Shown here in pieces: positions 1 to 64,000 of a stretch of 64,000 nucleotides of DNA. How positions within the stretch are numbered: position 1 is the first letter of the stretch; every line of letters begins with the position of its first letter. Where the stretch lies: the NCBI RefSeq assembly GCF_024494595.1, contig NZ_JANHDI010000006.1, positions 62,001 to 126,000 on the forward strand. The letters are read 5' to 3'. Position numbers and translations under genes: made by a program. This DNA is from Halobellus rarus (lineage in GTDB: Archaea; Halobacteriota; Halobacteria; Halobacteriales; Haloferacaceae). A model generated the notes under the pieces. The model had not been told where the DNA came from. It searched no databases and saw nothing but the letters and a program-made list of their open reading frames with translations.

Positions 1-1365
1 GACGTTCGAGGAGAAGTTCCGGACTCGACCGTCCTCCTGGTCGTAGGGGTACGGCGTGAAGTTGTCCTCGAGGAACTCCTCCATGTGGCTCGTGAGTTGC
101 TGGCCGTAGGCGACACCGCGGGCGACGGGCGCCGTCATCGGGAAGAACGTGTATAGCTCTCCGAGCGTGACCTCTCCGGGTGGGATGGCAGTCCCGTACC
201 GGAACCCGTGCGAGACGGCGAGGTCCGTGTCGAAGTGCGCCTGCAGTGCGTCGTTGAACAGCGTGTTCCACGCGCTCTCGAGGAACGACTGCCGGTAGAG
301 CGGTTCTTCTGTCCGGCCGACGACCGTATCCAGCGGACGGTCGAGCGTGCCGGCCCCCCGCTCGAACCCCGGGTCGTCCTCGAAGAAGGGCGCACGCGCG
401 GCTTCGACTGTCTCCGCCGCATCGGCGTCCGGTTCCGGCGTGTGCTCGCCGTCCTCGGTCAGACAGTAGAGGTGGTGACGGAACTGTATCTCCCCGTCCC
501 GAACGCGGAGGTCCACGCGGCCGAGTGCCTCGCCCATCCCGGACTCGACGACGACCGTCTCTGTCTCCTCGATAACGACCGGGTCGTAGGTGTACTCGTG
601 GGTGTGCGCGCTGAACATCACGTCCACGCTCGCACAGTCCTTGGCGGCTTGGACCATCCACGGGAGGCCGATCTCGGTGACCGCGACCACGACGTCCGCG
701 CCGTCCTCGCGGGCGGCCTGTGCGGACGCTTCGAGGAGTGCGGGGTGCTTGCCGAAGCGGTACTTCCCCTCGGAGAACGCGGGTGCCATCCGATCGACGT
801 AGACGTTCGTCATCCCGACGACGCCCACGGAGAGTCCGCCGACCTCGAGGAGACGGTACGCGTCGTACAACCGCTCGTCGGTCTCCCAGTCGTAGAGGTT
901 GTTCGCGAGAACCGGGGCGTCGAGACCGTCCATCAGTTCCACGAAGTTGCCGTCCTCGGCGGCCTCGTTCGAGTAGTCCCAGTTCCCCGGGACGTAGATG
1001 TCGGGCGCGACGTGTTCGTTGATGGGATCGAGCATCGCTCGCCCGTCGGTGTAGGTGGTTACGGCGGAGCCGTGGAACGTGTCCCCACTCATAAGCGTAC
1101 AGACGTCGTGGTCCCCGCGGAGTTCGGCTAGTTTGGCCGCGAGCAGGGAAACCCCGCCGCCGCGCTCGACGACGCGGTCGTCGTCTCCGAAGTCGAAGTC
1201 CGGCGCCGACGTCGGGTTGTCGTAGTAGACCTGGTAGCGTTGCGTCAGCTGCCCGTGGAGGTCGCTGACGTGAGCGAAGACTGCGTCGGTGTCATCATCG
1301 CCGTCTCCGACAGGGGCGCCGCCGAGGGACCGCCACTCGCCGATATCCGTTTTATGCTCGTTCAT
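1..1365 (-). CDS. SoxB-like metallophosphoesterase (5'-nucleotidase family), partial
   Basis: This is a calcineurin-type phosphoesterase of the UshA/SoxB superfamily whose C-terminus runs off the left edge. Read from the ATG at 1365, metal-ligand motifs appear in order: SDLHGQ (D35, H37), SGDTFHGS (D95), GNWDYS (N128) and a late AHTHEY. The usual GNHE motif is replaced by GNWD, and GDTFHGS is followed by a TDGRAMLD-like stretch; both resemble SoxB (sulfate thiohydrolase) more than plain 5'-nucleotidases. No signal peptide is visible. It is divergent from a TauE/SafE exporter, which also fits sulfur chemistry. Family membership is clear. The substrate (nucleotide or sulfur compound) is inferred. 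Confidence 0.8.
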   Translation of the reverse strand, partial: MNEHKTDIGEWRSLGGAPVGDGDDDTDAVFAHVSDLHGQLTQRYQVYYDNPTSAPDFDFGDDDRVVERGGGVSLLAAKLAELRGDHDVCTLMSGDTFHGSAVTTYTDGRAMLDPINEHVAPDIYVPGNWDYSNEAAEDGNFVELMDGLDAPVLANNLYDWETDERLYDAYRLLEVGGLSVGVVGMTNVYVDRMAPAFSEGKYRFGKHPALLEASAQAAREDGADVVVAVTEIGLPWMVQAAKDCASVDVMFSAHTHEYTYDPVVIEETETVVVESGMGEALGRVDLRVRDGEIQFRHHLYCLTEDGEHTPEPDADAAETVEAARAPFFEDDPGFERGAGTLDRPLDTVVGRTEEPLYRQSFLESAWNTLFNDALQAHFDTDLAVSHGFRYGTAIPPGEVTLGELYTFFPMTAPVARGVAYGQQLTSHMEEFLEDNFTPYPYDQEDGRVRNFSSNV

Positions 1366-1667
1366 CGTGATGTGACTGTCGTTACAGACATCGAACGTTC
1401 GGAATGTCCGGGTATAGTTATTCAGACGATACACAAATATCGAAGCGCGCGAGCCCAGCGATCACAACTTACTGTCAATGTCACAGAGGCCGGCCCCGGC
1501 GGCGGCGTCAGTGTGGAGCACGGAACGTGTGAACCGGTTTTTGTCTCAGATACGAACTGCATTTAAGCTTCACTTACTGCTTCAGGGTTGAGAATTACAA
1601 TACAAGGTACAGTCGAAGTATTGCGCATTCAGATGCGTACTCTACCGGGGGAATGGAGGCGGTATCG

Positions 1668-2453
1668 ATGACGAGCGACTGGGTGACGACGGGGTTGTCC
1701 GCGGTCGTCATCCTCGTCGCGGCCGCCGTTCACGGTATCGCCGGGTTCGGCTTCGCGCAGGTGTCGATGGGCATACTGCCGCTGTTTCGGTCGCCCTCGA
1801 GCGCGTCGATCATCTTCACGGCAACGGCGGTGGTGGCCAACGCCCGCGTCTGGTGGAGCGTCCGGGACGCGTTCGACTGGCGCATTTGGATCGTTCCCGT
1901 CGGCGGACTCGTCGTCGGGATGCCGCTCGGTATCTACGTGTTCAGTGGGCTCGACGCGGCACAGATGCGCGTCGCCATCGGGGGGGTTCTCGTGTTAGCG
2001 GTCATCGTCGTCGGCGCGACCCAGCAACTCGATGTCGTCACGGACTGGATCGAGGAGAATGACTACCGGCCGGGGAAGATAATTGGCGCGACGGCCGGGT
2101 TGCTCGCGGGGATTCTCGGCGGCGCCGTCGCCGTCCCCGGCCCGCCGATGATCGTCTACGGGGCATTCATGTCGGCGAGCGGGTTCTGGAGCGGCGAGGA
2201 GATGAAGGCCACGTTCACCGCCTTCTTCGGGACGCTCATGCTGTATCGCCTCGGGAGTCTCACCTACACGGGGGACGTGACGACGCCGCTGATGATCGAG
2301 GCTGCCGTCGCTATTCCGATGGTGTTCCTCGGTGCCTGGATCGGCGTGTACATCTTCGACCACATCCCCGAGCGCATCTTCCAGTGGGTCGTGCTGGCGC
2401 TGCTGACCGTGAACGCGTTCGTCCTGCTGTTCACGTCGGTTCCGGAACTCTAA
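1668..2453 (+). CDS. TauE/SafE family sulfite/anion exporter
   Basis: Polytopic membrane protein of about 261 residues and roughly eight hydrophobic segments, typical of the TauE/SafE (DUF81) family, which exports sulfite, sulfoacetate or related anions. The first membrane segment carries the family's G-x-A-G-F-G-type stretch (HGIAGFGFAQ), repeated in diverged form mid-protein as GILGGAVAVPGPP. An in-frame ATG at 1653 gives five more residues; 1668 was chosen because GGAGG lies about nine bases upstream. It is divergent from the SoxB-like phosphoesterase, with a 300-bp shared promoter region. Sulfur export is a family-level inference. Confidence 0.85.
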   Translation: MTSDWVTTGLSAVVILVAAAVHGIAGFGFAQVSMGILPLFRSPSSASIIFTATAVVANARVWWSVRDAFDWRIWIVPVGGLVVGMPLGIYVFSGLDAAQMRVAIGGVLVLAVIVVGATQQLDVVTDWIEENDYRPGKIIGATAGLLAGILGGAVAVPGPPMIVYGAFMSASGFWSGEEMKATFTAFFGTLMLYRLGSLTYTGDVTTPLMIEAAVAIPMVFLGAWIGVYIFDHIPERIFQWVVLALLTVNAFVLLFTSVPEL

Positions 2454-2559
2454 GCGTGTTCAGCAGTTCTCTGTAGAGGGTTCCGGCCTCTCGTGACACC
2501 GGTTGGAACCAAAAGACAGCACCGCAGCGACGCCGATTCGTGTGCTATTCGGACGTTGG

Positions 2560-2916
2560 TCAGGTGCTCATCATGTTGCGACAGCTCTCGGCGCATTCTG
2601 TGAGGACCCCGGCACAGACCTGGCAGTGCTGGGCATCGTGGCGCTCACATTCTCCGGCACACTCCTCGCAGGCGCTGGCACAGGCTTCGGCCAATTGCGC
2701 GCTATAGTTGGAGTCGCGAGCCATAAATCGGGCGTGCAGCGACGTGAGGTCTGCGACGTCGCGACAGAGCCGAGCACACTCTTCCATCTCCTCGTCGCCG
2801 AGGCACTCGTCGGCACACCACTCACAGACCGCAGCGGCTTCGTTGCAGATCTCGATGCACTCGCGCTCTTCCTCGCTCAGATGATCGATCTTGGAGACTG
2901 TTTCGGTAAGGGACAT
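2560..2916 (-). CDS. Four-helix-bundle copper-binding protein (Csp-like)
   Basis: A 118-residue cytosolic protein with 15 cysteines, mostly as C-x3-C and C-x2-C pairs on predicted helices (ECIEIC, VCEWCADEC, ACASACEECAGEC, HCQVCAG, ECAESC). This is the pattern of Csp/DUF326 four-helix bundles that store many Cu(I) ions in a core lined with Cys. There is no export signal, so it would act in the cytoplasm (Csp3-like). It lies on the same strand as, and downstream of, a membrane winged-helix regulator and a P1B ATPase, making a metal-handling block. Copper as ligand is a family-level inference. Confidence 0.88.
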   Translation of the reverse strand: MSLTETVSKIDHLSEEERECIEICNEAAAVCEWCADECLGDEEMEECARLCRDVADLTSLHARFMARDSNYSAQLAEACASACEECAGECERHDAQHCQVCAGVLTECAESCRNMMST

Positions 2917-2977
2917 AACACCTCACCGTACGAGGCCCCTCTAATTCATTGGCCTGCTTGCCCTTGCAGGGCCATAC

Positions 2978-3061
2978 TATCGTAGCGTTTTCGCGTCGTC
3001 GCTCACGCGATCGCACGCCGGCGTGCGATCGGGTGTGCAATCAGTTGCAAACGCTACGATA
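2978..3061. repeat. 84-bp near-palindromic intergenic element (MITE-like)
   Basis: The ends are TATCGTAGCGTTT and AAACGCTACGATA, exact inverted repeats. The centre, 3008-3031, is a perfect 24-base palindrome built on GATCGCACGCC. Both palindromes share the same axis (3019.5), so the whole element is one extended hairpin; the arms between pair only partly. No transposase is present. A 15/16-base match to one end (TATxGTAGCGTTTGCA) recurs at 32520-32535. It lies between the Csp gene and the regulator gene and could also act as a terminator or operator. Confidence 0.7.
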
Positions 3062-3143
3062 TGTCTGATCGCCAGAAGGCGTCGAAGCGTGCGGGCACCC
3101 ACGAACACGGTTCCAAACAGGTCTGGATCTGCAGTACCGATTG

Positions 3144-3737
3144 TTACTCCGCTTGGTTCTGCTGCAAATCGTCGCTCGGATAGATGCGATACGTCCGCCC
3201 CTGGCGCTCGCGGTACAGGAGGCCGCGCTTCTCGAGCGCGCTCACCGTCTGACTGACCTTGCTCTTCGAGAAGTCCGACCGATCCCTGAGTTCGATCTGT
3301 GTGATACCGGGCGAGGAGAGGACCGGTTCGAGGATCCGGCGCTCGTCGTCCGGTAGGAGGTCTAATACGCGAGCCTGTGGCTGAGCCTCCGGATTGATGT
3401 CCCCTGCTGATTGGGTGTCCCCCTCCGGCGGTTCGACACTCTCAGAATCGGTCAGACGTTCCATCTCGTTCTGTGGGCGGTCGGTTACGTCTGTGCTACT
3501 GAGGTCGTCCCGAACCACGAGGTATCCGCCACCGATGACAGCCGAAACGAGGATGGTCCCGAGGACGTACCAGAGCGGATTCGTTCCGTGGACCGCTCCC
3601 ATCGACGTGCCCATCATCGATCCCATCTGATCGAAGGCCCGCTGTTGCTGGTACGCTTGCCAGCTGAGCACACCGCCGACGACGAGGACGACAGCGACCA
3701 GGCCACCGACCACTGTATCGGCTCGCCGTCGGTTCAT
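3144..3737 (-). CDS. Membrane-anchored winged-helix transcriptional regulator
   Basis: 197 residues from the ATG at 3737, where the first basic residues lead directly into a membrane segment; a longer ORF extends upstream but adds an implausible N-terminus. Order: short basic N-terminus, TM1 (about 9-27), outer loop 28-53 rich in Met (M38, M41, M42, M46) plus H50, TM2 (about 55-75), an acidic linker, and a MarR/ArsR-type winged helix at about 125-190 (LRDRSDFSKSKVSQTVSALE). By the positive-inside rule the wing is cytoplasmic and the Met-rich loop faces out. It lies between the Csp and metal ATPase genes on the same strand, suggesting direct sensing of external metal, an inference. Confidence 0.8.
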   Translation of the reverse strand: MNRRRADTVVGGLVAVVLVVGGVLSWQAYQQQRAFDQMGSMMGTSMGAVHGTNPLWYVLGTILVSAVIGGGYLVVRDDLSSTDVTDRPQNEMERLTDSESVEPPEGDTQSAGDINPEAQPQARVLDLLPDDERRILEPVLSSPGITQIELRDRSDFSKSKVSQTVSALEKRGLLYRERQGRTYRIYPSDDLQQNQAE

Positions 3738-4080
3738 CTCCCCCACCTCGATCCGCCGAGACACTTGCTCATACAGGAGCGTTTGCGAGACATCGCTGTA
3801 CCAGTTTTGGTTGGCCAACGCAATACACGGGGCGGCCTGGCCGCGAAACGCGAGCTATACGAGGGGCCTCGCCGGATCACGCGAACAGCGACCTGAGGTG
3901 TGTCTCCGGTGACAGGGAGGGAGTTGGAAGATCAGGCGTTCGGTGAGAACTACCGAATGTCCGTCAGAGTGCAGCCAACAGAACGGACGTCTCGTACGTT
4001 GTCTCTCTGGTCATGTGTCTGCCGTCCTCAGCGACGCCTCGCTGTTCGCCGTCGAAGCAATGTAGCAGAACCCAGCGTCC
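3738..4080. other. Intergenic region between regulator and metal ATPase
   Basis: About 340 bases between the start of the regulator and the stop of the ATPase, which are transcribed in the same direction. No convincing ORF or RNA gene was seen. It must hold the promoter of the regulator and the 3' end of the ATPase transcript. No strong TATA-type box stands out. Confidence 0.4.
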
Positions 4081-6258
4081 TTAACCACGGAATCCGAGCA
4101 ATCGGAGGCCGTTCAGGGACACGAGAACCGTCGAGCCTTCGTGGCCGACCACGGCGAGGGGAAGCGGGATCCCACGGAGTAGAATCGTGCCGACCATGAG
4201 CGCGATCGCACCGAACGCGATGGCGAGGTTGACGATGAGCGTCCGACGGGTCGCGCGTCCGAGACCGAGGACGTAGGGGATCTTGCTGAGGTCGTCGCCC
4301 ATCAATACCACGTCGGCGGTGTCGAGCGCGACGTCGGTCCCAGCGCCGCCCATCGCGATCCCGAGTGTCGCGGTCGCCAGCGCCGGGGCGTCGTTGACGC
4401 CGTCGCCGACCATCGCCACGTTCTCGTGCCTGTCGACCAAATCCTCGATGGTCGCCACTTTCTCCTCAGGCAGCAGTTCCGCCTGTACTTCGTCGATACC
4501 GACCTCGTCGGCGATCCGCTGTGCGACTCGCTCGTTGTCGCCCGTCAGCATAACGATGTGCTCCACGCCGAGTTCGCGGAGGTCCCCGATCATCTCGGCG
4601 GCCCCGGGACGAACCGTGTCGGTGAACGCGAGCCACCCCAACACGGTGACGTCGCCGCCGTCCTCTCGGGCGACGATGACGCTCGTTTTCCCCTCGGCCT
4701 CCAGCGTCCGAAGCCGGTCGAGGCCGGGTTCGAGCCCCTCGACCGCTGCGTCTCCGAGGACGGTCCCGAAGTAACTCCGATTCCCGATGTGGATGGTGCT
4801 GGCTTCGACATCGGCGCAGACGCCTTTCCCCGCGACTGACTGAAACCGCCGTGCGTCGGGGACGTCGAGTGACCGCTCTTCGGCTGCCGCCACCGTCGCA
4901 CGAGCGAGGTGGTGCTCCGAGCGGGCCTGCACTGCGGTCGCGAGCGAGAGCAGTCCCTCGTCGGTCAGTGAGTCGGCCGCCGTCTCGCGGACGAAGACGT
5001 CCGTCAACTGCGTATCGCCCTGCGTGAGCGTCCCCGTCTTGTCGAACGCGACCGCGTCGATGTTCGCTGCCGCCTCGACGTGCTCGCCGCCCTTGAACAG
5101 GACGCCCTGCCTGCCGCCGGAGGCGATCGCCGACAGGACCGCCGCGGGCGTCGAAATGATGACCGCACACGGTGAGGCAGCCACCATGAGCGTCATCGCG
5201 CGGTAGAACGTGCTGGTGAACTCGCCCCCGAGCGCGAGCGGAATCGCGATCGCCGAGACCGTGAGTGCGAACACGCCGAGGACGTACGGCTGTTCGAGGC
5301 GGTCGATGAGCCGCTGTGTCGGCGCCTTCTCGCCCTGCGCGTTTTCGACCATATTGATGAGACGGCTGATCGCCGACTCGTGGGCCCGCCGCGTGACCTC
5401 GATCTCGAGGCTCCCGCTCTCGTTGATCGTCCCGCCGAAGACCTCGTCGCCGGACTCCTTCGGCACGGGCACGGACTCGCCGGTGAGCGAGGCCTGGTCG
5501 ACCGTCCCTTCGCCCGATGTGACGACGCCGTCGAGTGGGATCCGGTCGCCGGGGCGGACGACGAACACGTCGCCGACGGCGACGTCATCGATGGGAACGG
5601 TCACTTCCTCCCCGTCGCGGAGTACCTGGGCTTCGTCCGGCCGCATCTCGACGAGGGACTTGATCGCCCGGCGCGAGCGGCCGATCGCGTAGTGTTGGAG
5701 CGTGTTCGACAGCGAAAACAGAAAGAGGAGCATCGCGCCCTCGAACGGCGCGCCGATCGAGAGCGCACCGAGCGCGGCGACGATCATCAGGAGATCGATA
5801 TCGACCGCGCCGTGGCGGAGCGTCGCGACTGCGCCTTTGAGTCCGTACCAGCCGCCGAAAACGTATGCGACGCCGTAGCCGGCCCACGTGAGGAGTGGCG
5901 GTCCGTCGAGCCACCCCGCCGCCAGGCCGGTCACCATTCCGAGCAGCGTCAGCCCGACGAACACCGCCTCTCGCCTGAGTTCCGAGCGGGAACTCACGTC
6001 ATCCGTGTCCGTCTCGGAGTCCGCTTGGATCGAGACATTACGGTCACGGACTGCGTCTCGAATCGTTTCCTCGGACGTGACGCTCTCGTCGTAGGTGACC
6101 CGGGCGCTCCCCGTCCGGAAGGAGACATCGACGTCGTGGACGCCGGAGATATTCCGGAGGTGTCGTTTGAGTGCCCGCGCTCCCGCCTCGCCGCGACCAC
6201 CCCGTCGTTCGATGCGGACAGTACACGTCGAAAGCGGGGGTGATTCAGTAACGGGCAC
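4081..6258 (-). CDS. P1B-4-type heavy-metal-transporting ATPase
   Basis: Metal-efflux P-type ATPase, 725 residues from a GTG at 6258; an ATG at 6360 would add 34 residues unlike the family. Seen: TGES (about 259), SPC in the ion-path membrane helix (about 362-364), DKTGT phosphorylation site (about 406), GDGVND (about 618) and HEGST in the last membrane region (about 706). SPC plus HEG(G/S)T marks the P1B-4 group (Co, Zn, Fe(II) or Ni efflux) rather than CPC copper pumps. The N-terminus looks like an HMA ferredoxin fold that has lost the CxxC (only a single Cys, in STCTVRIER). It is upstream of the membrane regulator and the Csp gene. Confidence 0.93.
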   Translation of the reverse strand: MPVTESPPLSTCTVRIERRGGRGEAGARALKRHLRNISGVHDVDVSFRTGSARVTYDESVTSEETIRDAVRDRNVSIQADSETDTDDVSSRSELRREAVFVGLTLLGMVTGLAAGWLDGPPLLTWAGYGVAYVFGGWYGLKGAVATLRHGAVDIDLLMIVAALGALSIGAPFEGAMLLFLFSLSNTLQHYAIGRSRRAIKSLVEMRPDEAQVLRDGEEVTVPIDDVAVGDVFVVRPGDRIPLDGVVTSGEGTVDQASLTGESVPVPKESGDEVFGGTINESGSLEIEVTRRAHESAISRLINMVENAQGEKAPTQRLIDRLEQPYVLGVFALTVSAIAIPLALGGEFTSTFYRAMTLMVAASPCAVIISTPAAVLSAIASGGRQGVLFKGGEHVEAAANIDAVAFDKTGTLTQGDTQLTDVFVRETAADSLTDEGLLSLATAVQARSEHHLARATVAAAEERSLDVPDARRFQSVAGKGVCADVEASTIHIGNRSYFGTVLGDAAVEGLEPGLDRLRTLEAEGKTSVIVAREDGGDVTVLGWLAFTDTVRPGAAEMIGDLRELGVEHIVMLTGDNERVAQRIADEVGIDEVQAELLPEEKVATIEDLVDRHENVAMVGDGVNDAPALATATLGIAMGGAGTDVALDTADVVLMGDDLSKIPYVLGLGRATRRTLIVNLAIAFGAIALMVGTILLRGIPLPLAVVGHEGSTVLVSLNGLRLLGFRG

Positions 6259-6387
6259 GGTCTCTATACCGATAAGTCGACGATATTTGACGTTTGGGGG
6301 TCGCTCATACGTATCCGTTCGACGCAGTGCGAGTCCGATCTCCCGACTCCACGGACCCACGGATATGTACCCATTCTGTACTGGTGG

Positions 6388-6816
6388 TCATCCGATGATC
6401 GTCACCGGAATTCGTGCTCGACGGGTAACTGTCTCGGCGACGCTTCCGAGGATCGCACGGTCGATTCCCGAGCGGCCGTGGCTTCCCATAACGATCTGAT
6501 CGATATCGCGGTCGTCGGCATACTCGAGAATCGTTCGGGCGGGTCTCCCGACCTCCGTGACGGTAGCGACGTCGATATCGTGTTCTGCCGCGAGATCCGT
6601 GGCCGTCGTGTGGATGCTGGTCGCGCGCTCTCGGGCATCGTCGTACCAGTCCTCGGCGACCGGTAAGCCACCAGCCTCCACGTCGATAACCGAGTCGATC
6701 GGATTGATGACGTAGATCGCGGTGAGGGTCGCATCCGGAAAGTTCTCGATAGCATACGTGAGCGCACCCTCGGAAAGCGGAGACCCGTCGAAGGCGATGA
6801 GAACGTTGTCCGGCAT
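6388..6816 (-). CDS. Universal stress protein (UspA family)
   Basis: 142 residues from ATG 6816, beginning MPDNVLIAFDGSPLSE, the usual first strand of the Usp fold. The C-terminal half has the ATP-binding signature G-x2-G-x9-G-S (GSHGRSGIDRAILGSV), so this is an ATP-binding type. A longer ORF start at 6864 runs through poorly conserved residues and was not used. It sits 129 bases upstream of the metal ATPase on the same strand and could be co-transcribed, but Usp genes are scattered in haloarchaea, so a link with metal stress is only a guess. Confidence 0.92.
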   Translation of the reverse strand: MPDNVLIAFDGSPLSEGALTYAIENFPDATLTAIYVINPIDSVIDVEAGGLPVAEDWYDDARERATSIHTTATDLAAEHDIDVATVTEVGRPARTILEYADDRDIDQIVMGSHGRSGIDRAILGSVAETVTRRARIPVTIIG

Positions 6817-6912
6817 ACGAGTAGAAATCGATGCGAATCGAAAAGAGTGTACCGCCCAGAACACCGTGGTTGGGAGTACTGTTAAGTACGATCTCCGTCA
6901 CAACCCTTGGTG

Positions 6913-7812
6913 ATGAATCGCAATACCCGTGCGTGGATCGATCGACACCGCCTCCTGAGCTTCGTCGCAATCGCGTACGCGTTCACCTGGACGGTTCAGG
7001 GTGCACTCGCGTATTCGGGTATGGAAGCGTCCTGGACGCACTCGATCCTGATCGGCTTCGGCGCGTTCGGCCCGCCGATCGGCGCGGCGGTCGTCATCTG
7101 GGCCTCCGGCGGTAGCCTCCGCACTTGGGTCGGCCAGATGTTCAAATGGCGGATCGGCGCGAAGTGGTGGGCGCTCGCGCTCGGTCTCCCGTTCATCATC
7201 CTCTCGCTCGGTGTCCTGCTTTTCGTCGCCGGCGGTGGCCCGATCGATCTCACCGAGTTCGAATCACCGTTCATCTACCTGTTCGCGATGGCGTGGGGGA
7301 CCGTGTGGGGTGGCGGCCAAGAAGATCTCGGATGGCGTGGCTTCATGCTGCCCATCCTTCAGGACTCCTACAGCGCGTTGGTGTCGAGTGCCATCGTGGG
7401 CGTCACGTGGGCCGCCTGGCACCTCCCGCTGTTTCTGAACGCCACGACCACACACGGCGGCTGGCCGCTCTCCCAGCAACTCCTCTGGCTGGTCTCCATC
7501 CTCGCCGGCTCTATCCTCTGGACGTGGATGTACAACAGCACCGGCGGGAGCGTTCTCGCCGTCGCGGTGTTCCACGCCGGGATTAACGTCATGGGGATCT
7601 TCCACCCCGCAGACCCGGAGGCGCTCATCCCGAACGGCGCGCCGGACCCCTGGCTGAACCTGCTCGCCGAAGTCACCGGTGCCGTTCCCCTCGTGTTGGT
7701 CGCGATCCTCCTGGTCGTCGTCTACGGCGCTGACCGCCTCGCGAACCGCGACCCACCAACCCCCCGAGACGCCGGCCTGCCACCGGAGACCGAATCAGAC
7801 GCCGTCGAGTGA
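6913..7812 (+). CDS. CPBP family intramembrane metalloprotease
   Basis: 299 residues, about eight membrane segments, of the CPBP/Rce1 (CAAX protease-like) family. The catalytic motif region is QEDLGWRG (E137, D138, R142), followed by WHLPLF (His) in the next helix and HAGIN (His) later, as in the family's EExxxR, FxxxH and HxxxN/B pattern, although the second Glu is Asp here. ATG 6913 was chosen over the TTG and GTG codons immediately upstream. Haloarchaeal members have no assigned substrate. It stands alone, divergent from the UspA gene. Confidence 0.87.
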   Translation: MNRNTRAWIDRHRLLSFVAIAYAFTWTVQGALAYSGMEASWTHSILIGFGAFGPPIGAAVVIWASGGSLRTWVGQMFKWRIGAKWWALALGLPFIILSLGVLLFVAGGGPIDLTEFESPFIYLFAMAWGTVWGGGQEDLGWRGFMLPILQDSYSALVSSAIVGVTWAAWHLPLFLNATTTHGGWPLSQQLLWLVSILAGSILWTWMYNSTGGSVLAVAVFHAGINVMGIFHPADPEALIPNGAPDPWLNLLAEVTGAVPLVLVAILLVVVYGADRLANRDPPTPRDAGLPPETESDAVE

Positions 7813-7960
7813 GCACGCACCAACGCTGGACTCAGCGTGAGTTCTGAGGTGCTACGTCTCGACCCGATAACTCTACAGGCCGTGACTCGGACGGGATTGC
7901 GGGTCTGACCAGTATTTATTGAGTACCGTAGCGAACGAATGTACTGAGGTGTGAGAACAC

Positions 7961-8542
7961 GTGAGTTCCTTCCTGATACTATATGGGACGGGCGAAGGCC
8001 AAACGGCGAAGATCGCAGAGCGGATCGCGGCCACGATCAGCGAGCGCGGCCACGAGGCGAGCGCGATCGACGTGCGCGACCGACCGGACTCGTTCACCCT
8101 GGAAGCGTACGATGCCGCCGTCGTGGGTGCGTCGATCCACGTCGGCAAACACCAGGGCGAGGTTCGCGATTTCGTCTCTGAGAATCGAGACGTCCTATCG
8201 GGAATGCCGACCGCGTTCTTCCAGGTCTCGCTGTCCTCGGCGAACGAGGAGAAACGCGAAGAGGCCGCGGGATACGTCGAGTCGTTCGTCACGGAAACCG
8301 GGTGGCATCCCGATCGGATCGGGCAGTTCGGCGGCGCGCTCCGGTTCTCCGAGTACGGGTTCCTCAAACGTCTTATGATGAAGCAAATCGCAAAAGACCT
8401 GCTCACCGAGGAGCGGAAACCGAAGAGTGACATCGAGTTCACCGACTGGGACGCTGTCGACGCCTTCGCAGCGGACGTCGCCGCGTTCGTCGAAGGCCGC
8501 CTCGGCGATACCCCGGACACCACCGAGGACTCAGCGATGTGA
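7961..8542 (+). CDS. Flavodoxin-domain protein, HemG-like
   Basis: 193 residues from a GTG. The N-terminus has the FMN phosphate loop of flavodoxins (LYGTGEGQTAKIAERI), and the order of later motifs (VVGASIHVGKH, FFQVSLSS) matches menaquinone-dependent protoporphyrinogen oxidase HemG. The second half holds LRFSEYGFLKRLMMKQIAK, also typical of HemG-type proteins. The likely role is FMN-dependent redox chemistry, perhaps protoporphyrinogen oxidation in haem synthesis; haloarchaea carry several paralogues, so the exact substrate is open. Its stop codon overlaps the start region of a decayed membrane gene. Confidence 0.85.
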   Translation: MSSFLILYGTGEGQTAKIAERIAATISERGHEASAIDVRDRPDSFTLEAYDAAVVGASIHVGKHQGEVRDFVSENRDVLSGMPTAFFQVSLSSANEEKREEAAGYVESFVTETGWHPDRIGQFGGALRFSEYGFLKRLMMKQIAKDLLTEERKPKSDIEFTDWDAVDAFAADVAAFVEGRLGDTPDTTEDSAM

Positions 8543-8761
8543 CCGCCACGCAGACCTCCCCACGCCTCACTCGGCCTATCTTGTTGCGTCGACGCTTGCC
8601 CTCCTGCTCGCGGTCGTGGCGACCGGCGTCGGGCTGTTCGTCCCGGCTACCTCCTCTACACGTACGCCTCGTACGCATTGCTTCCGACATTCAACGAACT
8701 CTCTCTCGTCTACGTTGCCCTGTTCGCACTGACGCTGTTCACGCTCAAACCGCGGTTATGA
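8539..8761 (+). pseudogene. Decayed small membrane protein gene
   Basis: Hydrophobic membrane-protein sequence is split over reading frames. One frame reads HSAYLVASTLALLLAVVATG then VGLFVP from about 8568; from 8645 another frame reads GYLLYTYASYALLPTFNELS then LVYVALFALTLF and ends at the TGA 8759-8761. The join at LFVP/GYLLY suggests an internal deletion, because the two pieces resemble the first and a later helix of a longer haloarchaeal membrane protein (recalled, not searched). A GTG at 8539, overlapping the flavodoxin stop, is in a third frame. The fragments do not form one ORF. Confidence 0.6.
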
Positions 8762-8806
8762 CAACTATAGACAACATTCATATCTGTTCTCTGAGTACCC
8801 GTAGGT

Positions 8807-9487
8807 ATGCCAGTATCGAACCGAGTGTCGACGCAGGAACTGCTCGGTGCGGTCGTCGTGATCGTCGGCACCGTACTGTTGCTCGACACGACCGGGGTCG
8901 CCGAAACGGGACCGCTCCTGAATTACGTGCCGTCGCTCTTTGTCCTTCTTGGTCTGTACGCGCTGGTCACGAGCGGGTTCCGCAACCTGTTCGGTCCCCT
9001 CTTGGTAATCGTGCTGGCCGGTGCCTGGCAAATAGCGGCGCTCGACCTCGTCCCGGGAGCCGACCTGGCTTCCTTCTGGCCCGCTCTCATCATTCTCTTT
9101 GGCGTCTCACTGCTTCTGGGTCGGCTGCGGACGAAAGCGGAGGAAGTCGGCGAGCAAAGCGTGGACGGCCTCGCCGTCTTCGGTGGCCGGAACCAGCGCG
9201 TGACTTCCTCGCGGTTCACGGGTGCGGATCTAACCGCGCTCTTCGGCGGGTACGAACTCGATCTGCGTGATGCCGGGATTGCTGAGCGTCCGGCGCGGAT
9301 CAGCGCTGTCGCCATGTTCGGAGGCGTCGATATCATCGTTCCACGGGGCTGGAACGTCCGCCTAGACGTGTTACCGATCTTCGGTGGTGCAGAGGACGAG
9401 CGCCCGCGCCGCGAAGAGCAACACGAGGAGATCGATCTGATTGTGACCGGCTTCGTCGCCTTCGGCGGGATCAGCGTGAACGACTGA
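8807..9487 (+). CDS. LiaF-like membrane protein with C-terminal stress-response domain
   Basis: 226 residues. The first 110 hold about four membrane helices; the rest is a soluble beta-rich repeat domain with recurrent F-G-G turns (AVFGGRNQ, ALFGGYELDL, MFGGVDIIVPRGWNV, PIFGG, AFGG), the hallmark of the LiaF/YvqF C-terminal (cell-wall-active antibiotic response) domain. In Firmicutes LiaF senses envelope stress with a two-component system; haloarchaea lack peptidoglycan and no such system is adjacent, so the role here is unknown. A TATA-like run (ACAACTATAGACAAC) lies about 50 bases upstream. Confidence 0.8.
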   Translation: MPVSNRVSTQELLGAVVVIVGTVLLLDTTGVAETGPLLNYVPSLFVLLGLYALVTSGFRNLFGPLLVIVLAGAWQIAALDLVPGADLASFWPALIILFGVSLLLGRLRTKAEEVGEQSVDGLAVFGGRNQRVTSSRFTGADLTALFGGYELDLRDAGIAERPARISAVAMFGGVDIIVPRGWNVRLDVLPIFGGAEDERPRREEQHEEIDLIVTGFVAFGGISVND

Positions 9488-9588
9488 ATCAGCTCTTACC
9501 ACTGATATTCGAGTGCTTTCGACATCGACTCCCCAACTCCCGCTGTTCACTCTCGGAAGTGTAACGCCTTTTTGAGAACTGTACGCCG

Positions 9589-11574
9589 CTACATCTGATA
9601 CCACAGGAGATTCCAGTACGCGAGCACGAGCGCAAAGACGACACCTGCGAGGCCGACTACGGTATACTGAACTCGCGTCAGGCGACTCCAGACATCCCGC
9701 TGCCAGGCGAACCCGGTGAGGACGAGCGTCGTGAGACTCGCGAGGGCCCCCACGAGCGGGAACAGCAGGACGATCTGCAGCGGCAGCGGATCCCCGAGAA
9801 GGGCCGCCCGTGGATCGCTCAACACCACGACGGCGGATCCGATTACGAACACCAGATAGCTCGCCGCTGCGAGGCCGGCGATCTGCCGAGTGTGCCGCAG
9901 TGGGGAGGTCGGTCCTTCTCGCGTCTCACCACGGTACCATCGCCAGAGACCCGTCGCCGTCCATCCGAGGACGGCTCCGAGAAAGACCAGAATGCTCACG
10001 CCGGCGATGGCTGCGTGCGTGGCCGGTCGCTCGCTGACCGTGAGTCGTTCGTAGGCCGAGGGCGGTCTGCTGTCGAAGAACAGGTGGGTTATTTCACCGT
10101 CCGTCTCGCCGAAGGCGAGCGCATCCGACCCATCGACCGCTTCGAAATACAGTTCGTCCACCTCGATCCACTGCGTCGATCCGCCCGGACCAGTCGTGAC
10201 GAGTCGCCCCCGGTCATCGACGGAGACACCGACGTTCGACTGCACGCCTAATAGTTTTTCCGACGTGGTATACGGAGACCTGAGTGTGCGATACGTGCCG
10301 GTCACGTCGCTCGCCCGCGTTGGCTCGCCATCGGGCTGGGGTGTGCTCTCTTCGCTCGGGTAGTACTCGTCGATCAGTGCGTCCAACAGTTCGTCTCTGG
10401 CTTCGACACCGCCCGGGCTGTTGTACGAGACGAAGAGCCCGACCCCGTGCTCCGGAAGCAGGGCCACTAAACTGTGGAATTGCTCGGTGTCGCCGGCGTG
10501 CCCCACGATACGCACATCTTTCCGGCTCAGTTCGTAGAACCCAAAGCACATCCCGTTCAGTCGGTCGTCGTTGCCGAACCGCCGCTGGTGCATCGTCGCT
10601 GTTGAATCGGGTTCGAGGATGCGCCCCTCGGCGATTGCTCCACCCCGCAGGTGGGCTCGAACGAACCGCGCCATGTCGGTCGCCGTCGTGGTTATTGATC
10701 CGGCCGGCGCCATACCGACGTACTCGAAATCACCCTCCTGATACCGACCGTCCGGGGTCGTGTATCCCTTCGAGAGCGTCCCGTCGATAGCATCCGGGAC
10801 GGGCTGGTCGAACGTGCTCTGGTCCATACCGAGCGGTTCGAAGATCTCCGCTTCGACATAGTCGTTGAACGACGACCCGGCAGTCGTGGCGGTGATGTGA
10901 CCGGCAAGCGCGGCCCCGTAGTTCGAGTAGGCAGTGAACTCACCCGGCGGCCGGACTCTCGACGGTCGCTCGTTCTTGAGCATCGTCGGGAGCGGGCGCA
11001 GATCCGATTCGCTCAGGACAAACGTCCCACGAGCACGTTCCTCGAATCCCGCAGTGTGAGTCGCAAGGTGGTCGAGCGTGATGGGCTGGCCGTACGTATC
11101 AGGTATCGCGACACCATCGAGGTACTCGTTCACGTCGGTATCGAGATCGAGCCGGCCAGCCTCGACCCCCTGCATAACCGCCGCCCAGGTGAAGAGTTTC
11201 GACGTCGATCCGATTCGAAAGAGCGTATCGTCCCCCCTAACCGGCGCATCGGTCCGGACGTCCCGGACGCCGTATCCCTTCGTGAACGTCGAATCACCGT
11301 CGACGACTGCGACCGTCGCACCGGGGATGTCGTGGGCCTCGAGCTGGGCGTTCACCACGCCGTTGAGGAACGTCTCGAAGGACTCCGGATCGGATAGCGG
11401 GCCGTTGGATTGGCCCTGCTGGGTAGCACCCGTCGCGCTCGTGCTTCCGGGCACGTCTCCGAGAGCGACGGCCGCAGCACCTGCGGCCGCGAAGCCGCGG
11501 AGCACAGTGCGGCGAGACGGGGTGTGAGCACGTTCGAAGGCGTCGGGATCGCTCGCTGGCTGTGATCGGGACAT
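9589..11574 (-). CDS. Tat-exported serine hydrolase (class C beta-lactamase fold)
   Basis: 661 residues from ATG 11574; the longer ORF upstream has no conserved features. A twin-arginine signal (SRRTVLRGFAAAG, about 20-33) is followed by a beta-lactamase/PBP-like domain with S-x-x-K (STSK, S123-K126), Y-x-N (YSN, about 216-218) and HAG late in the domain. The C-terminal 130 residues contain about four membrane helices, so the enzyme is anchored at the cell surface facing outward. Likely an esterase or D-aminopeptidase-type hydrolase, since haloarchaea have no peptidoglycan. It is divergent from a CPBP protease gene. Confidence 0.9.
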   Translation of the reverse strand: MSRSQPASDPDAFERAHTPSRRTVLRGFAAAGAAAVALGDVPGSTSATGATQQGQSNGPLSDPESFETFLNGVVNAQLEAHDIPGATVAVVDGDSTFTKGYGVRDVRTDAPVRGDDTLFRIGSTSKLFTWAAVMQGVEAGRLDLDTDVNEYLDGVAIPDTYGQPITLDHLATHTAGFEERARGTFVLSESDLRPLPTMLKNERPSRVRPPGEFTAYSNYGAALAGHITATTAGSSFNDYVEAEIFEPLGMDQSTFDQPVPDAIDGTLSKGYTTPDGRYQEGDFEYVGMAPAGSITTTATDMARFVRAHLRGGAIAEGRILEPDSTATMHQRRFGNDDRLNGMCFGFYELSRKDVRIVGHAGDTEQFHSLVALLPEHGVGLFVSYNSPGGVEARDELLDALIDEYYPSEESTPQPDGEPTRASDVTGTYRTLRSPYTTSEKLLGVQSNVGVSVDDRGRLVTTGPGGSTQWIEVDELYFEAVDGSDALAFGETDGEITHLFFDSRPPSAYERLTVSERPATHAAIAGVSILVFLGAVLGWTATGLWRWYRGETREGPTSPLRHTRQIAGLAAASYLVFVIGSAVVVLSDPRAALLGDPLPLQIVLLFPLVGALASLTTLVLTGFAWQRDVWSRLTRVQYTVVGLAGVVFALVLAYWNLLWYQM

Positions 11575-11711
11575 TGCTCGGCCTCGTTCCGGAACTGCTC
11601 GATTGACGCCGCTGCAGGTTGGTTCCCGATTCACCGCGAGGCGGCATAAACACCACCGTGGATCCAGCTGTCCCGATAGCATTATCAATAAAATTGACAC
11701 TTGTGTACATT

Positions 11712-12719
11712 ATGCTCGAACGCGGGAAAGCCATCCTCTGGAACGAACAGACGCGGCGACTGCGGGTCCCGTGGCGACTGGTGCTGTGGCTTGCCCTGCT
11801 GGTAGTCCTCGGCATCTTCGTGACGACAGCCGTCGGCATCCTCTCCAGCCGGTCGATCGAATCCGTCCTCGTACTATTCACGCCGGAGCCGCCGGGTGAG
11901 CAAACCCTGGTTGCCGCCCGGAACCTGATCTTCGTGTCGGCACAGTTGATCGTGATGGCCGGCAGCGTGTATCTGGCCGGGCGATTCCTCGACCGACGGT
12001 GGTTCCGGGATTTCGGGTTTCGGTTCAACCGAGATTGGTGGGTTGACCTCGGATTCGGTTTTGGATTGGGGGCGATGCTGATGACGGGGGTGTTCGTCGT
12101 CGAGTTACTGGCGGGCTGGATCACTGTCAGAGAACTGTTTTTCGTCGCGCGTGCTGACTTCGCTTTCTGGCCGTGGTTCCTCTGGGGGTTCGTCACGTTC
12201 GTGGCGGTGGGTGTGTACGAGGAACTCCTGTTCAGGGGATACCTCATCACGAATATCGCGGAGGGACTTACGTGGTTCGAGCGCGTTCACAGTACGACCG
12301 CGGTCGGGCTTGCAACGCTGTTTACCTCCGTCGTCTTCGGGGTGGCACACGCGGGGAACCCGAACGCGACGCTCGCGAGTACAACCGGTATCGTCCTTGC
12401 GGCACTTATGCTTGCGTCCGGCTACGTGTTGACCGGCGAACTCGCGATTCCGATCGGCCTCCACACGACGTGGAACTTCTTTCAGGGGACAGTCTACGGG
12501 TTCCCTGTCAGCGGGACGAACAACGGCGTCTCGCTCGTGGCCATCGAGCAATCCGGTCCCAGACTACTCACCGGAGGGGGGTTCGGCCCGGAAGCAGGCC
12601 TCATCGGAATCGCTGCGACTGGAATCGGCCTCGGCCTCACTACTCTGTGGGTCAAGTGGCGCGATGGTGATCTTCAGTTCGATCTGTCGCTTACGCGTCC
12701 CGAACTCCGACGTCGATAG
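11712..12719 (+). CDS. CPBP family intramembrane metalloprotease
   Basis: 335 residues from ATG 11712, with about eight membrane segments. The core motif VYEELLFRGY gives E170, E171 and R175 (EExxxR), and FGVAHAGNP supplies the next conserved His region, then LHTTWNFFQG. These are the CPBP/Rce1 signatures. It is better conserved in the EExxxR motif than the other CPBP gene at 6913. The ORF could extend to 11619, but that part is not membrane-like and overlaps the promoter of the divergent serine hydrolase. Confidence 0.88.
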   Translation: MLERGKAILWNEQTRRLRVPWRLVLWLALLVVLGIFVTTAVGILSSRSIESVLVLFTPEPPGEQTLVAARNLIFVSAQLIVMAGSVYLAGRFLDRRWFRDFGFRFNRDWWVDLGFGFGLGAMLMTGVFVVELLAGWITVRELFFVARADFAFWPWFLWGFVTFVAVGVYEELLFRGYLITNIAEGLTWFERVHSTTAVGLATLFTSVVFGVAHAGNPNATLASTTGIVLAALMLASGYVLTGELAIPIGLHTTWNFFQGTVYGFPVSGTNNGVSLVAIEQSGPRLLTGGGFGPEAGLIGIAATGIGLGLTTLWVKWRDGDLQFDLSLTRPELRRR

Positions 12720-12802
12720 CGGTCGATCGTCGAACATACCGATGGCTGCCCGCGACGAGCGCTCGAAGCCCCCCGACGACACGGTGTCGTTGACGGTGCT
12801 CG

Positions 12803-13756
12803 TTACTGATCGTCCGTCTCCGTCTTGCCGCCGGTACGCGGAACATCCGTTCCGGCGTCCGTGTCTGGAATGGCACCGAGTACGTGTTCCCGCAGGGTCG
12901 CTGCGGCGAGCGCGCCGGTAATATGCCCCCGATTCAGCACCGCGAGCGGCATATCGGTGTAACTCGGTCGCTGGCGGTCGTACTCGATGATGCGGTCGTA
13001 CCGGGCGAGAAGCGGCGCACAGTTGGCCGCCTCGACGGCCCTGAACTCCCCCGCGAAGTCGAGCACCTCACGGAGGTGATCCGCCCGTCTCTCGGCCGCC
13101 CCGGCGGTCATCTTCCGATAGACGGACGAGACGAACATCTCGCCCAGCGCGGCCCCGGCGAAGATCGGGGCGTACCGATCGACGGTGTCGAAGCAGGCCC
13201 GGTGGAGGTTGACGGCCCAGCCACCGAGGCTGATACCCGATGCGAAAACCGGGCTACTGGTTCGATCGTCCGCCCGTGTCGCGAGCGCGTCGATGAGGGC
13301 GGCCGAGGCGGCGAGCATCCCGACGAAGTTCTCGAGTTCGCCCATCGCCCGGGCGTAATCCATACTCGACCCGTCGTGGAACGGTGCTCTGACGGCTAGG
13401 ACGTTGGCCGGGATCGCTTCGTCGGTTGCGACGAACAACCGCCGAAACGAGTTCGAACTGAACCGCCCGAAGTCGAACGGTCGCTCGCCACTCCCGTGGT
13501 GATAGATGAGCGTCGGATAGTCCGGGCCGCGCCATTGCCAGGGCATGTACGCCGCCTCGAACGCCCCGATCGGTGTGTCGACCGTTACGGTCCGCTCACC
13601 AGCACTACTGAGACCGTCGACACTGGCCTCGGACTCGCTCGCCACCTCGACGAGCGGTCGCGACTCGAGCGACCGCGCGAAGAACTTCGCATTTTGCAGG
13701 AGGATTGCGCTGACCCGGATGGTCCCGATATCTATGAGTTCGTGGATGTTCGTCAT
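12803..13756 (-). CDS. Alpha/beta hydrolase
   Basis: 317 residues from ATG 13756; the ORF reads on to 14221 only because it is antiparallel-free of stops inside the upstream gene. The centre holds LIYHHGSGE (oxyanion-hole HG) and a nucleophile elbow G-I-S-L-G-G (FASGISLGGWAVN), with a late His in NRGHITGALAA. Predicted cytosolic serine hydrolase of unknown substrate. It begins 10 bases after the stop of the DUF5518-like membrane gene, so the two are probably one operon. Confidence 0.82.
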   Translation of the reverse strand: MTNIHELIDIGTIRVSAILLQNAKFFARSLESRPLVEVASESEASVDGLSSAGERTVTVDTPIGAFEAAYMPWQWRGPDYPTLIYHHGSGERPFDFGRFSSNSFRRLFVATDEAIPANVLAVRAPFHDGSSMDYARAMGELENFVGMLAASAALIDALATRADDRTSSPVFASGISLGGWAVNLHRACFDTVDRYAPIFAGAALGEMFVSSVYRKMTAGAAERRADHLREVLDFAGEFRAVEAANCAPLLARYDRIIEYDRQRPSYTDMPLAVLNRGHITGALAAATLREHVLGAIPDTDAGTDVPRTGGKTETDDQ

Positions 13757-13766
13757 CTCTGGGTCG

Positions 13767-15197
13767 TCAGTCCCGGTAGTTGCCGCTCCCGATTTCGAGT
13801 TCGCCGTCCGTGAGGACCCACCCCGACTGTGGACCGCGGAGTTCGATCCGCGACCACTCGCGGTACTCGTTGCCGGTCCACCCCCCGGAGAACCACTCGT
13901 TACGACCGTCGAGTTGCGCGGAGACGTAGACGGTCGCCCCCTCGTTCGTCTCGTAGTCGGCGTACATTTGACCCTCGTACTCGAAACAGCGATGCGTCGC
14001 CGAGTCCCCGGTAACACATTCGACTTCAGTTCGGTCGGCCTGGGGGGCGAGCAGCGGTTCGTCGTCGAACGGGTCGGCGGTGTCGATCGGTTCGTCGGCG
14101 ACGAGCGTGACGGTAAACGCGAAGCTCCCGTCGTTTTGGACGCCCATATCCGGATTGTCGGGATCGTATTCCTCGGCAGGAATCCGCTCGTACCAGCCCA
14201 TCGTCTCGTTTTCCACCTCACGGTAGTAGACCTTCGAGACCTCGATCCGGTCGGCAGTGATCGCGAGCATCTGTCCCCGTTCGGTCTCGACCAGTTCGTA
14301 CGAGAAGTTCACTGGCGCGGGATCAGGATCGGCCCCTCGAACCGCCGGCGCGTACCGGTCGTACCGGACGTCCTCGACGAAGCGCTCTCCGAGGCGGGAA
14401 GAGCCGCCTTCGGTCGGCACCGGGACGTAGAACGTCGCGTTCTCGAGGGTTTCGTCGGCAGCGATCGTCACTTCGTACTGGTAGGTGCTCTCGGTCGTCG
14501 CGGCCTGGCGTTGCTGACCGAGCACCGACAGGCCACCGACGACGAGGCCGAACACGAGTATCACGGCAACCGCTCCGACGGCGACCGGTCGCCAGTCGAC
14601 GCGCCCCTCGGCCGCTCGAGCGAGGTAGTGGTTGGCGAGGACCGCGACTCCGAGACCGGCGATGATTCCGACGGGAAGGCTCACCAGCAGCGACGGCCAG
14701 ACCAGGGGGTCCAAAACGACGGTCAGTACGACGGCGACGACACCGAAGGTGACCGATCCGGCGACGAGACTGCCGAGGACCCGCGGCCACGGACGGGGAC
14801 GGTCCTCACCCGTCACTGGCTCGCGGTCGGCAGCCCGCCGTCGGTCGGCTTCGAGGATTCCTCCGAGCGCGCCACCGACCCCCGCGACGACGATCTGTCC
14901 GATCGCGGCGAGCAGCGACAGGGCCGCCGCGAGTGCAAGCCCCTCCAGGGGGACGTCCGGGGACGCGAACGGCAGATCGCCCAACCGGGCGAACGCGATC
15001 GTACCGGTGACGACGGTCGTGAGCGCGGCCATCAGGACGCCGGCGACCGCGCCCGATTCGGCGCCGTCACGTTCGAGATACCCCGCGACTCCCCCGCCGA
15101 CCACCGGCGCGACCAGCAGCACGAGCGGGACGAACCCCAGCGCGCTCCCGACTACCGCCCCGATCGCTCCGCTGCGTATCGTTCGACGAGAGATCAT
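13767..15197 (-). CDS. DUF5518-like membrane protein with C-terminal extracellular domain
   Basis: 476 residues. The N-terminal 230 hold about seven Gly/Ala/Val-rich membrane helices, including a DUF5518-like stretch (PVVGGGVAGYLERDG). The C-terminal 240 residues after LSVLGQQRQ are a soluble, acidic, beta-rich domain likely outside the cell, with two Cys (ECVTGD and HRCFEYEG) that could form a disulfide. Function unknown. It lies directly upstream of the alpha/beta hydrolase on the same strand with a 10-base gap. Confidence 0.75.
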   Translation of the reverse strand: MISRRTIRSGAIGAVVGSALGFVPLVLLVAPVVGGGVAGYLERDGAESGAVAGVLMAALTTVVTGTIAFARLGDLPFASPDVPLEGLALAAALSLLAAIGQIVVAGVGGALGGILEADRRRAADREPVTGEDRPRPWPRVLGSLVAGSVTFGVVAVVLTVVLDPLVWPSLLVSLPVGIIAGLGVAVLANHYLARAAEGRVDWRPVAVGAVAVILVFGLVVGGLSVLGQQRQAATTESTYQYEVTIAADETLENATFYVPVPTEGGSSRLGERFVEDVRYDRYAPAVRGADPDPAPVNFSYELVETERGQMLAITADRIEVSKVYYREVENETMGWYERIPAEEYDPDNPDMGVQNDGSFAFTVTLVADEPIDTADPFDDEPLLAPQADRTEVECVTGDSATHRCFEYEGQMYADYETNEGATVYVSAQLDGRNEWFSGGWTGNEYREWSRIELRGPQSGWVLTDGELEIGSGNYRD

Positions 15198-15444
15198 CGG
15201 TGGCTGCCATATGATACGCCGTCATCATATATGGATACTCACCCGATAGACGGAGACGAATCGAACGGGGGTCCGCGCCGGGACGTCTGGGATCTAGTTC
15301 AGCGGGGCCGAACGCGGGAGAGAGGTCACCACGCGTGTCGTCTCGAATCGCCCGCAGGGGTTCGCGGCGGTTCACTGGCACGAGCGACCGCTGGTCGCTC
15401 GTTTACTCGACCGGAGAGAACCGTGCGAGTGGACAGCGCTCCGA

Positions 15445-16869
15445 CTAGCGTCGTCGACCCCGAAGCCGAGGGGGAGCGGGGAGTCGATTCCGGAGTTCCC
15501 ACCCGAACACCGCAAAGACGAGCAGGAGCGCGACAGCGACGAGCAGGCCGAGCGGCCCGTTTCGAGCGTGATCGACGACGAGTCGCCACGCCGGGCGAGC
15601 GATCCCGACAGCCCGGGCGGTGGTGACGACGATGAGCACGACCGGGATCAGATAGCGAACGAGGGGGTAGAGCCGTCCGAGCTCCTGTCGGACGGTCTCG
15701 AGATCAGCGACCCAGACGAAGACGAACACGACACAGAGCGCCGAGATGGGCAGCGCGAACGTCCCGACCGACTCGTCGACCAAGTCCAGAACCGGCCGCC
15801 CCGCGACCGCGAGATTGACCGGGCTGTAACTCAATGCAGAGGGGACGCCAGCCGCGAACACCCCACCCGTCAACAGCAGTGTCGCGCGTCGACGAGAGAG
15901 TCGCGTCGTGTTCTCCGCGGCGGCGACGCCGACCTCGAGGAGGGCCACGGACGAGGACAGCGCGGCGAAGAACAACAGTCCGAAGAAGCCGACCGCGACG
16001 ACTCGCCCGAACGGCATCGTCGCGAAGGCGGTCGGAAGCGTCGTGAACGCGAGTTCGGTCCCGAGGGTCGGCCGGAGACCGAAGCTGAACACGATCGGGA
16101 AGATGACCAGCCCGGCGATGATGGCCGCGCCGATATCGGCGACCGTGATCACGAGCGACGATCTGAACAAATTCGTCCCCTCCTCGACGTAACTCCCGTA
16201 GGTGAGCATAATCCCCTGACCGACGGACATCGAGAAGAAGACCTGTCCGAAGGCCGCACTCCAGATGCCGAGGTCCGCGAGCACCGAAAACTCCGGGGTG
16301 AACAGGAAGGCAGCGGCCTGCTCCCACTCAGGCAGTGTGACCGCGTACAGCGCGAGTGCGATGAGAAGAACGAACACGGTCGGCATCACGATCTTCGCCA
16401 TCCGTTCGATCCCGCCGCGAACGCCCATCGAGACGACGCCGCCAGTCATCGCCGTCGCGACGACGAAGTACCCGATGGGGAGCCAGCTCGCGGTGAAGGG
16501 CGCGAACGTCGTCTGTGAGCCGGCGAGCCACGAGAGGAAGAATCCGAGTACCCAGCCGCTGAGGACGAGATAGTAACTCAGGATGAGGAGGACGCCACCG
16601 AGGATGAGCCACCCGAGTGCCGTATACTCGGTCTTGACGGAACGGAATGCGGAGACCACGTCCGTCCGAAGGCGGCGTCCGATGGCGAGTTCCAAGACGA
16701 GCATCGGCACTGCACAGACGAACGCCGCGAACAGGTAGGGGACGAGATAGGCACCGCCGCCGTTCTGGCCAACGACAGCGGAGAACCGCCAGATGTTGCC
16801 GAGACCGACGGCCGCCCCTACCGTCGCGAGAATGAATCCGAATCCGGACGACCACCGTGCCGTAGTCAT
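15445..16869 (-). CDS. Sodium-dependent transporter, NSS (SNF) family
   Basis: 474 residues from ATG 16869, beginning MTTARWSSGFGFILATVGAA and continuing VGLGNIWRF, the N-terminal signature of LeuT-type neurotransmitter:sodium symporters (unwound TM1, G-x-G-N-x-W-R-F). About eleven or twelve membrane helices follow. Likely imports an amino acid or related amine with Na+, well suited to a high-salt habitat. The substrate cannot be read from sequence. The ORF start at 16974 lies in non-conserved sequence and was not used. Confidence 0.92.
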   Translation of the reverse strand: MTTARWSSGFGFILATVGAAVGLGNIWRFSAVVGQNGGGAYLVPYLFAAFVCAVPMLVLELAIGRRLRTDVVSAFRSVKTEYTALGWLILGGVLLILSYYLVLSGWVLGFFLSWLAGSQTTFAPFTASWLPIGYFVVATAMTGGVVSMGVRGGIERMAKIVMPTVFVLLIALALYAVTLPEWEQAAAFLFTPEFSVLADLGIWSAAFGQVFFSMSVGQGIMLTYGSYVEEGTNLFRSSLVITVADIGAAIIAGLVIFPIVFSFGLRPTLGTELAFTTLPTAFATMPFGRVVAVGFFGLLFFAALSSSVALLEVGVAAAENTTRLSRRRATLLLTGGVFAAGVPSALSYSPVNLAVAGRPVLDLVDESVGTFALPISALCVVFVFVWVADLETVRQELGRLYPLVRYLIPVVLIVVTTARAVGIARPAWRLVVDHARNGPLGLLVAVALLLVFAVFGWELRNRLPAPPRLRGRRR

Positions 16870-17289
16870 ATTCCGGCATACGTCCAGCGAGGGCTTAAAT
16901 GCGGTTTGTCCGACACTCTGACCACTCGCACTGGGGACCACTGTAGCAACGTCCCCCGGCTCAGCCACCCCCAATGCGAGAATACGGGTTCCGGACTAGC
17001 CCCTCGGAACTGTCGAGGCCTCGGGCCGCAACCGCGTATCCGACCGTCGAACGAAGACCTCGACCGCAGTGAGGCACGGGCGACGAGATTGTCGTGCGAC
17101 AACTCAATACAGATGTGCATCGGCCGTTAGTGTCACTCACGGCGCGATATTGAATGATCGATGCACAACTCGAAGCTGACGTATCGGTGAACGTGGCCGG
17201 ATCGTCGTACTCCGGTCAGAAGTTGGAGCCGAGCGAAACGGCGAAAGACGTCGGAACGAGCGACAAATGACTACCGACACCGATCCACG
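16870..17289. other. Divergent promoter region
   Basis: About 420 bases between the NSS transporter (left, minus strand) and the sulfide:quinone oxidoreductase (right, plus strand). Short ORFs here are overlapping on both strands and lack any recognisable features. It should contain both promoters. No repeat was seen. Confidence 0.4.
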
Positions 17290-18465
17290 ATGACAGCAAC
17301 ACGACCGAACGTCCTCATTCTCGGCGGCGGCACCGGGGGGACGATGACAGCGAACGCGCTCCGTCGGCGAATTGACGCTGATGTGACCGTGATCGACAAG
17401 AGCCGAACGCACAGCTATCAGCCCGCCTACTATCTGATCCCGTTCGATTACATGGACCTCGACGAGCAACAGCGCGACACACGCGAGTTGCTCCACGGCG
17501 AGGTCGAATTCGTCCAAGACGAAGTCGTCGGGATCGATCCGGACGAGCAGACGGTCGCCGGAGAGGGCGGTTCCTACAGGTACGATATCCTCATCTCCGC
17601 GGTCGGGAACGACCGCCGACCGGAGGCGATCCCGGGGATGCTCGAGGGGTGGAATCGAACCGATTCGGTGTACCCGTTCTACCACGCATCCGCGGCGCGA
17701 GCGTTAGGCGGCGCAGTCGACGAATTCGACGGTGGGCGCTTCTTAGTGACGGTCCCGGACACGCCGATCAAGTGCGGCGGCGCACCGTTGAAGCTCACGA
17801 TGCTGATGGAGGAGTACCTCCGCAAGCGCGGCGTGCGCGACGACGCGGAGGTCGTGATGACGAAGCCCGGACCCGAGGTCTTCGGCACGGGGCCGAAGGC
17901 GCCCTACCAGGAGCGGATCGAGGAGATCTGGGCCGAGCGTGATATCACGTTCGTTCCCGAGTTCACCGTCTCCGAGGTCGACTACGAGAATCGGACTGTC
18001 CACGCAGAAGAGGGCGAAACGCTCGAGTATGACCTGTACGCGCCGGTCCCGCCCCAGTATGGTCAGGAGTTCGTCGTCGAGAACTCGCCGCTGACCGACG
18101 GCGGCGAGTATGTCTCTGTCGACGACAACACGCTCCAACACGAGACGTATCCGAACGTGTTCGCCCTTGGTGACAACGCCGACGTGCCAACCTCGCGGAC
18201 CGCCTCAGCGGCGCGCAAGCAGTCGCACGTCGTCGTCGACAACGTCGAGCGGTACCTCGAGGATCGGCCGCCAGCTCCCGACTATGACGGCTATACCGCC
18301 TGTCCGATCCTCGTGGAGAAAGGCAAGGCGATGATCGCGGAATTCGACTACGAGAACTCCATCTCCGCGCCGGTCGTGAGCCGACTCAACTGGATTCTCG
18401 ACGTCAACGTGATCCCGTCGCTGTACTGGAACGTCTGGATGCGTGGGTACGACCCGGTTCCCTGA
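17290..18465 (+). CDS. sqr: Sulfide:quinone oxidoreductase-like FAD protein
   Basis: 391 residues. The dinucleotide-binding motif GGGTGG (12-17) starts a pyridine-nucleotide-disulfide oxidoreductase fold. Two conserved redox Cys of SQRs are present, in PIKCGGAP (C162) and YTACPI (C338), with the FAD-contacting FALGDNADVP near 290 and a C-terminal membrane-association helix. SQR oxidises sulfide to polysulfide and reduces membrane quinone. A third Cys of some SQR types is not evident, so it may belong to a subtype or act on another thiol. It is four bases upstream of a DUF1641 gene, a recurrent SQR partner. Confidence 0.87.
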   Translation: MTATRPNVLILGGGTGGTMTANALRRRIDADVTVIDKSRTHSYQPAYYLIPFDYMDLDEQQRDTRELLHGEVEFVQDEVVGIDPDEQTVAGEGGSYRYDILISAVGNDRRPEAIPGMLEGWNRTDSVYPFYHASAARALGGAVDEFDGGRFLVTVPDTPIKCGGAPLKLTMLMEEYLRKRGVRDDAEVVMTKPGPEVFGTGPKAPYQERIEEIWAERDITFVPEFTVSEVDYENRTVHAEEGETLEYDLYAPVPPQYGQEFVVENSPLTDGGEYVSVDDNTLQHETYPNVFALGDNADVPTSRTASAARKQSHVVVDNVERYLEDRPPAPDYDGYTACPILVEKGKAMIAEFDYENSISAPVVSRLNWILDVNVIPSLYWNVWMRGYDPVP

Positions 18466-18468
18466 ACG

Positions 18469-19395
18469 ATGAGTGAGACACCATCAGACGTCGACGCGTT
18501 CTCGACGAGTGCCGATGCGGACGCCGATATGCAGGAGTTGGCCGCCCGCGTCGACGCGCGGGCAGACGACCTGATCGCACTGTTAGACCTGCTCACTGTG
18601 GTGCGGGGACTGAGCGAGGAGTTGGTACCGGAAGTGCGCACGGCCGTGGCAGAAAATCGCGAGCCGCTGGCCGATCTACGGACCTCCCTGGAGAACGGAG
18701 AGACGAGGCGGCTCATCGAACACGTCGGCGACAACGCCGATCCGCTGGCCGATCTGCTCGATCTAGTTGTCGTCGCGCAGGGACTCGCTGCGGAACTCGT
18801 CCCCGAGTTGCGAACCGTCGCCGCCGAGAACCGCGGGGAGATCGCACAACTTCGTATGGCGTTCGAGCACGAGCAGACGCTGGTGCTGTTGCGCCAGATC
18901 GGCGACAACACTGACACGTTCCTCGATCTGTTGTCGACGCTCGAAGTAGCCAGCGACGCGCTCGCGGACGCCGCCCCCGAAGACGAGGCAGCGGCCGCGG
19001 CCGCACGCAGAGACGTACGCCGACTTGCTGCGGCCTTCGACCGCGCGGAATCCGTCGACGCACTCGTCGCGCTGGGTGAGAATATGGAGACCGTCCGCGG
19101 GCTACTCGCGCTAGTGGAGGGGTTCGGCGACGCTGCCGACCGTAGCACCGAGGAATATTACCGGCTCGGCGAACGGCTGGGACGGGCTGCGGACGTGGCC
19201 GAGCACGCGAGCGATCCGCAGGTCATCGAGACGCTCGATGCCGGCGTTGGGGCCTTTACGGACGAGACGACCGACCGGCGGGTCGGCCTCTTCGGCCTCT
19301 TTTCGGCCCTCCGTAACGACGACGTTCAGCGGCTCCTCGGAACGGTCGTCGAGGCAGCCGAGCGCGCCGGGCGCACCCGGGGCCCCGACCGGTGA
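18469..19395 (+). CDS. DUF1641 domain protein, SQR partner
   Basis: 308 residues, acidic and nearly all helical, with three related repeats (LLDLLTVVRGLSEELVPE, LLDLVVVAQGLAAELVPE, FLDLLSTLEVASDALAD), as in DUF1641 proteins. The C-terminal part (FGLFSALRNDDVQRLLGTVV) is the family's usual end. DUF1641 genes commonly follow sulfide:quinone oxidoreductase or formate dehydrogenase genes and are thought to help the enzyme or its membrane docking. It starts 3 bases after the SQR stop, so one operon is very likely. Confidence 0.88.
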   Translation: MSETPSDVDAFSTSADADADMQELAARVDARADDLIALLDLLTVVRGLSEELVPEVRTAVAENREPLADLRTSLENGETRRLIEHVGDNADPLADLLDLVVVAQGLAAELVPELRTVAAENRGEIAQLRMAFEHEQTLVLLRQIGDNTDTFLDLLSTLEVASDALADAAPEDEAAAAAARRDVRRLAAAFDRAESVDALVALGENMETVRGLLALVEGFGDAADRSTEEYYRLGERLGRAADVAEHASDPQVIETLDAGVGAFTDETTDRRVGLFGLFSALRNDDVQRLLGTVVEAAERAGRTRGPDR

Positions 19396-19571
19396 CCTGA
19401 CCGTGATGCGACCGGTAGTGTCCGCCCGTCTCTCATCCGGTCCATCGACTGTCCGTGTCGCGCGGTTTGTTCGCTTCTAGCGGTCCGTCACGATGAAAGA
19501 CCGCTCACACCGCGTGGTGACGAGGACGGAAACGGTGGGGCCCAGGCGAGGACTTCCGCGCCACCAGAGCG

Positions 19572-20334
19572 TCAACATTCAGACAGCGACGCCAGCATAG
19601 AACGGAGTTCAGATTCGATCGCAGCGTACTCGCTCGAGTCCCATTCAAACCGCTCTTCGACACCGGCGTCGGTGAACCGAAGAGAGGCACGAACACTGCG
19701 GTCGGGGCTGTGCTGGAGGAGGGCCAACGCGTACGCGAGCATCTGCAGCCGATAGTGGTCGGCCAGATCGGCAGTCGACGTCGATGACAGATCGTTCGTC
19801 TGGTAGTCAACGATGTGGTAGGCGTCCGGAGCGACGAGCAGTCGGTCGATATCACCGACGATTCGCGACTTCCCCAGCCGGGCGACGACGGAGAACTCGT
19901 CGTGGGTCGCCTGGAGTTGGACGCCGGCCTCAACCTGATCCACAAACCCCACCGCATCGGCTGCGTGTTCCACGGCATCGCGGAGATCCGTCTCAGTCGG
20001 CCCCTCATCGGCCATCCGACTCAGACGACGAACGAGTGTCGACCACTCGTCTCTCGGCGGCCGGAGTTCGGCGAGTCGGTGCACTACCGTCCCGAACGTC
20101 GTCGGGCTCAGACCCGACCAGCCACCGCTTCGCGAGCGTCTGTGGTCGTCCTCAACGACGGCTGTAACCGCATTCACGAGAGTCGTCGCAGCGACCCGTT
20201 TCGCCGGCGAGAGAACCCGCTGTCTCGGCCGTGGTTCTATCGGGCGCGTACTCCGCGAGCCGGCGGTTCAACTGCCCGGTGAGTGGTTGGACCGGTCCCT
20301 GAAGGTCCTCGTACCACTCCCGAACGAACTTCAT
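19572..20334 (-). pseudogene. Truncated, frameshifted RecB/AddA-type nuclease remnant
   Basis: From 20334 one frame reads MKFVREWYEDLQGPVQPLTG through DRTTAETA; the sequence then continues, after a +1 shift near 20220, as RVLSPAKRVAATTLVNAV and on to 19572. The downstream part is a RecB-family PD-(D/E)xK nuclease domain with GDIDRLL and VDYQTN. The catalytic Lys of the usual VDYKT motif is Gln here. The large UvrD-type helicase portion expected upstream is absent. A 201-residue ORF starting at a GTG (20177) could still be translated. A frameshift plus missing helicase and altered active site favour a pseudogene. Confidence 0.65.
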
Positions 20335-20447
20335 CGTAATTGGTTACTCGAGGCACCTCCGGGCCGGTCCGACGATTTCACGCCTGACTGAACAGTGGCC
20401 CGTCCAGGGAACCGGCCATTTATGAGCCCTGCCGACGTATCTCCGTT

Positions 20448-20732
20448 GTGACTGAAGAATCAGGGCGTCGGAACCTACGGATGCCCCACGGTGACGAGCT
20501 GTTCGCTGTTGTAACGGAACACAACGGCGGCAACCACGTTCGCGTTCGGTGTGCAGACGGAAAGAATCGGATGGGCCGGATCCCCGGCCGAATGAAGTAC
20601 CGCACCTGGATCAACGAGGGCGACGTCGTCCTCGTCGAACCGTGGGACTGGCAGGACGAGAAGGCGAACATCGAGTGGCGCTACTCCGAGCAGGACGCCG
20701 AGCAACTGCGCGAAGAAGGCCACATCGAGTAG
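20448..20732 (+). CDS. eif1A: Translation initiation factor aIF-1A
   Basis: 94 residues from a GTG, an S1-like OB-fold protein: [30 protein letters not shown] and [20 protein letters not shown] are textbook aIF-1A/eIF-1A motifs. It binds the small ribosomal subunit A site and helps scanning and initiator tRNA placement. Full length for archaea (about 95 residues). Most haloarchaea have two copies. A TATA-like CATTTATGAG lies about 30 bases before the start, consistent with a leaderless or nearly leaderless transcript. Confidence 0.96.
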
Positions 20733-20745
20733 TTCTCAGCCGCCG

Positions 20746-21114
20746 TTACGCCGACTGCCGATACAGGACGATCAGCACGGCGATCAAAAGCACCTGAACG
20801 ATTTTGTCCGCGATCCCCGGCGGACCGAAGTCGGGAGCGTTGGCGACGTACCAGAGGACGACCTGTCCGGCCGTGAACGGAATTCCGAGCAGATACATCA
20901 GCCGCCGACGATAGTCCACCAGTACGGCGGCGACCCCGCCGAAGAATCCCACAGTGGCCACGAGAAAGGCGATTCCGAGCGGACTCGGAGCGAAACTCAC
21001 GCCGAGCCACAGATGGATCACGCCGGTTATCGCTGCCAATACGACTCCGGCCCAGTGGAGACCGGTCAGCGTCTCCGTGCGGAGACTGATTCCGTCCGAG
21101 GTTTGTGTTGCCAT
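20746..21114 (-). CDS. Small haloarchaeal membrane protein
   Basis: 122 residues with four membrane helices (about 20-40, 46-66, 72-92, 98-118), a short hydrophilic N-terminus, and a HWAGVVLAAITGVIHLWLG start typical of a haloarchaeal family of four-helix proteins. Function unknown. It is convergent with aIF-1A, with a 13-base gap between stops, so the transcripts probably share a terminator zone. Confidence 0.75.
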   Translation of the reverse strand: MATQTSDGISLRTETLTGLHWAGVVLAAITGVIHLWLGVSFAPSPLGIAFLVATVGFFGGVAAVLVDYRRRLMYLLGIPFTAGQVVLWYVANAPDFGPPGIADKIVQVLLIAVLIVLYRQSA

Positions 21115-21140
21115 AGGTTGACAATCACCGCATATCGTCT

Positions 21141-22262
21141 TTAATGTAGGGCTCGGGTCACGGCCCGACGGAAGGCCCTGCGGAACCGCGCGCTACTGAA
21201 CCGCTCCGGCGACAGGTCAGGGGACTCGCCTTCGTCGATCGCCGCGGCCAGCAGGTCGACCGCGCCGTCGACCGACTCGAACAGTCGATCGTCGCGCCCG
21301 TCGAGAATCTCACGCTGTCCGCCGCCGTCCGGAGCGAACGCGAGCATCCCCGCGGCGACGTACTCCGCGACGGACATCCCGAAGTGCTCCTCTCGCTTCA
21401 GGTTCAGCCCGTACCTGTGTGTCCGGAGCAGCGCCTCGATCCGCGACCGCGGGACGTCGCGTTCGACGGTGACGTACGGCCGCTCTGCGGCGGCCGCTTC
21501 GACGCGTTCGACGTACTGTCGGTACGCTCTCGGCGCCGCGCCGACGACGTGGAGGTGAACGTCGTGCCCCCGCTCGCGGACGCCGTCGGCCACCCGAATA
21601 GCGTCGAGCGTCCGTTTATCGGGCGCGATTCGTCCCACGACGACGATTCCGTCCTCTCTCTCGTCCCAGCGTTCTCCCCCGTCGATCGGATCGACCGGCG
21701 GGTGGAGCACGCCCGGAGACAGCCCGTAGATCTCCCCGACGACACCGGCCGTCCACGCCGAGTTCGCGAGCAACGTGACGGCGTCGCTGGCGAGCCCCGC
21801 GCGACTCGGTCCGGCGAGCCGACTCCAGAGACGATTCGACGGCCCCGACGATCCGTCCGCGAGCCGTCCCGTGTGAAACTGCGGGTAGTGGACGTACTGG
21901 ACCGACGGGATCGAGAACGCGAACTCGTTCGCGGTGCTCACCGCGAGGTCGAACGCGTCGGCGTCGCGCTCGAAGATGCGGTGGATCAGGACGCTCCGAA
22001 GCGGCAACTGCGGCCCGAGGACCGGCGCGACAGACGACAGCGCCCGCGCCGCGGTGACCGCTCCGGTCGGCATTCGGACGGTCAGCGCCTCGGCGTCGAG
22101 ATCGATATCGAACCGCTCGACGAGAACCCGGGGATCCGTCTCAGAGAGCGTGTACAGCGTGACGTCGTGCGCCCCCTGAAGCGCCGCACAGACGGTGAGG
22201 CAGACGATGTCCGCGCCGCCCTGGAAGTCCAGCGTGTTGTGGACGACGGCGACCCGTGCCAT
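21141..22262 (-). CDS. Glycosyltransferase family 4 protein
   Basis: 373 residues of GT-B fold. The N-terminus has HNTLDFQGGAD (acceptor domain, G-G-A). The C-terminal donor domain shows VVVGRIAPDKR (about 230) and the E-x7-E motif (EHFGMSVAEYVAAG, about 310), then GGGQREIL. This fits GT4/ALG11-like retaining transferases that move a sugar from a nucleotide or dolichyl donor. Acceptor unknown. It is divergent from a Gfo/Idh-aldo/keto reductase fusion gene and CDP-alcohol transferase, which might point to glycolipid work. Confidence 0.88.
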   Translation of the reverse strand: MARVAVVHNTLDFQGGADIVCLTVCAALQGAHDVTLYTLSETDPRVLVERFDIDLDAEALTVRMPTGAVTAARALSSVAPVLGPQLPLRSVLIHRIFERDADAFDLAVSTANEFAFSIPSVQYVHYPQFHTGRLADGSSGPSNRLWSRLAGPSRAGLASDAVTLLANSAWTAGVVGEIYGLSPGVLHPPVDPIDGGERWDEREDGIVVVGRIAPDKRTLDAIRVADGVRERGHDVHLHVVGAAPRAYRQYVERVEAAAAERPYVTVERDVPRSRIEALLRTHRYGLNLKREEHFGMSVAEYVAAGMLAFAPDGGGQREILDGRDDRLFESVDGAVDLLAAAIDEGESPDLSPERFSSARFRRAFRRAVTRALH

Positions 22263-22398
22263 ACCGATGATTGGGCGCGCCCCGTGTTTACTCCGTCGGC
22301 CTCGCGGGCGACTCTCCGTCGGTGACCCGCACTACCCTCGGCTCCGAGGATCCCGTCCTGCCAGCGCGCTTTTGATCCCCGCGGGCGAATTACCGCCG

Positions 22399-24417
22399 AT
22401 GAAGTGTGCGTTCGTCGGCGCGGGCGCGGTCGCCGAGAAGTACGCCTCGGGGCTCGGAGATTCGCCCCTCGACCTGGCGGCCGTCTGCGACCTCGACGCC
22501 GACCGCGCCGAGCGCCTGGCGGCGGACCACGGCGCGACGCCGTACGCGGACCTCGACGACCTGCTCGCCGCCGAGTCCGCGCCGCTGGTCGTGAACCTCA
22601 CGAGCCACGCCGCCCACGCCGACGTCACGGGGACGTGTCTCAGAGCGGACCGCCACGTCTTCGGCGAGAAGCCGCTCGCACTCGACGCCGATCGCGCGCT
22701 GGACCTCGTCAGGACCGCCGACCGCCGCGGGCTCGCGCTCGGCTGTGCGCCGATCAACCACCGCTGTGACGCGCAGCGACACGCCCGGTCGTTCCTCGGC
22801 GACGGACGATTCGGCCCGATCCGACTGGGGTACGCCCACGCCCACGTCGGTCGGGTGACCGAGTGGCACGACGACCCCGACTCGTTCCTCGAAGTCGGGC
22901 CGCTGTACGACGGCGCGGTGTACCCGCTGTCGCTTCTGGTCTCCTGGTTCGGACCGGTCGAAGCGGTTCGGAGCGCCGACGCGCTCGACGTCTGGCCCGA
23001 CCGTGAGAATCGAAGGCCCGAGCGGCCGACGCATACCGAAGCGACGATCCGGTTCGCGTCGGGGCCGATCGTCCGCCTCACCGCGAGCCTCTACGCGCCC
23101 CACCGGTCGCGGGAGTTCAACAGCCTCGAACTCCACGGCGACGACGGCTCGCTGTACCTGTCCGACAGCGGTGCGCTCGCGGCCGAGCGCGACACGGTCT
23201 CCGTCGCCGGCGCGGGGCGGCCGTACGTCGCGGCCCCGCACCCGCAGCCGCGCCGGGAGCGCCGGTACCTCGCCGGCCCGGAGCGGCTCGCGGCGGCGGT
23301 TCGGGACGGCCGCGCTCCGACCCGCGGCGCCCGCCGCGCCGCGCACGTCGTCGCCGTCTGCAACGCCATCGAGCGCGCCGCGTCGGCGGGTTCACGCGTC
23401 CACCTCTCCGAGGCGGCCTCGGGGGGGCTCGATCCCGACGACGTCCGGCCGCCGGCGATTCGCCCCCCGCCCGGGGACGCGACCACTCGACGGGAACCGG
23501 ACACCGGGGCAGACTCGGTATCTCCTCCCGTCCGGGACGCCGCGATACGCCTGCCGCCGGTCGGGTTCGGCTGCTCGCGGTACCGCGACGGCGAGTACGT
23601 CGATCGGATCGACTCCGTCGCGACGGCGCTGGACGCCGGCTACCGGCTGTTCGACTCGGCCGAACTGTACGGCAACGAGACGCGGATCGGCGAGCTGCTC
23701 GACTCGCCGGGGTCGCCCGACAGGGAGGGGCTCTTTTTGATCGGGAAGGTCTGGAACACCAACCACGGGCACGTCGCGGAGGCGTGTCGCGGCAGCCTGG
23801 CGGAACTCGGGATCGACGCCTTCGATTCGTATCTGCTTCACTGGCCCGAGGCGTGGTCGTACCAGGGGCCGCTCTCGGACCTGGCGTCCAAGCCCGTGGA
23901 AGCCCAGGAGGCGCTGACGTTTCCCACCGACTCGAACGGAGACCCCGAGACCGTCGATCACCGACTCGAAGAGACGTGGCAGCGGCTCGAACGGCTCCAC
24001 GAGCGGGGGCTCACGCGGACGCTCGGCGTCTGCAACGTCTCGATTCAGCAACTCGAACGGATCGTCGACGTCGCGAGCGTACCCCCCGCGATCGTCCAGA
24101 TCGAGTCGCACCCGTACCGGCCCCGGTCGGAACTGGTCGAGTGGTGTCACGCGCGCGGGGTCCGGGTCGTCGCGCACTCGCCGCTGTCGGCGCCGGGGCT
24201 CCTCGACGAGCCAGTCCTCCGCGACGTCGCGGACGCGCACGGCGTCGCGCCGGCCGTCGTCGCCCTGGCGTTCCACGTCGACCGCGGCGTCGTCCCCATC
24301 CCCGCCAGCAACGACTCAGGCCACATCGTATCGAACCTCGCGGCCGCGCGCGTCCGGCTGACCGCCGACGACCGCGAGGGGCTCGCAACGCTCGAAGATC
24401 CGGGGTTCGAACGGTGA
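22399..24417 (+). CDS. Gfo/Idh/MocA oxidoreductase fused to aldo/keto reductase
   Basis: 672 residues from ATG 22399; the ORF extends upstream to 22195 only over the divergent promoter. Domain 1 (1 to about 350) is a Gfo/Idh/MocA dehydrogenase: Rossmann FVGAGAVAEKY at the N-terminus and EKPLALD (90-96). Domain 2 (about 383-672) is an aldo/keto reductase with the full catalytic tetrad D419, Y424, K450 and H481 (FDSAELYGN, IGKVW, LLHWPE). A Pro/Arg/Asp-rich linker joins them without a stop. The two NAD(P)-dependent enzymes could act in sequence on a sugar or polyol. The last four bases overlap the next gene. Confidence 0.87.
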   Translation: MKCAFVGAGAVAEKYASGLGDSPLDLAAVCDLDADRAERLAADHGATPYADLDDLLAAESAPLVVNLTSHAAHADVTGTCLRADRHVFGEKPLALDADRALDLVRTADRRGLALGCAPINHRCDAQRHARSFLGDGRFGPIRLGYAHAHVGRVTEWHDDPDSFLEVGPLYDGAVYPLSLLVSWFGPVEAVRSADALDVWPDRENRRPERPTHTEATIRFASGPIVRLTASLYAPHRSREFNSLELHGDDGSLYLSDSGALAAERDTVSVAGAGRPYVAAPHPQPRRERRYLAGPERLAAAVRDGRAPTRGARRAAHVVAVCNAIERAASAGSRVHLSEAASGGLDPDDVRPPAIRPPPGDATTRREPDTGADSVSPPVRDAAIRLPPVGFGCSRYRDGEYVDRIDSVATALDAGYRLFDSAELYGNETRIGELLDSPGSPDREGLFLIGKVWNTNHGHVAEACRGSLAELGIDAFDSYLLHWPEAWSYQGPLSDLASKPVEAQEALTFPTDSNGDPETVDHRLEETWQRLERLHERGLTRTLGVCNVSIQQLERIVDVASVPPAIVQIESHPYRPRSELVEWCHARGVRVVAHSPLSAPGLLDEPVLRDVADAHGVAPAVVALAFHVDRGVVPIPASNDSGHIVSNLAAARVRLTADDREGLATLEDPGFER

Positions 24418-25265
24418 CGACGGTCCGCAACGTCCCGTCGGCGCTCCGGCGCGAGTGGGTCGCCGTGGCGACGGCCGTCTCGGCTCTCCTGCTCGGCGGC
24501 GCGGCGCTGCTCTCCGTGGCGGTCGCCGGCGCTGGCCCCATCCTCGGACCCGGCGCGTCCGGGATGACGAGCGTGGGAGTCCGGTGGCTGCTGCCCGCCG
24601 CGACTGTTGCGGCCTTCGAGTTGTGGTTCTGCCTCTGGTACCTCGGCGCGAACCGGCCGGAGAGCGACGACGACGGGAGCGAGACCGACAGCCTTGACGC
24701 GCGAGCGACGGTCTACGAATCGCTCGGCGCGCCGAACCTCGTGACGCTGGCCCGCGGGGCGCTCTTCGCCGCGTTGGCGGGGTTCGGCGCGCTCGCGCCG
24801 CGTCCCGGAATCGCGTGGTTGCCCGCGCTCCTCTACGGAACGGGGTGTGCGCTGGACGCCGTCGACGGGTTTCTGGCGCGACGGGGAGATCGCCGCACCC
24901 TTCTCGGGGCCAAACTGGACCTCGCGTTCGATACGACCGGGTTCCTCGTCGCGCCCGTCGTGGCGGTGCTCTGGGGACAGCTCCCCGTCTGGTACCTGTC
25001 GCTGTCGGCCGCGCGCTACCTGTTCAAACTCGGCCGCGGACTGCGTCGCCGCCGCGGGAAACCCGTCTACGACCTGCCGGACAGCGTCGTCCGCCGCCCC
25101 CTCGCGGGCGTCCAGATGGCGTTCATCACGGTTGCACTCTCACCGCTGCTCTCGCCGGCGACGGCCCGCCCGCTCGCCGTGATCGTGCTCGCCCCGTCGC
25201 TCGCCGTCTTCCTCCGGGATTACCTCGTCGTCGCGGGCTGGTACGGTGAGTCAGACCTCGCGTGA
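24414..25265 (+). CDS. CDP-alcohol phosphatidyltransferase family protein
   Basis: 283 residues from the GTG at 24414, overlapping the previous stop (GTGA). The signature D-x2-D-G-x2-A-R-x8-G-x3-D-x3-D is complete: D148, D151, G152, A155, R156, G165, D169, D173. About six membrane helices surround it, plus two extra N-terminal helices. Such enzymes join a CDP-activated lipid (CDP-archaeol in archaea) to a hydroxylated head group. The tight coupling with the dehydrogenase/reductase fusion suggests that protein makes the head-group alcohol. Product unknown. Confidence 0.88.
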   Translation: MTTVRNVPSALRREWVAVATAVSALLLGGAALLSVAVAGAGPILGPGASGMTSVGVRWLLPAATVAAFELWFCLWYLGANRPESDDDGSETDSLDARATVYESLGAPNLVTLARGALFAALAGFGALAPRPGIAWLPALLYGTGCALDAVDGFLARRGDRRTLLGAKLDLAFDTTGFLVAPVVAVLWGQLPVWYLSLSAARYLFKLGRGLRRRRGKPVYDLPDSVVRRPLAGVQMAFITVALSPLLSPATARPLAVIVLAPSLAVFLRDYLVVAGWYGESDLA

Positions 25266-25305
25266 GTCCCGCAACGACAGGCGGTCAGTCCCCTGGCCCG
25301 CTCTC

Positions 25306-26214
25306 TCATCCGACCGCTCGAATGAGCACGAACAGCGTTCCGACCGACGCGAGCGTGGTGAGGAACACGTTGAGCGAGGCGAACTCCTCGTCGCCGCCGA
25401 GTTCGTTCGCGAACACGTACGTCGACACCGCCGTCGGCGTCCCGAGCATCACGATGGCGGCCGTGAAGGTCGCGGCGTCGACCGAGAGTACGGAGAACGC
25501 CGCCCACGCGAGCGCCGGCATGATCGCGATCTTCGTCGCGACCACCGCGCCGCTCGCGCCGACGTCGACGTTCGGGAGATCGATCTGGAGTGACGCGCCG
25601 ACGCACAGCAGCGCGATCGGCAGTGCAAGCGCTCCGAGGACGTCGAGACCGGCGGTGAGCGGCCCGGGAACCGAGAGTCCCAGTGATCCGACGGCCAGTC
25701 CGGCGACGAGCGTCGCGAGGACGGGATTGCGGACGAGCCTGCCCAACTCCTCGGCGATGGGGGCGTCCGCCTCGTTGATCGTCGTGAGCACGACGATCGT
25801 GAGCGGGATCTGCGCCAGCGACACCACGCCGAGGACGACGCTCGCGATGGCCGTCACGCGGGCGTCGAACGTGGCCGCGACGAGCGGGAGTCCGAGGTAA
25901 CCGAGGTTCGAGTGGTACGACTGGACGATGGCGACGCTCTGTCGGCCACTCCGCCCCCGACTCCGGTGGAGGAGCCACGCGACGCCCGCGGTCGCGAAGA
26001 CCACCGACAGCAGCCCGACGAACAGGTCGGCGGTGAGCAGTTCGCCGATCGCCCGATCGTACGTCGAGACGAAGACGAGCGCGGGCAGAGCGACGTAGTA
26101 GGCGAGGGCGTTGAGCCGCTGGGTTCTGGCCGCATCGAGGACGCCCGAGAACCGAAGTCCGGTCCCCACCAAGAGGAGCGCGAGCAGTCCGAGCAACCGG
26201 GCGAGGACCTCCAT
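25306..26214 (-). CDS. AEC family transporter
   Basis: 302 residues with about ten membrane helices in two halves, of the auxin-efflux-carrier (AEC/membrane transport protein) family: NALAYYVALPALVF in the first half, QSYHSNLGYLGLPL in the middle and LGTPTAVSTYVFANELGG near the end. Bacterial members move malonate, malate or other carboxylates. Substrate unknown. It stops 40 bases after the convergent CDP-alcohol transferase. Confidence 0.9.
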   Translation of the reverse strand: MEVLARLLGLLALLLVGTGLRFSGVLDAARTQRLNALAYYVALPALVFVSTYDRAIGELLTADLFVGLLSVVFATAGVAWLLHRSRGRSGRQSVAIVQSYHSNLGYLGLPLVAATFDARVTAIASVVLGVVSLAQIPLTIVVLTTINEADAPIAEELGRLVRNPVLATLVAGLAVGSLGLSVPGPLTAGLDVLGALALPIALLCVGASLQIDLPNVDVGASGAVVATKIAIMPALAWAAFSVLSVDAATFTAAIVMLGTPTAVSTYVFANELGGDEEFASLNVFLTTLASVGTLFVLIRAVG

Positions 26215-26322
26215 AGGTCTCCCGAGTCGACACGACGACTTACGCTGTTCGACTCGCCGCTCTCTTCTCCGCGGCTCCCGTTCCGTGTGATGATTTATTT
26301 ACGGCGGTTCCGAAGACCGCCT

Positions 26323-26799
26323 GTGTCCGAACGAGCCCACGACCTGATCGACAGCCACGAGGTCGACGCGGAACTGATCGAGGCGCTGCTGTGGCGGTAC
26401 GGGGCGGACGTCGATACTCCGGACCCGGAGTCGCTCGATAGTGCCGGAGATCGGGTGTACGAGTTTATGACCGAACACGGGTCGTCGGTTCGACCCGCTG
26501 CTGACCACTTCTACCAGTTCGAGGATCACCCGGAGTACGGGTCCCGACCGGCCGCGCCGGCGACGGAGCCGGACTTCGAGATCGTCCTCGACGAACTCGT
26601 CCGGGCGGGACTGATCGCCCGAACCGGCGAGGACCGGCCTCGCTACTCGGCGTCGTTTTACGATCTCCTCGTCGAACTCGGCCCGACGTTCACCGCAGGG
26701 GAAATCGACACGCTCTGTGAGCGCACCGGAATGGACAAGCGGGCGGTTTACCACCGCGTTCTCGGTTCGCTCAAACTGGACCTCGACCTCGGACGATGA
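26323..26799 (+). CDS. Haloarchaeal conserved protein of unknown function
   Basis: 158 residues if started at the GTG 26323; an in-frame ATG at 26290 adds eleven basic residues that overlap a TATA-like TGATTTATTTAC. The protein is acidic and mostly helical, with a C-terminal part (TFTAGEIDTLCERTGMDKRA) that resembles a helix-turn-helix. I do not recognise the family with certainty. It overlaps the following HEAT-repeat gene by four bases (ATGA), so the two are translated together. Confidence 0.65.
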   Translation: MSERAHDLIDSHEVDAELIEALLWRYGADVDTPDPESLDSAGDRVYEFMTEHGSSVRPAADHFYQFEDHPEYGSRPAAPATEPDFEIVLDELVRAGLIARTGEDRPRYSASFYDLLVELGPTFTAGEIDTLCERTGMDKRAVYHRVLGSLKLDLDLGR

Positions 26800-27515
26800 C
26801 GGGTGAGGAGTCGCCGCAGTCGGCCGATTCGATCTCGCTCTCCGCCGATCCGGACGACCGGCGAGCGCTCGCGGAGCGACTGCTCGATCGGGCCGAGGAC
26901 GACCCCGAATCGATCACGCACGAGGAGCTGGCGACCATCGCCTCGCTCCTCCCAGTTGACGACGCGGACGGTCGCGTCGCCGCCGCGGAGGCGCTCCAGC
27001 ACCTCCACGACCGACCGGAGCTGTTCGCGCCGTTCGTCGAAGCGATCCTCGCCGCCGTCGAGCCGTATCCCGAGGGAGTCGACGGGATCCCGGCGCCGAT
27101 CGAGTGGATGGGCTCCGCCGAGATCAGAGCGCTCGTCTACGTCTCCGACTCGCTGGCGCGCGTCGCCCAGGAACGGCCGGAGCTGTTCGTTCCGCACGCG
27201 GACGACCTGCGTGATCGCCTCCGAAGCGAGGCGAACTACCCCCGATCGCTCCTGTTCGTCGTCGGCTACGCGGAGGCGACCGCGCCGGGAACGGTCCCGA
27301 GAGAGTGGCTGAAAGGCGAACTGTGTGAGCTGTTAGACCGCGGTCGCGGGAACGGCTATCCCTCGTGGGCCGCCGATACGCTCGGCGCGCTCGGCGATCC
27401 CGACGTCCTGCCGGCACTTCGCGAGTCTCATCCCGGCGAAGACGGCGACGACCCGACTCGGGAGGCGTTCGACGACGCGATCGAGACGCTCGAAGCGGTC
27501 GACGGCGACGGGTGA
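26796..27515 (+). CDS. HEAT-repeat protein
   Basis: 239 residues, acidic and all-helical, built from HEAT-like repeats (LATIASLLPVDDADGRVAAA; AAEALQHLHDRPELFAPFVE; LVYVSDSLARVAQERPELFV; AADTLGALGDPDVLPALRE). Such proteins are scaffolds or interaction modules, several being partners of phycobilin-lyase-like or quality-control enzymes. The partner is presumably the protein encoded just upstream, given the ATGA overlap. Its stop sits at the first unit of a 26-bp tandem repeat. Confidence 0.75.
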   Translation: MTGEESPQSADSISLSADPDDRRALAERLLDRAEDDPESITHEELATIASLLPVDDADGRVAAAEALQHLHDRPELFAPFVEAILAAVEPYPEGVDGIPAPIEWMGSAEIRALVYVSDSLARVAQERPELFVPHADDLRDRLRSEANYPRSLLFVVGYAEATAPGTVPREWLKGELCELLDRGRGNGYPSWAADTLGALGDPDVLPALRESHPGEDGDDPTREAFDDAIETLEAVDGDG

Positions 27516-27617
27516 GCGTGGCGTTCAGTGTGGACGGGTGAGCGTGGAGATCGTTGCTGCGGGGCGAGCGTAGGGTTCAGTGTGGACGGGCGAGCGTGGC
27601 GTTCATTGTGGACACAC
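27514..27617. repeat. 26-bp tandem repeat, four units
   Basis: Units begin GAGCGTGG at 27514, 27540, 27566 and 27592, an exact 26-base period. Units 1, 3 and 4 share GTTCAGTGTGGAC or one-base variants; unit 2 is more diverged. A fifth, degenerate unit (GGGCGTGGCG) starts at 27618. The array begins within the last codon of the HEAT-repeat gene and lies 70-170 bases upstream of the iron alcohol dehydrogenase. Confidence 0.8.
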
Positions 27618-27684
27618 GGGCGTGGCGGCCGGTGGGACACAGGACCGGGGTAGACCTTTCTCCCGGCGCGTCGTGTCCCCGAGT

Positions 27685-28905
27685 ATGACACCGACACGGG
27701 GCTTCACGTTCGACTTCCGCACCGGACGGATCGTCGTCGATACCGGCTGTGTCGACGGCCTCGGCGACGAACTCGATCGACGCGGACTACAGCGCGCGAT
27801 GCTCGTGAGCGGTCGGACCGTGGGTACGACCCCGGCGGTCGTCGACCCGATCCGAGAGGGACTGGGCGGCCGACTCGTCTCGGAGTTCCCGGAGACGACG
27901 TCGGCGAAGACGCTCGGCACCGCGCTCGCGGGACTCCGCCTGGCCCGCGACCGCGACGTCGACGTCGTCGTCGCCGTTGGTGGCGGTAGCACACTCGACA
28001 CGGCGAAGGTACTCGCCGCGCTCTCCTCGCACGGCGACGGCGAAGCGGTCGCCGAGCGCGCCCTCGAAACCGGCGAGGTATCCGTCGCGGACGGGGGTGA
28101 CCCGCTCCCGATCGTCGCCGTGCCGACGACGCTCGCCGGCGCGGACCTCTCGGACATCGCGGGCGCGACGCTCACGCTCGACCGCGACGTCTCGGCCGGA
28201 GAGACCTACGAGAGCGGGGGCGTCGGTGACCCCCGACTGATGCCCGCGGCGCTGTTTTACGACCCCGACCTGTACCGGACGACGCCCAAGTCGGTGCTCG
28301 CCGCGTCGGCGATGAACGGGTTCGACAAGGGCATCGAGATGCTGTACTCGCCGAACGCGACGCCCATCACCGACGGCACCGCCGGGCGCGGCCTGCGCCT
28401 GCTCCAGTCGGGGCTCGGGACGATCCGGGAGGATCCGATGGACGAAGACCGCCTCGGCGACGTTCTGGCCGGGATCGTGAGCGTCCAGTACGGCCTGGCC
28501 GGAGCGGACGGCTACCGCGCCTCGATCATCCACGCGTTCGGCCACGGGTTCTCCCACGGCCACGACGTCCATCAGGGCACGATTCACGGCGTCCTCGCGC
28601 CCTACGTGCTGCGGTACGTCTTCGACGCCGTCGACGGCAGACGCGATCTGCTCGCGGAGGCGCTCGACGTCGACACCGCGGGACGATCGCCCGACGCCGT
28701 CGCCGCGGGCGTCATCGACGCCGTCGCGGCCGTCCGCGACGACCTCGGGCTGCCGAACCGCCTCCGAGACGTCGAGGGCGTCGAACAGGCGCAGTTCCCC
28801 GAGATCGCGGCCGCCGTGGCCGACGACGATCTGCTGGACGTCGCTCCTGAGGGAGTGGACCCCACGATCGAGGGGATCGTCGGGATCCTCGAACGGGCGT
28901 GGTGA
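27685..28905 (+). CDS. Iron-containing alcohol dehydrogenase family protein
   Basis: 406 residues from ATG 27685. N-terminal NAD(P)-binding domain with VAVGGGSTLDTAKVLA (about 93-108); C-terminal metal domain with MNGFDKGIE (Asp ligand) and a His-rich HAFGHGFSHGHDVHQG segment that supplies the metal-binding His residues. This is the Fe-ADH/glycerol dehydrogenase superfamily. Substrate unknown. Upstream is a 26-bp tandem repeat array, and no gene overlaps it, so it is probably transcribed alone. An ORF start at 27580 falls inside the repeats and was rejected. Confidence 0.9.
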   Translation: MTPTRGFTFDFRTGRIVVDTGCVDGLGDELDRRGLQRAMLVSGRTVGTTPAVVDPIREGLGGRLVSEFPETTSAKTLGTALAGLRLARDRDVDVVVAVGGGSTLDTAKVLAALSSHGDGEAVAERALETGEVSVADGGDPLPIVAVPTTLAGADLSDIAGATLTLDRDVSAGETYESGGVGDPRLMPAALFYDPDLYRTTPKSVLAASAMNGFDKGIEMLYSPNATPITDGTAGRGLRLLQSGLGTIREDPMDEDRLGDVLAGIVSVQYGLAGADGYRASIIHAFGHGFSHGHDVHQGTIHGVLAPYVLRYVFDAVDGRRDLLAEALDVDTAGRSPDAVAAGVIDAVAAVRDDLGLPNRLRDVEGVEQAQFPEIAAAVADDDLLDVAPEGVDPTIEGIVGILERAW

Positions 28906-28944
28906 GCGGTCCCAGAGGGTGACAGACGGCGGTTCCGCGGGGAA

Positions 28945-29523
28945 CTATTCGACGTCGGCCTCGCGTAGCGCCTCGGCCAACCGCGAGCCGTCGGGAACGG
29001 CGTCTTCGAACGCCGTGGATCCGATCTCCACCCCGCCGTTGACCGAGAGGAAGCCGAGCCCCCCGGCCGCCGCGTCGTCGAGGTTAGTCAGGAACGCGAC
29101 CTTCCGGGTCGCGGGGACGCCGTCGACCGACACATCCGCGTCGATCGATCCGTAGAGCCGCCGGTGCTCGTGGACGTGCTCGACGCAGCGCGCCGTGGGC
29201 GCGAAGAGCAATAGGAGGTACAGGGCCGGCCCCTCGCGACCGAGCCGCTTCCGGAGGTCGTGGGCGTCGTCCTCGTAGAAGTACCGCTCCATCCGTCGGT
29301 ACTGTCTGAGGATCTCGTTTGCGCCGCCGGCCATCCGGACGGCCGGGTCCGCCTTCAGTTCGACGAGGTACTCGATCCGCTCGGGCGGTTTCGTCCGGAC
29401 GTAGAGGTCGACGGACCCACGATTGCCGTAGTGGTCGTAGGGCTCTTCGAGACCGATCTCGGGGCCCTCAAAGGCCGCCTCGAAGTGCTCGACCGCGGCC
29501 GTCGCCAGTTCGTCCTCCCGCAT
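28945..29523 (-). CDS. Hypothetical protein with PD-(D/E)xK-like motif
   Basis: 192 residues from ATG 29523. D39 in GSVDLYVR, followed 16 residues later by E55-x-K57 in LVELKAD, matches the D-x(n)-E-x-K pattern of PD-(D/E)xK nucleases, after an N-terminal helix with Glu residues. The rest (GANEILRQYRRMERYFY, LYLLLLFAP) is helix and strand as expected for that fold. It could be a nuclease or an inactive relative. A longer start (29625) would reach into the mobA promoter. It is divergent from mobA and lies between two metabolic genes with no defence genes nearby. Confidence 0.65.
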   Translation of the reverse strand: MREDELATAAVEHFEAAFEGPEIGLEEPYDHYGNRGSVDLYVRTKPPERIEYLVELKADPAVRMAGGANEILRQYRRMERYFYEDDAHDLRKRLGREGPALYLLLLFAPTARCVEHVHEHRRLYGSIDADVSVDGVPATRKVAFLTNLDDAAAGGLGFLSVNGGVEIGSTAFEDAVPDGSRLAEALREADVE

Positions 29524-29655
29524 CGGTTCGATGGACTGCCCGGCGGGATATATGCGCTCCGCTCCGCCGACCGTCCCGTCCGATCGACCCGTCCCAGCGT
29601 CCCGGTCCCGATCGGCTCTCGCCACGTTCTTGATCCTCGTTCTCCTACGGGAGGT

Positions 29656-30270
29656 ATGCGCGCAGTACTCGTCCTCGCCGGCGGGCGCTCGACCCGCTTC
29701 GGCGATCGGGACAAGGCCGTCGCGGACCTCGACGGCACGCCGATGATCCGCCGCGTCGTCGACCGCCTCGCGCCCGTCGTCGACGAGGTCGTCGTCAACT
29801 GCCGGGACGACCAGGTCGACGCCGTCGCCGACGCGTTCTCCGACGCCTCGTTCGACCCGACGTTCGCGATCGACCGCGACCCAGACGCCGGTCCGATGGC
29901 CGGCATCGCTCGCGGACTGGAGGTCGTCACCGCCGAGTACACCGTCGTCGTCGCCTGCGATATGCCCTTCGTCGACCCCGACGTCGTCGAGTTCCTCTTC
30001 GAGCGCGCGGCGGGAGCCGACGCAGCGGTCCCCCGTCCCGACGAGTGGTACCAGACGACGCAGGCCGTCTACCGGACCGAGGCGATGGCGGCGGCCTGCC
30101 GGCGCGCGCTCGACCGCGGGGACGACCGCATCGTCGCGCCGCTCTCGGACCTCGAGGAGGTCGTCGTCGACGCCGACGAGATCGAGTCGGTCGGCTCGCT
30201 GGACACCTTCGAGAACGTCAACACGCCCGAGGAGTTCGAGGCCGCGAAGGAACGGATTCGAGCGGAGTGA
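29656..30270 (+). CDS. mobA: Molybdenum cofactor guanylyltransferase
   Basis: 204 residues. Starts with the nucleotidyltransferase signature LAGGRSTRFGDRDKA, then VVACDMPFVDPDVVEFL (metal-binding Asp) and FENVNTPEEFEAA at the end, all characteristic of MobA. It transfers GMP from GTP to molybdopterin, forming the MGD cofactor of DMSO/nitrate reductase-type enzymes. GGGAGGT immediately before the ATG is a clear Shine-Dalgarno-like site and fixes the start. It is convergent with yqeC, with a 3-base gap. Confidence 0.93.
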   Translation: MRAVLVLAGGRSTRFGDRDKAVADLDGTPMIRRVVDRLAPVVDEVVVNCRDDQVDAVADAFSDASFDPTFAIDRDPDAGPMAGIARGLEVVTAEYTVVVACDMPFVDPDVVEFLFERAAGADAAVPRPDEWYQTTQAVYRTEAMAAACRRALDRGDDRIVAPLSDLEEVVVDADEIESVGSLDTFENVNTPEEFEAAKERIRAE

Positions 30271-30273
30271 GGG

Positions 30274-31047
30274 CTACAGATCTGCCGACCGAACGACGTC
30301 GACGACCGGATCGTCCGCGCGCATCTCCGCGAGCACGACTCGCGGGACGTCCGCGCGCTCGTGTATCTCGCTCGCGACCTCCCGGGCCGTCGCTTCGAGG
30401 TCGGCGTCGTCGACCATATTGAGTAACGGAATCGGCGTCGCCCCCTCCGGGACGTCTTTGAGCCCGCCGCGGTCGCTCGCGAGCACCTCGGCGACGTCCG
30501 CCGCCTCGATCGTCTCGCCGGGTTCGAGCCCGGTGAGCTTCGACACCTCGTCGACCCGGTGCACCAGCGACTCCGAGAGCGGTTCGCCGACCGCGTGCAC
30601 GCTCGCGATCGACACCACCGTGTCCGCTGTTCTGGGGAGCCGCGGCTCCCACTCGTCCGGCGCTTTGAACCGCCGCATCCGCGCGCCGTCGGCCTTCACG
30701 AGGACGGGTACGTCCAGTTCGCCGAGGGCGTCGACGACTTCCGGCTCGTACCCGCGATAGCGATCCTCGCGCTCCCGCTCGGGGACGAGGCCGATCGGCC
30801 ACCCGTCGATCGCCGCGCCGTCGGCCCGGTTCGCGTCAACCGTTAGCCGCTCGCGGGCGACGTCGACCGGATCGTCGGTGACGACGACTTCTTCCACCCA
30901 GTCGTCGAAGATGGGAATTCGGACCGTCGCGGTGACGACCGCGCGGTCGAGTCGCGCAGCGAGCGCCGCGAGGGTCGTCTTCTTGCCGCCGGCACCGACC
31001 ACGCAGGTGATCCCGGTATCGGCGTTCAGTGCAGCAACGAGATCCAT
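30274..31047 (-). CDS. yqeC: YqeC-like selenium/molybdenum cofactor protein
   Basis: 257 residues from ATG 31047. A P-loop-like VVGAGGKKTTLAALA near the N-terminus and later VLVKADGARMRRFKAPDEWEP and SLVHRVDEVSKLTG are the marks of YqeC, a putative accessory factor for selenium-dependent molybdenum hydroxylases. It is convergent with mobA, supporting a role in molybdenum enzyme maturation. Whether this organism has a selenium-dependent enzyme cannot be seen here. The ORF start at 31152 was rejected because the extra part is not conserved-looking. Confidence 0.85.
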   Translation of the reverse strand: MDLVAALNADTGITCVVGAGGKKTTLAALAARLDRAVVTATVRIPIFDDWVEEVVVTDDPVDVARERLTVDANRADGAAIDGWPIGLVPEREREDRYRGYEPEVVDALGELDVPVLVKADGARMRRFKAPDEWEPRLPRTADTVVSIASVHAVGEPLSESLVHRVDEVSKLTGLEPGETIEAADVAEVLASDRGGLKDVPEGATPIPLLNMVDDADLEATAREVASEIHERADVPRVVLAEMRADDPVVDVVRSADL

Positions 31048-31167
31048 ACGCGCCGAAGGCGGCCCGGGCAGTTGAATCGTGTGCTTTCGAGGGCGTCGGG
31101 GGTCGCGACGAGAGACCGTCCGCCCCGGCCGTTCGGGACCGACCGTTTTCACCCGGGATTTCCCCGA

Positions 31168-31539
31168 TCAGGTGTGTTGCGCCGTGATATCGGTCGAGGA
31201 AACCATCCCGACGAGGTCGTCGTCGACGACCGGGAGGTGGCTGATCCCGAAGTTCTCCATCATCGCGGCCGCCTCGGTGAGTCGGAGGTCCGGTGGCACC
31301 GTCTCCACCGATTCGGTCATCACGTCGGCGACGGTGACGGTCGCCGGGTCGCGCTCGGCGGCGACCGCGTCGAGCACGTCCGTGCTGGTGACGATCGCGA
31401 GTTCGGTCGTCGGCACCAGCAGGGCGCTGACGTTCTCCTCTCGCATCCGCGTCGCCGCCTCGACGAGCGTCGCCTTGGGGCTGATCGTCACGAGCGGCGT
31501 CGACATTACGTCTCGCACCAGCGTCTGAGTGGTTGACAT
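31168..31539 (-). CDS. CBS domain pair protein
   Basis: 123 residues from ATG 31539, consisting only of two CBS motifs: VRDVMSTPLVTISPKATLVE and VADVMTESVETVPPDLRLTE, each followed by VSALLV or ISHLPVVDDD. Stand-alone CBS pairs bind adenosine nucleotides and regulate partner proteins. No obvious partner is fused. It lies 90 bases after the serine acetyltransferase stop on the same strand. Confidence 0.92.
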   Translation of the reverse strand: MSTTQTLVRDVMSTPLVTISPKATLVEAATRMREENVSALLVPTTELAIVTSTDVLDAVAAERDPATVTVADVMTESVETVPPDLRLTEAAAMMENFGISHLPVVDDDLVGMVSSTDITAQHT

Positions 31540-31629
31540 ACCCCGACCGACGCGGTCGAGGGGCTTCGGCTTTTCGTCATCGTCGCCCACGATTCTCGCC
31601 TGCCGACAGTACGATCTCCCCGACGCCGC

Positions 31630-32493
31630 TCAATCGTACCGCTTGCGCTCCTGCGTCGGATGGTCCTTGATGAACACCTTCGTGTGATCGTCGACGTCCT
31701 CCGTGATCCAGGAGTTCGCGCCGATGCTCACGTGGTCGCCGACGGTCACCGCCCCGAGAACCTTGGTCCCGGCCCCGATGACGACGTGATCGCCGATGTC
31801 GGGGTGGCGCTTGTATCCCTTCTTCAACGCGTGCTCGTCGCCCTCCTCCTCCTCGAAGTGGAGCGCGCCGAGCGTCACGTCCTGGTACAGTCGGACCCAC
31901 TCGCCGACGGTCGCCGTCTCGCCGATGACCACGCTCGTCCCGTGATCGATGAAGAAGTGTTCGCCGATCTCCGCGCCCGGGTGGATGTCGATGCCGGTCT
32001 GTGTCTTCGCGGACTCGGTGAGTTCCCGCGCGTACTCGCCCGCACCGATGTCGTAGAGCACGTGTGCGACGCGCTGGACCGCGATCGCCAGGAACCCGGG
32101 GTACGATCGAATGATCTCCATGTACGTCTTCGCCGCCGGATCGCCCTTGTACGCGGCCTCGACGTCGCGTTTGAGGAGGTCTCGAACTCGGGGGAGACTG
32201 TCGAGCACTGCGGCCACCGTCTCGTTCGGTCGGCCGTCCGAGTACGGACAGATCCCGGCCTTGAACAGGCTTCCCAGGTCGTCGAGTCGGTCCAGCACGG
32301 CCAGTTCGTCGCGGACGAGCTCCGGTGCGTTCCAGCACGTCGGGAAGAACAGTTCCTGGAGGATCGCGATCTCCTCTCGGCGGTGGTCCCGATCCGGGAA
32401 GCACGCCGTCACGCTCGTCGGAAACGGTTCCGTGTCGTCCTGATACGAGGCGAACAGTCGTTCGTGGGCGTCGCCGGCGTATCGGTAGTCCAT
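31630..32493 (-). CDS. cysE: Serine O-acetyltransferase
   Basis: 287 residues. The N-terminal 150 are helical, as in EpsC/plant-type SATs. The C-terminal part is a left-handed beta helix of hexapeptide repeats with DIHPGAEIGEHFFIDHG (catalytic Asp/His), VVIGETATVGEWV, RHPDIGDHVVIGAGTKVLG and VSIGANSW. It makes O-acetylserine from serine and acetyl-CoA, the first step of cysteine synthesis. No O-acetylserine sulfhydrylase gene is in the window. A partial copy of the palindrome end lies 27 bases upstream. Confidence 0.9.
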   Translation of the reverse strand: MDYRYAGDAHERLFASYQDDTEPFPTSVTACFPDRDHRREEIAILQELFFPTCWNAPELVRDELAVLDRLDDLGSLFKAGICPYSDGRPNETVAAVLDSLPRVRDLLKRDVEAAYKGDPAAKTYMEIIRSYPGFLAIAVQRVAHVLYDIGAGEYARELTESAKTQTGIDIHPGAEIGEHFFIDHGTSVVIGETATVGEWVRLYQDVTLGALHFEEEEGDEHALKKGYKRHPDIGDHVVIGAGTKVLGAVTVGDHVSIGANSWITEDVDDHTKVFIKDHPTQERKRYD

Positions 32494-32519
32494 ATCCCGC
32501 GTTTGCGCCAGGCCCGTAT

Positions 32520-32535
32520 TATAGTAGCGTTTGCA
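32520..32535. repeat. Single end of the palindromic element
   Basis: TATAGTAGCGTTTGCA matches 15 of 16 bases of the end of the 84-bp palindrome at 2978-3061 read on the minus strand. No opposite end was found in the next few hundred bases. It lies just upstream of the serine acetyltransferase start. Confidence 0.5.
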
Positions 32536-32711
32536 GGGATTCTCTCACCCACTGTCTCTCGCTGTGGTGCGGACCGCCGCTCGATCTCGGCGTGCGAAGC
32601 GATCGCCTCGCCCGTGCATCCGCCCCTGCGACCGCGCAAGTGTTATTGTCCGCTGGAAACAATATTACCGTGATTGTCGGACCAACGGGTCGATCGACCC
32701 GATTTCAACCT

Positions 32712-33287
32712 ATGAGCACACACGACGACAGCAACTGGCAGGAGGCGGTCGAGCGGAATCGCGAACGGAAAGAGCGGTACTTCCGCGAGAACCAGCGCTC
32801 CCCGATTCCGCCCGAACTGCGGGGGGAGGCGTTCCCCGGCCTCGACCACTACGACGTCGATCCGGACTACCGGTTCGGGCTGGCGCTTCACCGCTACGAC
32901 GACCCCGAGACGGTCACCGTCGAGACGACGGCCGACGGCGAGCAGACGTACCGTCGCGTGGGGCAGTTCCGGTTCGAGGTCGACGGGACTGAGGTCACCC
33001 TCGATGCCTTCGAGCCGACTGACGGGAGCGATCGGCTGTGGGTGCCCTTCCGCGACGCGACCAGCGGTGAGGAGACGTACGGGGCTGGTCGGTACATCGA
33101 CCTCGAACCCGCCGAGGACCGCCGCGACGACGGGACCTGGCTACTCGATCTCAACCGCGCGTACAACCCGACCTGCGCGTACAACCCGGCGTACGAGTGT
33201 CCACTCGTCCCGGCGTCGAACTGGCTGGACGTCTCCATCGAGGCCGGCGAACGCGACTTCCCGGTCGAAGTCCACGCCCACGAGTAA
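32712..33287 (+). CDS. DUF1684 domain protein
   Basis: 191 residues. Characteristic DUF1684 stretches: NRERKERYFRENQRSPIPPE at the N-terminus, LWVPFRDATSGEETYGAGRY in the middle and LDLNRAYNPTCAYNPAYECP near the end, with conserved Cys. No signal or membrane segment. Function is unknown for the family. It stands alone at the left border of the AT-rich stretch that precedes the catabolic cluster. Confidence 0.88.
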   Translation: MSTHDDSNWQEAVERNRERKERYFRENQRSPIPPELRGEAFPGLDHYDVDPDYRFGLALHRYDDPETVTVETTADGEQTYRRVGQFRFEVDGTEVTLDAFEPTDGSDRLWVPFRDATSGEETYGAGRYIDLEPAEDRRDDGTWLLDLNRAYNPTCAYNPAYECPLVPASNWLDVSIEAGERDFPVEVHAHE

Positions 33288-33657
33288 GCGCGGTCGGCCC
33301 TGGCAAAAGACCGCCGACTGGTCTCCCCGGGAACACGGGTGACCGTGTCTACGGCGTCGACCCCATACGGGCCGTATCTTCCGTTTCGGTGCTCGTGACT
33401 CCACGCGGCTGCGATTAGTACTAATAATTGATATAATGGAAGAAACATAATAAGATAAATATAGACTTAAATAAGTTAACTACCTTCACAACGATCTAAA
33501 ATGGTTAGATAGAATTATAATCAAAATATAGAAAATTTATTGATATAAATACTATTGAGATATGTTCAGACAACCGCTCGTGCCGTCAGCATCCGGCGAC
33601 GGACGTCATTGCGGGTCTTTCTCAAATTATAAGTTAGATCATCTCGTCCCCGTTATT
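33288..33657. other. AT-rich intergenic stretch before the catabolic cluster
   Basis: From about 33419 to 33560 the sequence is strikingly A+T-rich (runs such as AATTGATATAATGG, AGATAAATATAGACTT, ATAGAAAATTTATTGATAT) in an otherwise G+C-rich window. No ORF of note. It ends with an ordinary TATA-type box (AAATTATAAG, 33624-33633) before the first CoA ligase. It may be a strong promoter zone, a silenced region or the scar of an insertion. Confidence 0.6.
33624..33633 (+). promoter_or_regulatory. TATA-type box of CoA ligase 1
   Basis: AAATTATAAG, 24 bases before the ATG at 33658, the distance expected for an almost leaderless haloarchaeal transcript. Confidence 0.55.
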
Positions 33658-35211
33658 ATGCATCACACGTCGACGGTAGAGGTGCCTCCTATCAAAGATC
33701 TGTCTCGAATCGCGGCGGAGAACAACCCGGACAAGGTCGCGTTCGGCAACGGCGTCGACGGTGAGACGATGACTTGGTCGGAGTTCGACCGCCGGAGTAA
33801 TCAGGCCGCCAACGCGTTCAGACAGCACGTCGGCCAGGGCGATCGGATCGCGCTGCTGTGTGAGAACTCCCTCGAACACACCGTGCTCTGGAACGGCGGG
33901 CTGAAAACGGGCTGCACCGTCTCGAACTTACACGTCCGAGCGTCGCCGAACACGCTCGAACACGTCATCGACTCGTTCCGACCCCGCGCGCTCGTCGTCG
34001 ACGAGGAGACTTCGGAGTTCTTCGAGGAGCGTCTCCGCGACAAGATCGACACCGACCTCGACGTGATCGTCAACGTCGGCGAGGCACAGACCGACTACGA
34101 GGAGTCCTTCGAGCCGTTCCTGGACGGGCAATCCACCGCCGACCCCGACGTTCGCGTGCGAGAGGAAGACACGGCCGTCGTGATGTGGACCTCTGGGACG
34201 ACCGGCGAACCGAAGGGGTGGTGTCACACGAACCGGGGCCTGTACTTCCGCGCTACCACGCTCGTGAGCGTCTACGAACTGAACCGACCCGCCCGCCAGC
34301 CGCACGTCTTCACTCCCTCCTTTGCCGCCTGGTACTCCGTGGTGCTTCCCGCGCTCGTCTCGGGCGCGACGACGTACTTCTTGAGCTCCTGGGACCCGGA
34401 GACGTATCTCGAGATGATCGACGAGCACGACCTGACCAGCGCGCTCCTCGTGCCCACGATGTGGCGGGAGATCCTCAACCTCGACTCGTTCGACGAGTAC
34501 GATCTGAGTTCGCTGTCTGGGGTGATGTCGGCTGGCGAGGTCCTGAACGCGACGACGCTCAGGCGGCTCCGCGAGAGCGTCTGCGACGTGGTGAAGAACT
34601 CCTACGCGGCGACGGAGGCGTACGCCACGGTGATGGAGAACCCCGAACTCACCGAGGACCGCGTCGAGAGCGTCGGCAAGCCGGTCCCCGGCGTCGAGAT
34701 CCGCGTCGTCGACGACGAGGGTACCTACGAGGACGTCAAGCCGACGGGAGAGGTCGGCGAACTCGCCGTCAGAGCTCCGGACTGTCCGGTGTGGGCCTGG
34801 GAGCGCACGCGGAAGACCGAGGAGGTGTTCGAGGACGGCTGGTGGTACTCCGGCGACCTCGGATACAAGGACGAGGAGGGGTTCATTTACCTCGAGGGTC
34901 GAACCGACCTGATGATCCTCTCGAAGGGGATCAAGGTGTACCCCGCCCCCGTCGAGGAGCGACTCAACGCGCACCCCGACGTCAACGAGTCGGCGGTCGT
35001 CGGCGTCGAGGACGACGAGTACGGCGAGAAGGTCGTGGCGTACGTGTACCCCGCCGACCCCGAACTGACGGCCGAAGAGTTAGACGAGTGGTGCCTCGAG
35101 AGCGACGAACTCGCCCGGATGGAACGTCCCCGGGAGTACCGCTTCGTCGACGAGTCCCTTCCGCGCACCTCGACGGGCAAACTGGACCGGCTGAGCGCGA
35201 AAGACGAATAG
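33658..35211 (+). CDS. Acyl/aryl-CoA ligase 1 (ANL superfamily)
   Basis: 517 residues from ATG 33658. AMP-forming ligase motifs: P-loop WTSGTTGEPKGWCHT, YAATEAY, YSGDLGYKDEEGFIYLEGR, and the A10 Lys in PRTSTGKLDR at the C-terminus. It activates a carboxylate with ATP and CoA. Next downstream is an O-demethylase-like gene, and a close paralogue lies at 49530, so an aromatic or phenylpropanoid acid is the probable substrate (inference). The extra N-terminal residues from 33562 lie inside the promoter. Confidence 0.88.
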   Translation: MHHTSTVEVPPIKDLSRIAAENNPDKVAFGNGVDGETMTWSEFDRRSNQAANAFRQHVGQGDRIALLCENSLEHTVLWNGGLKTGCTVSNLHVRASPNTLEHVIDSFRPRALVVDEETSEFFEERLRDKIDTDLDVIVNVGEAQTDYEESFEPFLDGQSTADPDVRVREEDTAVVMWTSGTTGEPKGWCHTNRGLYFRATTLVSVYELNRPARQPHVFTPSFAAWYSVVLPALVSGATTYFLSSWDPETYLEMIDEHDLTSALLVPTMWREILNLDSFDEYDLSSLSGVMSAGEVLNATTLRRLRESVCDVVKNSYAATEAYATVMENPELTEDRVESVGKPVPGVEIRVVDDEGTYEDVKPTGEVGELAVRAPDCPVWAWERTRKTEEVFEDGWWYSGDLGYKDEEGFIYLEGRTDLMILSKGIKVYPAPVEERLNAHPDVNESAVVGVEDDEYGEKVVAYVYPADPELTAEELDEWCLESDELARMERPREYRFVDESLPRTSTGKLDRLSAKDE

Positions 35212-35287
35212 AAGATTTTATATATCTATTCTACTCCCGTGTTGGGGCCTCTCTATTGGCGGTAATATTCTCCTGAGAACGCGCCTA

Positions 35288-35307
35288 TTTTACCTAAACC
35301 TTAAGTA
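35288..35307 (+). promoter_or_regulatory. Promoter of O-demethylase 1
   Basis: TTTTACCTAAACCTTAAGTA holds a BRE-like CCTAAA and a TATA-like CTTAAGTA, about 30 bases before the ATG at 35338. Confidence 0.5.
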
Positions 35308-35337
35308 CAATACGTCTCTCCTTTAGGCTGCACTACT

Positions 35338-36690
35338 ATGAGCGAACGATCGTGGTCTTTCAGCGACAGTATGGCGGAGGCCGCCGACAAGGCGGGCAGT
35401 CCGGTCGAACTTATGCGCGATCTCGGTGTCGGGAAATTCACTAAAGTCCCGGACGAGATCACCAACTGGATCGAAGAGCAGCGGTCCTGGCGGGAGTCGG
35501 TCGCCTTCGCCGACCAGTCGTATCACATGACGGATCAGTACGTCGAGGGTCCCGACGCGCTCGACTTCTATCGCGACTACGCCGTCAACAAGTTCGACAA
35601 CACCGAGCCCGGCAAGGCGAAGCAGCTCGTCGTCGCCAACCCCAACGGGAAGTTCATCGGGGACGCGATCTGGTTCCACCTCGAAGAGGACAAGTTCCTG
35701 AGCGTCGGCGGCGCGGCCGCGCACAACTGGCTCCAGTACCAGGCCGAAACCGGTGACTACGACCTCGAGGCCGAGATGCAGCCCCGGCCCGTCACGATGG
35801 ACGAGGACCCCACCTACTACCGCTTCCAGGTGCAGGGCCCCGACGCCGTCGACGTGATGCAGGACGTCGCCGACGAGCCGCTGCCGGACCTCGGCTTCTT
35901 CAACCACACCGCCGTCTCCATCCAGGGACACGACGTCAACATCCTCCGCCACGGAATGGCCGGCGAGGCCGGATACGAGTTCTGGGGCCCCTACGAGGAG
36001 GGCGAGGAGATCAAGGAGATCGTCATGGACGCCGGCGAGGAGTACGACATCAAGCACCTCGGCGCCGAGAGCTACCAGACGCCGAACGCGATCCTCGGTT
36101 GGATCCCGCTCGTCGTCCCCGCCATCTTCGACGAGGGGATGGAGGACTACCTCGAATGGCTCGACGTCGGCGACGGCCTGCTCTCGATCGGCGGCAGCTT
36201 CGAGTCCGACGACATCACCGACTACTACTTCACGCCGACGGAGCTCGGCTACGGGCACATCATCGACACGAACGGCGACTACTGCGGCAGCGAGGCCCTC
36301 GCGGCGGAAGCCGGCGATCCCGACCGCGAGAAGGTCACGCTCGTCTGGAACGACGAGGACGTCGTCGACGTCTTCGCGTCGCTGTTCAGCGACGGCCCGA
36401 CGAAGAAGTTTATGCGGCTTCCGCACCCGCGCTCGTCGGCGTGCCACTACGACAAGGTCCTCGACGACGGCGAACAGGTCGGCGTCTCCACGGACAAGTC
36501 CTACATCTACAATCAGCGTGAGCTGATCTCTCTGGCCGTCGTCGACAGCGAGTACGCCGAACCCGGAACCGAGGTTTCGCTCGTCTGGGGCGAACCCGAA
36601 GACAACACGAACAAGCGGGTCGAACGCCACGAGCAGACCGAGATCCGCGCGACCGTCGCGACGGCTCCGTACACCGAAGACAGCCGGTAA
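35338..36690 (+). CDS. LigM/DesA-like tetrahydrofolate-dependent O-demethylase 1
   Basis: 450 residues of the GcvT (aminomethyltransferase) fold. The arrangement NWIEEQRSWRESV, FADQSYHMTD, VEGPDALDF, AKQLVVANPNGKFIGDAIWF, RFQVQGPDAVDVM, LRHGMAGEAGYEFWGPY, then LVWGEPEDNTNK with a final ATVATAPY is the pattern I recall for LigM and DesA, which move the methyl of vanillate or syringate to tetrahydrofolate. It is longer than T-protein or DmdA. A paralogue at 40030 and a MetF at 41644 support the role. DMSP-type demethylation remains an alternative. Confidence 0.78.
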   Translation: MSERSWSFSDSMAEAADKAGSPVELMRDLGVGKFTKVPDEITNWIEEQRSWRESVAFADQSYHMTDQYVEGPDALDFYRDYAVNKFDNTEPGKAKQLVVANPNGKFIGDAIWFHLEEDKFLSVGGAAAHNWLQYQAETGDYDLEAEMQPRPVTMDEDPTYYRFQVQGPDAVDVMQDVADEPLPDLGFFNHTAVSIQGHDVNILRHGMAGEAGYEFWGPYEEGEEIKEIVMDAGEEYDIKHLGAESYQTPNAILGWIPLVVPAIFDEGMEDYLEWLDVGDGLLSIGGSFESDDITDYYFTPTELGYGHIIDTNGDYCGSEALAAEAGDPDREKVTLVWNDEDVVDVFASLFSDGPTKKFMRLPHPRSSACHYDKVLDDGEQVGVSTDKSYIYNQRELISLAVVDSEYAEPGTEVSLVWGEPEDNTNKRVERHEQTEIRATVATAPYTEDSR

Positions 36691-36801
36691 GCCGGCCACC
36701 GACTGACCAACCCACCTTACTTCGCCGCCCGGCGCAGCCCACGTTTTTCGCTTCCGCCTCAGGTGATAACTGCAAAGTACCCCAGGCCCGTCGGCCGACG
36801 T

Positions 36802-37761
36802 ATGACGCGCGTACTGATCGATCAGGACATCACGCCCACCGACCGACTGCTCGACTATCTCGACGACGACTGGGAGGCGACCGTCGGCATCGACGGGGAC
36901 GAGGAAGCTCTTCTCGAGGTCGTCGGCGAGTACGACGTGCTTCTGGTGACTTCTCGTGTCCCGCTCACTCGCGACGTTATCGCGGCGGCCGACCGCCTGA
37001 AACTGATCGGAAAGCTGGGGACCGGAATCGACTCGATCGACCTCGAGGCCGCACGGGAGTACGGCGTCACGGTCACGCACACGCCCGGTCACAACGCGCT
37101 GTCGGTCGCCGAACACGGCCTCTGTCTCACGCTCGCGTGCGCCCGCCGACTCCCGACCGCCGAGGACCTCCTCTCGGCGGGTCAGTGGCGCGACGAGTAT
37201 CCGCTGGGGACGCGGGTGTCCGGAACGACGGTCGGCATCGTCGGCTTCGGCAACGTCGGCAAGCGGGTCGGTAAACTCCTCTCCGGGTTCGACGTCGACG
37301 TCTTGGTTCACGATCCGTACGTTCCGACCATCGACGCGGAACTCGCTGATGCCGAGATCAAGGCGCTCGATGATCTGCTCGAACGGAGCGATTTCGTGAT
37401 CCTCACGCCGGAACTGACCGACGAGACGCGTCATCTGATCGGCCCTCGGGAACTGCGTCGGATGCGAGACTCCGCGATACTCGTCAACGTCTCTCGGGGT
37501 CCCGTCGTCGACGAAACGGCGCTCGTCGACGCCCTCCGCTCCGACGAGATCGCCGGCGCGGGACTCGACGTCTTCGAAACCGAACCTCTTCCGTCCGATT
37601 CGCCGCTTCACGCGCTCGAAAACGTCGTGACGACGCCGCACATCGCCGCGATGACTGGCGCGTGCCGACGGGGCAACATCGATCAACTCGCCGAAAATGT
37701 GACCCGCCTGTTCGCCGGCGAGTCGGTCCTCGATCGGTACGTTCCGGTCAGGGGCGAGTGA
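36802..37761 (+). CDS. D-2-hydroxyacid dehydrogenase (PGDH-like)
   Basis: 319 residues from ATG 36802. NAD-binding VGIVGFGNVGKRVG (about 146-159), catalytic Arg in NVSRGPVVDE, Glu in DVFETEPLP and His in TPHIAAMTG: the full R-E-H set of the D-isomer-specific 2-hydroxyacid dehydrogenases. It lacks the C-terminal ACT domain of serine-pathway PGDH. The likely role is reversible reduction of a 2-oxoacid. Position inside the cluster suggests a metabolite of the aromatic route, not proven. Confidence 0.88.
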   Translation: MTRVLIDQDITPTDRLLDYLDDDWEATVGIDGDEEALLEVVGEYDVLLVTSRVPLTRDVIAAADRLKLIGKLGTGIDSIDLEAAREYGVTVTHTPGHNALSVAEHGLCLTLACARRLPTAEDLLSAGQWRDEYPLGTRVSGTTVGIVGFGNVGKRVGKLLSGFDVDVLVHDPYVPTIDAELADAEIKALDDLLERSDFVILTPELTDETRHLIGPRELRRMRDSAILVNVSRGPVVDETALVDALRSDEIAGAGLDVFETEPLPSDSPLHALENVVTTPHIAAMTGACRRGNIDQLAENVTRLFAGESVLDRYVPVRGE

Positions 37762-38467
37762 TGCTCCACACGCGGTTCTGAACCCGTCGCAGTCCGTCTT
37801 CGATGCGGTTTCGACCCGCTCTCGACGGGTTGTCGCTGATCCCTGTCTTCCACTCGTAATGTCCGGTATGGTCGGGAAACGGTGAGCGACCGCTCCTCCG
37901 TGGGTCGCCATCAGGTCGAGGCTTTCACTCGACTATATGAAATGTAAAACAAAGGGACGATCCGATATATCCGGGACAATTCTCGTTCATCCTGACCCGT
38001 ATTTCGAGCTTCTCTCCCCGATTTACGCTGAATATCACAGTCGTACTTGTGTTATTTTGATCCCCGTCTCTGGTACCCACGATCCCACCGTGCCGCAGTG
38101 AACGTTGGGGTCCCACTGAGTGAGCCCCCTATCTCGAAGGCCGATATTCGGTGTATGGATCTTGTGAGTTGTGTAGCGTCATCTCAGCCGGTTTCAGCTC
38201 GTTCGCACCTCGCGACGGCTTGAATATCACAATTATTAATCCGGGTCCGTCCGATATGCCCGTAACTCACCCAGTGCGAGCGAGAATCGAACGAACGCGC
38301 GAGTCGGCGGTCGCTCGTTCGACCGAAGTGGCTCCCCCGCACCGATAGCCGGGATACAATGTGGGTACGCGTGCTCGGTCGAAATGGCTTCGTCGCCCGT
38401 TTTCGAGCGGTTGTTATCTCGGACTCGTTGCGACCCTGTCGACGCCACGCGCGAAAGCGGTAGCCAC

Positions 38468-38483
38468 GGTGACAACCGTCACC
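38468..38483. promoter_or_regulatory. Inverted repeat upstream of IclR gene
   Basis: GGTGAC-AACC-GTCACC, a perfect 6-4-6 palindrome, 60 bases before the IclR start codon. Candidate operator. Confidence 0.45.
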
Positions 38484-38493
38484 TTCCCAGATG

Positions 38494-38513
38494 TATCCGG
38501 AAAGACCGGAATA
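38494..38513. promoter_or_regulatory. Second inverted repeat upstream of IclR gene
   Basis: TATCCGG-AAAGA-CCGGAATA, arms match except for one extra base, 30 bases before the start codon. Its place at the expected TATA/transcription-start zone fits autorepression. Confidence 0.45.
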
Positions 38514-38542
38514 TTCAACTGGCTTCGTAGCCTCTCGCTAGT

Positions 38543-39304
38543 ATGCCCACTGACCGCACGCCGCTCACCACCGTCGCGCGGGCGTTCGAGATCTTGAGCA
38601 TTCTCTGGGAACTGGACGGTGCCGGCCCTTCCGAGATCGCCTCGCGGTTAGACCTCCCGGACAGCACCGTGTACGACTACCTGCGCTCGCTGAACGACAC
38701 ACGGTACGTATCTCGGGACGACGGCGAGTACCACCTCAGTTCGTATTTCATCACTATCGGCGGGAAAATGAAATACCGGAACCGCCTCTACCAGGTCTCG
38801 AAGCCGGAGATGAAACAGGTCGTCTCCGAGACCGACGAACTCGTTGGACTGACGGTCGAAAGCGACGGGCGAGCGCTGGTATATCACCAAGAGGAGGGGA
38901 GACAGGCCCTGAACCTGGGAACGTACTCCGGGGCGACCACTCCGCTTCACACCGTAGCCACCGGGAAAGCGATCCTCGCGTACCTCCCCGAGGAGCGGAT
39001 CGACGAGATCATCGAACAGCGGGGACTGGAAAAACGGACCGACCAGACGATCACCGACCCCGAGGTTCTGAAGCAGGAACTCGAACAGGTCCGTGAGGAC
39101 GGCTACGCCATCGACTGGGACGAACAGGTCATCGGAATGGGGATGGCGGCGGTCCCGATCATCATCGACGAGGAAATCCTCGGATCGTTCGGAATCGTCG
39201 TCCCGACCGGTCGGATCCGGGACTCGACTTACCAGGAGGAGATCGTCCAGAAACTTCAGGAGATGACCAACAAGGTCACGATCAACTACCAGTACGGAGA
39301 CTGA
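38543..39304 (+). CDS. IclR family transcriptional regulator
   Basis: 253 residues. N-terminal winged helix (TVARAFEILSILWEL, GPSEIASRLDLPDSTVYDYL, YHLSSYFITIGG) and C-terminal effector domain with HTVATGKAILAYLP and GMGMAAVPIIIDEEILGSFG, the full IclR layout. IclR proteins regulate aromatic and acetate catabolism and respond to small carboxylates, so it is the natural candidate controller of the surrounding genes. Two inverted repeats lie just upstream of its start. Confidence 0.95.
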   Translation: MPTDRTPLTTVARAFEILSILWELDGAGPSEIASRLDLPDSTVYDYLRSLNDTRYVSRDDGEYHLSSYFITIGGKMKYRNRLYQVSKPEMKQVVSETDELVGLTVESDGRALVYHQEEGRQALNLGTYSGATTPLHTVATGKAILAYLPEERIDEIIEQRGLEKRTDQTITDPEVLKQELEQVREDGYAIDWDEQVIGMGMAAVPIIIDEEILGSFGIVVPTGRIRDSTYQEEIVQKLQEMTNKVTINYQYGD

Positions 39305-39509
39305 TCCCGTCGGATCCACCTCCCGCAGCGTTTGCACGCCTTCGTGGTCTCGGCTCCGACGTCCGGGCGACCGTCGTCATCACGCGAGCCCTCGACGACG
39401 GTCGTTGGGGTGCCTGGCTGCTGGTTCCCGGATGTGGGGGTTGCCCGACTGGTGTTTCCGACTGCTTCGGTGTGCCCGGTGTCGATCGTCCCTTCTTCGG
39501 TCGAGAGTG

Positions 39510-39905
39510 TCAGTCGTCGCCGACAGCCGTTCTCACCGCGTCCGGAAGCGCCTGCGGCTCGTTGTCAGCCTTCGAGACGCAGACGTGCCGTTCGTCTCCG
39601 GTGAACAGCGCGTTGCCGTCGGCGTCGCGCCCCGTCAACTCCATCCCGAGGCTCTTGGTTCCGACGTCCGGTTCCACGGTTATCGTGACCACGTCACCGA
39701 CGGTCACTGGACGGGTGAAATCGGTGTCCATCGACACGATGGGCAGGTGAACGCCGTACTCCTCGGGGATATCCCAGTAGGCCACGCCGCGGTCGTCCAT
39801 GAACTCCTCCCCGGCGCGGTGCATCGCGTCGACGAGGTTCGGATAGTAGGCGATGCCGTGGGGATCGGCGTCTCCCCAGGCGCACTTCCATTGGTACTCG
39901 AACAT
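39510..39905 (-). CDS. Acyl-CoA thioesterase, 4-hydroxybenzoyl-CoA type
   Basis: 131 residues from ATG 39905, a single hot-dog fold. WGDADPHGIAYYPNLVDAMH gives the catalytic Asp and the H-G-x-x-Y-Y-P motif of the 4HBT family, followed by VSMDTDFTRPVTVGD. It would hydrolyse an acyl- or aroyl-CoA, which fits two CoA ligases in the same cluster. It is the only minus-strand gene in the cluster and diverges from the second O-demethylase, sharing a 124-base promoter region. Confidence 0.88.
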   Translation of the reverse strand: MFEYQWKCAWGDADPHGIAYYPNLVDAMHRAGEEFMDDRGVAYWDIPEEYGVHLPIVSMDTDFTRPVTVGDVVTITVEPDVGTKSLGMELTGRDADGNALFTGDERHVCVSKADNEPQALPDAVRTAVGDD

Positions 39906-40029
39906 CACTTCGGCATCCCTCCACCCGTATAAATATTTCACTCAGATCGTATCGAAAACGGTCGATCGGAGCGACCCGTCGGGGGCTACACAACAGTTAA
40001 CCTACGGGGAGCGCGTCTCTCCTCCATAG

Positions 40030-41376
40030 ATGAGCGAATCAACTCTCGCGGACGTCGTCCGATCGAGCGACTCGGTCGTGGATCTCCTCCGGAATCGCGG
40101 GACCGGCTGGGCCGGGTTCCCGAACGTCCCAGACGAGCACACCCACTGGATCGAGGAGCAGCGGGCCTGGGCCGAGGCGTGTTCCCTCGCGGATCAGTCC
40201 CACCATATGGTCGACTACCGGGTCGAGGGCCCCGACGCGCTCGATCTGTTCTCCGATCTCGGGATCAACGGTTTCGACCGCTTCGAGCCCGGGACGGCCA
40301 AACAGCTCGTCGTCGCGAACCCGGACGGCTACTTCATCGGCGACGGTATCCTCCTGTACCTCGACCGCGGGAAACTGGCGCTCGTCGGGCCGCCACAGAC
40401 GGCGAACTGGATCCAGTACCACGTCGAGACCGGCGACTACGACGTCCGAACCGACCGAGACGAGACGTCGGGCGTCCGCGACGGTCCGCCCCAGAACTAC
40501 CGGTATCAGTTGCAGGGACCGAACGCCGTCGATCTGATGGCGGAAGTGACGGACGAGCCCCTCCCGGATCTGGGGTTTTTTCGCTTCGACGACGTCAGCA
40601 TCGACGGCCGCGAGGTGACGCTCCTGCGCCACGGGATGGCCGGCGAGGCCGGCTTCGAGTTCTGGGGTCCCTGGGACGACGCGGAGGCGATCCACTCGAC
40701 GATCCTCGAGGCGGGCGAAGACCGGGGAATTCGACAGTTGGGCGCGAAGAGTTACGGGAGCTCCGCCGTCGTCTCCGGCTGGGTCGGGATGCCGCTGCCC
40801 GCCGTCTACGACGGCGATGCGATGTCCGACTACCGCGAGTGGCTCAGCGCGCACAGCCTCGAAGCGCACTACTCGATCGCCGGCAGCCTCGACGCCGAAG
40901 ACGTCACCGACTACTACGTGACGCCGATCGAACTGGGCTACGACCGCCTGATCGACTTCGATCACGACTTCGTCGGGCGGGAGGCCCTGGCGGCGGAGGC
41001 CGAAGATCCCTCGCGGACGCTCGTCACGCTGGAGTGGGCCGACGCAGACGTCGTCGACGTCTTCGCGTCGCTCTTCGAGGGCGGACCCGCGAAGTCCCTC
41101 GACCTTCCCGTCCCGTGGCGCTCGACTTCGCATCACGACGCCGTCCGCGACGGCGACGACCTGGTTGGCACGTCGATGTGGGCCGCCTACACCTACAACG
41201 AGCGGACGGTGATCTCGCTCGCGGTCGTCGACCTCGCGGTCGCCGATCCGGGCACCGAACTCACGCTCGTCTGGGGCGAACCCGACGGACGTCGGAATCC
41301 GGCCGTCGAGCGCCACGCGCGCAGGGAAATCTCGGCGACGGTCGCACCGGTGCCGTACACGTCGGACAACCGCTGA
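40030..41376 (+). CDS. LigM/DesA-like tetrahydrofolate-dependent O-demethylase 2
   Basis: 448 residues, a close paralogue of the gene at 35338: HWIEEQRAWAEAC, LADQSHHMVDYRVEGPDAL, AKQLVVANPDGYFIGDGIL, QLQGPNAVDLM, LRHGMAGEAGFEFWGPWD, NERTVISLAVVD, LVWGEPDGRRNPAVERH. Compared with copy 1 it keeps the IGDGI and SHHM wording closer to what I recall of LigM. It is followed by a MetF gene, the arrangement that supplies or drains methyl-tetrahydrofolate. The two copies may serve different methoxy positions or substrates. Confidence 0.8.
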   Translation: MSESTLADVVRSSDSVVDLLRNRGTGWAGFPNVPDEHTHWIEEQRAWAEACSLADQSHHMVDYRVEGPDALDLFSDLGINGFDRFEPGTAKQLVVANPDGYFIGDGILLYLDRGKLALVGPPQTANWIQYHVETGDYDVRTDRDETSGVRDGPPQNYRYQLQGPNAVDLMAEVTDEPLPDLGFFRFDDVSIDGREVTLLRHGMAGEAGFEFWGPWDDAEAIHSTILEAGEDRGIRQLGAKSYGSSAVVSGWVGMPLPAVYDGDAMSDYREWLSAHSLEAHYSIAGSLDAEDVTDYYVTPIELGYDRLIDFDHDFVGREALAAEAEDPSRTLVTLEWADADVVDVFASLFEGGPAKSLDLPVPWRSTSHHDAVRDGDDLVGTSMWAAYTYNERTVISLAVVDLAVADPGTELTLVWGEPDGRRNPAVERHARREISATVAPVPYTSDNR

Positions 41377-41459
41377 TACTGTCGGTGGTACCTACGTGGA
41401 GTACGAGACGCTGTAGCCACCGAGCGGTCTCGACGGTGTCCTCTGTGGGGAGGTGGTGG

Positions 41460-41502
41460 TCTCCATCTCCTCCTCATTTCCTCCTTCTCACCTCCTCCTC
41501 TG
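41460..41502 (+). other. Pyrimidine-rich tract
   Basis: About 43 bases almost wholly C and T on the plus strand (only three A interruptions), made of repeated CTCCT words, ending 14 bases before a TATA-type box. It may unwind easily or be chance in a C-rich genome. Confidence 0.4.
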
Positions 41503-41515
41503 GAGCGCAGGACAA

Positions 41516-41523
41516 CCTTTATC
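41516..41523 (+). promoter_or_regulatory. TATA-type box before small ORF and metF
   Basis: CTTTATCA, with its centre about 28 bases before the ATG at 41549, so transcription should begin at or beside that ATG rather than at the metF start 95 bases further on. Confidence 0.5.
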
Positions 41524-41548
41524 AGTCACTTACCACTGAGTGTAGGTA

Positions 41549-41647
41549 ATGAGTGGATTCACAGCGGGCAGTCTGTCCGGCGGAGCCGTCGCTGTCGATC
41601 GCACGGGAACGACGGACCGAGCCCCCCACGCGGAGGATCGTCGATGA
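41549..41647 (+). CDS. Possible 32-residue leader peptide coupled to metF
   Basis: ATG at 41549 sits about 28 bases after the TATA-type box, the position of a leaderless start. The ORF (MSGFTAGSLSGGAVAVDR and 14 more residues) ends with TGA overlapping the metF ATG (ATGA). Haloarchaea often begin transcripts at the start codon, so ribosomes entering here could be handed to metF. Alternatively metF has a longer untranslated leader and this ORF is chance. A similar arrangement precedes livG. Confidence 0.35.
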   Translation: MSGFTAGSLSGGAVAVDRTGTTDRAPHAEDRR

Positions 41648-42498
41648 CGTCCAGTCAGCGCCCCTCGGCGACCGGAACGGCGTCTGCGCTCCTCGAATCG
41701 CCGCGGTTCGAACTGATGCCGTTCGACAGCTTCGACGAACAGGTCCGTCACCTCCCCGACGGCGCGACAGTGACGATCACCGCCTCGCCGGCGCTCGAAC
41801 TCGAAGCGACGATCGAGACGGCCGAGGAGGCCGCCGAAGCCGGCTACGAGGTCGTTCCGCACGTCTCGGCGCGGTACGTTCGCGACTCCGAGCACCTCGC
41901 CGAGATCTGTGAGCGCTTGGAAGCCGTCGGGATCTCCGACATCTTCGTCCCCGGCGGCGACCGCGAGGAACCGATCGGCGAGTTCACCTCCGCCTACGAT
42001 ATGCTCACCGCGCTCGACGACCTCGAGTACGAGTTCGACGAGGTCGGCATCACCGGATATCCCGAGGGGCACGAGTTCCTCTCCGAGGAGACGCTCGCGG
42101 AGGCGATGGAGAAGAAGGCGCCCTACGCGACGTACATCGCCACCCAGCTGTGCTACGATCCCGACACCATCCTCGAATGGATCGAGACGGTCCGCGACCG
42201 GGGTGTCGACCTTCCGATCGAGGTGGGCATCCCGGGCGTGATGAAGTACGAGAAACTCCTGAGCATCTCTCAGAAGGTGGGCGTCGGCGACTCGGTCCGG
42301 TTCCTGAAGAAGACGACCGGTCTCGTGGGCTTCGTCAAGCAGTTCATCGGGTCCCGAGGTCGATACCGACCCGACGAACTGGTCGACGGGTTGGCACCGT
42401 ACGCCGACGATCCGACGTACAACATCCGCGGCCTCCACGTCTACACCTTCAATCAGGTCCCCGACACCGAGGAGTGGCGGACGGGGCGACTACAGTAG
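41644..42498 (+). CDS. metF: Methylenetetrahydrofolate reductase-like protein
   Basis: 284 residues, a (beta/alpha)8 flavoenzyme-type protein: TVTITASPALELEATIETAE, VVPHVSARYVRDSEHLAEI, DIFVPGGDREEPIGEF, ITGYPEGHEF, ATQLCYDPDTILEWIE, GIPGVMKYEKLL and a final LHVYTFNQ follow the MetF order. Beside an O-demethylase it would oxidise methyl-tetrahydrofolate back to the methylene form, as in the ligM-metF pair of Sphingobium SYK-6, so that folate is recycled and the methyl carbon enters C1 metabolism. Direction is inferred. Confidence 0.85.
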   Translation: MTSSQRPSATGTASALLESPRFELMPFDSFDEQVRHLPDGATVTITASPALELEATIETAEEAAEAGYEVVPHVSARYVRDSEHLAEICERLEAVGISDIFVPGGDREEPIGEFTSAYDMLTALDDLEYEFDEVGITGYPEGHEFLSEETLAEAMEKKAPYATYIATQLCYDPDTILEWIETVRDRGVDLPIEVGIPGVMKYEKLLSISQKVGVGDSVRFLKKTTGLVGFVKQFIGSRGRYRPDELVDGLAPYADDPTYNIRGLHVYTFNQVPDTEEWRTGRLQ

Positions 42499-42732
42499 CC
42501 CCCTGTGAGACTCCGCTCGGAGAGCACTTCTCCGGGTGGTGTGGACGGGCTGGCGGACGGCCTGACCATCACTGTCGATGCACGACTCGACCCTCGTGGG
42601 GATTTCAGTCGCTGCTTTGTCGTTTCGCGCCCGAGGCTACAGTGGTGGGTGGACCGCATTCGTCGGGCCCGGCGCGCGGGAGCCGATCGATCTCCGGATC
42701 TGGTCCGACGGCGGTCACCGAGTAGACAAAAG

Positions 42733-42740
42733 GATTATAC
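42733..42740 (+). promoter_or_regulatory. TATA-type box before livG
   Basis: GATTATAC, about 38 bases before the ATG at 42774 and 120 bases before livG. The 235 bases between metF and this box hold nothing else recognised. Confidence 0.4.
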
Positions 42741-42773
42741 TGATCGGGGATGACCTGACGGTAAGGAACCAGA

Positions 42774-42854
42774 ATGAGTGAGAACATCTCACACCTCCCG
42801 AACGGGTCGGATTCGGATCGAACGTCAGACGCCCGTCGGTCCAGAGGGAGGTAG
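42774..42854 (+). CDS. Possible 26-residue leader peptide before livG
   Basis: ATG at 42774 lies shortly after the TATA-type box. The ORF (MSENISHLPNGSDSDRTS and 8 more residues) ends in TAG one base before the livG ATG (TAGTATG), and a GGGAGGT site overlaps its last codons. Ribosomes finishing here could restart at livG. Too short to be sure. Confidence 0.3.
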   Translation: MSENISHLPNGSDSDRTSDARRSRGR

Positions 42855-42855
42855 T

Positions 42856-43578
42856 ATGCTGTCGGTCGAGGGACTCACGAAGAAGTTCGACTCGGTCGTC
42901 GCCGTCGACGACGTCGATATGGAACTCCGCTCCGGCGAGATTCACGGGCTCATCGGCCCGAACGGGGCCGGGAAGACGACGACAGTCAATCTCATCACGG
43001 GAGAGTTGACCCCGACGAGCGGAACGATCGAGTTCGACGGAACCGACCTGGTCGGTCGCTCGCCCTCCGCCATCGCCCGACAGGGGATCGGCCGATCGTT
43101 TCAGGTCGTCCAGTACTTCCCCGAAATGACCGTCAGAAAACACCTCCGACTCGCCGTCCGCGACTCGACGGAGACCGTCAGGAGCGTCTTCAACCGGCAG
43201 GAAGACTACGGTCCACAGATACGGGAGGTAGCCGAGCGGGTCCATCTCGAAGACGACCTCGACACGGTCGCGAAGAACCTCGCGCACGGAAAAAAACGGT
43301 TCCTGGACATCGCGATGGTGCTCGGGATGGATTCGCGGGTCATCCTCTTCGACGAACCCGCCGCCGGGCTCAATCAGTCCGAGACCGACGAGGTCAAGGC
43401 GATACTGGAGAATCTCCGCGGCGAGTACACGGTCCTGATCGTCGAGCACGACGTCGACCTCGTACGCTCGATCTCCGATCGGATCACCGTCCTGCACAAC
43501 GGATCGGTTCTCACCACGGACACGCCCGAAAACGTCGTCGAGAACCCGCAGGTCAAGGAGGTGTATCTCGGTGAGTGA
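42856..43578 (+). CDS. livG: Branched-chain/aromatic acid ABC importer ATPase
   Basis: 240 residues from ATG 42856, which is preceded by GGGAGGT. Walker A GPNGAGKT (34-41), a Q-loop followed by GIGRSFQ (typical of LivG), signature loop LAHGKKR in place of LSGGQ, Walker B VILFDEPAAGLN and H-loop VEHDVDLV. It powers a Liv-type (HAAT) importer with livF, livH, livM and a binding lipoprotein. Members of this importer family often take up aromatic acids in catabolic clusters. Overlaps livF by eight bases. Confidence 0.93.
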   Translation: MLSVEGLTKKFDSVVAVDDVDMELRSGEIHGLIGPNGAGKTTTVNLITGELTPTSGTIEFDGTDLVGRSPSAIARQGIGRSFQVVQYFPEMTVRKHLRLAVRDSTETVRSVFNRQEDYGPQIREVAERVHLEDDLDTVAKNLAHGKKRFLDIAMVLGMDSRVILFDEPAAGLNQSETDEVKAILENLRGEYTVLIVEHDVDLVRSISDRITVLHNGSVLTTDTPENVVENPQVKEVYLGE

Positions 43579-44281
43579 ACTACTAACCGTCGAGGACCTC
43601 AACGCGTTCTACGGCGACAGTCAGGTCCTCTTCGACGTCTCGATCGAACTCGGCACGAACGACGTCGTCGGCATCTTCGGCCGGAACGGAATGGGAAAGA
43701 CGACGCTCTTGAACAGTCTCGTAAACCGGATCGACCGGAAGACTGGGACCGTCACGTATCGCGGGCAGGACGTCTCTGCGTGGTCTCCACACGAGATCGT
43801 CCGCGAGGGGATCGCGTACGTGCCGGAAGAACGAGAGATCTACCCCGCGCTCTCGGTCCGCGAGAACCTCGAACTGGCGATGACGTCGGACATCGGCGAC
43901 GACGCCCGTGAGGAACGGATACAGAACGTCTTCACGCAGTTCGAACGGCTCGGCGAGCGACAGGAACAGCGTGGCGGAACGTTGAGCGGCGGCGAACAGC
44001 AGATGCTCGCCATCGGACGTGCGCTGGTGACCGATCCGGACCTGCTCCTCCTCGACGAACCGACGGAGGGACTCGCGCCCGCGATCATCGACGACGTCGT
44101 CGACATTCTCGAATCGCTGGTGACCGGCGATCGGGCGGTGCTGATCGCCGAACAGAACATCAATCGGATGCTCCCGCTCATCGACCGTGGATACATGATC
44201 CAGACCGGCCGGATCGTCGAAGAGGGAGATTCTGACCACCTCAGTGACGAGGCGATTCACGACAAGTACCTGACGGTATAA
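43571..44281 (+). CDS. livF: Branched-chain/aromatic acid ABC importer ATPase
   Basis: 236 residues from a GTG. Walker A GRNGMGKT (37-44), LSGGEQQML signature, Walker B LLLDEPTEGLAP and the LivF hallmark IAYVPEEREIYPALSV. It pairs with LivG as the second ATPase of the importer. The start overlaps the end of livG, showing translational coupling. Confidence 0.94.
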   Translation: MSELLTVEDLNAFYGDSQVLFDVSIELGTNDVVGIFGRNGMGKTTLLNSLVNRIDRKTGTVTYRGQDVSAWSPHEIVREGIAYVPEEREIYPALSVRENLELAMTSDIGDDAREERIQNVFTQFERLGERQEQRGGTLSGGEQQMLAIGRALVTDPDLLLLDEPTEGLAPAIIDDVVDILESLVTGDRAVLIAEQNINRMLPLIDRGYMIQTGRIVEEGDSDHLSDEAIHDKYLTV

Positions 44282-44712
44282 CCGTCTTCACCCGCACTCA
44301 CGGTATTCCCCGCCGAAGGCCCCCGTGGAGTCAGGGGACATCGTTCAGCGCCGTTTCGGTTCGCGTCTGAGGCGGCAGAAGCGTCCCTCTCACTACGCTA
44401 CACGCTGTCTCGCTCACCATCCTATACGCGATCGTATCCACTGACTGCGGTGCGGCGTCCGCCGTTCGAACCGCCGTCGTCTCACCCGGCGAGGGCTGAT
44501 TTGTCGGGCTGCGGGCAGTTTGGCTGAGGTCCCCTTCGTTCTGAAACCGGCACGTTTCGACGCTCCCCGGCCGCGTACCGTCGTTCGGCTTACAAAAATT
44601 ATATTATGATGTGGATTATCCCGTATAGTGTGTTATCGATGACGAACATTACCTCGCACAGTAGTCGAGTACCTAACTACTACCGCTCGGACACCGCTCT
44701 CGTGTAACGGCT
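44282..44712. other. Intergenic region with internal livH promoter
   Basis: About 430 bases between livF and livH. It includes an imperfect 5-4-5 inverted repeat, ATACG-CGAT-CGTAT, near 44424-44437 and an A/T-rich TATA-like run, TACAAAAATTATATTATG, at 44591-44608, a hundred bases before livH. The gap splits the importer into two transcripts or makes a long leader. No ORF. Confidence 0.5.
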
Positions 44713-45600
44713 ATGTTAGAAATTCCTCTTATAACCACTGAGAACTTTATTACCTACGCACTGAACGGCCTGAGTCGGGGGATGATCATCTTTCTGGTGG
44801 CCAGCGGACTCTCGCTCATCTTCGGGTTGATCGGGCTCATCAATTTCGCCCACGGAGCGATGCTGGCGCTGGGCGGATACGGGACCTACGTCGTGATCCA
44901 GGCGACGGGGAACTTCTGGCTCGGACTCGTGATCTCCGTCGTTCTCGTCGCGGTATTAGGACTCGCCTTGGAACGGAAGGTCTTATACTGGATCTACGAC
45001 GAGCCGCTGCTCGGGTTTCTCTCGACGTTCGGTATCGGGTTGGTCATCGAAGAGGCCCTCGCCGTGTACTTCGGGAGTCGATCGTACACGGTCCCCTCGC
45101 CGCTTCCCGAGTCGGTTCAGGTACTCGGGGTAAGCTACCCGTCGTATCGCCTGTTCGTGATTCTCGTCGGAGCGGTTGTCGCTCTCGGAATCGGCCTGAT
45201 CCTCGTGAAAACGCGTCTGGGGTTGGAAATCCACGCGACGGCGAATATGCAGCCGACGGCCGAGATCCTCGGCGTCGACACCGCGCGGATCTACACCATC
45301 ACGTTCGTCCTCGGGACTGCGCTCGCGGCGCTCGCCGGCGCTCTCACCGCACCGATCACGTCGATGTACCCCACGATCGGTCTCGACTACATCACGATGG
45401 CGTTTCTCGTCATCATCGTCGGCGGGATGGGGAGTTTCAAGGGCTCGTTCGTCGTCAGTATGATCGTCGGACAGATCATCGCCTTCGGATGGCTGGTACT
45501 CTCTCCGACGTACGTCCGCATCCTCGTCTTCGCCGCCGCGATGGTGTTCATCCTGTACAAGCCGCGTGGCTTCTTCGGTAAGGCGGAGGTGCACGAATGA
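44713..45600 (+). CDS. livH: Liv-type ABC importer permease
   Basis: 295 residues, about eight membrane helices. GLIGLINFAHGAMLALGGYG near the N-terminus is the LivH signature, and the coupling loop region MQPTAEILGVDTARIYTITF matches. One of the two membrane subunits that pair with LivM. Its last four bases overlap livM (ATGA). Confidence 0.94.
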   Translation: MLEIPLITTENFITYALNGLSRGMIIFLVASGLSLIFGLIGLINFAHGAMLALGGYGTYVVIQATGNFWLGLVISVVLVAVLGLALERKVLYWIYDEPLLGFLSTFGIGLVIEEALAVYFGSRSYTVPSPLPESVQVLGVSYPSYRLFVILVGAVVALGIGLILVKTRLGLEIHATANMQPTAEILGVDTARIYTITFVLGTALAALAGALTAPITSMYPTIGLDYITMAFLVIIVGGMGSFKGSFVVSMIVGQIIAFGWLVLSPTYVRILVFAAAMVFILYKPRGFFGKAEVHE

Positions 45601-46559
45601 GCGACAGACTGTCGGACGTTCGCGGGTTCGTTCGGGGACTGCCTCGGCGGCCCCTGCTCGCCGTCGGCGTGCTTTTACTACTGGCCGTTCCCTTCTTGTT
45701 CCCCAGCCAGTCGGATCTCGCGACCGAGGCGCTCATCTTCGGTCTCTTCGCCATCTCCGTCGACATCGTGCTCGGCTACGCCGGACTGCTCTCGCTCGCG
45801 CCGGCGGCCTTCTTCGGGCTGGGTTCGTACACGGTCGCCAAACTCGTCGTCGACTACGGACAGTCGTTCTGGCTCGGTTTCCCCCTCGCGATCGTTCTCG
45901 CGCTCGTCCTGGCGTTGGTCGTCGGCTACGTGCCGATCAAGCGTCGTATCGGCAACGTCTACTTCGTGCTTTTCACCCTCGCGTTCGGGGCGATCGTACA
46001 CGACTTCACCTTCGTCACGACGTGGCTGACCGGCGGCTCCGACGGACTCGGCTTCTTCGGCCCGCCGGAGGTCCTGGGGATCGACCTCGGTGGTAACACC
46101 GAATATTACTACTTCACGCTCGTCACCGTCGCAATCGTCGGATACGGCCTGTATCTCCTGATCAAGAGCGATTACGGCGACATCCTGCACGCCACTCGGC
46201 AGAACGAACTCCGAATGCGGTATCTCGGCTACGACACGAACCGCGAACTGATGATCGCGTGGCTCGTCTCCGCCGCGGTCTCCGCCTTCGCGGGGGCTGT
46301 GTACGTCGGACTCGTCGGAATCGCCTCGCCGTCGCTCGTCTCGTTCGCCCTGACCGGCGACGTGATCATCTGGATCATCGTCGGCGGCACGGGAACGCTC
46401 CTCGGACCGTTCGGTGCGGCGATCGGACTCGTCTTCGTACAGGAACTCCTGCAGAACCTGTGGCAGGGCGGCTACCGACTGCTTCTCGGCATCCTCTTCG
46501 TCGTGTTCGTCTTCGTGCTCCCGGACGGGCTTATGGGGCTTCTCCGGGACGAGGAGTAA
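45597..46559 (+). CDS. livM: Liv-type ABC importer permease
   Basis: 320 residues, about nine membrane helices, with VDIVLGYAGLLSLAPAAFFG early and NELRMRYLGYDTNRELMIAW (coupling helix) late, then GGTGTLLGPFGAAIG, the LivM pattern. Overlaps livH, so both permease subunits are made together. The gene for the binding protein follows after a 290-base gap with its own promoter. Confidence 0.94.
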   Translation: MSDRLSDVRGFVRGLPRRPLLAVGVLLLLAVPFLFPSQSDLATEALIFGLFAISVDIVLGYAGLLSLAPAAFFGLGSYTVAKLVVDYGQSFWLGFPLAIVLALVLALVVGYVPIKRRIGNVYFVLFTLAFGAIVHDFTFVTTWLTGGSDGLGFFGPPEVLGIDLGGNTEYYYFTLVTVAIVGYGLYLLIKSDYGDILHATRQNELRMRYLGYDTNRELMIAWLVSAAVSAFAGAVYVGLVGIASPSLVSFALTGDVIIWIIVGGTGTLLGPFGAAIGLVFVQELLQNLWQGGYRLLLGILFVVFVFVLPDGLMGLLRDEE

Positions 46560-46652
46560 TCCCCTCCCTCGGTTCTCTGCTCGATCGGCCTGCTTTTGCG
46601 ACGTCATCCGTTTCTCGTCGGTCGGTCCTGTCGCCCGTGGACGCGTGACCAG

Positions 46653-46720
46653 TCACGGGGACGCCTCAGTCGCATACCGCTTCAGATCACGGGAGACGTT
46701 TCAGTCGCGTACTCCTCAGA
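46653..46720. repeat. 34-bp tandem duplication upstream of the binding-protein gene
   Basis: Two consecutive 34-base units, 46653-46686 and 46687-46720. Both start TCACGGG, share TCAGTCGC in the middle and end TCAGA. They lie about 90 bases before the TATA-type run of the substrate-binding protein gene and may be paired regulator sites. Confidence 0.65.
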
Positions 46721-46810
46721 TGCTCCCTGCTGGGGCGACAAGTCGTCCGTTTTCCCGACAGCCGATGTCGTCCGTCGCGAACCCCGCTAAATTCGCCGCT
46801 ATTCGACCCG

Positions 46811-46820
46811 AAATTTTATT
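46811..46820 (+). promoter_or_regulatory. TATA-type box of the Liv binding protein gene
   Basis: AAATTTTATT, 34 bases before the ATG at 46854. It argues against the in-frame ATG at 46821, which lies directly on it. Confidence 0.55.
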
Positions 46821-46853
46821 ATGAATACTGGTAACAAACAGTACAGGTATACG

Positions 46854-48086
46854 ATGATTCAACGAAGATCGTTCCTCAAAGCTGCGGGCGTCGCGGGACT
46901 CACCTCGGCCGCCGGCTGTCTCGGCGGTGGCGGCGGCGGAAGCGATTCGGTCAAGATCGGTGCGGTGATGGCCCTGAGTGGTCCGTTCGCACGAACTGGC
47001 GAAGAAAATCAGCGCGGACTGGAAGTCGCCGAGGACTATCTCGACGGCGAGATCCTCGACAGCGAATTCGAGCTCATCATCGAGGACGGCGAGTCGGATC
47101 CGAACGCGTCGATCCAGGCGGCCCGCACGCTCGTCGAAGACGAGGACGTCGACGCCATCATCGGCCCGGTGAGCAGTGGTAATTCCATCTCCGTGATGCA
47201 GTACATCAAAGAGGACGGGCAGGTGCCCCACCTGATGACCACGGCCTCGTCCGTCGAGGCCCGTGAGAACCCGGAGAACTGTAACGAGTACGGGTTCTTC
47301 ATCTGGCCCAGCAATCGGCACCTCGCGCCGACGGGGACGCAGTTCATTCAGGATCTCCCCAACCACATCGACCGCGACTTCGATCCCTCCCGGGTCCACT
47401 ACGTTTCACAGGACTACGCGCTCGGCCAGAACGGTCTCGAACTGGTCGAGGAGTCGATGAACGAAGTCGGTGGCGAAGTCACCGGCAGCACGCTGGTCCC
47501 GCTCGGGGAGACCGACTGGTCGTCCTACATCTCCGAAATCGCCAACAGCGAGGCCGACGTCGTCACCGGCGTCCTCACGTGGGGTGCGGCCGCACAGTTG
47601 ATGCCGCAGGCCAACTCCTTCGGACTGCCCGAGGAGAAGGTGATGATGTTCAACTCCGGGAAGCCGATCGGCCAGTTCGCCGCTTCGACGATGCCCGACG
47701 AAGTCACCGTCGACGGCTGGTTCGGGACGCACTTCTACAACCCCGGACTCGACACCGACGTCAACAACGAGTTCCAGAGCCTCTACAACGAACTCGACAG
47801 CTCGCTTCTGCCGAACTCGACGGCGGGTGCGTCTTTCGAGCTGATGCGAGCGCTCGCGACGGTGATCGAAGACAGCGGCTCGACAGCCACGGACGACATC
47901 ATCTCCGGGCTCGAGGGACTGGAGTGGGACTCGGTCTTCGGGCCGATCCAGTTCCGCGAGGAAGACCATCAGGCGGCGCTCAACTTCTTCGGTGGCCGAC
48001 GCGTCGCGTCCGACGGAGACGCCACCGAGGTGGAAGTGTTCGAAGAGTATCCGGACGTCATTCCGGACGCGCGCTGCAGCCTCTAA
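46854..48086 (+). CDS. Liv-type ABC importer substrate-binding lipoprotein
   Basis: 410 residues from ATG 46854. The Tat signal MIQRRSFLKAAG and lipobox SAAGC (mature Cys about 22) are followed by a Gly-rich linker and a periplasmic-binding fold of the LivK/Leu-Ile-Val type (KIGAVMALSGPFARTGEENQ, AIIGPVSSGNS). It is lipid-anchored outside the membrane and hands substrate to LivHM. The ligand is not readable from sequence; the neighbours suggest an aromatic acid. Strong hairpins follow its stop. Confidence 0.92.
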   Translation: MIQRRSFLKAAGVAGLTSAAGCLGGGGGGSDSVKIGAVMALSGPFARTGEENQRGLEVAEDYLDGEILDSEFELIIEDGESDPNASIQAARTLVEDEDVDAIIGPVSSGNSISVMQYIKEDGQVPHLMTTASSVEARENPENCNEYGFFIWPSNRHLAPTGTQFIQDLPNHIDRDFDPSRVHYVSQDYALGQNGLELVEESMNEVGGEVTGSTLVPLGETDWSSYISEIANSEADVVTGVLTWGAAAQLMPQANSFGLPEEKVMMFNSGKPIGQFAASTMPDEVTVDGWFGTHFYNPGLDTDVNNEFQSLYNELDSSLLPNSTAGASFELMRALATVIEDSGSTATDDIISGLEGLEWDSVFGPIQFREEDHQAALNFFGGRRVASDGDATEVEVFEEYPDVIPDARCSL

Positions 48087-48087
48087 C

Positions 48088-48155
48088 CCAGCTTTTTTAT
48101 CGGGGGTCCTCGGCGACGGCTTCGCCGTCGCCTCGAACCCCCGCAAAAAAGCTGG
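48088..48155 (+). terminator. Long hairpin after the Liv binding protein gene
   Basis: Nested stems: CCAGCTTTTTT (48088-48098) with AAAAAAGCTGG (48145-48155); CGGGGGT (48101-48107) with ACCCCCG (48137-48143); GGCGACGGC (48112-48120) with GCCGTCGCC (48124-48132) around a TTC loop. It begins two bases after the stop codon and contains a T6 run, so it probably ends or stabilises the transcript. Confidence 0.7.
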
Positions 48156-48166
48156 ACCAAAAAAGG

Positions 48167-48245
48167 CCGCGAGGCTCGCGTTCGTCGCCGGCGCTACGCG
48201 CCGGCTTCCAGCGGGACCTTCGGTCCCGCCCGGCTCGCCTCGCGG
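48167..48245. other. Triple-hairpin / cloverleaf-like sequence
   Basis: An outer stem CCGCGAGGC (48167-48175) pairs with GCCTCGCGG (48237-48245) and encloses two hairpins: GCCGGCGC/GCGCCGGC (48187-48205, loop TAC) and GCGGGACC/GGTCCCGC (48211-48229, loop TTC). A competing small hairpin CGCGA-GGC-TCGCG (48168-48180) uses part of the outer stem. Structured DNA or RNA of unknown role between two genes. No tRNA features. Confidence 0.6.
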
Positions 48246-48397
48246 TGAACGTCGTAGGTAGTACGGCGGCCCTCTGCTACTATCGTGATTTCTCGGATAA
48301 TCTCCATCACCGGCACGATCGGTCGACGTCCGTCTCCGTTCGATCGAAACACGGCGTCGATCTGCGACGTGTCCAACGGTCGCGTCGCTGCGACCGG

Positions 48398-48420
48398 ATT
48401 CACACATACATTTATTAAAA
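48398..48420 (+). promoter_or_regulatory. Promoter of the amidohydrolase gene
   Basis: ATTCACACATACATTTAT followed by TAAAA; the TATA-type TTTATTAAA lies about 25 bases before the ATG at 48440, so the transcript is probably leaderless. ATTCACA plus ACATTTAT recurs before the gene at 54025. Confidence 0.6.
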
Positions 48421-48439
48421 GATAGCGGGATGGTGAGGT

Positions 48440-49522
48440 ATGAAACTCGGTCGATTCCTGGTCGAGACGCATTGCCACGCCCAGCGTCACGCCGCCCGCA
48501 TCCAGATGGACGGCGACGCCGACTACGGCGAGCTCGCGAAGAAGATGGTGACCGCGGTCCCGGGCGACGAGGCCACAGAAGACGACGAGGTCATCGTCTA
48601 CGACAACTCCGATCGCGTCCTCCGTGATATGGACACCTACGGCGTCGATATGTGCGTGTTGCTCCCCGGAACCTTCGGATTCACGAACGAGATGCACGCC
48701 GAGATGATGGCCGAACACCCCGAGAAGTTCGTCGCCGCCGCCTACCCGGTCCAGACGATGAAGGCGGCCCAGCGCGGCGAGGAGGAGTGGACCGCCGAGG
48801 CCGCCGCCGCCGAGGTCGACGAGTGGCTGGGGAAGGACGGCTTTCGGATGATCGGCGAGGGGATGCCGTACGACCCCACGACCGAGGAGCCGATGGAGTG
48901 GTCCGAGCGGAAGGACGAACTCCGGGAGTTCTTCGACGTCGCCGCGAAGCACGAGGTCCCGATCCGTTGGCACACCGGCTACGTCTCCGGCTACGCCACC
49001 GGCCTCGGAATCTTCGATCACTTCCCCGACTGGAGCGATCCGACGCTGGCGTCACAGATGAAGGCCGAATATCCGGAGGTCCCGATCATCTTCGACCACG
49101 GCGGGATGCAGGCCACGTGGCGCGAGCACCACGTCGATCAGTGCTGTCAGGTCGCCGCCTCCTTCGACGACGTCTACCTCGAGATCGGGTTGTACTGGGC
49201 CGACCTGATGAAGAAGCCGATGAACGACCCGAACGTCGGCGTCGATCAGTTGCTCTGGGGGACCGACTGGGGGGCGTCGATGCCGCAGATCAGCCAGCCG
49301 AACGAGGACCCGCCGTACTACTGGGACCAGATCGCCGACCGCGGGCTTCCGGCCCACCAGGTGGACTTCTGGGGCCCGAGCCTTCGACAGCTCCAGAAGT
49401 TCGCGATGGAGCGCGACCTCACCCAGGAGGACCTGAATCTGATCCTCGGCGGCAACGCGGTGCGGTTGTTCGACATCGAGGTGGAGGACGACCGGATGTT
49501 CCGGAACTACATCGACCTCTGA
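48440..49522 (+). CDS. Amidohydrolase_2 family decarboxylase/hydrolase
   Basis: 360 residues of the ACMSD-like metal-dependent hydrolase family. Metal ligands are visible: H11-x-H13 (ETHCHAQ), H178 (RWHTGY), H220 (IFDHGG) and D276 (LLWGTDWG). Family members decarboxylate or hydrolyse aromatic acids or ring-cleavage products (5-carboxyvanillate, gamma-resorcylate, 2-amino-3-carboxymuconate semialdehyde, oxalomesaconate). It lies seven bases before CoA ligase 2, so the two form an operon. Exact reaction unknown. Confidence 0.87.
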   Translation: MKLGRFLVETHCHAQRHAARIQMDGDADYGELAKKMVTAVPGDEATEDDEVIVYDNSDRVLRDMDTYGVDMCVLLPGTFGFTNEMHAEMMAEHPEKFVAAAYPVQTMKAAQRGEEEWTAEAAAAEVDEWLGKDGFRMIGEGMPYDPTTEEPMEWSERKDELREFFDVAAKHEVPIRWHTGYVSGYATGLGIFDHFPDWSDPTLASQMKAEYPEVPIIFDHGGMQATWREHHVDQCCQVAASFDDVYLEIGLYWADLMKKPMNDPNVGVDQLLWGTDWGASMPQISQPNEDPPYYWDQIADRGLPAHQVDFWGPSLRQLQKFAMERDLTQEDLNLILGGNAVRLFDIEVEDDRMFRNYIDL

Positions 49523-49529
49523 ACGCGCG

Positions 49530-51101
49530 ATGCACACGACATCCACCCCCGGCCTGCCGCCGATACACGAACTGTCGGCGATCGCGGCGACCAACAACCC
49601 CGACCGGGTCGCGTACGGCGAGGCGACGACCGGGAGGGAGGTGACGTGGTCGACGTTCGAGGAGCGGAGTTGCCGCGCCGCGAACGCCCTGCGCGATCAC
49701 TGCGCGCAGGGCGATCGAGTGGCGTTCCTCTGCGATTGCTCGATCGCACACACTGCCCTGTTCAACGGCGCGATGAAGGCCGGTTGTGTCGTGTCAAATC
49801 TCCACACGCGCGCGTCGGCCGAGACACTGCGGTACTGCCTCGACTCGATCCGACCCCGCGTGCTCGTCATCGACGAGCAGTTCTCCGAGATCGTCGAATC
49901 CGATCTCTACGGCGAGATCACGACGGACCTCAGCGCGGTCATCACGACCGGCACCGAACGCGCCGACTACGAGCGGTCACACGAACCGCTGCTCGAATCG
50001 CACGAAGCCGTCGCCCCCGACGTCCGCGTTCGGGAGGACGACGTCGCGTCCATCCAGTGGACGTCCGGCACGACCGGGCGACCGAAAGGCTGGTGTCACA
50101 CCCACCGAGCGCTCTGTCACAAGGCGCTCCATCTCGAAAAGCTCCTCGCGCTCGACCGGACCGCCGCCCAGGCGCACGTGTTCACCCCGTCGTTCGCCGC
50201 GTGGTACGCGCTGTTTCTCCCCGCGCTGTCGTCGAACGCGGCCACGTACTACCTCTCGGAGTGGGATCCCGAGGCGTACGTCCGGCTGATCGACGAACAG
50301 GGACTGACCACCGCTGATCTGATTCCCACGATGTGGCAGGAAGTGCTCCGGCTGGATTCGCTCTCCGAATACGACCTCAGTTCGCTGAACCGGGTGGTCA
50401 CGAGCGGCGAGTACCTCGACGAGCGCACGCTCGCGGCGATGCGCGAGGAGATCTGCGACGACGTGTACAACAGCTACGCCGCCACCGAGGTCCTGGGAAC
50501 CGAAATCAGCGCGGCGGAGCTGACCGACGACCGCGCCGGCAGCGTCGGCAAGCCCATCCCCGGAACTCGGGTCCGCGTCGTGGAACCCGGTGGGCGACCC
50601 GACTCGGTCAGACCGGCCGGGGAGACGGGCGAGATCATCATCAAGGGCCCCGACCGCGCGTCGTGGGCCTGGAACGATACGGAAAAGACCGAGGATATGT
50701 TCGAGGACGGGTGGTGGTATTCGGGCGATCTCGGGTACAAGGACGAGGAGGGTTACCTGTACGTCGAGGGCCGGACCGACTTCATGATCAAATCGAAGGG
50801 GATCAAGGTCTTCCCGACGCCCATCGAGGAGCGGCTGTTGGAGCACCCGGCGATCGAACGGGCGGCGGTCGTGGGCGTCCCGGACGAGGAGTACGGCGAA
50901 AAGGTGGTGGCGGTGATTCGCCGCACAGACCCCGACGTCGATCGCGACGAACTCGAAGCGTGGTGTCTCGAGAGCGACGAGGTCGCACGCTTCGAACGCC
51001 CGCGCGAGTACCGCTTCGTCGAAGAGTCGTTCCCGCGGACCGCCACGGAGAAACTCGACCGCGCCGAGATCCGTTCGCGAGTGATCCCGGACGGGGAGTG
51101 A
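49530..51101 (+). CDS. Acyl/aryl-CoA ligase 2 (ANL superfamily)
   Basis: 523 residues, paralogous to the gene at 33658 along its whole length. WTSGTTGRPKGWCHT, YAATEVL, YSGDLGYKDEEGYLYVEGR and a C-terminal PRTATEKLDRAE are seen. The A10 catalytic Lys is present, but the usual T-G-K before it is T-E-K here. It follows the amidohydrolase by seven bases, so it may activate that enzyme's product or substrate. Confidence 0.87.
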   Translation: MHTTSTPGLPPIHELSAIAATNNPDRVAYGEATTGREVTWSTFEERSCRAANALRDHCAQGDRVAFLCDCSIAHTALFNGAMKAGCVVSNLHTRASAETLRYCLDSIRPRVLVIDEQFSEIVESDLYGEITTDLSAVITTGTERADYERSHEPLLESHEAVAPDVRVREDDVASIQWTSGTTGRPKGWCHTHRALCHKALHLEKLLALDRTAAQAHVFTPSFAAWYALFLPALSSNAATYYLSEWDPEAYVRLIDEQGLTTADLIPTMWQEVLRLDSLSEYDLSSLNRVVTSGEYLDERTLAAMREEICDDVYNSYAATEVLGTEISAAELTDDRAGSVGKPIPGTRVRVVEPGGRPDSVRPAGETGEIIIKGPDRASWAWNDTEKTEDMFEDGWWYSGDLGYKDEEGYLYVEGRTDFMIKSKGIKVFPTPIEERLLEHPAIERAAVVGVPDEEYGEKVVAVIRRTDPDVDRDELEAWCLESDEVARFERPREYRFVEESFPRTATEKLDRAEIRSRVIPDGE

Positions 51102-51228
51102 CTCGGCGTTCCGTCGCGGAGTGACTCAGCGCCACCGGCGCTCTCCCTCTGGCAAAGACCGTCGAATACTCCCCGATTCGGGTGCCTATATCGGAATACT
51201 TACTATCGTTGCTCGGCGTATTTCGGGT

Positions 51229-51594
51229 ATGATCGGTGAGATCGACCACATCGAAATCGAAGCGAGCGACGCGAGCGAAATGGCCGACTTCCTGAAGAAA
51301 CTCGGCTACGAGGAACACCGCGAGACCGAACACCACGGCCAGTCCTTCGAGCTCGTCCCCGGCGACGGCGACGGCCCGCTCTTCGAGATTCACACCGTCG
51401 AAGGCGAGGAGGTCCCCGGCATCAACCACATCGCCTTCGCCGTCGACAACATCGAAGAGCTCACCGAAGATCTCGAGGAGAAGGAGGTCGACTCCATCGT
51501 CGGCCCGTACCACGTCGAGAAGACCGGCCGCACGATCACCAACTTCCGCGACCCCGACGGCCGCCGCTTCCAGGTCGTTCAGGACGACGAGTAA
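51229..51594 (+). CDS. VOC family protein (glyoxalase/dioxygenase fold), single domain
   Basis: 121 residues from ATG 51229, with two beta-alpha-beta-beta-beta modules: IDHIEIEASDASEMADFLKK and INHIAFAVDNIEELTEDLEE, ending RTITNFRDPDGRRFQVV. His in DHIEIE and NHIAFAV and a late acidic residue could bind a metal in a dimer. The enzyme could be a lactoylglutathione-lyase-like isomerase, an epimerase or a small dioxygenase partner. It has its own start region 130 bases after the ligase. Confidence 0.85.
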   Translation: MIGEIDHIEIEASDASEMADFLKKLGYEEHRETEHHGQSFELVPGDGDGPLFEIHTVEGEEVPGINHIAFAVDNIEELTEDLEEKEVDSIVGPYHVEKTGRTITNFRDPDGRRFQVVQDDE

Positions 51595-51737
51595 CGCGAC
51601 CGTCGCCGCGTCTGTCCCTCCCCACGTTTTCCGTTCCACGCCGGTAGAGCGGTAGCCGCCGCTCCGGCCCCGGTGGGTGCACGTGTGTGGTGCTCCGCCG
51701 CCCGCCGGTTCGATCGGTCGAGCGATCCGATCGGAAC

Positions 51738-51747
51738 GTATAACCTC
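51738..51747 (+). promoter_or_regulatory. TATA-type box of the aldolase gene
   Basis: CGTATAACCT, about 30 bases before the ATG at 51772, fitting a nearly leaderless transcript. Confidence 0.45.
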
Positions 51748-51771
51748 TCTGCTCCCGCAGTCGATCCCACA

Positions 51772-52557
51772 ATGGACCAGCGCAACCGCTTCCGTCGAGC
51801 CATCGAGAACGGCGAGGTCGTCTTCGGCGCTCGGTCGTCGACCTTCTCGCCGACGGTGATCGAGATCTACGGCGAACTCGGCATCGACTTCGTGTGGCTG
51901 GACTTCGAACATATGGGTCCCAGCCCGTGGGACAGTACCGTCTTCGAGGAACTGACCCGCGCGGCCGAGATCGGCGGCACGGAACTGTTCGTCCGGCTAC
52001 CGAGCGGCGATCCCTCGCTGATCCGCAAGGTGCTGGACGCGGGTGTCAGGAACCTCTTCATCCCGCGCGTCGACACCGCAGAGGAGGTCCGCGAGGCCGT
52101 GGAGGCCACCCGCTTCGTCTACGACGGCGAACCCGGCGAACGGGGGATGGCGAGCGGTCGCTCCCGGACGTGGGGACTCTCCGGCGACGATTACATCGAG
52201 ACCGAAGATGAAGAGGTGTGCCTCGGTGTGATGATCGAGAAGACGACCGCGGTCGACGAACTCGACGACATCCTCTCGGTTCCGGAACTCGGCTTCGTGT
52301 TCATCGGTCCCTCCGACCTCTCGGTGCAGATGGGTCACCCCGGAGAGAAGACGCATCCCGAGGTAGTCGAGACGATCGAAGAGATCACCGAGGCGTGCCA
52401 CGAGGCGGGCGTTCCGACGGGTGTGATCAAGACGGACCCAGACGACATCGCCTCGGCCGTCGACGAGGGCCACCAGATCATCCGAGTCGGCGGCGACCTG
52501 GCGTCGGTCAAGTCGACGCTCTCCGATCGGATGGATGCGATCGAGTCGCTCCGGTAG
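51772..52557 (+). CDS. HpcH/HpaI family class II aldolase
   Basis: 261 residues from ATG 51772. VVFGARSSTFSPTVIEIYGE, FVWLDFEHMG, RKVLDAGVRNLFIPRVDTAE, LGVMIEKT and FIGPSDLSVQMGHPG are the family's sequence, with the metal-binding Glu (MIEK) and Asp (PSDLS) in place. HpaI-type enzymes split 4-hydroxy-2-oxoacids to pyruvate plus an aldehyde or oxoacid, the last step of meta-cleavage routes. It lies just upstream of the extradiol dioxygenase. Confidence 0.9.
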   Translation: MDQRNRFRRAIENGEVVFGARSSTFSPTVIEIYGELGIDFVWLDFEHMGPSPWDSTVFEELTRAAEIGGTELFVRLPSGDPSLIRKVLDAGVRNLFIPRVDTAEEVREAVEATRFVYDGEPGERGMASGRSRTWGLSGDDYIETEDEEVCLGVMIEKTTAVDELDDILSVPELGFVFIGPSDLSVQMGHPGEKTHPEVVETIEEITEACHEAGVPTGVIKTDPDDIASAVDEGHQIIRVGGDLASVKSTLSDRMDAIESLR

Positions 52558-52626
52558 CTCGGGAAGCCCGTCCGTTCCCTTTTCGCCAGCCGACATTCGG
52601 AGAAACGGAACAGACGCCGGAAGAAT

Positions 52627-52637
52627 AATTTATTATC
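52627..52637 (+). promoter_or_regulatory. TATA-type box of the extradiol dioxygenase gene
   Basis: AATTTATTATC, 26 bases before the ATG at 52663. The same TTTATTATCG word occurs before the E1 alpha gene at 55312. Confidence 0.55.
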
Positions 52638-52662
52638 GTAGACGGACGTGGATCGAGTTGCA

Positions 52663-53595
52663 ATGGATCCTGAGCTCGCTCGCCTCGGCCACGTCGCGCT
52701 GGAAACGCCCGATCTCGACGGCTCCCTGGAGTTCTTCAGAGACGCCGTCGGGTTCGAAGAAGTCGAACGCAACGGCGACACGTCGTATCTGCGCGCCGTC
52801 GACGAGTTCGATCACCACTCGATCGCCCTCTCGGAAGCCGACGAGCCCGGTGTCGACCATATCGGCTGGCAGACACGAAAGCCGGAGTACCTCGGGGAGT
52901 TCGAAGAGATCCTCGACGAAGAGGACATCGACGTGACCTGGATCGACGCCGGCGAGGAACTCGGTCAGGGCGAGGCCTTCCGCTTCACCACGCCGACCGG
53001 CCACGAGTTCGAGTTCTACTACGAGATGGAGAAGCCGGACCCGCCGGCGGAGCGGCGCTCGAAGCTCAAGAACAAGACCTACTCGCGGACGACGACCAAC
53101 CCGATCGCACCCAAGCGAATCGACCACGTTCAGCTGTGGGACCCCGCGGCCAACGACTTCCGCGAGTGGCTCCAGGAGGCGCTCAATTTCCGCGTGCAGG
53201 AGCGATACGACCGGAAAGACGGCTCTCGGTGGGGGACGTTCCTCAGCGCCAACGGCAACAAGATCGAGGCCGCCGTCATCGAAGACGAGAACGCCGCGAA
53301 CGACCCCGCGCTGCACCACATCGCCTACAAGGTGGACACCGCAGACGACCTCTTCGACGCCCACGACGCGATGAACGAGCACGGCATCCCGACCGACGGG
53401 ATCGGCCAGCACTCGATCTCCCGCGGGAAGTTCCTCTACGTGCGCGATCCGGTCAGCGGCCACCGAATCGAGTTCAACGCCGGCGGCTACCTGGTCTTCG
53501 ATCCGGAGTGGGAGACGATCGAGTGGCAGGAGGGCGATCTCGAGGACCGCCAGTGGATCGGCCAGATCGAGTCGAAGGCTCGCGTCGACTACTGA
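52663..53595 (+). CDS. Type I extradiol ring-cleavage dioxygenase (catechol 2,3-dioxygenase-like)
   Basis: 310 residues, two VOC domains. Iron ligands fit H155 (IDHVQLW), H218 or H219 (LHHIAYK) and E270 (HRIEFNAGG), nearly the spacing of XylE (153, 214, 265); H250 (GQHS) and Y259 (FLYVRDP) fit second-sphere residues. The His that XylE carries at about 199 has no counterpart: the region reads NKIEAAVIED. Cleaves a catechol-type ring next to the hydroxyls using O2. Upstream ATG choice is supported by a TATA-type box 26 bases before. Confidence 0.86.
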   Translation: MDPELARLGHVALETPDLDGSLEFFRDAVGFEEVERNGDTSYLRAVDEFDHHSIALSEADEPGVDHIGWQTRKPEYLGEFEEILDEEDIDVTWIDAGEELGQGEAFRFTTPTGHEFEFYYEMEKPDPPAERRSKLKNKTYSRTTTNPIAPKRIDHVQLWDPAANDFREWLQEALNFRVQERYDRKDGSRWGTFLSANGNKIEAAVIEDENAANDPALHHIAYKVDTADDLFDAHDAMNEHGIPTDGIGQHSISRGKFLYVRDPVSGHRIEFNAGGYLVFDPEWETIEWQEGDLEDRQWIGQIESKARVDY

Positions 53596-54024
53596 TACGA
53601 TCGGTTGTCGTAATTTTCGCGATCGCTCCACCGATGTCGTGATCGCTGTACATTGTTGTAACCGGCCGTGTGCCACGTCCGTCCCGGTATCTCCGGTCGC
53701 GTTCTGCCCTCGAATCGTCAAAAACGACGGATGGACCCCCGTCTCGCGGTTTGAGGAACCGGTCTCCCGGGTCGACGGATCGCGCGCTACCCGCTGTCAG
53801 CACGGTTATCGTGTTCTTAACCGTCTACGGATCCCTTGTCACCGGTGTCCGAAGAACGGATCGAGCGTTACCGGCACTCGAGCCCTTGACCACTTCTAGT
53901 GGCACCCGAACGCGTCCTGTCTCCGCTACCTCCGCCTCGTTTTTCCATCGATCGCCGCGTTGCGGTGGTTATTGACACAAATTCACAAACATTTATCTGG
54001 TTTGGTTCTGTTCCTCACGTTACG
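53596..54024. other. Intergenic region before orphan binding-protein gene
   Basis: About 430 bases. Short overlapping ORFs have no recognisable features. At the right end ATTCACAAACATTTAT (53981-53996) is a TATA-type promoter shared with the amidohydrolase gene. Confidence 0.45.
53981..53996 (+). promoter_or_regulatory. Promoter of the orphan substrate-binding protein gene
   Basis: ATTCACAAACATTTAT; the TATA-type part lies about 30 bases before the ATG at 54025. The preceding ATTCACA word also occurs before the gene at 48440. Confidence 0.55.
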
Positions 54025-55047
54025 ATGTCATTCAAGAGATCGGATCGCCGATCGTTTCTGAAGCACAGCGCAGCGGTCGGGACGGTCGGTCTCACCGGCC
54101 TCGCCGGCTGCTCGAGCATCACTGGCGGGACCCCCGAACTCGGCCTCGCGTTCACGGTGCCCGTCGAGAACATCGCGTCCCTGTTCGCGATCGAAGACAT
54201 TCAAGACCAACTCACGAATCTCGGCTCGGAGTACGAACTCGAGGTCACCCGCGATCAGAGTACGCCCGACTCGTTGAACAAGATGGCGTCCGGAAACGCC
54301 GATTTGGCGCTGCTGTCGACCGTGAGCTACGCGTCGGCGGTTCGCCAGGAGGCGGTTCCGGGGAACATCTCGATGATCGCGACGGACTTCTGGGATGCCC
54401 ACCCCGACTGGTACGGGATCACTATCTTCTCCGGAGCGGACTCTGACATCACCGAACCCGAGGACCTCGAAGGGGCGACGATCGGCGTCAACGCGCAGGG
54501 GACCGGCGTCCACGCGATGATCGTCAAGAAGTTCCAGCAGGTCGGCCTCGACCCCGAGAACGACGCCGAAATCGTCGAACTGCCGTTCCCGACCTTCGTT
54601 TCGGCGATCAACGACGGCCGTATCGACGCCGGCGTCTTCCCGGCAATCTTCGCCGTCTCCGCTCGCGGCGAGGGGTTCAACGAGGTGTACACCTCCCAAG
54701 AGACCTGGGAGCAGGAGTACCCGTTCGCCTACACCGTCGCCGCGAACAGTTCCCTCGACGAGAAGGGCGACGCCATCGCCGCGTGGGGCGAGGACTTCCG
54801 CGAGATGGTCGACTACGCCTACGACAACCGGAGCGAGGTCGTCTCGCTCGCGGCCGAGTACTTCGAGCTCCCCGAACCGCTCGTCGACGGTTTCTTCCTC
54901 ACGGAAAACGACTACTACCGACAGGACCTCACGATCGATATGGACCGCCTGCAGTTCACGATGGACGAGATGGTCAACCTCGGATTCGTCGAGGAGAGCT
55001 TCGACGTCACGGAGTACGCGACGAACGACTACATCCCCTCGAACTGA
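54025..55047 (+). CDS. Orphan ABC substrate-binding lipoprotein (SsuA/THI5-like)
   Basis: 340 residues from ATG 54025. Tat signal SDRRSFLKHSAA and lipobox LAGC, then a type II binding fold (ELGLAFTVPVENIA, LNKMASGNADLALLS, LEGATIGVNAQGTGVHAM, AINDGRIDAGVFPAIF) as in nitrate/sulfonate/thiamine-precursor binding proteins. No permease or ATPase of that importer class is beside it, so the partner is elsewhere or the protein senses a ligand. It lies between the dioxygenase and the E1 genes. Confidence 0.83.
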   Translation: MSFKRSDRRSFLKHSAAVGTVGLTGLAGCSSITGGTPELGLAFTVPVENIASLFAIEDIQDQLTNLGSEYELEVTRDQSTPDSLNKMASGNADLALLSTVSYASAVRQEAVPGNISMIATDFWDAHPDWYGITIFSGADSDITEPEDLEGATIGVNAQGTGVHAMIVKKFQQVGLDPENDAEIVELPFPTFVSAINDGRIDAGVFPAIFAVSARGEGFNEVYTSQETWEQEYPFAYTVAANSSLDEKGDAIAAWGEDFREMVDYAYDNRSEVVSLAAEYFELPEPLVDGFFLTENDYYRQDLTIDMDRLQFTMDEMVNLGFVEESFDVTEYATNDYIPSN

Positions 55048-55357
55048 CGCGTTCGCCCGCCCGATCGACGCTGCGTTCCGTCTTCGTTCTTCGGACCTCT
55101 TTGCGGTACTGTTCAGATAAGAGCGGAACAGTCGGAAACCGATACGGGGGGTCTTCGAAAGCCCCATCCTCGGTGGTCTCTCAGTCAGCAATCGCTTATC
55201 CGAACACTGCCTCGCTCACCGGAAGTTTCGATCAACTGCACGTCTCCTCTGAGGTTTCACGCAGCGGATCTGACACTGCTGATCGCCGTACGGCGTCTAC
55301 CCGTTCGGTATATTTATTATCGACCCGATAAGTCAACCGATACGGATCGAACGACAC
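55048..55357. other. Intergenic region before E1 alpha
   Basis: About 310 bases without a believable ORF. It contains the E1 alpha promoter: TATTTATTATC at 55311-55321, about 40 bases before the ATG at 55358. Confidence 0.45.
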
Positions 55358-56506
55358 ATGACCGAAAACACCACACAGGGGACTGTCGAACTGGACGCTC
55401 CGTGGATCACCCAGAACGACCTCCCCGTCACAAAATATCAAATAATCGATGAGAACGGCGGGTACGACGCCGAGGCGGTTCCGGATCTCGACACGCAGGA
55501 GTTCCTGGATCTGTACCGCTGGATGCTCGTCGAGAAGCGCTACGCCGAGCGGATGATCAACCTCCAGCGGCGCGGCGAGATGGGGACCGTCGGGTCGAGT
55601 CGGGGCCACGAGGCGAGCATCGTCGGCAGCGGCTACGCCCTCGCCGATGACGACTACCTGCTGGCGATGGGCCGCGAGACCAGCGCGATGCTGATGAAAG
55701 GGGTATCGCTCCGGGACATCCTGCTCTTCTGGCGCGGCATCGAGGACGCCCAGAAGTACCTCGCCCAGCAGAACTGTATGATCGGCATCTCCGTCGGCGG
55801 CTACCTCCCCGTGGTCACCGGCATCGGGTGGGGGATGAACATCACCGACACCGACTCGGTGGTGACGGCGCACTTCGGCGACGGCGCGACCAGCACCGGC
55901 GCGTTCCACGAGGCGGTCAACTTCGCGGGCGTCCTCAACGCGCCGGCCATCTTCTACTGTCAGAACAACCAGTGGGCCATCTCGACTCCCTTCGAGAAGC
56001 AGACGAACGCCGACTCGATCGCCCAGCGGGCCGTCGGGTACGGCGTCCACGGGATCCGCGTGGACGGCAACGACGTCCTCGCGGTGTACCACGCGATGAG
56101 CGAGGCGCGAGAACTCGCCCGACAGGGGAATCCAGTGCTCTTCGAGGCGCTCACCTATCGCACGGAGGGTCACTCCACGAGTGACGATCCGACCAAGTAC
56201 CGCGGTAGCGAGGAAGTCGACCAGTGGAAAGACCGGGATCCGATCGAGCGGTACGAGTCGTTCCTCGAATCCGAGGGCCTCTGGGAGGAAGTCGACAAAC
56301 AGGCGATGGTCGACGAGGTGGACGCGGAGTTCGACGCGGCCATCGAAGCCGCGGACGACTACGGGCCGCGAGACGTCGAGGAGCTCTTCGCGTACCTCTA
56401 CGAGGAGATGCCGCCCGAACTCGAATCGCAACTCCACGAACTGGAGCGAAGCCTCCGCGAACTGGACGACCTCGAGGAGTACATCGTGCGGCGGCCGAAG
56501 GGGTGA
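55358..56506 (+). CDS. 2-oxoacid dehydrogenase E1 alpha subunit
   Basis: 382 residues. Thiamine-diphosphate motif GDGATST (174-180) running to NN at 203-204, preceded by RRGEMGTVGSSRGHEA and GGYLPVVTGIGWGMN. This is the alpha subunit of pyruvate, branched-chain or acetoin-type dehydrogenases. The beta subunit follows after six bases. No E2 (lipoyl acyltransferase) or E3 is in the window, so it must share those of another complex. Pyruvate from the aldolase step is a possible substrate. Confidence 0.93.
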   Translation: MTENTTQGTVELDAPWITQNDLPVTKYQIIDENGGYDAEAVPDLDTQEFLDLYRWMLVEKRYAERMINLQRRGEMGTVGSSRGHEASIVGSGYALADDDYLLAMGRETSAMLMKGVSLRDILLFWRGIEDAQKYLAQQNCMIGISVGGYLPVVTGIGWGMNITDTDSVVTAHFGDGATSTGAFHEAVNFAGVLNAPAIFYCQNNQWAISTPFEKQTNADSIAQRAVGYGVHGIRVDGNDVLAVYHAMSEARELARQGNPVLFEALTYRTEGHSTSDDPTKYRGSEEVDQWKDRDPIERYESFLESEGLWEEVDKQAMVDEVDAEFDAAIEAADDYGPRDVEELFAYLYEEMPPELESQLHELERSLRELDDLEEYIVRRPKG

Positions 56507-56512
56507 GTATCT

Positions 56513-57484
56513 ATGCCTGAAACTATCATCGACGCCATCAATATGGCGCTGTCCGAGGAGATGGAGCAGGACGACAGAGTCGTCGTCTTCGGCGAGGACG
56601 TCGCCGAGACCGGTGGCGTCTTCAGGGCGACCGAGGGGCTGAAAGACCGGTTCGGATCGACGCGAGTCGTCGACACGCCGCTCTCGGAGATCGCCATCGT
56701 CGGCGGCGCGGTCGGTCTGGCGGTCTTCGGACTTCGCCCGGTCGCTGAGATCCAGTTCTCGGGGTTCCTTCCCCCGGCGTTCGACCAACTCGTCACTCAC
56801 GCCAGTCGGATGCGATGGCGAACCCGCGGGGAGTGGAGCGCGCCGATGGTCGTCCGGACGCCGTACGGGGCCGGCATCCGCGCGCTGGAACACCACTCCG
56901 AGAGTCTCGAAGGTGCCTATGCACACGTTCCGGGGCTCAAGGTCGTGATCCCGAGCACGCCGTACGACACCAAAGGACTGCTGAAGGCCTCGATCCGCGA
57001 CCCGGATCCGGTGCTGTTTATGGAGCCGAAACACGTCTACCGGTCCATTCGCGAGGACGTCCCCGAGGACGACTACGAGGTTCCCATCGGCGACGCCGCC
57101 GTTCGCCGCGAGGGCGAAGACGTCACGGTGATTTCCTGGGGTGCGATGATGCAACAGACGCTGGAGGCGGTCTCCAAACTCCACGTCGACGCCGAGGTGA
57201 TCGATCTCCGGACCATCTCGCCGATGGATCGAGAGACGATCGTCGAATCGGTGAAGAAGACGGGCCGTTGCGTCGTCGTTCACGAGGCCCCGAAATCTGG
57301 CGGCTGGGGCAGCGAGATCATCGCGACGATCAACGACGAGGTGCTGATGTACCTCGAAGCGCCGATCGAGCGCGTGACGGGATTCGACATCCCGGTTCCA
57401 CTGCTTTCGATGGAGGACTACTACATCCCTCATCCACCCCGGATCGCCGAGGCGATCGAGCGGGTTGCGAGCGATGGCGGGTAG
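56513..57484 (+). CDS. 2-oxoacid dehydrogenase E1 beta subunit
   Basis: 323 residues: INMALSEEMEQDDRVVVFGE and DVAETGGVFRAT at the N-terminus, DTPLSEIAIVGGAVGLAVFG, then a C-terminal transketolase-like domain with VIDLRTISPMDRETIVESVK and HEAPKSGGWGSEI. Forms an alpha2-beta2 E1 with the gene before it (six-base spacing, one operon). Substrate class cannot be set from sequence alone. Confidence 0.94.
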   Translation: MPETIIDAINMALSEEMEQDDRVVVFGEDVAETGGVFRATEGLKDRFGSTRVVDTPLSEIAIVGGAVGLAVFGLRPVAEIQFSGFLPPAFDQLVTHASRMRWRTRGEWSAPMVVRTPYGAGIRALEHHSESLEGAYAHVPGLKVVIPSTPYDTKGLLKASIRDPDPVLFMEPKHVYRSIREDVPEDDYEVPIGDAAVRREGEDVTVISWGAMMQQTLEAVSKLHVDAEVIDLRTISPMDRETIVESVKKTGRCVVVHEAPKSGGWGSEIIATINDEVLMYLEAPIERVTGFDIPVPLLSMEDYYIPHPPRIAEAIERVASDGG

Positions 57485-57714
57485 CAACGACTGCCCCTGA
57501 TGTGTCGGCTGTCGCCCCCTCGCGATCGCGTGCTGCTGTAACGTTTACGCGATCGACTTCGCGTCGCGATAGGCACCCTGACCGAACTCGCGCCGCGACC
57601 GACGGTCCGTGATCGGTTCCTCGGCCGAGACGTCGTTCTCTGTACGTCCGCTTGTGGAACACAAGTTATTTTCCGGATAGACCCGTCGGTTCCGTCGAGG
57701 TTGGGCAAAATTCC

Positions 57715-58278
57715 GTGTGGTCACTCACAGACCGAGACATCGAACGTGGAATCAGACAGGCTATCGTGGCCGTGTTCGTTATCGGTATCCGCCGTCGTAA
57801 CCCGGGAGCAGTCGTCAATTCGATCTTCGCGTTACTGGGGACGTACCTTCCTGATGCCGCCGAACGATGGTTCGACGTCGAATTCAGGCCTTGGCAGCGT
57901 GTATATATCGGCGTCGCTATGGTCACACACGCGGTGGGGATGCTCGGCTCGTACGATTCTATCGGCTGGTGGGACCACCTCACGCACACTCTCTCCGCGA
58001 GCATTCTCGGTGGATTCGCCTTCACTGCGGCCAAACGCCGTGGGCGTAATCCGCGGCCCCGGGTCCTCGGAGCCGTCGTCATCGGTGGACTGCTCTGGGA
58101 GCTGATCGAGTACGTAATTCACGCGGTAGCCGACCGCCTCGGAATCGAACCGATCCTAGTGGTCTACAGCACGAGGGACACGGTGCTGGATCTCCTCTTC
58201 AACCTCGTTGGCGCGCTCCTCGTCCTCGTATTCGGTGAACATCTGCTCGGTAATCTCGTCTACTCTGGTGAGTCGTAA
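57715..58278 (+). CDS. Small membrane protein, DUF2238/YjdF-like
   Basis: 187 residues if begun at the GTG 57715; the ORF stays open from 57652. About five membrane helices with conserved-looking WWDHLTHTLSASILGGFAF, GLLWELIEYVIH and DTVLDLLFNLVGALLV, resembling the DUF2238/YjdF group of inner-membrane proteins with charged residues in the membrane. Function unknown. It stands alone after the E1 beta gene. Confidence 0.7.
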   Translation: MWSLTDRDIERGIRQAIVAVFVIGIRRRNPGAVVNSIFALLGTYLPDAAERWFDVEFRPWQRVYIGVAMVTHAVGMLGSYDSIGWWDHLTHTLSASILGGFAFTAAKRRGRNPRPRVLGAVVIGGLLWELIEYVIHAVADRLGIEPILVVYSTRDTVLDLLFNLVGALLVLVFGEHLLGNLVYSGES

Positions 58279-58657
58279 CTGTCTCTCGTGCACTCTGGTG
58301 ATTGACACACACCGTCGGCGTTATCGAACTCCCGGTACGTTCAGCAGGTAGTGTGTGGTTTTGCGCATTGCGCCAGGTGGTGAATGCTTCGAGTCAATTT
58401 CCAGCGGTTCAACGTGGCTGAAACGGTTCGAGAACGGAGAGAACTCCTGCGGAATTTGATATCGCATTATGAGGTTTACACTAAAATCGAGGATCCACTC
58501 CCTGTTCGTGTGTTGTTTCGTTGTCTGCCCGGGACAACGACACACCACAAACACTAAGTAAACATACAGAAATGCGCTATCAACCGAAATCGATGGACTT
58601 CGAATCACCGGACGATAGAGATCACGAGTTACACCGGCCCTCAGCGGCCGGAGTATA
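58279..58657. other. Intergenic region before the recombinase
   Basis: About 380 bases of lower G+C than its surroundings. A 57-codon ORF at 58384-58557 (plus) and a 95-codon ORF on the other strand overlap; neither has recognisable features or usual codon bias. Could be a decayed insertion, but no repeat ends were seen. Confidence 0.45.
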
Positions 58658-59923
58658 ATGCCGGCGTACGCGCACTTCGACGACCTGACGGATTACGAGC
58701 GGTTTTACCGCGAGGTGATCCTCCCGGCGATCCGTGCGGATCCGGATATGGAGATCGATCCCGCCCGTGAGACCCCGACGTACGCGTGGCTCAAGTCGAA
58801 TTACTCGGGGTTCGTCGAACGACTGCGTCGGGAGTACGACCTCTCGCCCGGGCAGTTCTACGACGCCGTCGGCTTGCCGCCCGAATCGGGTGTCGACAAC
58901 GACGAATGGGGCCTCGATCACGAACCCACCGTTCGAGCGCTCGAAGATTACCTCGAAGAACTCGAACGGGATCGAGGACGGGCCGACACGACGGTCGCTC
59001 CACGCAGGTCCCGCCTGAAGACGTACGCGAGTACGTACCGCGGGGTCAACGGCACAGGCGACCTGCTCTCGCCGCTTCTCGACGAGACCGCGAAACCCGA
59101 CGAAATCGCACGCGTCCGCGATACCTTCCGCGTTCTCGACGATCACCTGGGGACGCTCGCCTCGAAAAAGAAGTACGTCTCGGCAGTGCGGAACTGGTAC
59201 ACGTTCGTCGTCGAGATGGGTCGTGGACTGTACAATCCGGCCGAGAACCTCCTGAATCGGTTCGGCTGGGACGAAGATCCCAAATACGACCATCCGGCGC
59301 TCTCACGTGACGACCTCGCGGCGTTGCTCGACGTCGCGGACGCCGACGAGCGCTTCCTCCTCCTCGCGCTCGCCGGCTGGGGGCTTCGGCCGGTCGAGGC
59401 CTGTGAACTCCACCTCGAGCAGTTAGTGCTCGATCCCGAACCCGACGAGGGATCCGTCCCGTACGTCGAATTCGCTGCTGGGGAACGGAAGAACGCCCGT
59501 CGAACGCGAAACACCGTCGAACTCCTCGTCGGGACCGATACGGTCCGAAGACGCGTCGACGACCTCGCGGACCGAGACGGCTGGACAGGCTACCTGTTGC
59601 CCGGACAGTCCATCGATCGTCCGATATCGACCGCGACCGCCCGGCGATGGCTCCGCGATCTCGGTACGCGGGCGGGAGTCGAAATCGACGGGAGCCATCC
59701 GCTCCCGAAAATGGGCCGACGAACCTGGTACCGGCTCTATCGCCAGCAACGTCCGTCGATAGAAGCCGGAACGGCGGCTGTCGCGGCCGCACAGGGCAGT
59801 CGCGATGCGGCCGTCTCCGAGCGGAACTACCTCGACGAGCGGACGCGGCGGGAGGCACGCGCCGAAGCGATGCGGGAACTCGTTCGCGAGGAACTCGCGG
59901 CGGTTTTCGAGCCACGATTGTAG
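58658..59923 (+). CDS. Tyrosine recombinase/integrase-like protein
   Basis: 421 residues. A core-binding (SAM-like) domain (about 140-200) precedes the catalytic domain. Candidate catalytic set: R244 (GWGLRPVEACEL), K278 or nearby (AGERKNAR), H347 (SHPLPKMGRR), R354/R355, and nucleophile Y391 (SERNYLDE). The box II wording departs from H-x-L-R-H, so activity is likely but not certain. Unusual N-terminal 110 residues. No attachment site, excisionase or phage gene is adjacent; it may be a chromosomal recombinase. Confidence 0.75.
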   Translation: MPAYAHFDDLTDYERFYREVILPAIRADPDMEIDPARETPTYAWLKSNYSGFVERLRREYDLSPGQFYDAVGLPPESGVDNDEWGLDHEPTVRALEDYLEELERDRGRADTTVAPRRSRLKTYASTYRGVNGTGDLLSPLLDETAKPDEIARVRDTFRVLDDHLGTLASKKKYVSAVRNWYTFVVEMGRGLYNPAENLLNRFGWDEDPKYDHPALSRDDLAALLDVADADERFLLLALAGWGLRPVEACELHLEQLVLDPEPDEGSVPYVEFAAGERKNARRTRNTVELLVGTDTVRRRVDDLADRDGWTGYLLPGQSIDRPISTATARRWLRDLGTRAGVEIDGSHPLPKMGRRTWYRLYRQQRPSIEAGTAAVAAAQGSRDAAVSERNYLDERTRREARAEAMRELVREELAAVFEPRL

Positions 59924-59985
59924 AATCACACGTCACAGCGACGTCGGAGAAGTCATACGTCTCCCCCTTGTAGGCCTCCGGAGAG

Positions 59986-60525
59986 ATGACTCAGGAACGC
60001 GATACCGTCCGGCTTCCGCTCGAACCGCTCCGGCAGCGCGTGGCGGAAGCGACGGGACGGTCGGCCTCGTTCGTCGACGTGACGGGCGTGGCACTGGACG
60101 GCGAAACGCTCGAAATCGCTTTCTCGACGCCAGAGGAGGACGTTCCGATCGTCGAGGTGGTCGTCGAGGGGCCGGGAGAGTCGACCGACACCACGCCGGT
60201 CAGACTCGACACTCCCTCGGGATTGAAGATCTACGGCGACCTCTTCCGCATCGAGTACGCTGGCCGCGACGCTGAAACGGATGAGATTCTCGTATCCGTC
60301 GCTCGACGGGAGGGCGAAGATTGGCGGACCGTCCTCGGGTGCGGACAAATGTGGGCCCTCGAAACCGCTCGAAACGGCGAGGCCGTCTCGGTCACTTGTC
60401 GTGCGGAGACGCCGTCTATTTCCGAGGTCGAAGACGAGGACGGCAGTACCGAATCAGCTCGTAACGACGCTGAGACGTCCGAAGACGACGAGGAATCGAC
60501 AGACAGCTTCCTTGGCAACTTCTAA
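59986..60525 (+). CDS. Hypothetical acidic protein downstream of the recombinase
   Basis: 179 residues, not recognised. The first 140 look like a beta-rich domain (VDVTGVALDGETLEIAF, GLKIYGDLFRIEYAGRD), the last 40 are an Asp/Glu/Ser tail ending in SFLGNF. No signal or membrane segment. It follows the recombinase by 62 bases on the same strand and could be co-transcribed. Confidence 0.65.
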   Translation: MTQERDTVRLPLEPLRQRVAEATGRSASFVDVTGVALDGETLEIAFSTPEEDVPIVEVVVEGPGESTDTTPVRLDTPSGLKIYGDLFRIEYAGRDAETDEILVSVARREGEDWRTVLGCGQMWALETARNGEAVSVTCRAETPSISEVEDEDGSTESARNDAETSEDDEESTDSFLGNF

Positions 60526-60686
60526 CCGACGGGTTCGTTCGCGCGTCGCTCCGGAGAGACCGTCTACTGTACTTCCGTTCGGAAATAAAGCGATAACGGC
60601 GATACGATTCGTTACTGTGTGGACCTCACCATTCATCCGCGGTGGTGCCGAGGAGTGCCGTCCTCTCCTCGCGACTAGGAACGGAC

Positions 60687-61091
60687 TTATTCCACCGCTT
60701 CTGCCGACGCGGTGACCACTTCGAGGCTGCGGGTTCGTGGTCCGTCGCACTCGACGAACAGGACGGACTGCCAGGTTCCCAGGGCGAGTTCGCCGGCTTC
60801 GATCGGGACCGAGACGCTCCCTCCGAGGAGCATCGCACGAAGGTGGGCGTCGGCGTTGTCGTCGATCGCGTCGTGGTCGTATCCTTCCCCTCTCGGAACG
60901 AGCCGTTCCAGTGCATTCTCGATATCCGAGAGAAGCCGCCCCTCCGCCTCGTTGACGACGATACCGGCGGTCGTGTGCGGGACGAACGCCGTGCAGACAC
61001 CGTCGACTACGTCATCCGGGACTGCTTCTGAAACCTCCGCGGTCACGTCGCGAACGGCCACGCGTTCCTCCGTTTTCACTTGGATAGACAT
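60687..61091 (-). CDS. yjbQ: YjbQ/UPF0047 family protein
   Basis: 134 residues. DGVCTAFVPHTTAGIVVNEA, DDNADAHLRAMLLG and LALGTWQSVLFVECDGPRTR are the YjbQ signatures with the conserved His and Glu/Asp cluster. E. coli YjbQ has weak thiamine-phosphate synthase activity, and the family is otherwise of unclear role. Convergent with the hypothetical gene on its left and divergent from pncB. Confidence 0.94.
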   Translation of the reverse strand: MSIQVKTEERVAVRDVTAEVSEAVPDDVVDGVCTAFVPHTTAGIVVNEAEGRLLSDIENALERLVPRGEGYDHDAIDDNADAHLRAMLLGGSVSVPIEAGELALGTWQSVLFVECDGPRTRSLEVVTASAEAVE

Positions 61092-61431
61092 ACGTCACCG
61101 TACGCTAGCGAGGCTGATCAGTCTGGTTGTCGCGCGCGCCGGGTCCGTTCTGAGATCTATTTCCGTCGCTCGGAGGTCGACCCCTCGGCAGTTTTCTCCG
61201 GCGTTGAACCGAGAGCCGATCGGCAGCGTGGTCGTTCGGCTTTCCACCTTCTCGGGAGCCACTCGGTGTCGCGTCGGTTACCGGTCACTGTCACGGGTGC
61301 TGTCCCTACCGATCGGTGATCCGATTTCTCCGCATCACCGGTGAGAGGCGACGGCACTCCAAATCGCGATGCGGACGGAGTCTGCCTCCCTCCTGCGACA
61401 GAAACTTGTCAGCGTATTCGTATATCCTACT
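61092..61431. other. Divergent promoter region, yjbQ and pncB
   Basis: About 340 bases. Should contain both promoters; TTCGTATATCC at 61418-61428 is A/T-rich but too close to the pncB ATG for a TATA box. No ORF, repeat or RNA gene was recognised. Confidence 0.4.
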
Positions 61432-62811
61432 ATGGGAACTGATCGACACCCTCGGTTCGGACACCTGTCCCCGGCTGATCTGGGCCTGTTCACGGACCGC
61501 TACGAGCTGACGATGTTGCGCGGGTACCGGGAGACAGAGCACACCCCCGAGTCCACGTTCTCGCTGTTCTTCCGTTCGCTGCCAACCGATCGCGGGTACG
61601 TGATCGCCGCCGGACTGGAGCAGGCCATCGCCTACCTCCGGGAACTCGTATTCGGAGACGAGCAGCTCGATCACCTCCGAAAAGAGGGGTTTCCTGAGGC
61701 GTTTTTGAGGTACCTCGCGGAGTTCGAGTTCACCGGTGACGTCCGCGCCGTGCCCGAGGGGACGGCCGTCTTCCCGAACGAACCACTTTTGGAGGTGACG
61801 GCACCGATCGATCAGGCGCAGTTGTTCGAGACGCTGTTGCTCAATCAGATCGGATTCCAGAGCCTGATCGCCACGAAAGCCGCCCGGATGCGAGACGTGG
61901 TCCGCCGTCGCGGCGCCGATCAGCGGCTCGTCGATTTCGGCGGACGGCGAGCGCACGGCACCGACGCCGGTGTGAAAGCCGCTCGCGCGGCGTACGTGGG
62001 CGGGTTCGACGGGACGGCCAACGAGGCTGCCGGGTCCCTGTTCGACGTCCCGGTCTACGGAACGATGGCGCACTCCTGGGTGCAGAGTTTCCCCAGCGAG
62101 CGAGCGGCCTTCGAGGCGTTCGTCGACGTGTACGGTGAGGACTCGGTGCTCCTGATCGACACCTACGACACCGTCACCGGCGCGAAGACTGCGCTGGAGG
62201 TGGCGGGGGAACGGGACGAGGCGATCCGGGGCGTTCGGCTCGACTCGGGCGACCTCGCCTCGCTATCTCAGGAGGTGAGAGGCATTCTCCCCGAGCGTAT
62301 GGACGTCTTCGTCTCCTCGGGGGTCGACGAGTTCTTCCTCCGGGAGTTCTTCGAGAACGACGGCGTCGCCGACGGGTTCGGCCCGGGTACGTCGCTGACG
62401 ACGAGCGACGACGCTCCGACGCTGAACCCGGTGTACAAACTCGTCGCCGTCGAAGCCGACGGCGAGATGCAGCCGAGTATGAAGCTCTCGAAGGGGAAGG
62501 TGACTTATCCCGGCGCGAAGCGCGTCCACCGGTTCGGCGACGACACGTTCAGGCGGGACGTCTTAGCGCGGGCCGACGAGGAGGTCGGCGGGCGGGAACT
62601 GCTCGTCGACGTCGTCGCGGACGGCGAAGTCGTCTACGACTTTCCGACGGTCGACGAGATCAGAGATCGGACGATTCAGACTCTCGAACGACTGCCCGAG
62701 GACATTCGGGCTATCGAGAACCCTGCCACGTACCCCGTCGACATCAGCGAGTCCCTCGACGCGACCGCGGAACGCGTCCAATCGGACCTCCGGACCGAGA
62801 TGGATCTGTAG
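61432..62811 (+). CDS. pncB: Nicotinate phosphoribosyltransferase
   Basis: 459 residues from ATG 61432. LGLFTDRYELTMLRGYRE at the N-terminus, RLVDFGGRRAHGTDAGVKAA, FDVPVYGTMAHSWVQSF, LLIDTYDTVTGAKTAL and VRLDSGDLASLSQEVR are canonical NAPRTase motifs (phosphoribosyl-binding and the active-site His in GTMAHS). Makes nicotinate mononucleotide from nicotinate and PRPP for NAD salvage. The ORF start at 61369 was rejected as non-conserved. Confidence 0.96.
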   Translation: MGTDRHPRFGHLSPADLGLFTDRYELTMLRGYRETEHTPESTFSLFFRSLPTDRGYVIAAGLEQAIAYLRELVFGDEQLDHLRKEGFPEAFLRYLAEFEFTGDVRAVPEGTAVFPNEPLLEVTAPIDQAQLFETLLLNQIGFQSLIATKAARMRDVVRRRGADQRLVDFGGRRAHGTDAGVKAARAAYVGGFDGTANEAAGSLFDVPVYGTMAHSWVQSFPSERAAFEAFVDVYGEDSVLLIDTYDTVTGAKTALEVAGERDEAIRGVRLDSGDLASLSQEVRGILPERMDVFVSSGVDEFFLREFFENDGVADGFGPGTSLTTSDDAPTLNPVYKLVAVEADGEMQPSMKLSKGKVTYPGAKRVHRFGDDTFRRDVLARADEEVGGRELLVDVVADGEVVYDFPTVDEIRDRTIQTLERLPEDIRAIENPATYPVDISESLDATAERVQSDLRTEMDL

Positions 62812-62869
62812 CGCCCACCACCAGTGGGTCGGAATCGATACGACGGTCGCACGTACCCCGACGCCGCTT

Positions 62870-64000
62870 TCACCACTGCTCGATGAGGACCGCTCCGGAT
62901 TCGTGGACTCTGATAGGAGAGTTCTCCGTCCAGAACGTCCGCGCCTGCTCCAGCTTCTCTCGCTTTTCGGCGTACAGCGTGAGCAGTGGGTCGCCGTCGG
63001 TCAGTTCGTCTCTCGTGCGACAGTGGAGATAGACACCCGCCCCGTGGTCTTTCGGCGCGCCCGCCCGTCGGGCGAGTTCGTTCACGAGTTTGTTGTCGAC
63101 GTGCGTGACGACGCCCTCCCGGTCGGTGTGGATCGTCTCCTCGTGGGGTCCGGGCGTGAGATCCTTCGACGACACGTCGGGGTCGCCGTTCTGTGCGCCG
63201 ACGATCTCGCGGAACTTCGATTCCGCCGCGCCGGTTTCGAGGATTTCATCCGCCGTCTCGTCGACCCCGGCGGCATCGAAAAGGATCTGTGCGAGTCGAA
63301 CGCTCTTCGATCTGAGGTCCGTCGGTCCGTTCCCTTCCAGGACGTCCAGGACGTCTCGCGCCTCCAGCACCGGCCCGATTCCCCGCCCGATCGGTTGTTC
63401 GCCACGCGTGATCGCACAGTCGATCTCCATTCCCAGGTTGGTGCCGACGCGAGTGAAGTCCTCGGCCATCTCGCGGGCGTCGTGGAGGCTTTCGACCTTC
63501 GCCCCCTCACCGTACGGCAGGTCGATGACGACGTGGGTCGCCCCGGCGCTCTTCTTTTTCGAGAGGACCGACGCGATCACTTGGCCCGGCGGATCCAGAG
63601 AGAGCGGCGTCTCCGCGCGAATGATCTTGTCGTCGACGGGTGAGAGGTTGACCGCACCGCCCCAGACCATACACCCGTTCGTCTCCGAGACGATCTCCCG
63701 CACCTCGCTGACGGAGAACGAAACGTCACAGAACACCTCCATCGTGTCCGCTGTTCCGGCGGCCGAGGTCACTGCCCGGGAGGAGGACTTTGGAATCGTC
63801 ACTCCCGCTGCGGCGACGATCGGGACGACGATCGGCGTGACGCGGTTGCCGGCGACGCCGCCGATCGAGTGCTTGTCGACGATCGGTTCTCGGTCCCATT
63901 GGATGGTCTCACCGATTTCGACCATACTTTCGGTGAGGCTCATGATTTCGGCACGTGAGAGCCCGTGGGCGTAGACGCCGGAGACGAAGGCCCCGAGTTC
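62870..64000 (-). CDS. AMP phosphorylase (archaeal DeoA-like), partial
   Basis: The N-terminal part runs off the right edge; 376 residues are seen and no start codon needs to lie inside the window (reading continues upstream of 63943 as GAFVSGVYAHGLSRAEI). Seen: DKHSIGGVAGNRVTPIVVPI, KSSSRAVTSAAGTADTMEV (phosphate/ribose binding) and GGAVNLSPVDD. Archaeal members convert AMP and phosphate to ribose-1,5-bisphosphate and adenine in the pentose bisphosphate pathway. Convergent with pncB, with stops 58 bases apart. Confidence 0.93.
   Translation of the reverse strand, partial: ELGAFVSGVYAHGLSRAEIMSLTESMVEIGETIQWDREPIVDKHSIGGVAGNRVTPIVVPIVAAAGVTIPKSSSRAVTSAAGTADTMEVFCDVSFSVSEVREIVSETNGCMVWGGAVNLSPVDDKIIRAETPLSLDPPGQVIASVLSKKKSAGATHVVIDLPYGEGAKVESLHDAREMAEDFTRVGTNLGMEIDCAITRGEQPIGRGIGPVLEARDVLDVLEGNGPTDLRSKSVRLAQILFDAAGVDETADEILETGAAESKFREIVGAQNGDPDVSSKDLTPGPHEETIHTDREGVVTHVDNKLVNELARRAGAPKDHGAGVYLHCRTRDELTDGDPLLTLYAEKREKLEQARTFWTENSPIRVHESGAVLIEQW

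Follow-up and report, generated by a model that had tools for sequence, protein, structure and literature searches.

A LigM-like O-demethylase gene beside metF in Halobellus rarus: a candidate folate-dependent route for aromatic methoxy groups in haloarchaea

In Sphingobium SYK-6, the genes ligM, metF and ligH form an operon (PMC6888825; PMC12585457), and the MTHFR of this organism oxidises 5-methyl-tetrahydrofolate (5-methyl-THF) jointly with LigM (PMC12585457). For LigM-type demethylation, a methyl-transferring tyrosine is mentioned (PMC9296663). Among archaea, the methanogen Methermicoccus is described as demethoxylating aromatic compounds by a bacteria-like methyltransferase system (PMC8630106). 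A literature search of partial coverage found no report of a LigM-MetF combination in haloarchaea. Here, we analyzed such a combination in a stretch of 64,000 nucleotides from Halobellus rarus, referred to as the window, and compared it with other haloarchaeal genomes and with the bacterial systems.

Protein families and gene arrangement at the locus

The preliminary description of the window had placed an O-demethylase gene followed by metF at 40030-42498. This was right: the two genes lie on the same strand, 267 bp apart, and encode a LigM/DesA-family protein, here called LigM#2, and a SYK-6-like MetF (Table 1).

Table 1. Features of the demethylase-metF cluster in the window, in order of position
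Feature	Position	Strand	Remarks
acyl-CoA ligase 1 (AMP-forming)	33562..35211	+	linked to LigM#1 in all clusters compared
LigM#1, second LigM/DesA-family protein	35338..36690	+	partner of metF in other haloarchaeal families
D-2-hydroxyacid dehydrogenase	36763..37761	+	
IclR-family regulator	38543..39304	+	near metF in other families too
4HBT-type acyl-CoA thioesterase	39510..39941	-	
LigM#2, LigM/DesA-family THF-dependent aryl O-demethylase-like, 448 aa	40030..41376	+	PDB, NCBIfam, AF2 model
TATA/BRE-like motif GACAACCTTTATC	41511..41523	+	upstream of metF, conserved in six Halobellus genomes
MetF, MTHFR family, SYK-6-like, 284 aa	41644..42498	+	PF02219, PDB 7xg9, AF2 model
branched-chain-amino-acid-type ABC importer (two ATPases, two permeases, substrate-binding protein)	42778..48086	+	candidate substrate uptake
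Amidohydro_2-family hydrolase/decarboxylase-like protein	48440..49522	+	
acyl-CoA ligase 2	49530..51101	+	
glyoxalase-fold protein + HpcH/HpaI aldolase	51121..52557	+	
catechol 2,3-dioxygenase-like extradiol ring-cleavage enzyme	52648..53595	+	

LigM#2 carries a GCV_T domain (aminomethyltransferase folate-binding family; Pfam, E 5e-38) and, in a PDB sequence search, matched the solved LigM structures 5tl4/5x1i over its full length (residues 5-444, E 1e-109) with 370 bits versus 58 bits for T-protein. The top match of its AF2 model (pLDDT 72) was again LigM (Z 39.4, rmsd 3.0, 427 residues aligned); glycine-cleavage T-proteins reached a Z of about 32 or lower. The protein scored below the NCBIfam equivalogs for LigM (NF047885, 440 bits, cut-off 580) and DesA (NF047633, 510 bits, cut-off 800) as well as below the GcvT equivalog TIGR00528 (54 bits, cut-off 235.85), and in a quick tree the haloarchaeal LigM-like proteins formed a separate clade that did not group with LigM (SH-aLRT 99). 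Since both curated LigM and DesA cut-offs were missed and the haloarchaeal clade stands apart, we rejected the assignment of LigM#2 as LigM or DesA proper. Sequence comparison instead places it in a haloarchaeal branch within the LigM/DesA family, the members of which probably demethylate plant-type methoxylated aromatics.

Proteins of the GcvT fold are also at work in glycine cleavage and in the demethylation of DMSP, dimethylglycine and methylenedioxy rings (PMC5547118), so that LigM#2 might use an N-methyl, S-methyl or methylenedioxy donor or even be a glycine-cleavage T-protein. We regard this as very improbable. LigM is far nearer both by structure (Z 39 versus 32) and by the bit scores given above, and where T-proteins have the first Asp of their IDD motif, LigM#2 has Gly, like LigM. 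Furthermore, the window genome has GcvP genes adjoining GcvT at other sites, and the cluster surrounding LigM#2 is one of aromatic catabolism. Within this cluster, the Amidohydro_2-family protein had no PDB match at E 0.001, and we therefore assign no reaction to it. No viral relative of LigM#1 was found.

Altogether, six LigM/DesA-like paralogues are present in the window genome, including those at loci L026, L027, L028 and L029. Several of them adjoin differing transporter or ring-cleavage genes, and these varied neighbours suggest a range of methoxylated substrates. The paralogues outside the cluster are linked to other transporters and none is linked to metF, so adjacency to metF is not general for the LigM family in this genome. 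The end of contig C20 (L028, 17892-18398) and the start of contig C18 (L029, 1-507) share one sequence, inverted relative to each other. This is probably a repeat that interrupted the assembly, and both contig ends have a LigM paralogue nearby.

MetF belongs to the Pfam MTHFR family (PF02219; E 2.8e-14, 53.6 bits, gathering cut-off 24). Its best PDB match is the Sphingobium SYK-6 MTHFR 7xg9 (E 1e-35), with a fungal enzyme (7e-11) and that of Thermus (1e-4) as further matches. The AF2 model (pLDDT 69) is an MTHFR TIM-barrel with 7xlf/7xg9 as top matches, at Z 22.4 to the CH3-THF complex of the SYK-6 enzyme and about 20 to E. coli MTHFR. The protein stayed under the canonical NAD(P)H-dependent MetF equivalog TIGR00676 (60.5 bits, cut-off 293.7). 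In a tree, haloarchaeal MetF was sister to actinobacterial LigM-linked MetF (support 100/100), and SYK-6 MTHFR branched apart from it with proteobacterial sequences; because the tree is midpoint-rooted and long branches meet in it, this deep order is unsure. A second MetF of the window genome (within C19:1-12000) is encoded beside glyA and dimethylglycine-dehydrogenase-like, AstE/AspA-like and creatininase-like genes, an arrangement that recurs across other haloarchaea, some of them without LigM.

A motif of the type GCARGACAAnnTTTATCA, resembling an archaeal TATA promoter, is present between LigM#2 and metF in each of the six Halobellus genomes compared and lies at 41511-41523 in the window. 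A sigma-70 promoter scan gave no site, as expected in an archaeon. The earlier suggestion of one promoter between the two genes is plausible in the light of this conserved motif, though unproven. As metF has a promoter-like motif of its own, a single operon with LigM#2 is not clear, and from a gap of this length carrying such a motif we infer an arrangement that argues against strict co-transcription of the pair. The motif was absent from the other cluster genes of the window, and for this reason we claim no shared regulator site. A short ORF, MSGFTAGSLSGGAVAVDRTGTTDRAPHAEDRR, is located at 41549-41647 on the plus strand; it starts about 30 bases past the TATA-like motif and ends in an overlap of its stop with the start of metF (ATGA). 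By eye, three other Halobellus genomes have short ORFs at the equivalent place, with little conservation of sequence.

Pocket residues and candidate substrates

In the alignment, residues H60, Q165, E215, Y247 and W256 of LigM are identical in LigM#2, with Y247 corresponding to Y242 and E215 to E210. Y247, which we take to be the catalytic tyrosine, is kept in 38 of 39 haloarchaeal rows, and E215, presumably a folate-site residue, in 39/39. The situation is different for Arg122 of LigM, which we assume to be the carboxylate contact of the substrate pocket. Bacterial rows have Arg at this position in 80 of 87 cases (His in six, Ile in one), haloarchaeal rows in none of 39; LigM#2 has Pro121 here, and the orthologues of LigM#1 have Gly, Ala or Ser. 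The comparison with the LigM pocket that the preliminary description had envisaged thus came out divided, with the folate and catalytic positions kept and Arg122 exchanged for Pro.

With Arg122 replaced in LigM#2, vanillate, which had been proposed as substrate by analogy with SYK-6, is not supported. A role for LigM#2 in demethylating vanillate or syringate like bacterial LigM or DesA would require that the carboxylate is bound without the Arg, and we consider it unlikely even though LigM and DesA are its top matches and the cluster encodes an extradiol dioxygenase. Besides the distribution of Arg at position 122 (80/87 versus 0/39 rows), the scores of LigM#2 under both curated cut-offs and its position in a separate clade speak against it.

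Acyl-CoA ligase 1 is a constant companion of LigM#1 (Table 1) and a 4HBT thioesterase is present in most of the clusters compared; such an acyl-CoA ligase is rare at the bacterial LigM loci compared. On the basis of the Arg122 loss together with the linked acyl-CoA ligase and thioesterase, we propose a CoA-ester or non-acid substrate: these features suggest that LigM#2 and LigM#1 act on a CoA ester or on a compound without a free acid.

Distribution in haloarchaea and direction of one-carbon flow

The class sample comprised 292 haloarchaeal genomes from 77 genera (numbered with G, the window genome being G000). At a threshold of E<=1e-80, LigM-like proteins were called in 14 genomes belonging to five genera; MetF occurs in 72/292 genomes of 24 genera. 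By Pfam search, Haloferax volcanii has none. The co-occurrence of the LigM group with MetF elsewhere was borne out, as all 14 LigM-positive genomes have MetF (Fisher p 1e-9, a value that ignores kinship) and linked clusters exist in other families. At the level of genera, MetF is found in 5/5 LigM-positive genera versus 24/77 overall (p ~0.002, calculated by hand). FTHFS is present in 68 of the 72 MetF genomes, and the two LigM-positive genomes lacking it, G222 and G057, both carry purU in the cluster.

In all six cluster-bearing Halobellus genomes of the sample, metF comes directly after LigM#2, with gaps of about 100-270 bp, and the same adjacency is present in H. limi, where the cluster resides on a 398-kb plasmid (identity 90% for LigM#2, 97% for LigM#1). 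This conservation in six Halobellus and H. limi indicates that the pairing is not due to chance. There are two copies of metF in each of the six genomes and a single one in the four remaining Halobellus genomes; in three Halobellus genomes without this cluster only other LigM paralogues were found, none of them metF-linked. Outside Halobellus, the neighbour of metF is of the LigM#1 type, at a distance of 0.9 kb in G272, 0.6 kb (divergent) in G222, 2 kb (divergent) in G256 and 11 kb in Halostagnicola larsenii, and metF of Halosolutus also clusters with the LigM#1 type. The one LigM#2 relative seen outside Halobellus is that of Halosolutus, at a distance of 16-17 kb from MetF. G257, representing one LigM-positive genus, showed no LigM-metF linkage. 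The LigM#2-metF combination is hence not supported as the general haloarchaeal pair. As in H. limi, the related clusters of Halostagnicola larsenii and Halosolutus gelatinilyticus are located on plasmids.

The clusters of Halostagnicola and Halosolutus contain folP-folC, pabB, pabA and folD, and parts of this set occur in other clusters. The purU gene adjoins metF in Halostagnicola, Halosolutus, G272 and G222 and lies nearby in G256, and the G272 cluster encodes a formate dehydrogenase alpha subunit (745 bits, cut-off 666). In the actinobacterial genus Amycolatopsis, LigM, MetF, PurU and FolD are encoded consecutively. Taken together, the one-carbon genes in the clusters of the relatives would make a complete outfit for THF-dependent C1 oxidation. 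They match the needs of oxidative methyl disposal and THF recycling and, as far as gene content can tell, support this function. We tentatively put forward, as a possibility to which we give rather limited credence, that several haloarchaeal families possess a plasmid-borne methoxy-aromatic module able to make THF for itself (folP-folC, pabA/B), to remove methyl groups (LigM-like), to oxidise them (MetF, FolD) and to release formate (PurU, FDH), the demethylases of which would take CoA thioesters or carboxylate-free compounds and not free vanillate or syringate.

The window genome has FolD, and FTHFS is encoded on the same contig about 98 kb away (C20:3562-5250). Neither PurU (search at 1e-30) nor a Mer-like reductase (search at 1e-20) was found in it, so that the LigM#2-MetF pair alone leaves the direction unfixed. 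The neighbourhood had been put forward as evidence for the direction of methyl flow, and this is true in part: folD, purU, fdhA and the folate genes of the relatives fit oxidation, but the pair by itself is undecisive.

A Mer-like protein is present in 287/292 haloarchaea (E 1e-20). It is missing only in G000, G217, G289, G001 and G007, i.e. in three Halobellus genomes including that of the window and in two of genus g22, and all five have MetF. This suggests that MetF replaced Mer in these genomes, and at least one of the two MetF copies of the window genome may run reductively for methionine synthesis. Were the LigM#2-linked MetF itself the stand-in, making methyl-THF for methionine, its adjacency to LigM#2 would reflect shared folate use only. 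The presence of MetF in all five Mer-less genomes (5/292) speaks for this reading; we nevertheless judge it improbable, because the Mer-retaining Halobellus genomes G126, G219 and G276 still carry a LigM-linked MetF, the second MetF beside glyA could serve the reductive role, and the linked purU, folD and fdhA of other families favour oxidation. A function as substitute for glycine cleavage, as in SYK-6, was also considered and was dropped because the window genome has GcvP.

Proposed route and comparison with known systems

The analysis shows the sequence family, the match in fold, the kept residues, the neighbourhoods and the co-occurrence; from these we infer substrate, reaction, MetF direction and regulation, and we consider the following route probable as a whole. 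LigM#1 and LigM#2 would demethylate a methoxylated aromatic compound through the conserved tyrosine (Y242), yielding 5-methyl-THF, which the adjoining MetF would oxidise to 5,10-methylene-THF. In the window genome, FolD and FTHFS would take the one-carbon unit to formyl-THF and formate with regeneration of THF; in other families, FolD and PurU, in one case with formate dehydrogenase, would perform the same step. Ring opening after demethylation would fall to two enzymes of the cluster, the extradiol dioxygenase and the HpcH-type aldolase. The ABC importer would provide substrate entry, and the acyl-CoA ligase and thioesterase step probably handles the substrate.

Such a route would mean that MetF-coupled, THF-dependent O-demethylation of aromatics, as known in lignin-degrading bacteria, extends to folate-using archaea in brine, and it offers a concrete set of genes by which haloarchaea might draw one-carbon units and carbon from plant-derived aromatics. 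It might also account for the bacterial-type MetF of some haloarchaea in a class where a Mer-like protein is the rule, and it raises the question whether loss of the LigM arginine is correlated with CoA-ester substrates.

The demethoxylation system of Methermicoccus is corrinoid-dependent. The likeness lies in an archaeon consuming aromatic methoxy groups, whereas the haloarchaeal system would be a one-protein THF-dependent enzyme. Actinobacterial LigM-MetF-PurU-FolD runs (Amycolatopsis, Blastococcus) come near the Natrialbaceae clusters in gene set and order, and LigM-MetF is found on a Rhodococcus opacus plasmid. However, the actinobacterial LigM-linked MetF proteins have only 36-43% identity to haloarchaeal MetF, and position 122 of LigM is His in the Amycolatopsis/Blastococcus clade. 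Like the ligM-metF-ligH operon of SYK-6, the Halobellus locus has a LigM-family gene followed by an MTHFR gene, the product of which has the SYK-6 enzyme as top PDB match, and FolD and FTHFS are present in the genome. Unlike that operon, it has two demethylase paralogues, neither of which is LigM or DesA and both with Arg122 changed, a separate promoter-like motif precedes its metF, the FTHFS gene (ligH) is not adjacent, and CoA ligases and a thioesterase are linked in the cluster. Moreover, Halobellus has glycine cleavage genes, which SYK-6 lacks. By analogy, the Halobellus pair is thus one that would work like the SYK-6 pair without being the SYK-6 pair.
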